DNA from: a virus
DNA length: 25,913 nucleotides
Reading direction: 5' to 3' (one strand)
Virus record (IMG/VR): IMGVR_UViG_3300025280_000144
Location: 1-25,913 of that record
Both the position numbers and the translations under genes were made by a program. Numbering within the stretch: the first letter of the stretch is position 1; each line of letters opens with the position of its first letter. The notes beneath the pieces were generated by a model. That model had not been told where the DNA came from, did not search any database, and was given only the letters and a program-made list of their open reading frames with translations. Below are positions 1 through 25,913 of the stretch, piece by piece.

Positions 1-440
1 CTACCTACTGATCTGGGGTCGAACCTGCCCCCAGCAACTTCAACGGCATCAATCGCAGTGGTGATTTTGTTAGCTAGACTACCCAAATAGGTGATGAGTC
101 GTTGCAAGTGATTTGGAACACCCATTGGACCACCCATTGGACTCTGTGGCAGTGGGGCGAGGAATTCGGGGTGGTTTTCCCTAAGCACACCCGGATCGAA
201 GTCTGATTCTAGTCCATTTCCAGGAGGAACTGGTGGCATACCCTCTATGCGTCGCCTGTTTTCCGCATCAAAATCAGTTCGAGGTGGCAAGAAGCCAGCC
301 GGATATTCCACTCCGCGATTCTCGTACTCCTCCGGAGTGAGTACTCTGCCATTCGGTGGAGCCGTCATGCCACCCGTCAGGAGTCGTTGTCGATTTCCAC
401 CTAATCTGTTGTTCAAGACGTTATAAGCCATAACCATCAT
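1..440 (-). CDS. Hypothetical phage protein, 3' end outside the window
   Basis: The reverse-strand frame starts at ATG 440 and stays open to position 1, so at least 146 residues are encoded and the C-terminus is missing. The ATG sits inside an ATGA overlap with the stop of the gp10-like gene (437-439), a tight coupling typical of this operon. The visible part is rich in Pro, Gly, Asn and Arg, includes a PMGGPMG stretch, and has no membrane segment. I do not recognise a family. In P22 the genes after gp10 encode the tail needle and ejection proteins, so a tail or internal virion protein is possible from position alone. Confidence 0.72.
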   Translation of the reverse strand, partial: MMVMAYNVLNNRLGGNRQRLLTGGMTAPPNGRVLTPEEYENRGVEYPAGFLPPRTDFDAENRRRIEGMPPVPPGNGLESDFDPGVLRENHPEFLAPLPQSPMGGPMGVPNHLQRLITYLGSLANKITTAIDAVEVAGGRFDPRSVG

Positions 441-1846
441 TGTGCTCCAAAATCTGCCTGTAAAAAGCCACTGCCGATCACCATCTTGGCGTCATCCGTC
501 ATCGTTATACGGTAAACCCGATCTCTGGATTGCCCAAGTTGACCCCATCTAGCACGATTGGCGTACTTGCCAACCTTGCCAATTCCCCTCCAATGTTCGT
601 TACTCCATGTGTGACCGCCATCATCCGACCACTGCAACATAACCTGGGGATCAAGACTGGCTGTGCCTGTACCAGACTCGAATTCGATCTCAAGGCGTCT
701 ATGAAAGAGCCTCTCTCGCAAATTCTGTGACAAGACATGACGATCTTGCCTGATACGCTCAATCGGTACTCCAGCGTCCGAGAATTGAGTCCACGATAGC
801 TGGAAAAGGTTCCCATCCTGGTAATCTCCAATGACATGCGTGCCATTGAAGAAGGCATGGGCATTACCGCGGAATCTCCCAATCGTATAGGACTTCCACT
901 CGGCCCATAACCCAGATGCAGCATCAAATACCCACGTAGCATCCCCGGTCGGGAACGTCAGGATATAGAATATATGCCCCTCCATCTCCAGACAGTAGGC
1001 AAAAGCATCTGAAATCTTGGAATACCCAGCAATCGCATTCTCCACTGCATGTGTTGAGATGCGAACGCCCTGCAATCCATCGGACTGCATAATGATGCCA
1101 TCACCATCTGGCCCTTGTGCCAGCCAATAAATACGCCCAGAGATTCGGCACGCGGAATGCGGCGCAGCAATACCCCATTCGACAAATCCTGATTCAATCG
1201 GCTCAAATGGGAAGTCTGGATTACCAGAATTATACCAAACTTCACTCGACCGCTCTCCTAGTAGCCAAAGCTCACGGTGATTGACCATGATTGCAGAAAG
1301 CTTATCTGGATCACGAATTGCCGTGGCGTAATCGGTCGCGGTCCAGGCAGTCCCATCTTCGCTGTTGGAGATATAGAACCGCCCTTTGTTGGTTGGATCA
1401 TTGACCACGAAATAGCCGTCGATGTAGACCACGTGCGTAGCAGTGTCCGGGAAATCACTATCCGAGATCACCGTTACTGAACTTCCGGTTGTGGTATAAC
1501 CATTCACCCCATCCACTATGATAAGTTGTGGAGTGGCATTGGCATTGACAGCAAGCCCAACACGTCCCGTCGCGGTGTTGAGTGTCCCAATCGTGCTGAC
1601 GGCTCCCCCTGTTGTGACCTTCTTCAGATCACTACCCACCACCGCGTACAAATCGCCCTCAAGCTCTATCAGACCGCGGATCTCAGCAGCACCACCAGCA
1701 GCCCATGTCTTCAGACCGGGACGCCCATAGAGAGAAATCGGGTATTTGCCATGCTGATCAATCTCCGGAACAAGATTGACCGAGCGTTGGCCTGATATAT
1801 TAACTGACCTGGATTCATTGGAACTACCGACAAACGCCAACTGCAT
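437..1846 (-). CDS. P22 gp10-like tail hub / packaged-DNA stabilisation protein
   Basis: This 469-residue protein resembles the Phage_stabilise family (P22 gp10), which forms the hub below the portal/gp4 ring, helps close the head after packaging and carries tailspike and needle. The N-terminus (SRSVNISGQRSVNLVPEID, then GRPGLKTWAAGG) is the typical opening. It is followed by beta-propeller-like repeats with Trp/Asp motifs such as ELWLLGERSSEVWYNSG, and a beta-rich C-terminus. The frame extends upstream to a TTG at 1894, but ATG 1846 has a good GGAAGGA site nine bases before it and avoids overlap with the holin gene, so I chose it. Unlike P22, a fibre and lysis genes separate it from the gp4-like gene. 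Confidence 0.85.
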   Translation of the reverse strand: MQLAFVGSSNESRSVNISGQRSVNLVPEIDQHGKYPISLYGRPGLKTWAAGGAAEIRGLIELEGDLYAVVGSDLKKVTTGGAVSTIGTLNTATGRVGLAVNANATPQLIIVDGVNGYTTTGSSVTVISDSDFPDTATHVVYIDGYFVVNDPTNKGRFYISNSEDGTAWTATDYATAIRDPDKLSAIMVNHRELWLLGERSSEVWYNSGNPDFPFEPIESGFVEWGIAAPHSACRISGRIYWLAQGPDGDGIIMQSDGLQGVRISTHAVENAIAGYSKISDAFAYCLEMEGHIFYILTFPTGDATWVFDAASGLWAEWKSYTIGRFRGNAHAFFNGTHVIGDYQDGNLFQLSWTQFSDAGVPIERIRQDRHVLSQNLRERLFHRRLEIEFESGTGTASLDPQVMLQWSDDGGHTWSNEHWRGIGKVGKYANRARWGQLGQSRDRVYRITMTDDAKMVIGSGFLQADFGAQ

Positions 1847-1865
1847 TAACCAGTGTCCTTCCCGC

Positions 1866-2270
1866 TCATTTTGAGATGCCCTTATATTTCTCAAACGATC
1901 TCATTCCGCCAAGACCCAAAAGCCCGAGAAGCACTGGCATCATTTCACCTAACTCAACGCTCGGGAGCACAATGAGATACCCAGTCTGCCCCAGAATAAA
2001 TGTCAACAACGGCTGGACGACGTATGCGTAGGCCATCGCTGCTCCGCACGTCCAACCAATAAAGGGCCTCCAAGCACTAACAAATGGAGTCCGTGACGCA
2101 GCTTCGATCTTGTTAATCTCTAGCTGCCCAATGAGTCCGGCAACCTCTGCATCAATAAGAGCCTTCTCCAGTTCCCGCTTCGCGCTGGCCTGAGCATTCT
2201 TGTCCGGCACAATGCGATCAATAACCTCGCCTGCAACCGGTAAGATCGAGGAAATAAGAGTGCTAATCAT
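1866..2270 (-). CDS. Holin, GTA-type three-transmembrane family
   Basis: The 134-residue product matches the pattern of the GTA_holin_3TM family: an N-terminal hydrophobic segment (residues 1-20), a charged helix (KREL...EINKIEAAS, about 30-58), then RPFIGWTCGAAMAYAYVVQP and a last hydrophobic stretch with LLGLLGLGGMRSFEKYKG. The R-P-x-I-G-W and GLLGLGG...RSFEK signatures are characteristic. Such proteins form holes in the inner membrane at lysis, although some members are only holin-like. The start overlaps the stop of the XhlA-like gene as ATGA, so the two are probably made together as a lysis cassette. No endolysin is visible in the window; it may lie beyond the left edge. Confidence 0.85.
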   Translation of the reverse strand: MISTLISSILPVAGEVIDRIVPDKNAQASAKRELEKALIDAEVAGLIGQLEINKIEAASRTPFVSAWRPFIGWTCGAAMAYAYVVQPLLTFILGQTGYLIVLPSVELGEMMPVLLGLLGLGGMRSFEKYKGISK

Positions 2271-2470
2271 CGAATTACCAATGTCAGCAGAAGAAGGATG
2301 GTCGCGCCAGCGGTACTAACCAGAATCCGTTCTACGCGACGGAGCCTCGCGTTCTGCTGGCGCGTCTCGGTAGCACAGCCCACGACATGCTCCCGAACTT
2401 CTAGGAGAAGCGCATCAACGCGCCGATGGGCCGATGCTGCTGACCTTCGATCTCCCTCTCTATCCGCCAT
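2267..2470 (-). CDS. Small XhlA/holin-accessory-like protein with C-terminal membrane anchor
   Basis: This is a 67-residue protein with a charged, probably coiled-coil N-terminus (residues 1-48, rich in Arg, Glu and Asp) and one C-terminal membrane segment (about 49-66, ending TILLLLTLVIR). The topology resembles hemolysin XhlA-type proteins, which work with holins. Its start is five bases after the stop of the tail fibre gene and its stop overlaps the start of the holin gene by four bases. A role in lysis is inferred from topology and context, not from a residue-level match. A one-component spanin seems unlikely because there is no N-terminal lipobox or second membrane segment. Confidence 0.65.
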   Translation of the reverse strand: MADREGDRRSAASAHRRVDALLLEVREHVVGCATETRQQNARLRRVERILVSTAGATILLLLTLVIR

Positions 2471-2475
2471 ATTGC

Positions 2476-3765
2476 TTAGCCTTCCAATGCAGTTACACGA
2501 AGCTCTAGCGCTTCGACCCTTTCTAGGGCCTCACCCAGGGCCTTCACTGCCTTCATATAGAGAACAGAATACTGGATGCTCTTTGTAATAGTTCCTGTTG
2601 GTCGTTGGACTGGCTGACCAGACTCATCAATCACCTCCTCCATGTCAGGATGATCAATAACCAGGCCGGGCGATATTGGTTCTACGTCCTGCGCTACCAA
2701 GCCAAGCAACGCCCCCGCATCGGGGTTAGCAATCACATCCGACTTAAACCGGAAGTTAACGGCGATTTCAGAAAGGGCTTTGATGTCCTCCCACTGTGAG
2801 TTGGCGGGCGTGATGTCCTGTTTCAGCTTCCGATCTGAGATAGCACCGTAACTATTATCGTGATTTTGCAAATCTCCGTCAGCATATATAATTGCCCTAA
2901 TTGCACTTGAGTCCTCACATCTAAGGAACACCTCAGTATTATTATCACGATCTGCTGCCGAGAAATCTATGTGGATTCCGTTGGGATCGGTTCCACCAGC
3001 GTTCGTTAATTTATAACCAAACGCCCCACTTCCCGTTGCAAACCGACTCGCTTCCTCTCCACCTGTAGCAACCACCACCTTGTTTGTGTCGAAGAATAGA
3101 CCTGTGTCAGGATCGCCTGAGTCCGTAATTGTCGGGGCCGAGGCAGATCCGCTGCCAACCTTGAGAAGAGCAAACTGTACGGTATCGCCAGTGCCTACTC
3201 CTATTGAGGTCCGCAGTGTCGCACCGCTCTCAGCAACAGGATCGCCAGAACCATCGCCAACGATTATCTCGCTATCGGCCAATACAGACATCGCTGTGAC
3301 ACCGCCAGTGCCAGAACCCAGCAACACACCTCCATCGGTCAGTGATGCAGCGCCGGTCCCACCACTACTGACGTTCAATGTCCCGGTAGATGACGAGAAC
3401 GCACTCAAGGCTACTGGGTCAGTGCTACCGTCTCCCACCACAATAGCCCCATCTGCAAGCACTGACATCGCTGTGACAGCGTTAGTGCCAGACCCTAAGA
3501 GGATGCCCCCATCCGTCAGCGTGCTCGCTCCTGTGCCCCCCTTGGCGACGTTGAGCGTGCCGGTAGATGATGAGAACGCACTTAAAGCAACAGGATCGCC
3601 AGAACCATCGCCAACTATGATGGCCCCATCTGCAAGCACTGACATCGCCGTGATTGCATCGGTTCCAGATCCCAATAATACCCCACCATCAGTCAAGCTC
3701 GATGGAAGCATCTTGCTGCTGACTAATACTTCTCCGACTCTACGTGCCATTAAGCGTCTGGACAT
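2476..3765 (-). CDS. Tail fibre with C-terminal peptidase S74 auto-cleaving chaperone
   Basis: A 429-residue fibre. Residues 1-23 are a short leader, residues 24-178 are Gly/Ser/Asp-rich repeats of 59 residues (beginning LTDGG and containing LGSGT, AMSVLADG and VGDGS), and residues about 180-300 are a beta-rich shaft. The C-terminus (about 305-429) is a peptidase S74 / intramolecular chaperone domain: SDRKLKQDI, LLGLVAQDVE, SIQYSVLYMKAVKAL, then a coiled coil ERVEALELRVTALEG. In this family the chaperone helps trimerisation of the fibre and then cuts itself off just before the Ser of the S-D-R-K-L-K motif. The start is ATG 3765, one base after the previous stop; a second in-frame ATG five codons later is possible. 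The fibre probably contacts the host surface. Confidence 0.88.
   Translation of the reverse strand: MSRRLMARRVGEVLVSSKMLPSSLTDGGVLLGSGTDAITAMSVLADGAIIVGDGSGDPVALSAFSSSTGTLNVAKGGTGASTLTDGGILLGSGTNAVTAMSVLADGAIVVGDGSTDPVALSAFSSSTGTLNVSSGGTGAASLTDGGVLLGSGTGGVTAMSVLADSEIIVGDGSGDPVAESGATLRTSIGVGTGDTVQFALLKVGSGSASAPTITDSGDPDTGLFFDTNKVVVATGGEEASRFATGSGAFGYKLTNAGGTDPNGIHIDFSAADRDNNTEVFLRCEDSSAIRAIIYADGDLQNHDNSYGAISDRKLKQDITPANSQWEDIKALSEIAVNFRFKSDVIANPDAGALLGLVAQDVEPISPGLVIDHPDMEEVIDESGQPVQRPTGTITKSIQYSVLYMKAVKALGEALERVEALELRVTALEG
3232..3696 (-). repeat. Tandem 177-bp repeats inside the tail fibre gene (two full, one partial)
   Basis: The fibre shaft is built from tandem copies of a 59-codon unit. 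Copy 1 spans 3520-3696, copy 2 spans 3343-3519, and a third partial copy of 37 codons spans 3232-3342. Short DNA blocks recur nearly unchanged, for instance ggatcgccagaaccatcgcc at about 3241 and 3594, and gcaagcactgacatcgc near 3457 and 3634. The period is a multiple of three, so copy gain or loss by recombination would keep the frame and change shaft length. Confidence 0.9.
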
Positions 3766-3766
3766 A

Positions 3767-4108
3767 TTATGCTATCCTGTTCACGTATCCGTGCATCATT
3801 ACAACATTGGCAGATGCGGCGAATGCCTTGACAACTACGGACCCAGATATTGGGAGCCCAGGAATGACAAGATGCAATCCGTCCTCAGACGGGACGGTAT
3901 ATTCGATCAAGTCATCAGGCGAAGTAGTGCCGCCGAATTCGATAGTGAGCTTTCGATCACTGGAATCTGAGTTGATCGCCCACAACCACACCTCATCCTT
4001 GTCATTCGCATCTGCCGTGTGGATGGTTGTCCCAGCAGATGCAGTGGCAACCACCTTAATACCTTTTCCGTTCGTACTACCTGAGAGAAAGTTCTTTGTG
4101 ACTGACAT
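3767..4108 (-). CDS. Small beta-rich virion-associated protein, function unknown
   Basis: 113 residues with alternating hydrophobic/polar strands and no membrane segment. The middle reads DEVWLWAINSDSSDRKLTI, then GGTTSPDDLIEYTVPSEDG and a C-terminal VIPGLPISGSVVVKAFA followed by VNRIA. This looks like a compact beta-sandwich of the kind used for fibre tips, baseplate or head decoration, but I cannot name a family. It lies between the tailspike-head-like gene (its start overlaps that stop at 4108) and the S74 fibre gene (one-base gap), so a role in the tail fibre assembly is a reasonable inference. Confidence 0.72.
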   Translation of the reverse strand: MSVTKNFLSGSTNGKGIKVVATASAGTTIHTADANDKDEVWLWAINSDSSDRKLTIEFGGTTSPDDLIEYTVPSEDGLHLVIPGLPISGSVVVKAFAASANVVMMHGYVNRIA

Positions 4109-4866
4109 TAAGTAAATACCTCCATCACCATTGCCAGGTCGTGATGATTCACAGTTGAAGAGACATCGCCACCCGCGTCAATGCGTACCGACCGATTGGC
4201 ACCAGCTACATATACGAAATTTGCAGAACCATCAGTGCGGCCAATGCCTATGACAACCTTCTTGTCGTAACTCGTTGGCATCGTCGGACCTGACGAAGAA
4301 GTGGAGATCAATACATCCACAACCGCCGTATCCGTACGCTTGATCAACCAGATATAATAAACTGTGTTATTCGCTACCGTGCCAGTATCAAGCCCACCAG
4401 CGTTGTCACCGACCGACCAACTGGCGTCGATTTGTTTCGTAATTTCACTTGAGAGAATGAGATCCTCAGAATCCGCACTATCTCTGGCTTCGCCAGCCGT
4501 TACATTCACATCATGGTCCGTATCGGTATCCAGGGTGATCAACATGCCAGCGACGTGATCCTTGTCGAAGACTGATGTCGAACTCAGGCCGTATTCGTCA
4601 ATGGTCTGTATTGTCGTGTCAGATGAGTCGGTCACTACGACCTTATACTGACCATCCAGCCAAATCTGAGAGCGCCCTGCGGAGTCTAGGACTACCGGAT
4701 TGGCATTTGCGTTCGTCCCCGCCACGGCATCATCTTCAGTGGGATAGGTGTCTTTACGAGTCGATGTTCCGATTTGATAGAAGTTGACCTTCCCCGCATT
4801 CAATGGAGAGGTGCTGGTGGCATCCAATAGTGCTACGCCAGGGGGCATGAATAGGGTATTCGTCAT
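4108..4866 (-). CDS. Tail adaptor/fibre protein with tailspike-type head-binding domain
   Basis: 252 residues. The first ~95 (DATSTSPLNAGKVNFYQIG ... NANPVVLDSAGRSQIWLDGQYKVVVTDSSD) are the signature of the particle-binding domain found at the N-terminus of P22-like tailspikes and many podovirus fibres. It anchors the fibre to the tail hub. The remaining ~155 residues are beta-rich, with TDTDHDVNVTAGEARDS and VYYIWLIKRT, and end with no enzymatic beta-helix, so this is an adaptor-length protein rather than a full tailspike. Receptor binding may be left to the S74 fibre encoded next. The stop overlaps the start of the following gene; the ATG at 4866 overlaps the stop of the gp4-like gene by four bases. 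Confidence 0.8.
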   Translation of the reverse strand: MTNTLFMPPGVALLDATSTSPLNAGKVNFYQIGTSTRKDTYPTEDDAVAGTNANANPVVLDSAGRSQIWLDGQYKVVVTDSSDTTIQTIDEYGLSSTSVFDKDHVAGMLITLDTDTDHDVNVTAGEARDSADSEDLILSSEITKQIDASWSVGDNAGGLDTGTVANNTVYYIWLIKRTDTAVVDVLISTSSSGPTMPTSYDKKVVIGIGRTDGSANFVYVAGANRSVRIDAGGDVSSTVNHHDLAMVMEVFT

Positions 4867-5825
4867 TCACTGGACTCCAATCTAGGCTGGAAGAACACCG
4901 ACGCAGGCTCCGAATCCCAGATACTCAGCAGATATTTCTTCTCCGCTGCTTCGTTCTTTAACCAGCCCCGCTCTTGTATCGGGGTCCCAACTGCCGGGGC
5001 TAGTCGGACAGCTAGATTCCAGGTTACAGCCTCAATCCATTCCTGTGGGAAGTCAGGATCATTCCCAGCCGCGTCAAAATCCTCAATCGGCATTGCACCA
5101 GTGAAGTTGACTGTCTCGGCTGCGCTGTCCGGGGCATTCCACAAATAGAAATCTCCCTTGCTCAGTTGTGGGTCATAAAATCCCTGCACTGGCTTGCCCT
5201 CGCTCATCTTATTCGGGAGATCGAAATACTCCTCTCGTGAGAGCATGTCTGAGAATGGAACGTCCACTGGGGCTGTCGGATCAGTCCAAACGCGCCTGCG
5301 TGCATCTAGGATGCGAAGTGGACGAGCTAAGAGGGTTGTATATGTAAAAACAATATTATTGTCAGCAGCAGCGCTGGCAATGCCGGACGCAATCGTTATC
5401 GTCAGAGATGAGATTGAGGAGATGGTCGTCCAGTGGATCGACCCATCATCCAAGACAATGCCAATCGCGTCCGACGCTGCCATTCCCGTAACAGAATCCA
5501 CTAGGATGGTCGTGTCACTCGACGAATGATCACCATTGACTTTGGTCACCACGGTATCGCTCGACAGCGCCGCCCTATCACCGGAAGCACCTAAACTGTA
5601 TCTCTCTGTCCCTTTAGTAAGGAACAGAACACAGTCTTCGATCTTCCATAGATTAGTTCCATCAGCCTGCCATGCCTTGACCATGGCCTGCAATGCAGCG
5701 ACTCCTGCCGCACTCTCTTCACTCGATGGGGTTTCGCCAAGCGCTACCGCGCCGCAAAGCCGGTAAGCATCATTGATTATGTTGTCGCGTGTACGTGTGT
5801 AATCAACGCTTCCAGATGTTGCCAT
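4863..5825 (-). CDS. P22 gp4-like tail accessory factor / head-tail adaptor (enlarged)
   Basis: 320 residues. The N-terminus (TRTRDNIINDAYRLCGAVALGETPSSEESAAGVAALQAMVKAWQADGTNLW, in pieces) is the helical pattern of gp4-type adaptors that dock under the portal. The C-terminus (EWIEAVTWNLAVRLAPAVG, then EKKYLLSIWD) completes the same fold. Between them, about residues 75-230, lies a beta-rich insertion including SSSDTTILVDSVTGMAASDAIG and the RPLRILDARRR stretch, absent in P22 gp4, which is only about half this length. The protein would close the portal channel and receive the gp10-like hub. The start is ATG 5825, eight bases after the upstream stop; no strong Shine-Dalgarno is seen. Confidence 0.8.
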   Translation of the reverse strand: MATSGSVDYTRTRDNIINDAYRLCGAVALGETPSSEESAAGVAALQAMVKAWQADGTNLWKIEDCVLFLTKGTERYSLGASGDRAALSSDTVVTKVNGDHSSSDTTILVDSVTGMAASDAIGIVLDDGSIHWTTISSISSLTITIASGIASAAADNNIVFTYTTLLARPLRILDARRRVWTDPTAPVDVPFSDMLSREEYFDLPNKMSEGKPVQGFYDPQLSKGDFYLWNAPDSAAETVNFTGAMPIEDFDAAGNDPDFPQEWIEAVTWNLAVRLAPAVGTPIQERGWLKNEAAEKKYLLSIWDSEPASVFFQPRLESSE

Positions 5826-5832
5826 TCAATCA

Positions 5833-6018
5833 TCAATGCACCAAGAATATAAGGGGCTCGCCGAACTCAGGTAGGATCACGATTGCCCGCGCAATCTGAT
5901 CTCCGTCACGATACATCGCCATGTGATGTAGGTCGTGCACACAATCTTGTAGTATATGCTGATCCCGCACAGAGGTCATCCAGACAGGGGCACGAGCCCC
6001 CTCCGCAGGATGAATCAT
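5833..6018 (-). CDS. Small conserved-looking phage protein, unknown
   Basis: 61 residues, compact alpha/beta, beginning MIHPAEGARAPVWMTSVRDQ and ending EFGEPLIFLVH, with several His residues in the middle (HDLHHMAMYRDGDQIAR). There is no membrane segment or known motif. Its ATG shares one base with the preceding stop (TAATG), and its stop is seven bases before the gp4-like start, so it is translated as part of the connector block. I do not recognise the family. The position suggests a connector or tail-completion role, but this is inference only. Confidence 0.62.
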   Translation of the reverse strand: MIHPAEGARAPVWMTSVRDQHILQDCVHDLHHMAMYRDGDQIARAIVILPEFGEPLIFLVH

Positions 6019-6275
6019 TAGAGACTATCTGCCTCAACTTCATTAGTCCCTACAAATACATCCGTTCCAGGTGGCCTGACAATAGGAACACTCTGATCAT
6101 CGGGCCTGCCTCTAACTTGATCTTGAGGATGTCTCTGCTCCCAAGACCTTCCCCGCACAAGTAGACCATTCCACTCCAGTTGGCATTCGGATGCCTTGAC
6201 CTTGAATCCCGTTCTGTCACAAATCACGTTGTAATCACCGGGCTTATACCAAGGGTTCCCGCCGCGATCTGGCAT
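6018..6275 (-). CDS. Small phage connector-region protein (WYKPGD ... RHPQD type)
   Basis: 85 residues with the recurring phage pattern WYKPGDYNVICDRTGFKVKAS, then EWNGLLVRGRSWEQRHPQD and VRGRPDDQSVPIVRPP. Proteins of this kind sit beside connector or tail genes in many phages. Some homologues, as I recall them, have a Cys4 zinc-ribbon-like arrangement; here the second and later Cys positions are Thr, Arg and Ser, so a zinc site is unlikely. An AAGGA site lies before ATG 6275, which directly follows the stop of the gene above with no gap. Function is unknown; a structural or completion role is inferred from position. Confidence 0.75.
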   Translation of the reverse strand: MPDRGGNPWYKPGDYNVICDRTGFKVKASECQLEWNGLLVRGRSWEQRHPQDQVRGRPDDQSVPIVRPPGTDVFVGTNEVEADSL

Positions 6276-6677
6276 CTAATATTCCTTCACCATATCCACG
6301 ACAATAGTATATCTGTCCCCAGACGCAGCACCTATGGTGGTGAGTAGAAGATCGCCCGTATATCCTGAAGTCTCCGGATTCTTCAATCCACCAAAATGCC
6401 GGAAATCCCAATGAATCGTCCGATCTTGTGGAATAGTCAACGCAGTGATGTTGGTTGTTGCATCCCAGAGAAGCTCTACAGCCATTAGATGCGTGGACGC
6501 CCATATCTGCATAATACGGACTTGACCACATGCCTGCCCAGCCTCATTAGCTTGCAATGCGGATACATCCACCTTGGTAACACCGCTCTCACCATTTCCA
6601 TCGGATGTATTGTTGAGTTGGATAATGAGCCTACGCTCATCATCAACCATTGTTCGTGTCGCTACTGTGTCAGCCAT
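6276..6677 (-). CDS. Conserved phage structural-type protein, unknown role
   Basis: 133 residues, beta-rich, starting MADTVATRTMVDDERRLIIQLNN followed by TSDGNGESGVTKVDVSAL, with the later block WDFRHFGGLKNPETSG and LLLTTIGAASGDRYTIVVD. The pattern is common in phage virion gene clusters and usually annotated only as hypothetical. The ATG at 6677 lies within the last codons of the upstream gene (8-base overlap, gaagATGgctga), a coupling repeated almost exactly at 13914-13921. A decoration or connector role is plausible from its location between capsid and tail-adaptor genes. Confidence 0.75.
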   Translation of the reverse strand: MADTVATRTMVDDERRLIIQLNNTSDGNGESGVTKVDVSALQANEAGQACGQVRIMQIWASTHLMAVELLWDATTNITALTIPQDRTIHWDFRHFGGLKNPETSGYTGDLLLTTIGAASGDRYTIVVDMVKEY

Positions 6678-7317
6678 CTTCCTGTTCCATGGTTAAGATT
6701 TCTGCCTGTTCCCTAATGTCAGGCATGAATGTGATCGCCCCAACTGCCGTAGCCAACACATAATCAGGATAAGCACCCTTTGACCGCGGATGATATCCGT
6801 ACAATGGCGGCTGCCACGGGTATGGCCTCCCAATCAGGCAATCCTCTGTCAATGCAATCTCTATCCCAGAAGCCAGCGCCCAGGCATAAAAGAAGTCCAG
6901 TCCGCTCTTCTGCGCGAAATACTCATTCGAGTGTTGATCAGTCAGAATATGATGTAGCTCAATACGATCAAACTTATTAAGGATAGCCATAGCCATCATG
7001 TAACATATCGTAGAAGTCAGGTAGGCCCTATTCTTGTCATTCCCGAAGAATCTCTCAATCACCGGCTGTAGAGGAAATCCTACCGAAAGAGGGATCTCCT
7101 CATAGTGTCGTTGCATAACTACAGGAACATTGAGATCATTCACATCCTCAACGAATCCTGAGTGCTTCCGCTCCATCCTGACAAGATGATCCATTGCGAA
7201 GATGTGAGTGATACCTACCTGCTTCCGATAGGCTAAATTCGCCCCCCATACTTCAGCACCAGAAATATCACCATCAGCAGGCCCATACTCACCAACGATG
7301 ATGACGCGGCTCTGCAT
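6670..7317 (-). CDS. Phage protein with Rossmann-like fold, unknown function
   Basis: 215 residues. It opens with a beta-strand/loop VIIVGEYGPADGD, then GAEVWGANLAYRK, a strand THIFAMDHL, the helix entry LTSTICYMMAMAI, the strand IELHHILTD, then SNEYFAQKSGLDFFYAWALASGIEIAL and ends near PLYGYHPRSKG. This order (VxGxGPS / W..N / ITSTIAYMLALAI / YGVDM..EY / G.A.G.I.V.. / LYGY) is that of a family often met in phage structural regions, with a Rossmann or glycosyltransferase-like look. I see no clear catalytic residues. Modification of a virion component or of the host surface are possibilities, not claims. Confidence 0.7.
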   Translation of the reverse strand: MQSRVIIVGEYGPADGDISGAEVWGANLAYRKQVGITHIFAMDHLVRMERKHSGFVEDVNDLNVPVVMQRHYEEIPLSVGFPLQPVIERFFGNDKNRAYLTSTICYMMAMAILNKFDRIELHHILTDQHSNEYFAQKSGLDFFYAWALASGIEIALTEDCLIGRPYPWQPPLYGYHPRSKGAYPDYVLATAVGAITFMPDIREQAEILTMEQEDG

Positions 7318-7324
7318 AAGCTAA

Positions 7325-7384
7325 CTATGATGCGCCGGGGGCAGCGCTTACCCCCGACCCATCACCATACAGGTGTGGCTGCAT
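7325..7384 (-). CDS. Possible 19-codon mini-gene
   Basis: A short reverse frame from ATG 7384 to TAG 7325 encodes MQPHLYGDGSGVSAAPGAS. It fills most of the 108-base gap between the beta-helix gene and the Rossmann-like gene and ends seven bases before the next ATG. Short Gly/Ala/Pro-rich mini-proteins occur in phage late operons, and this could couple translation to the next gene, which lacks a good Shine-Dalgarno. Its own ribosome site is weak. The same bases form a hairpin, so it may instead be untranslated. Confidence 0.3.
   Translation of the reverse strand: MQPHLYGDGSGVSAAPGAS
7336..7356 (-). other. GC-rich hairpin in a late-operon gap
   Basis: CGGGGG at 7336-7341 pairs with CCCCCG at 7351-7356 around a nine-base loop (cagcgctta) that itself contains the palindrome AGCGCT. 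No T-run follows on the minus strand, so it is not a classic rho-independent terminator. It may stabilise the mRNA end or set relative expression of downstream genes. Confidence 0.45.
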
Positions 7385-7425
7385 GATTAAGATTGACTCC
7401 CAAGTGATTAGATCATCTCCACCAT

Positions 7426-8367
7426 TTAAGAGTCCACAGCCGGAAGTATGTATCCGCTGGCGGTATCCGTCGCCGTACCATAGTTCTCGATCTGTCGCAC
7501 TCCATCACAATCGACCAGGATCTCACTCGCAGTATCATGGTGCCCGATGAAGTTGTTGGCAACAATACCAGTGTTGGCGGTTGTATCATTATCAATCAGG
7601 AGGTCTCCTGCGGTATTGCCGACCACTACATAATTGTCGGCAACAACCACCTCGGTCAGGTCTTTCCCAGTCGCACAGAGAATAAGCTTGCAACTGGTCG
7701 CACCATCGCAAATCACTGAATTCCCAGTGAAGATCCCCTCCGCAAGATCAGCATTGATCTCAATCATCTCCAGCCCAGCAGTGTCAGGAGACACCCAACG
7801 ACAGTTGGTGACCTTCAGGCCATCAGCTTCATTGTTTGTCGTCCCCGTTGCCTTGATTGGGCTAAGGAAATTCTCGTCATCCGTGTTGTCAACGAATTCA
7901 ATTTGATCAAACCAGGCACCAACCGCCGTTACTCCAACTCCCGCCACCACATCGGCATGGCCTGATGCGAAGACCATATTCGACAAAGTAACGTCGGCGG
8001 CTGATATCACCGCCGTCACCGATGTACCACCGTCCATCAGGAAGCGTGGGCGTTGATTGAAATTCCCGAGACCAATAGCTGTGATCCCAGCTACATCAAG
8101 AGCAATCCCAGCCGCACCCGTAATAGTCTCAGCGTGGTTCGGCATCAATAGAATGACATCGCCATTGTTGGCCGTGCATTGACCGATAGCATAATCAAAC
8201 GTGCTAAAGGGCCTGTCACGGGAACCTTTGTTCCCATCTGACCCATTGGCACTATTCACCCAAAATACGTTGCCTGCATAACTGTTCAGCACAGGCATAC
8301 CAAGGATACTCACTCCGTTGGCGAACCCGCCAGGGTAATGAGACCCCTTCCAACCTTTAGTCGCCAT
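7426..8367 (-). CDS. Right-handed beta-helix virion protein next to the capsid gene
   Basis: 313 residues. After an N-terminal segment (MATKGWKGSHYPGGFANG...) comes WVNSANGSDGNKGSRDRPFSTFDYAIGQC, the usual opening of pectin-lyase-like parallel beta-helix proteins, with 'sequential tiles' of short strands through the rest (VTLSNMVFAS, LKVTNCRWVS, GIFTGNSVICD, VVVADNYVVVGN, GIVANNFIGH). No catalytic Asp/Glu pair is obvious. The first ~35 residues may be a particle-binding part. It lies directly after the major capsid gene and has a GGAG ribosome site. It could be a head fibre, decoration or glycan-binding protein; its position among head genes favours a head-associated role over a tailspike. 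Confidence 0.75.
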   Translation of the reverse strand: MATKGWKGSHYPGGFANGVSILGMPVLNSYAGNVFWVNSANGSDGNKGSRDRPFSTFDYAIGQCTANNGDVILLMPNHAETITGAAGIALDVAGITAIGLGNFNQRPRFLMDGGTSVTAVISAADVTLSNMVFASGHADVVAGVGVTAVGAWFDQIEFVDNTDDENFLSPIKATGTTNNEADGLKVTNCRWVSPDTAGLEMIEINADLAEGIFTGNSVICDGATSCKLILCATGKDLTEVVVADNYVVVGNTAGDLLIDNDTTANTGIVANNFIGHHDTASEILVDCDGVRQIENYGTATDTASGYILPAVDS

Positions 8368-8385
8368 ATTTATTCTCCAGACAAG

Positions 8386-8413
8386 AGGGGCGACTCATAA
8401 AAGAGCCGCCCCT
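8386..8413 (-). terminator. Strong hairpin after the major capsid gene
   Basis: On the minus-strand transcript AGGGGCGGCTC pairs with GAGUCGCCCCU through 11 base pairs (one G-U wobble) around a six-base loop, 29 bases after the capsid stop codon. The following bases CTTGTCTGG are not a good U-tract, so it is probably a partial terminator or an mRNA 3'-end stabiliser, which would let capsid protein be made in larger amounts than the downstream tail proteins. Confidence 0.6.
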
Positions 8414-8441
8414 ATCCGCCGATCAATATCGGCACTTGTGG

Positions 8442-9350
8442 TTATGCACCAGGCGAACCATATACGCCGCGCCAATCGGTAGATCCTACTGAAAGGCGGA
8501 AATAGATAGCCGCTTTGGCGTTCTTCGTATCGAAGTCATTGTCCTGGCTGAAATCAATCCTCTCACGCCAGATGAACTTCTGAGCCTCAGGACAATTAGT
8601 CTTAACAAACCAAGCATCCGTATCATTGAGGAAGGAATTAACCAAAATCCCCTCCGGGAATGAACCAGTAACGCGCAATGCGTTCACGGCATTGTTCGCT
8701 GTGTCATTCTGATTCACTGATTTCAATATACGGTTGGCCTCAAACTCAAGATCAGGGGGCACAATCAACTTCCGAGATTGCAACTGTACCCGCAATCCAC
8801 GGTCGTTCTTGGCCTTCCGAATCTTGATCACGATATCTTCCAGAGAAGCTTCTGAGAGATCCGCTGCTGTCGTCAACTCATTGGACTGATCTCCAGAACT
8901 GGTTGGATGATCAGTAGCCAGCATCTCCTTGGCATCACCGAATGTGTACGAACTATTGAATCCACGATTGTAAACATTCGCTGCAATCGTCTCGATGGAA
9001 TTAGCCGCCGAGAACGCCAAGGCCGAAGCCCGACGCCGGGAGACAACTTCATACAAATTGTCCCTCAATTCTTCATACGTCACGATGTAGCCAAGAGCAT
9101 ACGCAGTGTGCGTATAACGAGTCGTCTCACCCTGGGTCTCTGAATCATATGTAATGGATGTACCTTCCGGTTTCGCCGGAACCATTCCAAATCCAGTGAC
9201 CTCCACATCCTCCTCATAATTCTGCTTTGAGGATGTGACCTCAAACATTCCAGGGTAGAGTTCTGGATAGCGTTTGTACTGACGCCCCCAGAATTGTTGC
9301 ACCCCAGGCCATAAAGCCTTCGGATGATTACCAGTTGTGATAACTGCCAT
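8442..9350 (-). CDS. Major capsid protein
   Basis: 302 residues, of the size and composition of the Mu gpT-like / podovirus major head family. The N-terminus is MAVITTGNHPKALWPGVQQF, followed by WGRQYKRYPELYPGMFE, a P-loop-like beta segment (EEDVEVTGFGMVPAKPEG), the long helix region (TYEELRDNLYEVVSRRRA ... ALAFSAANSIETIAANVYN) and an A-domain with SRKLIVPPDLEFEANRIL. It ends in FIWRERIDFSQDNDFDTKNA and VGSTDWRGVYGSPGA. It should form the T-number shell with the scaffold. A GGGGGAG ribosome site precedes ATG 9350 and a stable hairpin follows the stop, both consistent with high expression. Confidence 0.9.
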   Translation of the reverse strand: MAVITTGNHPKALWPGVQQFWGRQYKRYPELYPGMFEVTSSKQNYEEDVEVTGFGMVPAKPEGTSITYDSETQGETTRYTHTAYALGYIVTYEELRDNLYEVVSRRRASALAFSAANSIETIAANVYNRGFNSSYTFGDAKEMLATDHPTSSGDQSNELTTAADLSEASLEDIVIKIRKAKNDRGLRVQLQSRKLIVPPDLEFEANRILKSVNQNDTANNAVNALRVTGSFPEGILVNSFLNDTDAWFVKTNCPEAQKFIWRERIDFSQDNDFDTKNAKAAIYFRLSVGSTDWRGVYGSPGA

Positions 9351-9365
9351 TGTTCAGTCTCCCCC

Positions 9366-10007
9366 CTAGATGCCCAAGATGCCGTCACCGGCAGCAGTGC
9401 TGCCGTGGGCCTCGGTATGGTTGGAAACCAGAACCTCGACCCGAGCATGAGTGAGTGTTGTGTCGTTATCATCACGATTCACCGCTCGTATGATCAGGAG
9501 TTGATTAGATGCGTCCGCTGCCGGGGCATCCGAAGTTGTATCAAGCTCCATACCAGAGCGCCCGGTTGATGTATTACCGGAGTGCGTCGCAATCAACACT
9601 GCATTCAAGCCCATCGATGCCGCAGGTATCGCCCCGTCAGCCTGAACTTCAAAAGCAAGATCAGGATCATCGGCGACCCACGCTACGCCCTCTGTGGACG
9701 CAGGACTATAGGCTCTATCAGGGTTCGACGGATCAGCGGCAAATGAAACAATCACGCCAGTCACGCGATTGCCATCTCCCACCGTTGCTGAAGTGATCGC
9801 TGGCAAAGTGCCAATCGGAGCGACCCCCACGCCTGGGACCTTCACTTCAGCGGTATTTGACGTGCCCGATTTGATAACAGCATCTCCCACGAATAATGCC
9901 GTGCCGTATGCGGCAGGAATATAATATGGGTTCGCTGCTCCATTGTAAGGGGCACCATTGCGATGCCGCATGGGCATAAGCCCACTCGGCCTGTCAACAT
10001 TCGCCAT
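9366..10007 (-). CDS. Head decoration / structural protein upstream of capsid gene
   Basis: 213 residues, starting MANVDRPSGLMPMRHRNGAP, then YIPAAYGTALFVGDAVIKSG and a beta-rich stretch (VAPIGTLPAITSATVGDGNRV ... VTGVIVSFAADPSNPDRAY), ending in VEVLVSNHTEAHGSTAAG. The AY..A..VGD.V...G pattern is common in structural proteins encoded directly before this type of capsid gene. A decoration or cement function fits the gene order but is inferred. The ATG follows a good GGGAG site; the stop is 15 bases before the capsid ATG. Confidence 0.75.
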   Translation of the reverse strand: MANVDRPSGLMPMRHRNGAPYNGAANPYYIPAAYGTALFVGDAVIKSGTSNTAEVKVPGVGVAPIGTLPAITSATVGDGNRVTGVIVSFAADPSNPDRAYSPASTEGVAWVADDPDLAFEVQADGAIPAASMGLNAVLIATHSGNTSTGRSGMELDTTSDAPAADASNQLLIIRAVNRDDNDTTLTHARVEVLVSNHTEAHGSTAAGDGILGI

Positions 10008-10028
10008 GTTTTACTCCCAAAATGAAGC

Positions 10029-10045
10029 CCGCTTATCTCAAGCGG
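10029..10045 (-). other. Small hairpin between head genes
   Basis: CCGCTT (10029-10034) and AAGCGG (10040-10045) form a six-base-pair stem with a five-base loop. On the minus strand it is followed by a T-rich stretch (TTCATTTT), so it may act as a weak terminator or processing site before the decoration and capsid genes. It lies just upstream of the ribosome site of the 9366-10007 gene. Confidence 0.4.
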
Positions 10046-10075
10046 ACTAGAGTTTATGCCAATAGGACCGAGTGA

Positions 10076-10534
10076 TCATCGTGTCTCCACTGTGATTCCA
10101 CGGCCCTGACTTGATGGATAGAACTTGCTACGGTCTGAACCGTCAGCCCCTTTGACCAACCCTCCCCGCAGCTGTTCATCAACTTCATCCAGTTCAGCCT
10201 GCTTGGCAGCCTGATCCTGGGTATAGAATTTCATCGGAAGCTCCATTAGGAAGCCATACTTAGGGCTACCGTTCTCATGCACGCCTACTATCTGGCGTAT
10301 TCGTGTGTCTAGTTTAACACCCGACGACTTCTCAATTGCCTCTTTGTCCTGAACAAACTGATATCCAGCTTCTTCAAATCTCTGAAGACGCCCAGGATCT
10401 TCATTGACCCAGCGTCTATAGTAGCCCTTACGTTCGGGCGCTTGTAGCCTCTGCTGAACGCCGCCAACCGGCTTTCTTGGCTTCCTTTCCCTTCGCTCAC
10501 GTCTCTCAAACTGAACTTCGTCTTTTTCTGCCAT
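10076..10534 (-). CDS. Conserved phage protein between scaffold and decoration genes
   Basis: 152 residues. The N-terminal quarter is strongly basic (about residues 8-37, ERRERRERKPRKPVGG...), then YYRRWVNEDPGRLQRFEEAGYQFV, a motif often seen in phage head-region proteins, and an acidic/Gln-rich middle. Its C-terminus is RSKFYPSSQGRGITVETR. There is no membrane segment or catalytic motif. I chose ATG 10534, with GGGAG seven bases before it, over the GTG one codon upstream. It may be a head assembly or internal protein; I cannot name a function. Confidence 0.72.
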   Translation of the reverse strand: MAEKDEVQFERRERRERKPRKPVGGVQQRLQAPERKGYYRRWVNEDPGRLQRFEEAGYQFVQDKEAIEKSSGVKLDTRIRQIVGVHENGSPKYGFLMELPMKFYTQDQAAKQAELDEVDEQLRGGLVKGADGSDRSKFYPSSQGRGITVETR

Positions 10535-10546
10535 CACGCGACTCCC

Positions 10547-11353
10547 TCATTTGCGCTCTTGTTCAAAATATGCAGCAGCGTACTCCCCAAGAGATTTGAA
10601 GAGACCCTCTTCCACATACCGTTTACCGTGTGCGCGAGCTTCTGGCGGAAGATCGGCAGCCTTCCCGCTCCCAGTTCCGGCACGCTGTTGTCCCCCACCT
10701 TCAACGTGCGGAGCACCCCTACCGCCAGACTCACCAAATTTCGCAGGATAAGCCTTCCTGACTAGATTGCTCACTTCATCAAGTTGTCCTGATAAAGGCA
10801 GACCAGGCTTCTCTGCTTGCACATCATCCAGATAGCCAATCGCTAATCGCGTCATCGCGCTATCTTTATTAAACCACTGATTTTTCGATTCCCACGCCAA
10901 CACTTCTGCTGGCGGTTTAGATTCCGGGTTATCACCACGCAGACTGCTCTCAACCAGCTTCCGATCACGTTCCGCAGCCTCAAATGCACCTTGATCACTG
11001 TTCCGCACTGCGGCACGCTGTCTCTGCTGAATGTCAGCGAATGCCTTGGCGTATTCACGCTCACTGACCTGGGAAATCACTCCGCCAAGATTATTAACTA
11101 CAGTCTTCAGACGTTCAATCTCGCTGTGAGCAGTATCGAGCCGTTCTCGGCTGATCTCCTTGATATTCTCTCCGCGTTCAACAAATTCATCAGCATCACG
11201 CCAGATGTCTGGATCTCCCCGCCATTCTTCTCTTGGAACCCATCCATCCTTCCTGGCACGGACCTCAACCTCAGTCTCAGTCTCACTAGATCCCACATCC
11301 TCCTGAGTAGTATCAACCTCAGTGGCATCTTGCCCCTCTGTCTCGTCGATCAT
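10547..11353 (-). CDS. Scaffolding protein
   Basis: 268 residues, very hydrophilic. It opens with an acidic tail (MIDETEGQDATEVDTTQEDV...), then the phage-scaffold-like block RARKDGWVPREEWRGDPDIWRDADEFVERG (given here in family terms), a long coiled-coil segment (ERLDTAHSEIERLKTVVNNL... through about residue 135) and a helical C-terminus ending YAAAYFEQERK. Its position two genes before the capsid gene fits a scaffold that templates procapsid assembly and exits before DNA packaging. The start at ATG 11353 has AAGGGA just upstream. The W-V-P...E-W motif is a recurring scaffold signature. Confidence 0.85.
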   Translation of the reverse strand: MIDETEGQDATEVDTTQEDVGSSETETEVEVRARKDGWVPREEWRGDPDIWRDADEFVERGENIKEISRERLDTAHSEIERLKTVVNNLGGVISQVSEREYAKAFADIQQRQRAAVRNSDQGAFEAAERDRKLVESSLRGDNPESKPPAEVLAWESKNQWFNKDSAMTRLAIGYLDDVQAEKPGLPLSGQLDEVSNLVRKAYPAKFGESGGRGAPHVEGGGQQRAGTGSGKAADLPPEARAHGKRYVEEGLFKSLGEYAAAYFEQERK

Positions 11354-11391
11354 CGTATCCCTTCCCTATTCTCTGAATCATCATTCACTCA

Positions 11392-13647
11392 TTAAGTGCG
11401 CGTATTCTGCGGGATCTTCATTCCTTCCACGATTGGAATCCCAAACACTCTCTCTATTATTGGTCCCACCGTTACGCGACCTGGCGTCGCTCCAGTTCTT
11501 TTTATCATATCTAATGTTAGATCCTCTTTGGCTGTCCATAGCAAAGCCGCATCCCGGCTATCAAAGACGAAAGAGAGGTGGGATACGACACCTTCTGCCG
11601 TGATCCTTCTTCCCTCTTCATCAAAGATCCCCCACTTACCAGTATCAAGATCGATCTCCTGCACCTCCACACCGTATTCTTCCGCTAATTTCCTGAAGTA
11701 ATTAGTGTGTGCCTTGTCATATAGCTCCCTGGTCCACTTTGCTTCATACCGGATGTCAAGATCCGAATAACCAGTATCTCTAACACTGAAGACACTCTCA
11801 ATTACATTTTCCGTCCAATTTTCATTATCCTCCAGTGTGGGGTATGCCCGCATCAACGCCTCGTAAACTCCAATATCATTTGATATCAGCACATGAAGGT
11901 CATTGTATGATACCTGTTGATGACTCATCGCCTCTCGAGCAATCCGAATCATCTCATTGTTAACTTCAGTATCTACAAGGTAAGGACTGCGATGGTTAAG
12001 GACGAGGAGTGGACGATCCCCGCGAATTCTCTCCGCAATATCATCGCCAAGAACATCGTTTAGTTCATTGTCTTTGATCTTTAACTCTCTGGAGAGACCT
12101 CTGGACTCAATATTTCCTGGTCCTGACAGTTCGTCTGGGACGAACTTGGTGCGTATTAACCATCCACTCCCATCGGAAGCGCGTTCCACATTGGCAATCG
12201 CTTTGATCACTCCGTCCAGTCTGTAAGACCTCGCAACCTGCTCTCCCGTAGGCCATGTCAAAAAGTCATAGCCATTGTCTGCGGCGTAGCGCAGCATCCG
12301 GCGCATGCCAAGCTTTGCCCATTCCATATCGTCTTTGTATGGCAGGTTGGGAACACGATCCCTGGACAGATACGGCTCTAACTCTGATCTAAGTTCCTCC
12401 CATTCCCTCTGATCCATGTCGGACGAACTGGAAGGACCAAGGTGTCTCGCTTCATTCCGGTCAACATGCGTCCCTTGCATGTAACGATTCATCTTTACTT
12501 GAATCTCTGGTGTTAACGGCGGTCTCCACCCCCTCTCCCGCCCAACCTTTTCCCAATCGCTCTGATTTTCCCCCATGTGGATAATATCATGCCCACCGCC
12601 GATTGATGATTCGGGGCCTGAGAGGAAATCCCATGTTCGGAGCCGGGTAATAGTGTTGAACGGGTCGCCGTGTCGACCAGGAAATTCCACCCCAAAATCC
12701 TGCCGCAGAAGGGGCGGGGCAGCAAGGCCAGCTCCCTCAAAAGATACGACAGCCGGTCGGTCCCATGGTTGAAACCTTAGAAATATTTCCCGCGCATCAC
12801 TACCGCCGGGAAAATTCTTCCATCTGGCGTGCTTGGCCTCGCCCCGTGGCCTGAGAATATTTGAACCGGTTGTACCAGAAACCCGATCAGGAGCGCCGCG
12901 GAACACTTCGGTGGGTATAAGCTGACCTCGACCAACTATTTCCAGGATCTCGTTCTTGGGAATATCACGATTTATATTTTCAGGCGACTGAAACCACTCG
13001 TTTAACCCAGAATACCCGATCTCAACATTACCAGCACCGCCGCGTCTTAACACATTCTTCCACACGTCGGGGTTCCCTGTTGTTCTTACTGTATTGAAGA
13101 TGGCTTCGAAAGCCCTGGAATTCCATAGAGGGCCGGAGGGAGTTGCTACTCCTCCAAAGGAGCCAATTGGCCTGCCGCGCTGTCGCTGCAGTTGCACGGG
13201 CTCCGTGACTTGAGCGGGCACCTCTTGAGCAGGCACCTCTTGAGCAGACGGCAACTGCGTGAAATTCCTAATCTCTCTGGCAAATCGCAATGGACTGAAC
13301 GGTCTCACTGTGCCAGTTACTTTCCCGCCCCGCCTAAAATACGATCCCACATCCCTGAGATAATCGGAAACACCAGGGACATCTCCAAGATTTTGCCTAT
13401 CCAGTAGTCTTCCGAGAGCATTCACATCCCGCTGATTCTGAGGAGGTCGCAATCTCGCAAATTGGCTCCTCAGGCCCCTCAGTCGTTTAGCCAACACATT
13501 GTCGTCGGGCCTTCTTTGAGGAGTCGTCCGCCTCCGTGTAGCCCCACCAATTCCGCCAAGGGGGCCATGACCACTAATAAAATGGTCAAATTCTGGTCTG
13601 TTCTGGACCAGATGTCGCCAGATACTCGGTGGTCTGAACGCCGCCAT
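11392..13647 (-). CDS. 751-residue multidomain protein of the phage 'polyvalent protein' type
   Basis: Residues 1-150 are basic (many Arg/Pro). Two VPAQE repeats and an AT-hook-like RQRGRPIGS follow at about 138-160. A block EIGYSGLNEWFQSPEN ... IPKNEILEIVGRGQL follows at about 200-235. Then come WKNFPGGSDAREIFLRF (about 275-292), IIHMGENQSDWEKVGRERGW (about 350-370), PYKDDMEWAKLGMRRMLRYAADNGYDFLTWPTGEQ (about 430-465, in pieces), and a C-terminal YDKAHTNYFRKLAEEYGVEVQ (about 648-668). This ordered set (sGLxeWL / PGGxxYREILL / EIQSDWHQ.GR / ELamKRmlRyAaenGyd.i.WttGeq) is known from large phage and mobile-element proteins thought to be injected with DNA. The activity of the domain is unknown to me. 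The gene sits between scaffold and portal-side genes, fitting an internal virion protein. Confidence 0.75.
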   Translation of the reverse strand: MAAFRPPSIWRHLVQNRPEFDHFISGHGPLGGIGGATRRRTTPQRRPDDNVLAKRLRGLRSQFARLRPPQNQRDVNALGRLLDRQNLGDVPGVSDYLRDVGSYFRRGGKVTGTVRPFSPLRFAREIRNFTQLPSAQEVPAQEVPAQVTEPVQLQRQRGRPIGSFGGVATPSGPLWNSRAFEAIFNTVRTTGNPDVWKNVLRRGGAGNVEIGYSGLNEWFQSPENINRDIPKNEILEIVGRGQLIPTEVFRGAPDRVSGTTGSNILRPRGEAKHARWKNFPGGSDAREIFLRFQPWDRPAVVSFEGAGLAAPPLLRQDFGVEFPGRHGDPFNTITRLRTWDFLSGPESSIGGGHDIIHMGENQSDWEKVGRERGWRPPLTPEIQVKMNRYMQGTHVDRNEARHLGPSSSSDMDQREWEELRSELEPYLSRDRVPNLPYKDDMEWAKLGMRRMLRYAADNGYDFLTWPTGEQVARSYRLDGVIKAIANVERASDGSGWLIRTKFVPDELSGPGNIESRGLSRELKIKDNELNDVLGDDIAERIRGDRPLLVLNHRSPYLVDTEVNNEMIRIAREAMSHQQVSYNDLHVLISNDIGVYEALMRAYPTLEDNENWTENVIESVFSVRDTGYSDLDIRYEAKWTRELYDKAHTNYFRKLAEEYGVEVQEIDLDTGKWGIFDEEGRRITAEGVVSHLSFVFDSRDAALLWTAKEDLTLDMIKRTGATPGRVTVGPIIERVFGIPIVEGMKIPQNTRT
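11512..11542. repeat. 31-bp dispersed repeat, copy A (in 751-residue gene)
   Basis: The plus-strand 31-mer beginning taatgttagatcctct and ending ggctgtccatagc occurs here and at 19060-19090 with one mismatch (t11528 versus c19076). Here it lies in the 3' part of the 751-residue gene, encoding LWTAKEDLTL. Confidence 0.9.
13167..13189. repeat. 23-bp dispersed repeat, copy A (AT-hook codons)
   Basis: The 23-mer that starts ttggcctgccgcgctgtcgc occurs exactly here and at 18656-18678, in the same strand and reading phase, encoding QRQRGRP in both proteins (751-residue protein and TerS). The neighbouring codons differ. Confidence 0.9.
13218..13247. repeat. Two tandem 15-bp repeats coding VPAQE
   Basis: The 15-mer gcacctcttgagcag is present twice in tandem (13218-13232, 13233-13247). 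It encodes the repeated VPAQE linker immediately before the AT-hook-like stretch of the 751-residue protein. Copy number can change without breaking the frame. Confidence 0.9.
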
Positions 13648-13654
13648 GATGAAA

Positions 13655-13921
13655 TCACTCCAAAGCCATTGCCCTAGCTTGTATTACTGTCATTGCCCTC
13701 CTCGTCGTCAGTGTTCCAGCGAACTTGCCAGTAGACCGATCCACAATGAGAAATTGTTTAGCGTATCCATCTTGGGCCATCTGTGCTCGCCATTCGTAGG
13801 CTAGAGATGGTTCCGGCTCTGTATTCTCATCTCCAAACTGCTGCCGCCATTCGCGCTTCCAACGATCACGCCATTCCTCTGGAATGACAGCCGGTACGTC
13901 TAAGCTCTTGCGATCAGCCAT
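13655..13921 (-). CDS. Small hypothetical protein
   Basis: 88 residues. It has a Trp/Arg-rich N-terminal helix (EEWRDRWKREWRQQFGDEN), then EPSLAYEWRAQMAQDGYAKQFLIVD and a basic end with TGTLTTRR-like composition. No family is recognised. ATG 13921 overlaps the end of the GroES-like gene by eight bases; an upstream in-frame start at 13954 would add residues antiparallel in phase to that gene and seems less likely. The stop is seven bases before the ATG of the 751-residue gene. Confidence 0.62.
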   Translation of the reverse strand: MADRKSLDVPAVIPEEWRDRWKREWRQQFGDENTEPEPSLAYEWRAQMAQDGYAKQFLIVDRSTGKFAGTLTTRRAMTVIQARAMALE

Positions 13922-14228
13922 CATCTTCCACCACCGCTGCAACGTCCTCGTCATTCAGAATGCGATAGTCCTTCCCATCCACACCCTTGAATTCCATGCC
14001 CCCATAACGCGGAACCGTTACAAGATCACCAGCCTTGGGATGTGGCTCCTTAAAACGCTCAAAGGCATTCGGCCCAACAGCCAGAACCACTCCACGAGTC
14101 ATGGCAGCGCCCCAACGCTCAGTGGTCTCGTCCGGTAGATGCACTCCACCGGAGGTCACCTTCTTAACCTCCTCTGGCTGCACAACTACTTTCCATCCTC
14201 TTGGATCAAGCCCGCTCGGATTATTCAT
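13914..14228 (-). CDS. GroES/Cpn10-like phage co-chaperonin
   Basis: 104 residues with the Cpn10 order: a first strand GLDPRGWKVVVQPEE (6-20), a mobile-loop region KKVTSGGVHLPDETTE (22-37), GVVLAVGP (46-53), KAGDLVTVPRYGG (65-77) and the C-terminal DGKDYRILNDEDVAAVVE (84-101). GroES caps GroEL and closes the folding chamber. Phage versions (T4 gp31 is the classic) let host GroEL fold capsid proteins. No GroEL is encoded here, so it would use the host's. It lies between portal and capsid genes, which fits a head-assembly role. It overlaps its neighbours by eight bases on both sides. The hydrophobic IVL tripeptide of the E. coli GroES loop is VHL here. Confidence 0.88.
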   Translation of the reverse strand: MNNPSGLDPRGWKVVVQPEEVKKVTSGGVHLPDETTERWGAAMTRGVVLAVGPNAFERFKEPHPKAGDLVTVPRYGGMEFKGVDGKDYRILNDEDVAAVVEDDG

Positions 14229-14448
14229 CGGAGGCCCAATCCGGATTATAGAATGATGCTATGTCCTTGAATTCCAGTAGCGTGATATCACCAAGCGCTA
14301 CAGCATACCCCTGGTCAATCTCATTCAGTGACTCTCCGCTACCCCAAACCTCCAATCGGCCCTTGCGGCGGTCTTCTAGGTATCTCCACACGGCCCTGGT
14401 TGTCGGGTGCTGTCTCCACTCCCCGAACTCCTCCTGTGTTAGCTCCAT
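14221..14448 (-). CDS. Small portal-adjacent protein, unknown
   Basis: 75 residues from ATG 14448 (MELTQEEFGEWRQHPTTRAV...), rich in Trp, Glu and Arg, with the pattern HPxT...V..YLEDRR.G....W.SGES seen in small proteins encoded after phage portals. The start lies inside the portal gene in another frame, giving a 110-base overlap with the portal 3' end; an AGGA lies 11 bases and a GGAG three bases before the ATG. A frame-extending TTG at 14490 would lengthen the overlap further. The stop overlaps the start of the GroES-like gene. Function unknown. Confidence 0.68.
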   Translation of the reverse strand: MELTQEEFGEWRQHPTTRAVWRYLEDRRKGRLEVWGSGESLNEIDQGYAVALGDITLLEFKDIASFYNPDWASDE

Positions 14449-16510
14449 CGTCTCCGTATCCTCTTCCTTTCTGTGCAGCAACTCTGTCAACGAGATTTTT
14501 CATGATCACGTTGTACGATTGGAGTTGAATACCTGCCTCCTTTGACTCTGCCTCTGCCAGATTGCGGATAATCTTGGAATGCCTCTCGGCGATCTCAGCA
14601 ACACATCTATCCGAATCAAGAGAGAGGTCGTGCTCAAGTTTCTTCTGATCCATGCCCAGGCGTATTGCCCGCTCTTCTGCTTCCATCCCAGCAGCAGGAT
14701 CAGGCTGCGGGCTAGTGACCAACAACTCAGTATCTTCAGGGCCGAGCACTGCATCAAATGCACGCTCACGGATAGCCCTCTGATTAACAAACGGATCGCC
14801 GCGGAACCCTAGTACGAATTCTGCTCTGGCCATCTGCTGCATATCGCTGACGACAGTTGGATCCGAGACTGGAACTATGTCTACGCCCTCTCCATAGTCC
14901 TCTCGGGCAATCGCCTGCTCCTCATCCATGACCTGGAAGTAGACCTGATCCTCCAGATACAACCGGTTGAGGCGGTAAAGCTTCCTCAATTCATGCTTCA
15001 ATGACCGATGGACTCTCTTGTAAATGGCAGAGAAAACCTTCATCCCTTGCTCTATCAGGGCCAGAGTCGTGGTTGCCGTTTGCTGGCGCGGCATCTCACC
15101 TGTCATCACGTCTTGAACTGAAGCTATCTCCTTTCCTGCATTGATAAGCAATCCAAGAAGCTGGAACAGAACAACCGATGGTCCTGGATGTTGGATCGGG
15201 AAAACCGCGTCTCGTATGTTCCCGCCCGGAGATTCCACCTTACGATACTCACCAGGCCGCATCATTATCTTGCCAGAAGATTGACCTGAGATCCTCAGAT
15301 CACCGCGCATAAACCCGCCGCCGGTGTTTTGAAGATGCCCGGCATCTAATAGGGCATTCAATATCGAATTGACTGTGCGGTTGATTGGCCCAAGCAACAG
15401 TCCAAACCCGATGTCATAGAACCCGCCATCGGGATCTCGGATGAATCCATACTTGGTGAAGCACTGAATCGGTTCGATCCGAATGATCTGCTGATTCTCG
15501 GGGTTAACCTTAATCCCCTCAGCATCAAACCTGGCAACCAACCGAACAATCTGAGCAGTCTCTTTATGTATGGTGACGATGTACGGCTCCAGGAACCCAT
15601 CATTGTCTAGGTCAAGCCAACGGTGCTGCTCCAAGAATTTGTGCGGGGCCTGTTCATCATCCCCAGATGTAACTGTCAGCCCAATCTCCACATCGAGATA
15701 CAGATTGGCTCGGATCCGTTCATCCACCTCATAGGGGTAGAGTTGGAACTCATGCGTGATACGTGGCGCACGATCCAGAGACGTGGCTCCCTGATTAACG
15801 ATCAGATTTCTTGGTGATATTGCCTCGGACTTAGCCTTTCCATCCGAAGTGTCGTACCATGTTTTGCGGAACATACACCCAGTGATCGCCAGTGTGTGCA
15901 GCAGCCTGTCAGTATCTTCTTCCCACTCCTCCATCTCCTCAGTAAGCTGATATGAGATGTGGGACGCCACACGATCAGCCCTGTCCTTCTTGTTCCCTGG
16001 CGTAACCTGCCAAACAGGTTGACCAGTATTTGGATCAAGAACAGGCCCACGAGGACCCATCAACGGGACGCCTTTGTCCGATCCCACGACCTTGCCTTTG
16101 ACGATGTTCTGCCCAGGAACAATGGCCGGGTAAGCACGGGCGGCAAACTGCACAGCAGCAGATGTGAGCAGCGGGTACTTGACGTTGGCAGCGTTGGGAA
16201 ACGGATACTGCTTAACGTCGGTGACTTGCAGAGCGAGATCCATAGCCCGCCCCATCTTGTCCATCCAAGCCGCACGGGACGACTCATCGATCTGATATTC
16301 CCGGAATACACGGTCCCCGATTGATCCTAGTTCGTCCTCTGAGAGTTCGACTGCTATGTTGTGATAGTCGAGATACGATTGCAGCCTGGCAAGAACCCCG
16401 TCTCCGCCATTAACGATTGACTGTTCTGGAGAAGGCTCACGCCATTCCCCATTCGCCTTATTTACTTCAACCACGGTGATGTCAACTGAACCAACATCTT
16501 CAATCGTCAT
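14339..16510 (-). CDS. Portal protein, P22 type
   Basis: 723 residues, about the length of P22 gp1 (725). It contains the family pattern from the N-terminal LPFPNAANVKYPLLTSAAVQFAARAYPAI-like segment (here KQYPFPNAANVKYPLL, about 98-113), ADRVASHISYQLTEEMEEW (about 177-195), LHTLAITGCMFRKTWYD, ISPRNLIVNQGATSLDRAPR, the wing and crown helices, and LIEQGMKVFSAIYKRVHRSLKHEL. The C-terminal ~40 residues are Gly/Pro-rich and overlap the next gene. The portal dodecamer occupies one capsid vertex, works with the terminase as the packaging channel and binds the gp4-like adaptor. ATGA overlap with the upstream gene at 16507-16510. Confidence 0.93.
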   Translation of the reverse strand: MTIEDVGSVDITVVEVNKANGEWREPSPEQSIVNGGDGVLARLQSYLDYHNIAVELSEDELGSIGDRVFREYQIDESSRAAWMDKMGRAMDLALQVTDVKQYPFPNAANVKYPLLTSAAVQFAARAYPAIVPGQNIVKGKVVGSDKGVPLMGPRGPVLDPNTGQPVWQVTPGNKKDRADRVASHISYQLTEEMEEWEEDTDRLLHTLAITGCMFRKTWYDTSDGKAKSEAISPRNLIVNQGATSLDRAPRITHEFQLYPYEVDERIRANLYLDVEIGLTVTSGDDEQAPHKFLEQHRWLDLDNDGFLEPYIVTIHKETAQIVRLVARFDAEGIKVNPENQQIIRIEPIQCFTKYGFIRDPDGGFYDIGFGLLLGPINRTVNSILNALLDAGHLQNTGGGFMRGDLRISGQSSGKIMMRPGEYRKVESPGGNIRDAVFPIQHPGPSVVLFQLLGLLINAGKEIASVQDVMTGEMPRQQTATTTLALIEQGMKVFSAIYKRVHRSLKHELRKLYRLNRLYLEDQVYFQVMDEEQAIAREDYGEGVDIVPVSDPTVVSDMQQMARAEFVLGFRGDPFVNQRAIRERAFDAVLGPEDTELLVTSPQPDPAAGMEAEERAIRLGMDQKKLEHDLSLDSDRCVAEIAERHSKIIRNLAEAESKEAGIQLQSYNVIMKNLVDRVAAQKGRGYGDDGANTGGVRGVETAPDNQGRVEIPRRPPQGPIGGLG

Positions 16511-16812
16511 GGTTTCTGCTTCCCATCAGTCCAAGCCATTCCATATTTCCTGTTCCTGACCGACCATTTCGGAGCCTCTTTCTTGACCACGATGTATCCG
16601 AATACATTGGATCGAAGCCGTTTCTGAACAAGGTGCACACAGCCTCCTATGTATAAGCCGTAAATCTTCTCCGCCAGACGGTTGACATCTTTGGATCTTT
16701 CAGACCGCCCAATGACCCGTTCAGTCGCTAGATCACCCTCATAGTATCTTAGGCAATCGCCTGGTCTAGAGGCTTTCACCCATCTATCAATAGAGCCTGG
16801 AGATACCACCAC
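16507..16812 (-). CDS. Small phage protein between terminase and portal
   Basis: About 101 residues if started at GTG 16812, just before SPGSIDRWVKASRPGDCLRYYEGDLA. Later come VNRLAEKIYGLYIGGCVHLVQKRL and FGYIVVKKEAP. The G-D-x-L-x-Y-x-x-G-D/F-L-A opening and the LVQKR stretch resemble small phage proteins that usually begin near the S-x-x-x-W motif, which is why I prefer the GTG. A frame extension to GTG 16869 would overlap terL by 50 bases. The stop overlaps the portal start as ATGA. Function unknown. Confidence 0.65.
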   Translation of the reverse strand: MVVSPGSIDRWVKASRPGDCLRYYEGDLATERVIGRSERSKDVNRLAEKIYGLYIGGCVHLVQKRLRSNVFGYIVVKKEAPKWSVRNRKYGMAWTDGKQKP

Positions 16813-16819
16813 ACCCTCA

Positions 16820-18379
16820 TCAGTACCCTGTATCTGGGTCTTGCCCGATTGCAAAATCTTCGATATCACCCGTCTCTGGTGGATGCACAGGATGCGCGAA
16901 GGTCAACGCTGCTGCATCTCCCCCATCCGGCGATAGATTTAACCGCGCACGGATTCTGTCCTTAGACTCCAAGACAATCTGCTGCGATGCGTTGTACTTG
17001 TATCCTGGCGCAGTCATTTCACCATCGAGAGTGTCGTTATCAGGGATGCTCACGCCTCCAGGGTCAAGCAACCAACTCCGAAGCTCACCCCACATCTCAG
17101 CACGTTTGTTGGCGTAGAGACGGCCATCATCGGCCTTGCTTCCAAAGTTAATGAGCGTGAGGTTGCGGTAGTTCCTAGCCCGCAGGATGTCATATACCGC
17201 TGCTCCGCCACCGCCCGAGTCCAGAAAACACTGAGCTGGCATAGTGCGATCAATAACCCGAGCCAGCTTCCCAGCAATGTCTTCAGTATCTCCAGAATGG
17301 AAACGGAGATTCACCTCATCACCCATCACTCTGCCTCGACGAGACATAAACCAATTGTAGTCCCGTTCGCCACGGGCAAAGTCGCAACCAATCACCAATG
17401 CAGCGTGGTCCTGCCTCATGTCCTCCGCCTTTCGCGCACGCAGTACGCATTCCGGAGAAATGAAAGCGCCCTCACGAGAGGCCCTGAATGCCTCTTCCGA
17501 TGTCGCTGGGTATTCTTGCCGAAATCTCCAACAGATTTCGTCAGGTGGCAAGCCATCCGCCGACGCCATATCGGAGTTCTTTCTCCACGCCCAGTGGATC
17601 TGGGGTGGAGTTAGATTATGAGCCTCGGCATATTCTAGAAATGCTGGCGGCAACGATATATCGTCGTCAGGCTCAGAGATATAATCGCTGTGGACAAACC
17701 AAGGAACGAACACCGCCTGATAGTCAGACTCCCCAGCCTCGGCTGCCTTATACATCCCAAAATAGAGGCCAGCAGCCCCCTGTGCGGTCGATTCCAACCA
17801 CACCTCAGTTCCATCAACGTCCGGCACCGCCTGAAGCACGCCGCTGGCATGCTCCTCAGCATTGGGCCATGAAGCCACCTCTGATCCGTGGAAAAACTGA
17901 ATCGTATCTGATCGCCCAATGCCGATGGTCTTTGCCGTACCCACCCGATAGCCGGAGTCGAGGTCACCAAAGCTTAATTCCTTGGCCGATGCCGCTATGA
18001 TTGAAGGCTTCACCATATCTGGGCAGTTCTCGTGGAAGCGCCGGGCCATAGCGAAGATGTTGTCCGTAGCGGCGTCAAGATGCGTGAGGATGAACGCCCT
18101 AACCGCTGGCGTGTGTGTAACCCGCCAATAGAACCGACCCTCAACATAGGTTGACACGCCAGGCTGTCTGGCCTTGAGGACAATCAATCTCACACGGCCT
18201 GTGTCAGACAGTTGGGCTTGAGCGATCCTGTGGATTTCTTGTTGGACAGCATTCAGAACGAGAGGTTCGATCTGTCCAGCCTTCGTTCTGATCTTTAGGC
18301 AACGCTCCGCGTAGTGCGGAAAATCGTCTTTCAAATGCTGCCTAATCCGCTTTTCACGATCCGAGAGTGCTGCCCTCAA
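16820..18379 (-). CDS. terL: Terminase large subunit
   Basis: 519 residues. The N-terminal ATPase has the Walker A variant ARQPGVST (70-77) and a GSEVASW segment (165-171) at the Walker B/acidic position, followed by the coupling region with WLESTAQG (194-201). The C-terminal RNase H-like nuclease shows acidic residues at D333 (IGCDFARG), D387 (FLDSGGGG) and D488 (SPDGGDAAALTFA). It drives DNA into the procapsid through the portal and cuts the concatemer. The best start is TTG 18379, overlapping terS by 26 bases; no ATG occurs in the early part of the frame. It forms a unit with terS directly upstream. Confidence 0.93.
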   Translation of the reverse strand: MRAALSDREKRIRQHLKDDFPHYAERCLKIRTKAGQIEPLVLNAVQQEIHRIAQAQLSDTGRVRLIVLKARQPGVSTYVEGRFYWRVTHTPAVRAFILTHLDAATDNIFAMARRFHENCPDMVKPSIIAASAKELSFGDLDSGYRVGTAKTIGIGRSDTIQFFHGSEVASWPNAEEHASGVLQAVPDVDGTEVWLESTAQGAAGLYFGMYKAAEAGESDYQAVFVPWFVHSDYISEPDDDISLPPAFLEYAEAHNLTPPQIHWAWRKNSDMASADGLPPDEICWRFRQEYPATSEEAFRASREGAFISPECVLRARKAEDMRQDHAALVIGCDFARGERDYNWFMSRRGRVMGDEVNLRFHSGDTEDIAGKLARVIDRTMPAQCFLDSGGGGAAVYDILRARNYRNLTLINFGSKADDGRLYANKRAEMWGELRSWLLDPGGVSIPDNDTLDGEMTAPGYKYNASQQIVLESKDRIRARLNLSPDGGDAAALTFAHPVHPPETGDIEDFAIGQDPDTGY

Positions 18380-18683
18380 GCTCGCTCAATGCCTCCTCAT
18401 GCGTTAATTCCAGTCCGCCACTGTGTTCTATAGCGGCCAGCCTCGGGTGCATATACGGCGCACAATCCTTGGCAACTACAGCAGCCTTCAACTGAATCTC
18501 TCTCACCAACCCTAGATCGTCTGTCTGCTCGGCCTCGGCCCACAGACTACGCATCGTTCCGACCATCACCTCAAGTGGAGTTATACCCTGGTCAGCCAAA
18601 GCCGCAGCAGCCGCTCTGGCCTTCTGCGATTTCGTGTGCTTGTTCTTGCTACCCTTTGGCCTGCCGCGCTGTCGCTGCTCCAT
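18354..18683 (-). CDS. terS: Terminase small subunit
   Basis: 109 residues beginning MEQRQRGRPKGSKNKHTKSQ, a basic, AT-hook-like arm, then ALADQGITPLEVMVGTMRSL and a helical segment with KAAVVAKDCAPYMHPRLAAIEHSGG. This G-R-P-K-G-S-x-N-K ... G-x-T-P-L-E-V-M ... A-A-P-Y-x-H-P-R-L-A pattern is characteristic of one class of phage TerS. The protein recognises the packaging site and stimulates TerL. The RQRGRP codons are an exact 23-bp repeat of DNA in the 751-residue gene. The pac or cos sequence is probably near or inside this gene, but I cannot point to it. Confidence 0.88.
   Translation of the reverse strand: MEQRQRGRPKGSKNKHTKSQKARAAAAALADQGITPLEVMVGTMRSLWAEAEQTDDLGLVREIQLKAAVVAKDCAPYMHPRLAAIEHSGGLELTHEEALSELEGSTLGS
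18656..18678. repeat. 23-bp dispersed repeat, copy B (in terS)
   Basis: Exact second copy of the 13167-13189 repeat, in the same orientation and codon phase. It encodes the QRQRGRP arm of TerS. Confidence 0.9.
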
Positions 18684-18717
18684 TTCTAATTTATTCTATC
18701 CTCGATGCCTCGATCAG

Positions 18718-18801
18718 TTAGTCGCTCTTCCTCCAAAACAGCACAGCATCCTTTGCTTTCCGCCATGCGCTTGTAATCCAAACCATTGTCCGTTCAATCA
18801 T
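18718..18801 (-). CDS. Possible 27-residue mini-gene upstream of terS
   Basis: The reverse frame from ATG 18801 to TAA 18718 encodes 27 residues with several Trp and Lys/Arg (MIERTMVWITSAWRKAKDAV, then a short tail). The ATG shares its first base with the TAA stop of the 46-residue gene (TAATG), a coupling used elsewhere in this operon. There is no independent evidence of conservation. It could be real or just a leader open frame before terS, which itself lacks a strong Shine-Dalgarno. Confidence 0.4.
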   Translation of the reverse strand: MIERTMVWITSAWRKAKDAVLFWRKSD

Positions 18802-18941
18802 TATTTTTTCCGCGGTTTAGTTCTGGGAACTCTCTTCGCAGGATGGATTGCGCGTCCCTGTTGCAAGGCACTTGATTTTTTCCTATAGACCTTCCCCGTC
18901 TTCCCATAACGCCATCCGCCAGGGACTCGCTGAAGAGGCAT
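18801..18941 (-). CDS. Small, highly basic phage protein (46 residues)
   Basis: The reverse frame from ATG 18941, preceded by AAGG at a seven-base spacing, encodes MPLQRVPGGWRYGKTGKVY followed by RKKSSALQQGRAIHPAKRV and a Lys/Arg-rich end. The pattern G-G-W/Y-R-W/Y-G-K-x-G-K-x-Y ... A-x-x-Q-G-R-A-I is that of a small phage protein often found near terminase or head genes, although nothing is known to me of its function. It would be the first gene of the leftward late operon, downstream of the promoter candidate at 18997-19026. Confidence 0.68.
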   Translation of the reverse strand: MPLQRVPGGWRYGKTGKVYRKKSSALQQGRAIHPAKRVPRTKPRKK

Positions 18942-18996
18942 GTGCTAGCCTTATGATGTGTGAAAGGAGATTCTGGTCGTAGTGATGCGCTCGTCG

Positions 18997-19026
18997 AATA
19001 TACATCCCCTATACCAAATAGGGCAA
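18997..19026 (-). promoter_or_regulatory. Candidate leftward (late operon) promoter
   Basis: On the minus strand TTGCCC (19021-19026) and TATATT (18997-19002) are separated by 18 bases, a reasonable sigma70-like match. The site is about 56 bases upstream of the first small gene before terS. A perfect inverted repeat lies between the two boxes. Confidence 0.45.
19007..19023. promoter_or_regulatory. Inverted repeat (operator candidate) within the promoter
   Basis: CCCTAT (19007-19012) and ATAGGG (19018-19023) are perfect arms around a five-base centre. The repeat sits between the -35 and -10 boxes of the leftward promoter candidate, where a bound regulator would block RNA polymerase. Confidence 0.45.
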
Positions 19027-19059
19027 CAATTCAACCCGCAAAACACAAAACATGGTGAA

Positions 19060-19090
19060 TAATGTTAGATCCTCTCTGGCTGTCCATAGC
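19060..19090. repeat. 31-bp dispersed repeat, copy B (intergenic)
   Basis: Second copy of the 11512-11542 repeat with one mismatch. Here it is non-coding, upstream of the leftward promoter candidate and about 45 bases before the rightward one. A stop codon precedes it in the frame that would match the 751-residue protein, so it is not a working gene fragment. Confidence 0.88.
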
Positions 19091-19135
19091 TATTGTCTGT
19101 CTCCTCGTAGCCATTATCTTAGTTGCTCCAGACAC

Positions 19136-19165
19136 TTGACACAGCGTAAACTTTTGGGCTACGTT
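19136..19165 (+). promoter_or_regulatory. Candidate rightward promoter
   Basis: A perfect TTGACA (19136-19141) is followed after 18 bases by TACGTT (19160-19165), a weak -10. It would drive the two small rightward genes beginning at 19202. Confidence 0.45.
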
Positions 19166-19201
19166 GTAGCACGTGAGACGATAAACATACGAGGTAACAG
19201 A

Positions 19202-19363
19202 ATGAGCCTGCACCATGTCGTCGAGAGCTACCTTGAGGATATGTTCGAGGAATGCCATGCCGAAGCAGTTTTGACATTAACACCACGAGGGTATTCAGAC
19301 AGCGAAATCGAGGCTGCCGCGGTGCGGTGGTTTGAAGAAAAGAAAATGTCATGTCAATACTGA
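19202..19363 (+). CDS. Small acidic protein, unknown
   Basis: 53 residues from ATG 19202 (MSLHHVVESYLEDMFEECHA...), helical and acidic, ending AAAVRWFEEKKMSCQY. A GAGGTAACAG ribosome site lies just before it; the frame is open further upstream to 19052, but that extension crosses the promoter and the 31-bp repeat. First of two rightward genes lying between two leftward operons. No family recognised; the place is typical of small early regulators or host-takeover proteins. Confidence 0.6.
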   Translation: MSLHHVVESYLEDMFEECHAEAVLTLTPRGYSDSEIEAAAVRWFEEKKMSCQY

Positions 19364-19386
19364 TCGATTCATCGAGGAAATGAGAA

Positions 19387-19584
19387 ATGGAATTCGATGT
19401 CAGTGTCCACCAAAGAAAAAAAGATGACCCTGGAGTCATGTTTACAGCAAGGGTACAAGATCACAAACTAGCGGAAACCATCACCGCCGCCTACGCTTTG
19501 GGTGAGGGTGTTGATCATGTCCAGGTCCGAGTAGTAACTAAAACTAACCAGCAATCCAGTCCGAGAGTGCAGTCAATCCTGTGA
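19387..19584 (+). CDS. Small protein, unknown, convergent with the replication block
   Basis: 65 residues (MEFDVSVHQRKKDDPGVMFT..., then HKLAETITAAYALGEGVDHVQVRVV), a plausible small alpha/beta fold with an N-terminal beta-strand. It has a GAGGAA ribosome site and starts 23 bases after the previous stop. Its last 41 bases overlap, tail to tail, with the end of the leftward gene 19544-20005, so the two transcripts can pair at their 3' ends. No family recognised. Confidence 0.6.
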   Translation: MEFDVSVHQRKKDDPGVMFTARVQDHKLAETITAAYALGEGVDHVQVRVVTKTNQQSSPRVQSIL

Positions 19585-20005
19585 TCAGCAGCCCACCGGC
19601 GCGTTTGAGTTGTCGTACTGGTGGGATCTGACCCGAGTTCACTAGCCACGTAGGCCACCGCTCATACACTACAACATCGTCAACCTCATACTTGCACGCA
19701 CGCCCACCTGCGTTGATTAGAACCTCACAACCCTCCCTCCATCGTCTCTCTACAACCTGTTCAGCATGATCGGATAGCTCAGAGAATCTCCCAACCCCCG
19801 CCCGCTTGGGCTTAGTTCTTCCAAGGACTTTTCCAGCGAGTTCACTGTATCGCATGCCAGCATTGTGCATATCCTGGCTTATGATTTGTCGGGCTAACAG
19901 ACAGCCAAGCGGGTATTCAGCCAGCACAGGATCGCCGTGTGGTCCGACGATAGCGATCTTGCGAGCCATCGCCTCCGGGGTCCCCGGATCATCGTCGCGA
20001 GCCAT
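19544..20005 (-). CDS. Unknown phage protein at the end of the replication block
   Basis: 153 residues. It contains DPVLAEYPLGCLLARQIISQDMHNAGMRY (in pieces), a basic KVLGRTKPKRAGVGRFSELSD and a helix HAEQVVERRWREGCEVLINAGGRACKYEVDDVVVYER. The start overlaps the RusA-like gene by 17 bases; a second in-frame ATG 12 codons later is possible. It lies where many phages encode a late-gene activator or antiterminator, just downstream of the resolvase, and the helical, basic centre would allow nucleic-acid binding. I cannot assign a function. Confidence 0.65.
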   Translation of the reverse strand: MARDDDPGTPEAMARKIAIVGPHGDPVLAEYPLGCLLARQIISQDMHNAGMRYSELAGKVLGRTKPKRAGVGRFSELSDHAEQVVERRWREGCEVLINAGGRACKYEVDDVVVYERWPTWLVNSGQIPPVRQLKRAGGLLITGLTALSDWIAG

Positions 20006-20396
20006 ATACTCCAGGCCTAACCATCCACTCTAAACGCGGACGTTCACGATCTATGCAGTGTGTCACATGGAATTCACGCACCTGCCGATCTTTACAATAG
20101 ATGAATCCCTCCATCGCTCTAAATACTAAGCTTGGATCCAGAAAGCTCGAACTCTCACTTGGAGCGTACATCCGCAAGGCAGCCGCTAATGGCCCATTGA
20201 GCAGTGGGTCGAGCTTGAGAAGTTGTTGACGGACATGATCCACGTACTTACGCGGTTGCAGTGACTTTGCTGATAAACAAAGCTTGCCAGTCTTGGGATT
20301 CCGCACCATGCGGCGCGAGTTGCTAGGAAGACCCAGGATCACACCACGATGGATGTTCGGCATGGATGGATATGATGTCTCAGCTATGGAGATCAC
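19989..20396 (-). CDS. RusA-like Holliday-junction resolvase, divergent
   Basis: 135 residues. It begins, from GTG 20396, ISIAETSYPSMPNIHRGVILGLPSNSRRMV, and later has LNGPLAAALRMYAP, SFLDPSLVFRAMEGFIYCKDRQVREFHVTH, which aligns by eye with the RusA core RRDLDN...LDALTG..Y.DDRQV. Asp87 and Asp103 match two of the catalytic acidic residues, but the first Asp of the D-x-D-N pair is Phe here. RusA resolves branched recombination intermediates before packaging. The gene begins at the GTG carried by the 25-bp repeat; no Shine-Dalgarno is seen. ATG 20363 is an alternative start. Confidence 0.72.
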   Translation of the reverse strand: MISIAETSYPSMPNIHRGVILGLPSNSRRMVRNPKTGKLCLSAKSLQPRKYVDHVRQQLLKLDPLLNGPLAAALRMYAPSESSSFLDPSLVFRAMEGFIYCKDRQVREFHVTHCIDRERPRLEWMVRPGVYGSRR

Positions 20397-20416
20397 CAGA
20401 GGGTCTTACTCATGCC
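20392..20416. repeat. 25-bp direct repeat flanking the methyltransferase gene, copy 1
   Basis: A perfect 25-mer starting atcaccagagggtcttactc occurs here and at 21206-21230. On the minus strand it contains the stop codon of the methyltransferase (20410-20412) and ends in the GTG start of the RusA-like gene. Confidence 0.95.
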
Positions 20417-21210
20417 AGCATATCAATCTGCTCTAACTTGGGCACTCGCGAATCTATGAACAGATCCGGCTGTCTGTAAGCGTCTTCGATCCGCTTGCAG
20501 GCGATGTCAAAATACTTTGGTTCGATCTCGATGCCAATGAATGAGCGGCCTAACTTGGCACAAGCGACGCCTGTGGTACCGCTGCCCATGAATGGGTCCA
20601 GAACAGAATCTCCAACTGCAGTCGCAGCGCCTATGCAGCGACGAGGTATTTCAACCGGGAACGATACTGGGTGTTCTTTGTGCTGCTCCTTGTTGATTCT
20701 CCAAACTGTTCCCAACCCTGCATGGTCTTGGTTCCATGTCCATTTATCTCGCACGAACCAAAGAATCCGCTCATCAAATCGGCAAAACATTCGAGCGTTG
20801 AACATCATCCCGCCGCCACGGTCCCATACCACTTCTTGTCTCAATGTCCATCCCACTGGGGCAAACCACTGAATAGGATGGGAGACACAGCCATCTCGCC
20901 ATCGGAGCTGATGGTTATAGAAAAGGCTGCAATCGTCCGTAGCATTTATCAGCGCGAATATTTTGTTTTGCCAGGGCACATACACGTCTTCCGACATAGA
21001 ATCCGCATATCCGCGCTCGCGTAGTGCCTCCACCCATGCCGCGCCGCCATCTGACTGAGCCCACATTCCAGTGGGCTGGTCAGGGATCCCCCCTAACGTG
21101 TTGTATGGCGGGGAAGTAACTACCGCATCCACCTTCCCCAACGTCGGCAGAATCTTCAAGCAGTCGCCCAGATAGAGCGTGGCGTTGCCGATCTGAGCGG
21201 GTTTAATCAC
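20410..21210 (-). CDS. DNA adenine/cytosine-N4 methyltransferase
   Basis: 266 residues with the amino-methyltransferase catalytic motif IV DAVVTSPPYN (28-37) before the SAM-binding motif I DPFMGSGTTGVACAKLGRSFIGIEIEP (205-231), the order of the beta class. The target-recognition region lies between them. It transfers a methyl group from SAM to adenine N6 or cytosine N4. No restriction partner is present, so it may protect phage DNA from host restriction or mark DNA for regulation. The start is GTG 21210. The gene is framed by the 25-bp repeat at both ends, suggesting insertion as a cassette. Confidence 0.92.
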   Translation of the reverse strand: MIKPAQIGNATLYLGDCLKILPTLGKVDAVVTSPPYNTLGGIPDQPTGMWAQSDGGAAWVEALRERGYADSMSEDVYVPWQNKIFALINATDDCSLFYNHQLRWRDGCVSHPIQWFAPVGWTLRQEVVWDRGGGMMFNARMFCRFDERILWFVRDKWTWNQDHAGLGTVWRINKEQHKEHPVSFPVEIPRRCIGAATAVGDSVLDPFMGSGTTGVACAKLGRSFIGIEIEPKYFDIACKRIEDAYRQPDLFIDSRVPKLEQIDMLA

Positions 21211-21230
21211 CAGAGGGTCTTACTCATGCC
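21206..21230. repeat. 25-bp direct repeat flanking the methyltransferase gene, copy 2
   Basis: Perfect second copy. On the minus strand it carries the TAA of the 58-residue gene (21220-21222) and ends in the GTG start of the methyltransferase. Read from its internal ATG it encodes a six-residue frame MSKTLW whose TGA overlaps the GTG. Confidence 0.95.
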
Positions 21231-21396
21231 TGTTCAAGCCATTCCATGCCGCAGCTAACTCGACAATAACCTCATCACCAGTCATCCCACCCACCGGCCA
21301 AGTCCTGCCCACAGCGATGATCATCTCGTGATGGGTCAACCCCTGCCTCGTCCACTGCCAGAATTGTTCAATAGATATCTGAGAAGAGGACTCCAT
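21220..21396 (-). CDS. 58-residue protein, unknown
   Basis: Reverse frame from ATG 21396 (or the adjacent ATG 21399) to TAA 21220. The product begins MESSSQISIEQFWQWTRQGL and ends ELAAAWNGLNRHE. It overlaps the end of the loader-like gene by one base (TGATG), and its stop lies inside the 25-bp repeat. Helix-forming, Trp-containing, no known motif. The coupling on both sides suggests it is translated. Before the methyltransferase cassette arrived it would have led directly to the RusA-like gene. Confidence 0.62.
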   Translation of the reverse strand: MESSSQISIEQFWQWTRQGLTHHEMIIAVGRTWPVGGMTGDEVIVELAAAWNGLNRHE

Positions 21397-21842
21397 CATT
21401 TGGAGTGTTCAGTCGTAGCTAGCTCTGATTTTCGGTGGGAACCATTCAACAATCTCGCTTTCATCTCGGCAAAGAGCTTCAAATTCCTCTCTTTCTCGCT
21501 GGGCGTCGGCACACAATCCTCCTCCTGGCTGATCCGTGGCGATGTCATCTGCCTCAGCATGGCTTGCTCGTGAGCTACCGTGCGTGCTTGTTCTGTGATC
21601 TCCGCGACCGTTGGAAACCACCTCCATACTTGAATTCCCTCGTTTAGAGCCATTCCTAGTGTGTTCTCGTCCCACCCCCCCAGGGCTGCGATATACCCCT
21701 TCAATCGGGTCTTCCATTCGCCTTCCGACAGCTTTTGGTCGGGGAACATGAGTGCCAACTCGGTCAGCATCACTGTCAATCGCCTCTGCTTCTTCGATGA
21801 CCTTTGCCGATCCACGTCGTAAGGCTGTGAAACCATGCTCAT
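21396..21842 (-). CDS. Helicase-loader-like / replication accessory protein
   Basis: 148 residues from ATG 21842 (GGGA six bases upstream), although ATGs two codons before and after are possible. It reads SSKKQRRLTVMLTELALMFP, then KLSEGEWKTRLKGYIAALGG, ENTLGMALNEGIQVWRWFPTVAEITEQA and a charged C-terminus. The pattern L..L...FP...LS...W..RL.GY..AL.....L..A........FFPT..E is one I associate with phage replication proteins encoded after DUF1376-type genes, with helicase loaders among them. The family function is not certain. Its frame lies inside the 3' part of the DUF1376 frame, a 434-base overlap. Confidence 0.72.
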   Translation of the reverse strand: MSMVSQPYDVDRQRSSKKQRRLTVMLTELALMFPDQKLSEGEWKTRLKGYIAALGGWDENTLGMALNEGIQVWRWFPTVAEITEQARTVAHEQAMLRQMTSPRISQEEDCVPTPSEKERNLKLFAEMKARLLNGSHRKSELATTEHSK

Positions 21843-22533
21843 TCTCATTCCCTTTCTGTGGTGCTGGATCGTCGTCCCAGCATTCAGAGTTGAGCCAGGT
21901 GGATGGGTGCTTAGTGAAGCTCTGGTCCTCACCTGCCCGCTCACCAGCATACCTCTCCGACCCTTTCAGAAGAATATCCCCAGTAGTCTTCTTCAGTGCC
22001 TTGATGTATGCGGTCCTGGCCCGGCCCTTACCAACCTTCCTCGGATAGCTTTCGTACCACTTGAGAAATCTAATCTCCTCATCAGAAATGGATTTCTTTC
22101 TATTGATTCTTTCTTCCTCTTTCTCTTTCTGAAGTATGGACTCTGTAAGAGCAGAGCGTTCGCTGTGCGTTCGCTGTGCGGACGCATCCTCGTTCTCTCG
22201 GAATTTCAACCACTTAGCTTTCGCACTCTTACTCGCAGACCGTGATCTGCTGGCCGCATTTTTGTGTTCACTGGATAACCTCTTCTGCCGATAGTGACCG
22301 TCATTGAGCTGCCAGAATCGCATGACATTAGGTTTCATCTTCCGCCAAGACCTCGGATCGCCACCAACAACCCTCCGCAGGAATGTGTCATCGTCCGGAA
22401 GAGAGCAGTCAGGTTGATTCCATGCCTCTAGTAATAACCGCACGTATGCACCAACCTCGGCAGGCGTCAGATAATGCGTGTCCGCGATGAAATCCTTAGT
22501 CCAGAGTGGCAAGTATGGCAGTTTTTTCGCCAT
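21409..22533 (-). CDS. DUF1376 (YdaU-like) replication protein, with unusual open C-terminal extension
   Basis: 374 residues. Residues 3-85 (PYLPLWTKDFIADTHYLTPA...GAYVRLLLEAW) are a DUF1376 domain. A Lys/Ser-rich linker follows, then KWYESYPRKVGKGRARTAYIKALKK (158-182) and FTKHPSTWLNSECWDDDP (207-224), the usual end of this protein type. These are origin-binding or primosome-like replication proteins in phages. Residues from about 228 to 374 are in a frame that covers the loader-like gene and look low in complexity (many R, G, S, D, H), so they may not be a real domain. A strong AAGGGGG site precedes ATG 22533. The true functional product may end near residue 225-240 if a frameshift has occurred. 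Confidence 0.8.
   Translation of the reverse strand: MAKKLPYLPLWTKDFIADTHYLTPAEVGAYVRLLLEAWNQPDCSLPDDDTFLRRVVGGDPRSWRKMKPNVMRFWQLNDGHYRQKRLSSEHKNAASRSRSASKSAKAKWLKFRENEDASAQRTHSERSALTESILQKEKEEERINRKKSISDEEIRFLKWYESYPRKVGKGRARTAYIKALKKTTGDILLKGSERYAGERAGEDQSFTKHPSTWLNSECWDDDPAPQKGNENEHGFTALRRGSAKVIEEAEAIDSDADRVGTHVPRPKAVGRRMEDPIEGVYRSPGGVGREHTRNGSKRGNSSMEVVSNGRGDHRTSTHGSSRASHAEADDIATDQPGGGLCADAQREREEFEALCRDESEIVEWFPPKIRASYD
22156..22177. repeat. Tandem 11-bp repeat in the DUF1376 gene
   Basis: gcgttcgctgt occurs twice in tandem (22156-22166, 22167-22177) and a third partial copy starts (gcgg). The period is not a multiple of three, so gain or loss of a unit would shift the reading frame between the N-terminal DUF1376 domain and the conserved C-terminal block. 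Confidence 0.9.
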
Positions 22534-22840
22534 CAGAATCCCCCTTCAGAATGCCACGAATTTCCTCTACCAGCAGATCACGGTCATGCTGCCGAGTTAC
22601 CAACTGGAATCGTCGAGTGTAATATGAGTACTTGCTCCCCTTAACAGGATCATCACCAAAGAGACGAGCTATCTCACTGAACTTCATGCTGAACATCTCT
22701 CTGAATACCCATGTCGCCATCTGCCTGGCAGCCATTCCCCGCCCAGCACCATCTCTCAGAACAACAGCGTCGACTCCAAATGTGTTGGAAATGTGTTCCT
22801 GCACGCGATTGACCATCCCCAGCTTTCTAATGATCACCAT
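22496..22840 (-). CDS. DnaA domain IV-like DNA-binding protein
   Basis: 114 residues. Residues 26-85 resemble the C-terminal helix-turn-helix of DnaA: RGMAARQMATWVFREMFSMKFSEIARLFG (34-62) parallels R..vvlARQiamyL.rel...s..eIG..FG. The following GRDHSTV-like signature is replaced by DDPVKGSKYSYYTRRF. The family binds DnaA-box-type sequences; here it may recognise the phage origin. It sits directly before the DUF1376 gene and overlaps it by 38 bases. The start ATG 22840 overlaps the nuclease gene; ATG 22816 is possible. Confidence 0.75.
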   Translation of the reverse strand: MVIIRKLGMVNRVQEHISNTFGVDAVVLRDGAGRGMAARQMATWVFREMFSMKFSEIARLFGDDPVKGSKYSYYTRRFQLVTRQHDRDLLVEEIRGILKGDSDGEKTAILATLD

Positions 22841-23190
22841 TCGTGAATGACCGACTTGATGAACGACAGCATGATCTTCTCGGGCAGAACATACAGCCGT
22901 TCTCTGTTGTTCATTCTGATAGCTAGGAAATCGTTATCGGAGAGCTGATCGTATATCGTCTTGTATCCACTCCTCCGGACCTTAACCTCGCCCTGAAGCC
23001 CTGCAAGGGTGACATCACCCTTGTATCCACGCATTGCGCCACTGAGAGGCACACGCACGCAAGCGTCAGGAGGGACACCGTTATCATGCCAGAACCGGAC
23101 AAAATCTCGTTCCTCGCGCAGACCCTTATCGCGCTGCGGCTTGCCCAATTCATTGACCCATGAAGAAATCGTTCGGCAGAACTTGTCCAT
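22834..23190 (-). CDS. PD-(D/E)XK nuclease, putative phage Holliday-junction-type endonuclease
   Basis: 118 residues from ATG 23190, chosen because of a perfect GGAGGT site six bases before it. Residues 20-70 read RDKGLREERDFVRFWHDNGV ... RVPLSGAMRGYKGDVTLAGLQGEVKVRR. Glu27, Asp59 and Glu68-x-Lys70 fit the PD-(D/E)XK catalytic set; the arrangement K-G-x-x-x-E...R.P.SG...G.KGD....GEVK is common in phage nuclease/resolvase proteins. The ORF overlaps the HTH gene by 41 bases. It probably cuts branched DNA or digests host DNA during replication. Confidence 0.77.
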   Translation of the reverse strand: MDKFCRTISSWVNELGKPQRDKGLREERDFVRFWHDNGVPPDACVRVPLSGAMRGYKGDVTLAGLQGEVKVRRSGYKTIYDQLSDNDFLAIRMNNRERLYVLPEKIMLSFIKSVIHEW

Positions 23191-23341
23191 CCGTGACCTC
23201 CGAGATTCGACGCAGATGCTTGGCGTTTGGATAACGCCTCGAGGCGAGGTATCGGTGGATGGTTTGCCGGGACACACCCAAACGGCGTGCAAACTCCGTC
23301 ACACCGATGCTCTCTTCAGTCAGGTACGTTTTCAGCTTCAT
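23150..23341 (-). CDS. Small helix-turn-helix regulator (Cro/CI-like)
   Basis: 63 residues from ATG 23341 (MKLKTYLTEESIGVTEFARRL, then GVSRQTIHRYLASRRYPNAKHLRRISEVT). The helix-turn-helix is residues 14-35 (VTEFARRLGVSRQTIHRYLASR). It resembles Cro-type and YdaS-like regulators, transcribed leftward as the first gene of the replication block. No good ribosome site is seen, so translation may be weak. The TTGCAG half-sites in the divergent region beginning about 90 bases upstream are its likely operators, inferred from position only. The frame is open farther upstream to 23389, but that part is not HTH-like. Confidence 0.83.
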   Translation of the reverse strand: MKLKTYLTEESIGVTEFARRLGVSRQTIHRYLASRRYPNAKHLRRISEVTDGQVLPNDFFMGQ

Positions 23342-23406
23342 GCAGGTAACGTAACTGTTTACGCAAGAAGATGCAAACTTGCCGGTCAACTGACGGAAGA
23401 TTTGGA

Positions 23407-23412
23407 TTTATA
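23407..23412 (-). promoter_or_regulatory. Weak leftward promoter -10 candidate for the HTH gene
   Basis: TATAAA on the minus strand, about 65 bases before the HTH start codon. A good -35 is not seen at 16-18 bases; that position overlaps the TTGCAG..CTGCAA palindrome at 23429-23442, so a regulator could repress or aid this promoter. Confidence 0.35.
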
Positions 23413-23428
23413 GTTTGGGAACAGTGAG

Positions 23429-23482
23429 TTGCAGGACTGCAAGTTTTCGTCCCCGGAACTTGCAGAACTTGCAGAACTTGCA
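23429..23482. promoter_or_regulatory. Operator or iteron cluster in the divergent control region
   Basis: A palindrome TTGCAG-GA-CTGCAA (23429-23442) is followed by three perfect tandem 9-mers gaacttgca (23456-23464, 23465-23473, 23474-23482), each containing TTGCA and followed by g. All lie between the leftward HTH gene and the rightward promoter. The nine-base spacing and shared TTGCAG half-site suggest binding by a phage regulator or replication initiator. Confidence 0.75.
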
Positions 23483-23509
23483 GCTCGTAGAATTCTCCCA
23501 TCTAAGTTA

Positions 23510-23538
23510 TTGACTGACGTAGCCAAAACGGTTACTAT
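23510..23538 (+). promoter_or_regulatory. Strong rightward sigma70-like promoter
   Basis: TTGACT (23510-23515), a 17-base spacer, then TACTAT (23533-23538). It lies 38 bases before the start of the recombination operon and 27 bases after the last TTGCAG repeat, well placed for repression by a protein bound there. Confidence 0.75.
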
Positions 23539-23576
23539 TAACGCATAGAAAGAGAGAAACCTGGAGGACAGAGACC

Positions 23577-23942
23577 ATGCCAAGAACACATGAATCAGAT
23601 ATCGCGGGCTGGCTCACTGAGATCGAGGACCAGTTGAACATAGGAACAGAAAATGGTCAGTGGCGCGGCGACGACATTTCCCGAACAACGATGAGCAAGG
23701 GCTTACTTCTCGAAGCTAGGGAGGATGTCCTTGGCAAGCGACAACAGTTGGACGATTACATTGATAAATCTACCAACGATTCCGCAGCCGCCGCCAATAG
23801 AATATTCAGTCTCCGGGAAATCTATTGTCACATCATTGACATTTTAACTTTGCAGATCGACTCCATCGAAGCCGATGAGCGTGAGGCTGTGGCGTGGGAG
23901 GATCATCGGAGGGTCGAAACCCAACTAATTCAGAGAGGATAA
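23577..23942 (+). CDS. First gene of the recombination operon, unknown
   Basis: 121 residues, acidic, mostly helical, including EDQLNIGTENGQWRGDDISR, then SKGLLLEAREDVLGKRQQLDDYIDKS and SLREIYCHIIDILTLQIDSIEADER. No membrane segment or known motif. A GGAGG site precedes ATG 23577 and the strong promoter at 23510 is just upstream. It stops one base before the ERF gene. It may be a regulator or inhibitor of a host function, such as a nuclease inhibitor in the style of lambda Gam, but this is only suggested by the operon position. Confidence 0.7.
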   Translation: MPRTHESDIAGWLTEIEDQLNIGTENGQWRGDDISRTTMSKGLLLEAREDVLGKRQQLDDYIDKSTNDSAAAANRIFSLREIYCHIIDILTLQIDSIEADEREAVAWEDHRRVETQLIQRG

Positions 23943-23943
23943 C

Positions 23944-24654
23944 ATGGAACGGAGTCAGTCTATCGGCAAGCTTTCTGAAGCCTTAGCCAAGGCTCAAGCG
24001 GCTATGCCCAGCGCGGAACGGACGCAGACAAACGCATTCTTCAAAAAACCAGACGGCACCTTCTATAAATATGCCGACCTACAGAGTGTTAGAGACTCAG
24101 TCATACCCTCTCTTACCAATAACGGACTAGCGGTGACGCAGGCAACATCGGTGGGAGTGGATGGAGCATTCACACTTAGAACCCTGCTAATCCACACTAG
24201 TGGGGAGTGGATTGCCTCGGATTGGCCTCTTGAAACAGGTAAGCCACATGTGATGTTGTCGTCTCTGACATACGCCCGACGGGCTTGCCTATCATCCATA
24301 GTGTGTCTCGCTTCAGAAATTGATGACGATGGCAACTTGGCCTCTGGAGTCAAGAAACGAAAGCTTGATTTCGACCCGAGAACGCCGCCAGCAGCGGGGC
24401 TGCCAACCGTAGCGGCGCTGAGGGAAGACTTGAAGTCTTTTCGTGACGATCTTTCTAACTGCCAATCAACCGCCGATGTTGATGATCTAGTGGCGCACAA
24501 CCACGATCTCCTCTCAGCCGTCAAGTCACGGAAACCCGACTGGTTTTTCGGCAACCCTCCACCGAACGGAGATGTGCCAGGGCTAATGGACCGCATCGAG
24601 GCTAGGAAGATCGAGCTTCGGAATAACGAAACTAATATTTTGGGCGGTGGATAG
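23944..24654 (+). CDS. erf: ERF-family single-strand annealing recombinase
   Basis: 236 residues. The core (residues about 8-130) has FYKYADLQSVRDSVIPSLTNNGLAVTQ (40-66), LRTLLIHTSGEWIASDWPL (78-96), then SSLTYARRACLSSIVCLASEIDDDGN (106-131), the signatures of the ERF family named after P22 Erf. Such proteins bind single-stranded DNA and anneal complementary strands, for genome circularisation and recombination. The C-terminus (about 135-236) is more variable and helical. Start ATG 23944 follows an AGAGGATAAC site. It works next to the RusA-like and PD-(D/E)XK nucleases of the leftward block and the Ref-like nuclease below. Confidence 0.92.
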   Translation: MERSQSIGKLSEALAKAQAAMPSAERTQTNAFFKKPDGTFYKYADLQSVRDSVIPSLTNNGLAVTQATSVGVDGAFTLRTLLIHTSGEWIASDWPLETGKPHVMLSSLTYARRACLSSIVCLASEIDDDGNLASGVKKRKLDFDPRTPPAAGLPTVAALREDLKSFRDDLSNCQSTADVDDLVAHNHDLLSAVKSRKPDWFFGNPPPNGDVPGLMDRIEARKIELRNNETNILGGG

Positions 24655-24664
24655 GGAGATAGAC

Positions 24665-24961
24665 ATGACAACCTTTGACGCAATGGCCGTACACAAGTAT
24701 CCCGGTGGTGAGAAATGGACGAAAATTGGCAAGGCCTTCCCCCATAAAACCGGCAATGGCTTCACCCTGTCACTTCACTTGATGCCTCTACCAACAGCGT
24801 CAACAACCGATGGTGATATGACATACAAAATTGTCCTTCTCGAAGAGAAAAGGGAGCAGCCATCGGCCCGGCGTGATGCAGTATACCGCCCAGTCTCTAG
24901 GGGTATATCGGCTGAGGACGCCGCGGAATTCGCGAACTTAGACGATGAGATGCCATTATGA
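24665..24961 (+). CDS. Small conserved protein of the recombination cluster
   Basis: 98 residues from ATG 24665, chosen because of the AGGGAG site six bases upstream; a GTG 18 bases earlier overlaps erf. It has WTKIGKAFPHKTGNGFTLSLHLMPLP, a motif (W..iG.AFPhk.G.Gf.l.l..lPl) recurrent in small proteins of phages and mobile elements, then a charged tail with DDEMPL. The function of that family is not known to me. The gene overlaps the next by four bases (ATGA). Confidence 0.72.
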   Translation: MTTFDAMAVHKYPGGEKWTKIGKAFPHKTGNGFTLSLHLMPLPTASTTDGDMTYKIVLLEEKREQPSARRDAVYRPVSRGISAEDAAEFANLDDEMPL

Positions 24962-25377
24962 GGTTCTTACTACAGCGGTCGGATACTGAGGCCCTGGTAC
25001 CGGTCGATGAACCAGGTCACAAAGCAATCAAGAAGATGAAGCCTGGTCAGACGATGTGTGTCGATATCCGACGTGTACGATCTCCTAGGCAGTTGCGCTT
25101 ATATTGGGCGCTGATCAACAAGATATGGGAGAATCAAACTCGGTTCGCCGTCCGGCAGGATCTCTCTGATGCTATTAAATGTGCGCTCGGCCACTGTACC
25201 GAGTTGAGGCTATCCAACTCTGTCGTCATCCAACGGCCAAAATCTATAGCCTTGGGCAACCTCCCGGCTGGTGAATTTAATCAGTTCATCGACGGCTGTA
25301 TCGATTATATTTGCGGATCGGTTCTGCCTGTCGCACCCGAAACATTACGACAGGAAATCGAAGAGATGATATTTTGA
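24958..25377 (+). CDS. DUF1367/NinB-like recombination-region protein
   Basis: 139 residues. It has the set I..RRVRSPRQLRLYWALINKIWENQ (about 38-60), LSDAIKCALGH, VIQRPKSIALGNLPAGEFNQFIDGCIDYI and the C-terminal TLRQEIEEMIF. The pattern of hydrophobic-Arg (RN..hHRkfWAL) followed by PKSI(S/A)...EF..F.....D.I is that of DUF1367-like phage proteins, related by place and pattern to NinB/Orf, which assists recombination by loading annealing proteins. ATG 24958 shares four bases with the previous stop. Confidence 0.72.
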   Translation: MRFLLQRSDTEALVPVDEPGHKAIKKMKPGQTMCVDIRRVRSPRQLRLYWALINKIWENQTRFAVRQDLSDAIKCALGHCTELRLSNSVVIQRPKSIALGNLPAGEFNQFIDGCIDYICGSVLPVAPETLRQEIEEMIF

Positions 25378-25745
25378 TTCGGAGGAAGCCATCCCCTCCC
25401 AGGACCAAGGAAATGCCCGAAAGGGCTTTCCCCAAACACCAGCAATACATACGCTCAAAGGCGTGTGTCGTGCCTGGTTGTGCCAGCCGGAATATCATCT
25501 GCGCTCATGTCCGGAGCGGACTACCTAAAGGTGAGCAGGCTGGAACGGGACAAAAGCCTCACGACACGTTCACTGTTCCACTTTGTCGGTCCCACCATGA
25601 CGAACAGCACAGTCTAGGAGAGATCACGTTCCAGAAGCAACATAAGATAGATTTATTGAAGCTGTCGCTGTTGTATGCTTCCGGCAGCCCGGAAAGCAAA
25701 ATATGGCGGAAAGCGAATCTGATCAAGCTTCAGATGAGAGCCTGA
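25374..25745 (+). CDS. Ref-like HNH-type nuclease
   Basis: 123 residues from TTG 25374 (TTGA overlap with the previous stop); an internal ATG at 25413 would shorten it by 13 residues. The first 25 residues (IRRKPSPPRTKEMPERAFPK...) are basic. Then KACVVPGC (29-36), NIICAHVRSGLPKG (40-53), TGQKPHDTFTVPLCRSHHDEQHS (58-80) and GEITFQKQH give the Cys/His metal and catalytic set of the Ref/DUF968 HNH group. P1 Ref is a RecA-dependent endonuclease; the group is common in phage recombination operons. It ends the rightward operon and is convergent with the next gene. Confidence 0.8.
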   Translation: MIRRKPSPPRTKEMPERAFPKHQQYIRSKACVVPGCASRNIICAHVRSGLPKGEQAGTGQKPHDTFTVPLCRSHHDEQHSLGEITFQKQHKIDLLKLSLLYASGSPESKIWRKANLIKLQMRA

Positions 25746-25752
25746 TCGCACC

Positions 25753-25913
25753 TTAACTCTTGGAGATCAGATTCTTAATCCTCGACTCAACCACGGGTAG
25801 GATTCTAATACCACAATAACCAATTACGAAGGCCATAGCCGGTCCCCAGACAATATCAAGGGTGAAGTGCTTCATGATCGGTGGGATAAAGAATTCTGCT
25901 GCAATCCAGCCCA
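25753..25913 (-). CDS. Holin-like membrane protein, 5' end outside the window
   Basis: Reverse frame open from the right edge to TAA 25753, at least 53 residues. Visible segments are GWIAAEFFIPPIMKHFTLDI and VWGPAMAFVIGYCGIRILPV followed by VESRIKNLISKS. Two hydrophobic stretches separated by a short loop, with a charged C-terminus, resemble small phage holins or accessory lysis/membrane proteins. It meets the Ref-like gene tail to tail with a seven-base gap and no visible bidirectional terminator. The N-terminus is not in the window. Confidence 0.6.
   Translation of the reverse strand, partial: GWIAAEFFIPPIMKHFTLDIVWGPAMAFVIGYCGIRILPVVESRIKNLISKS

Follow-up and report, generated by a model that had tools for sequence, protein, structure and literature searches.

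The DNA analysed here, hereafter the window, is a complete IMG/VR virus record of 25,913 bases. Its minus-strand early genes are, in order, a nuclease-like gene, a DnaA-C-like gene, a DUF1376 replication gene, a 59-aa gene, a DNA methyltransferase, a RusA-like gene, and a 153-aa gene, and the methyltransferase lies between two copies of a 25-bp direct repeat. The features relevant to this arrangement are listed below.

21220-21399, minus strand: 59-aa gene preceding the methyltransferase; its two homologues (54% each) lie in differing gene contexts
21206-21230, minus strand: copy 2 of the 25-bp repeat, with the TAA stop (21222-21220) of the 59-aa gene, mini-ORF MSKTLW (then stop), and GTG start of the methyltransferase
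20410-21210, minus strand: DNA methyltransferase of the N6_N4_Mtase family, 266 aa (PF01555, E=6e-34; phrog_67, E=5e-60)
20392-20416, minus strand: copy 1 of the 25-bp repeat, with the TGA stop (20412-20410) of the methyltransferase, mini-ORF MSKTLW (then stop), and GTG start of the RusA-like gene
19989-20396, minus strand: RusA-like gene, 135 aa, downstream of the methyltransferase; weak PF05866 match (E=0.003, below the cut-off)
23944-24654, plus strand: ERF-family single-strand annealing protein (PF04404, E=6e-16)

The genes and the phage

The methyltransferase has a PF01555 score of 118.3 bits against a curated cut-off of 26.7 and a beta-class motif order, in which SPPY precedes DPFMGSGTTG. 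The alignment of the protein to its relatives begins at the GTG start, and the C terminus is of natural length. A foreign base composition was considered and rejected: GC3 is 0.577, compared with a phage mean of 0.525 (standard deviation, 0.045), and codon use is likewise ordinary, so that neither measure gives a sign of foreign origin. A plasmid search returned no match.

For the downstream neighbour, RusA-like is a weak label, given a PF05866 score of 18.5 bits against a curated cut-off of 22.8; this gene, which starts with CTCCATAGC, has no match in PHROG, no relatives in viral contigs, and only 38%-identical matches among phage records. The 153-aa gene has no relatives in either the viral contigs or the phage records. 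The upstream gene, counted as 58 residues in a reading made earlier from the sequence alone, has 59. One of its homologues (L004) has an MT-A70-like methyltransferase on one side and a DUF1376-like gene on the other; the second (L165) is at an operon end. A RusA-like gene is adjacent to neither homologue. These differing contexts indicate that the 59-aa gene itself changes neighbours. Nearby, the DUF1376 replication gene (21409-22533, minus strand) overlaps, at its 3' part and in another frame, 542 of the 555 bases of a 184-aa minus-strand frame (21396-21950). An overlapping frame at the end of the replication gene is also present in L004 (4231-4803), L022 (3462-3944), L005 (2706-3503), and L086 (5534-6247), and the two may form an overprinted gene pair.

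Another record, IMGVR_UViG_3300009620_000043, is 26,257 bases long. It agrees with the window at positions 1-12156 (99.85%) and 21089-25913 (100%), and has about 9.3 kb between the two matching parts that the window lacks. Judged by this match, it is the same phage, and joining the two records into a circle would give a genome of about 35 kb. Over window positions 1-12156, the records differ by six single-base changes and one 12-base insertion in 12 kb, mostly below position 330. The large terminase is 37-41% identical to its best cultured-phage matches, which are Pseudoalteromonas and Vibrio phages. The window has other repeated sequence as well. A 23-bp direct repeat (13167-13189 and 18656-18678, 100%) and a near-exact 31-bp one (11512-11542 and 19060-19090, 97%) both connect a 751-aa gene with the small-terminase gene and the sequence upstream of that gene, with the order reversed between the two. 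Within a 429-aa gene, the product of which is probably a tail-fibre protein, three imperfect copies of a 110-base stretch occur with a spacing of 177 bases (3232-3695).

A 25-bp repeat at two gene boundaries

The sequence GGCATGAGTAAGACCCTCTGGTGAT, read on the minus strand, occurs exactly twice in the window, at 21206-21230 and 20392-20416, with a spacing of 814 bp. These exact matches bear out what the sequence-only reading had described. In random sequence of this size, about 3e-7 exact 25-bp direct repeats are expected by chance. No 10-mer of the repeat occurs elsewhere in the window, and the flanks of the two copies are unrelated, diverging immediately and leaving sharp edges.

Each copy was also said to hold the stop of the preceding gene and the GTG of the following one. 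That is correct, with the refinement that the stops differ. At copy 2, the 59-aa gene reads AGG CAT GAG TAA and so ends on TAA; the methyltransferase ends on TGA at copy 1 (GCA TGA). The same 25 bases are therefore read in two different frames. Both copies carry the six-codon frame noticed earlier, ATG AGT AAG ACC CTC TGG TGA (MSKTLW), whose TGA overlaps the GTG of the next gene as GTGA.

We propose that the 25-mer is probably a gene boundary that was duplicated when the methyltransferase, together with one junction, was gained by short-homology recombination. An alternative is that the sequence is a functional element, a translational or regulatory signal whose identity at two early genes selection or gene conversion would maintain, rather than a scar of gene gain. 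Its position at two gene starts of one operon, with a stop/start relay inside the repeat, suits that idea, as does the precedent of the Start Associated Sequences (SAS) of Cluster K mycobacteriophages, which are short repeats at the starts of non-structural genes that sometimes include the stop of the previous gene (PMC3203893). However, SAS occur in 11 to 19 copies per genome and have an AGGAG core, whereas the window has two copies around a single gene, with no Shine-Dalgarno core and no similar element at the other gene junctions tested in the window and in 20 kb of the sister record. The anti-Shine-Dalgarno pairing energy before the GTG of the repeat is -2.2, about the random median of -2.3, although many other genes of this phage have strong sites. 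The repeat contains no promoter or terminator signal above chance and no stem-loop terminator, and an Rfam search gave no match. The last findings also bear on the PeSL cassettes of T4-like phages (Arbiol 2010 and Comeau 2014, as cited in PMC4503421). These too are repeated intergenic signals, through which genes are shuffled, but they comprise a promoter and a terminator stem-loop, which the window repeat lacks. Together with the missing 25-mer among relatives of the methyltransferase described below, these observations make a conserved functional element unlikely.

Relatives of the methyltransferase and parallel repeats

About 80 loci with related methyltransferases were read; none contains the 25-mer or a convincing sequence like it. 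In 52 of 83 relatives, the 3' end of the gene forms an ATGA overlap with the next gene, so the TGA within ATGA at copy 1 is typical of the family. The closest relative (L005, 60%) has the 3' junction GCATGAGCAAG, in which 10 of 11 bases match the 25-mer. A junction of this type might have served as an anchor point for crossover, to go by the shared bases, though gene starts encoding MSK are common.

The 25-mer was also followed beyond these loci. An exact search of IMG/VR contigs found one further record, the sister record, in which the methyltransferase is still present, and a search of GTDB species genomes found none. Neither these exact searches nor protein searches revealed a relative that has one junction and lacks the methyltransferase. 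A simulated 814-bp deletion between the copies leaves both neighbouring ORFs open and unchanged, in agreement with the earlier statement that recombination between the repeats would delete the gene cleanly. The companion idea of an inserted methyltransferase plus one junction fares less completely: the identical boundaries, the intact deletion product, and two parallel lineages favour it, but a single-junction relative, its most direct counterpart, did not turn up. Phages with and without the methyltransferase may coexist.

The parallel lineages emerged when all loci were scanned for direct repeats at both boundaries of a gene. In two further phage lineages, a methyltransferase of the same family is flanked by direct repeats of 23 to 32 bp taken from the end of a neighbouring gene. 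In the first (L020, L022, and L028), the repeat is 23 bp long and leaves a 14-codon mini-ORF, made from the start of the following gene, ahead of the methyltransferase; in L022, for instance, the start ATGATTGATATTTCAGAACAGTC recurs as the mini-ORF MIDISEQSYLAERG, with its stop, directly before the methyltransferase. In the second (L041), 32 bp from the end of the preceding resolvase-like gene (VVLTAEDALE) recur directly downstream of the methyltransferase. Other genes show related patterns. The 312-aa gene before the methyltransferase of L020 is itself flanked by an 18-bp repeat, CTGGCCGAAAGAGGCTAA (2989-3006 and 3968-3985), as if two insertions had been stacked at a single site. In L126, a 171-aa gene of unknown function lies between exact 34-bp repeats (3983-4016 and 4557-4590), the first of which comprises the previous stop and the start of the 171-aa gene; in the second lies the start of the gene that follows (MNES...), an arrangement much like that of the window.

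In a second alternative, MSKTLW is the truncated start of a lost gene (MSK...) that once lay 3' of the methyltransferase. The RusA-like gene would have taken the place of that gene, and a later copying event would have put the junction at the end of the 59-aa gene as well. The mini-ORF in L020, L022, and L028 is itself a cut-off copy of a gene start, and in both L005 and L036 the methyltransferase is followed by an ATGA-overlapping gene that begins with MSK. With MSK starts so frequent, however, two cases among about 50 carry little weight, and the second copy calls for an additional event; we see only a slim chance that this is what happened.

The presence of repeat-flanked methyltransferases in two other lineages argues for a recurrent process. 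With related loci collapsed and the window left out, boundary repeats occur at 2 of 108 methyltransferases, compared with 3 or 4 of 1,033 other genes of at least 150 aa (about 0.3-0.4%). This enrichment is only suggestive. In a post hoc test with related loci collapsed, it is not significant at repeat scores of at least 18 (p = 0.07-0.10); at scores of 14 to 16, also collapsed, p is 0.02, with one of the three matches (L040) being only a tandem pair of methyltransferases. Uncorrected p values range from 0.0006 to 0.05. A broader reading, which we consider improbable, is that orphan phage DNA methyltransferase genes travel one at a time as cassettes and enter gene boundaries through a shared mechanism, in which 23 to 32 bp of the adjoining gene end are duplicated and a tiny frame is often left as a bridge.

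To the eye, the repeats of 23 to 32 bp around methyltransferases in three lineages resemble target-site duplications, such as a mobile element might have left on moving the gene. Yet the sequence between the copies encodes no transposase, integrase, or homing nuclease and has no terminal inverted repeats (none of at least 18 bp), so the hallmarks of a transposon or insertion sequence between direct repeats are absent from the window. The methyltransferase is the sole ORF with a known family there, and insertion at gene boundaries, like the loss of significance at high repeat scores once lineages are collapsed, also speaks against an element, which we consider very improbable. An assembly artefact that joined two fragments at a common 25-mer is hardly credible: copy 1 is found in the window record only, as the sister record ends within the methyltransferase (at window position 21089), but copy 2, at the junction of the 59-aa gene and the methyltransferase, is confirmed by that independent, near-identical record, the frames are intact on either side of both copies, and joining short reads normally needs overlaps longer than 25 bp.

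A probable duplicated gene boundary and its precedents

A duplicated boundary is thus the explanation we favour. In the proposed ancestor, the 59-aa gene would have been joined to the RusA-like gene through one junction, and recombination at short homologies around a stop/start boundary would have brought in the methyltransferase and produced the second copy of the junction. The reverse route, from an old two-junction state to loss of the gene in some lineage, would pass through the same intermediate, and the event may have been a gain here or a loss elsewhere. The ERF-type annealing protein of the phage itself is the likeliest enzyme. Rad52-like phage recombinases, Erf included, recombine short or diverged homologies (PMC3945230).

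With its stop, its bridge of six codons, and its GTG start, each junction would couple translation of an inserted gene to its upstream neighbour, and we propose that gain or loss thereby keeps the neighbours readable. Pairing before the GTG that is no better than random, in a phage with strong Shine-Dalgarno sites elsewhere, makes coupled translation likely.

The closest precedent is found in Cluster I mycobacteriophages, where about 60 bp are common to the ends of genes 67 and 68 of Island3 and are present in a single copy in Brujita, which lacks gene 68 (PMC3029335). The resemblance lies in a lone additional gene that has short direct repeats at gene ends, in recombination between the copies as an explanation for its presence or absence, and in general recombination enzymes being sufficient; in the window, the repeat is identical at both boundaries of the gene, and the neighbours stay open after simulated recombination between the copies. 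The differences are that the Island3 repeat lies at the 3' ends of two genes, whereas the 25-bp repeat includes a stop and a start, and that Brujita provides a single-copy partner genome, whereas IMG/VR and GTDB yielded none for the window phage. More generally, phage mosaicism, as summarised in PMC3029335, includes homologous recombination at short conserved boundary sequences that swaps whole genes. The window resembles it in the proposed exchange of a whole gene at short sequences between genes, but no second phage was found with the 25-mer beside other genes.

The repeat pair is, on this account, the clean scar of the gain or loss of a single gene with both gene ends kept, and the scar is probably recent. 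On present evidence, the window adds one further example of short-repeat gene exchange, a route already known for gene gain and loss in phages. Should the parallel cases share a single process, that process would account for the movement of modification genes from phage to phage with operons left unbroken.
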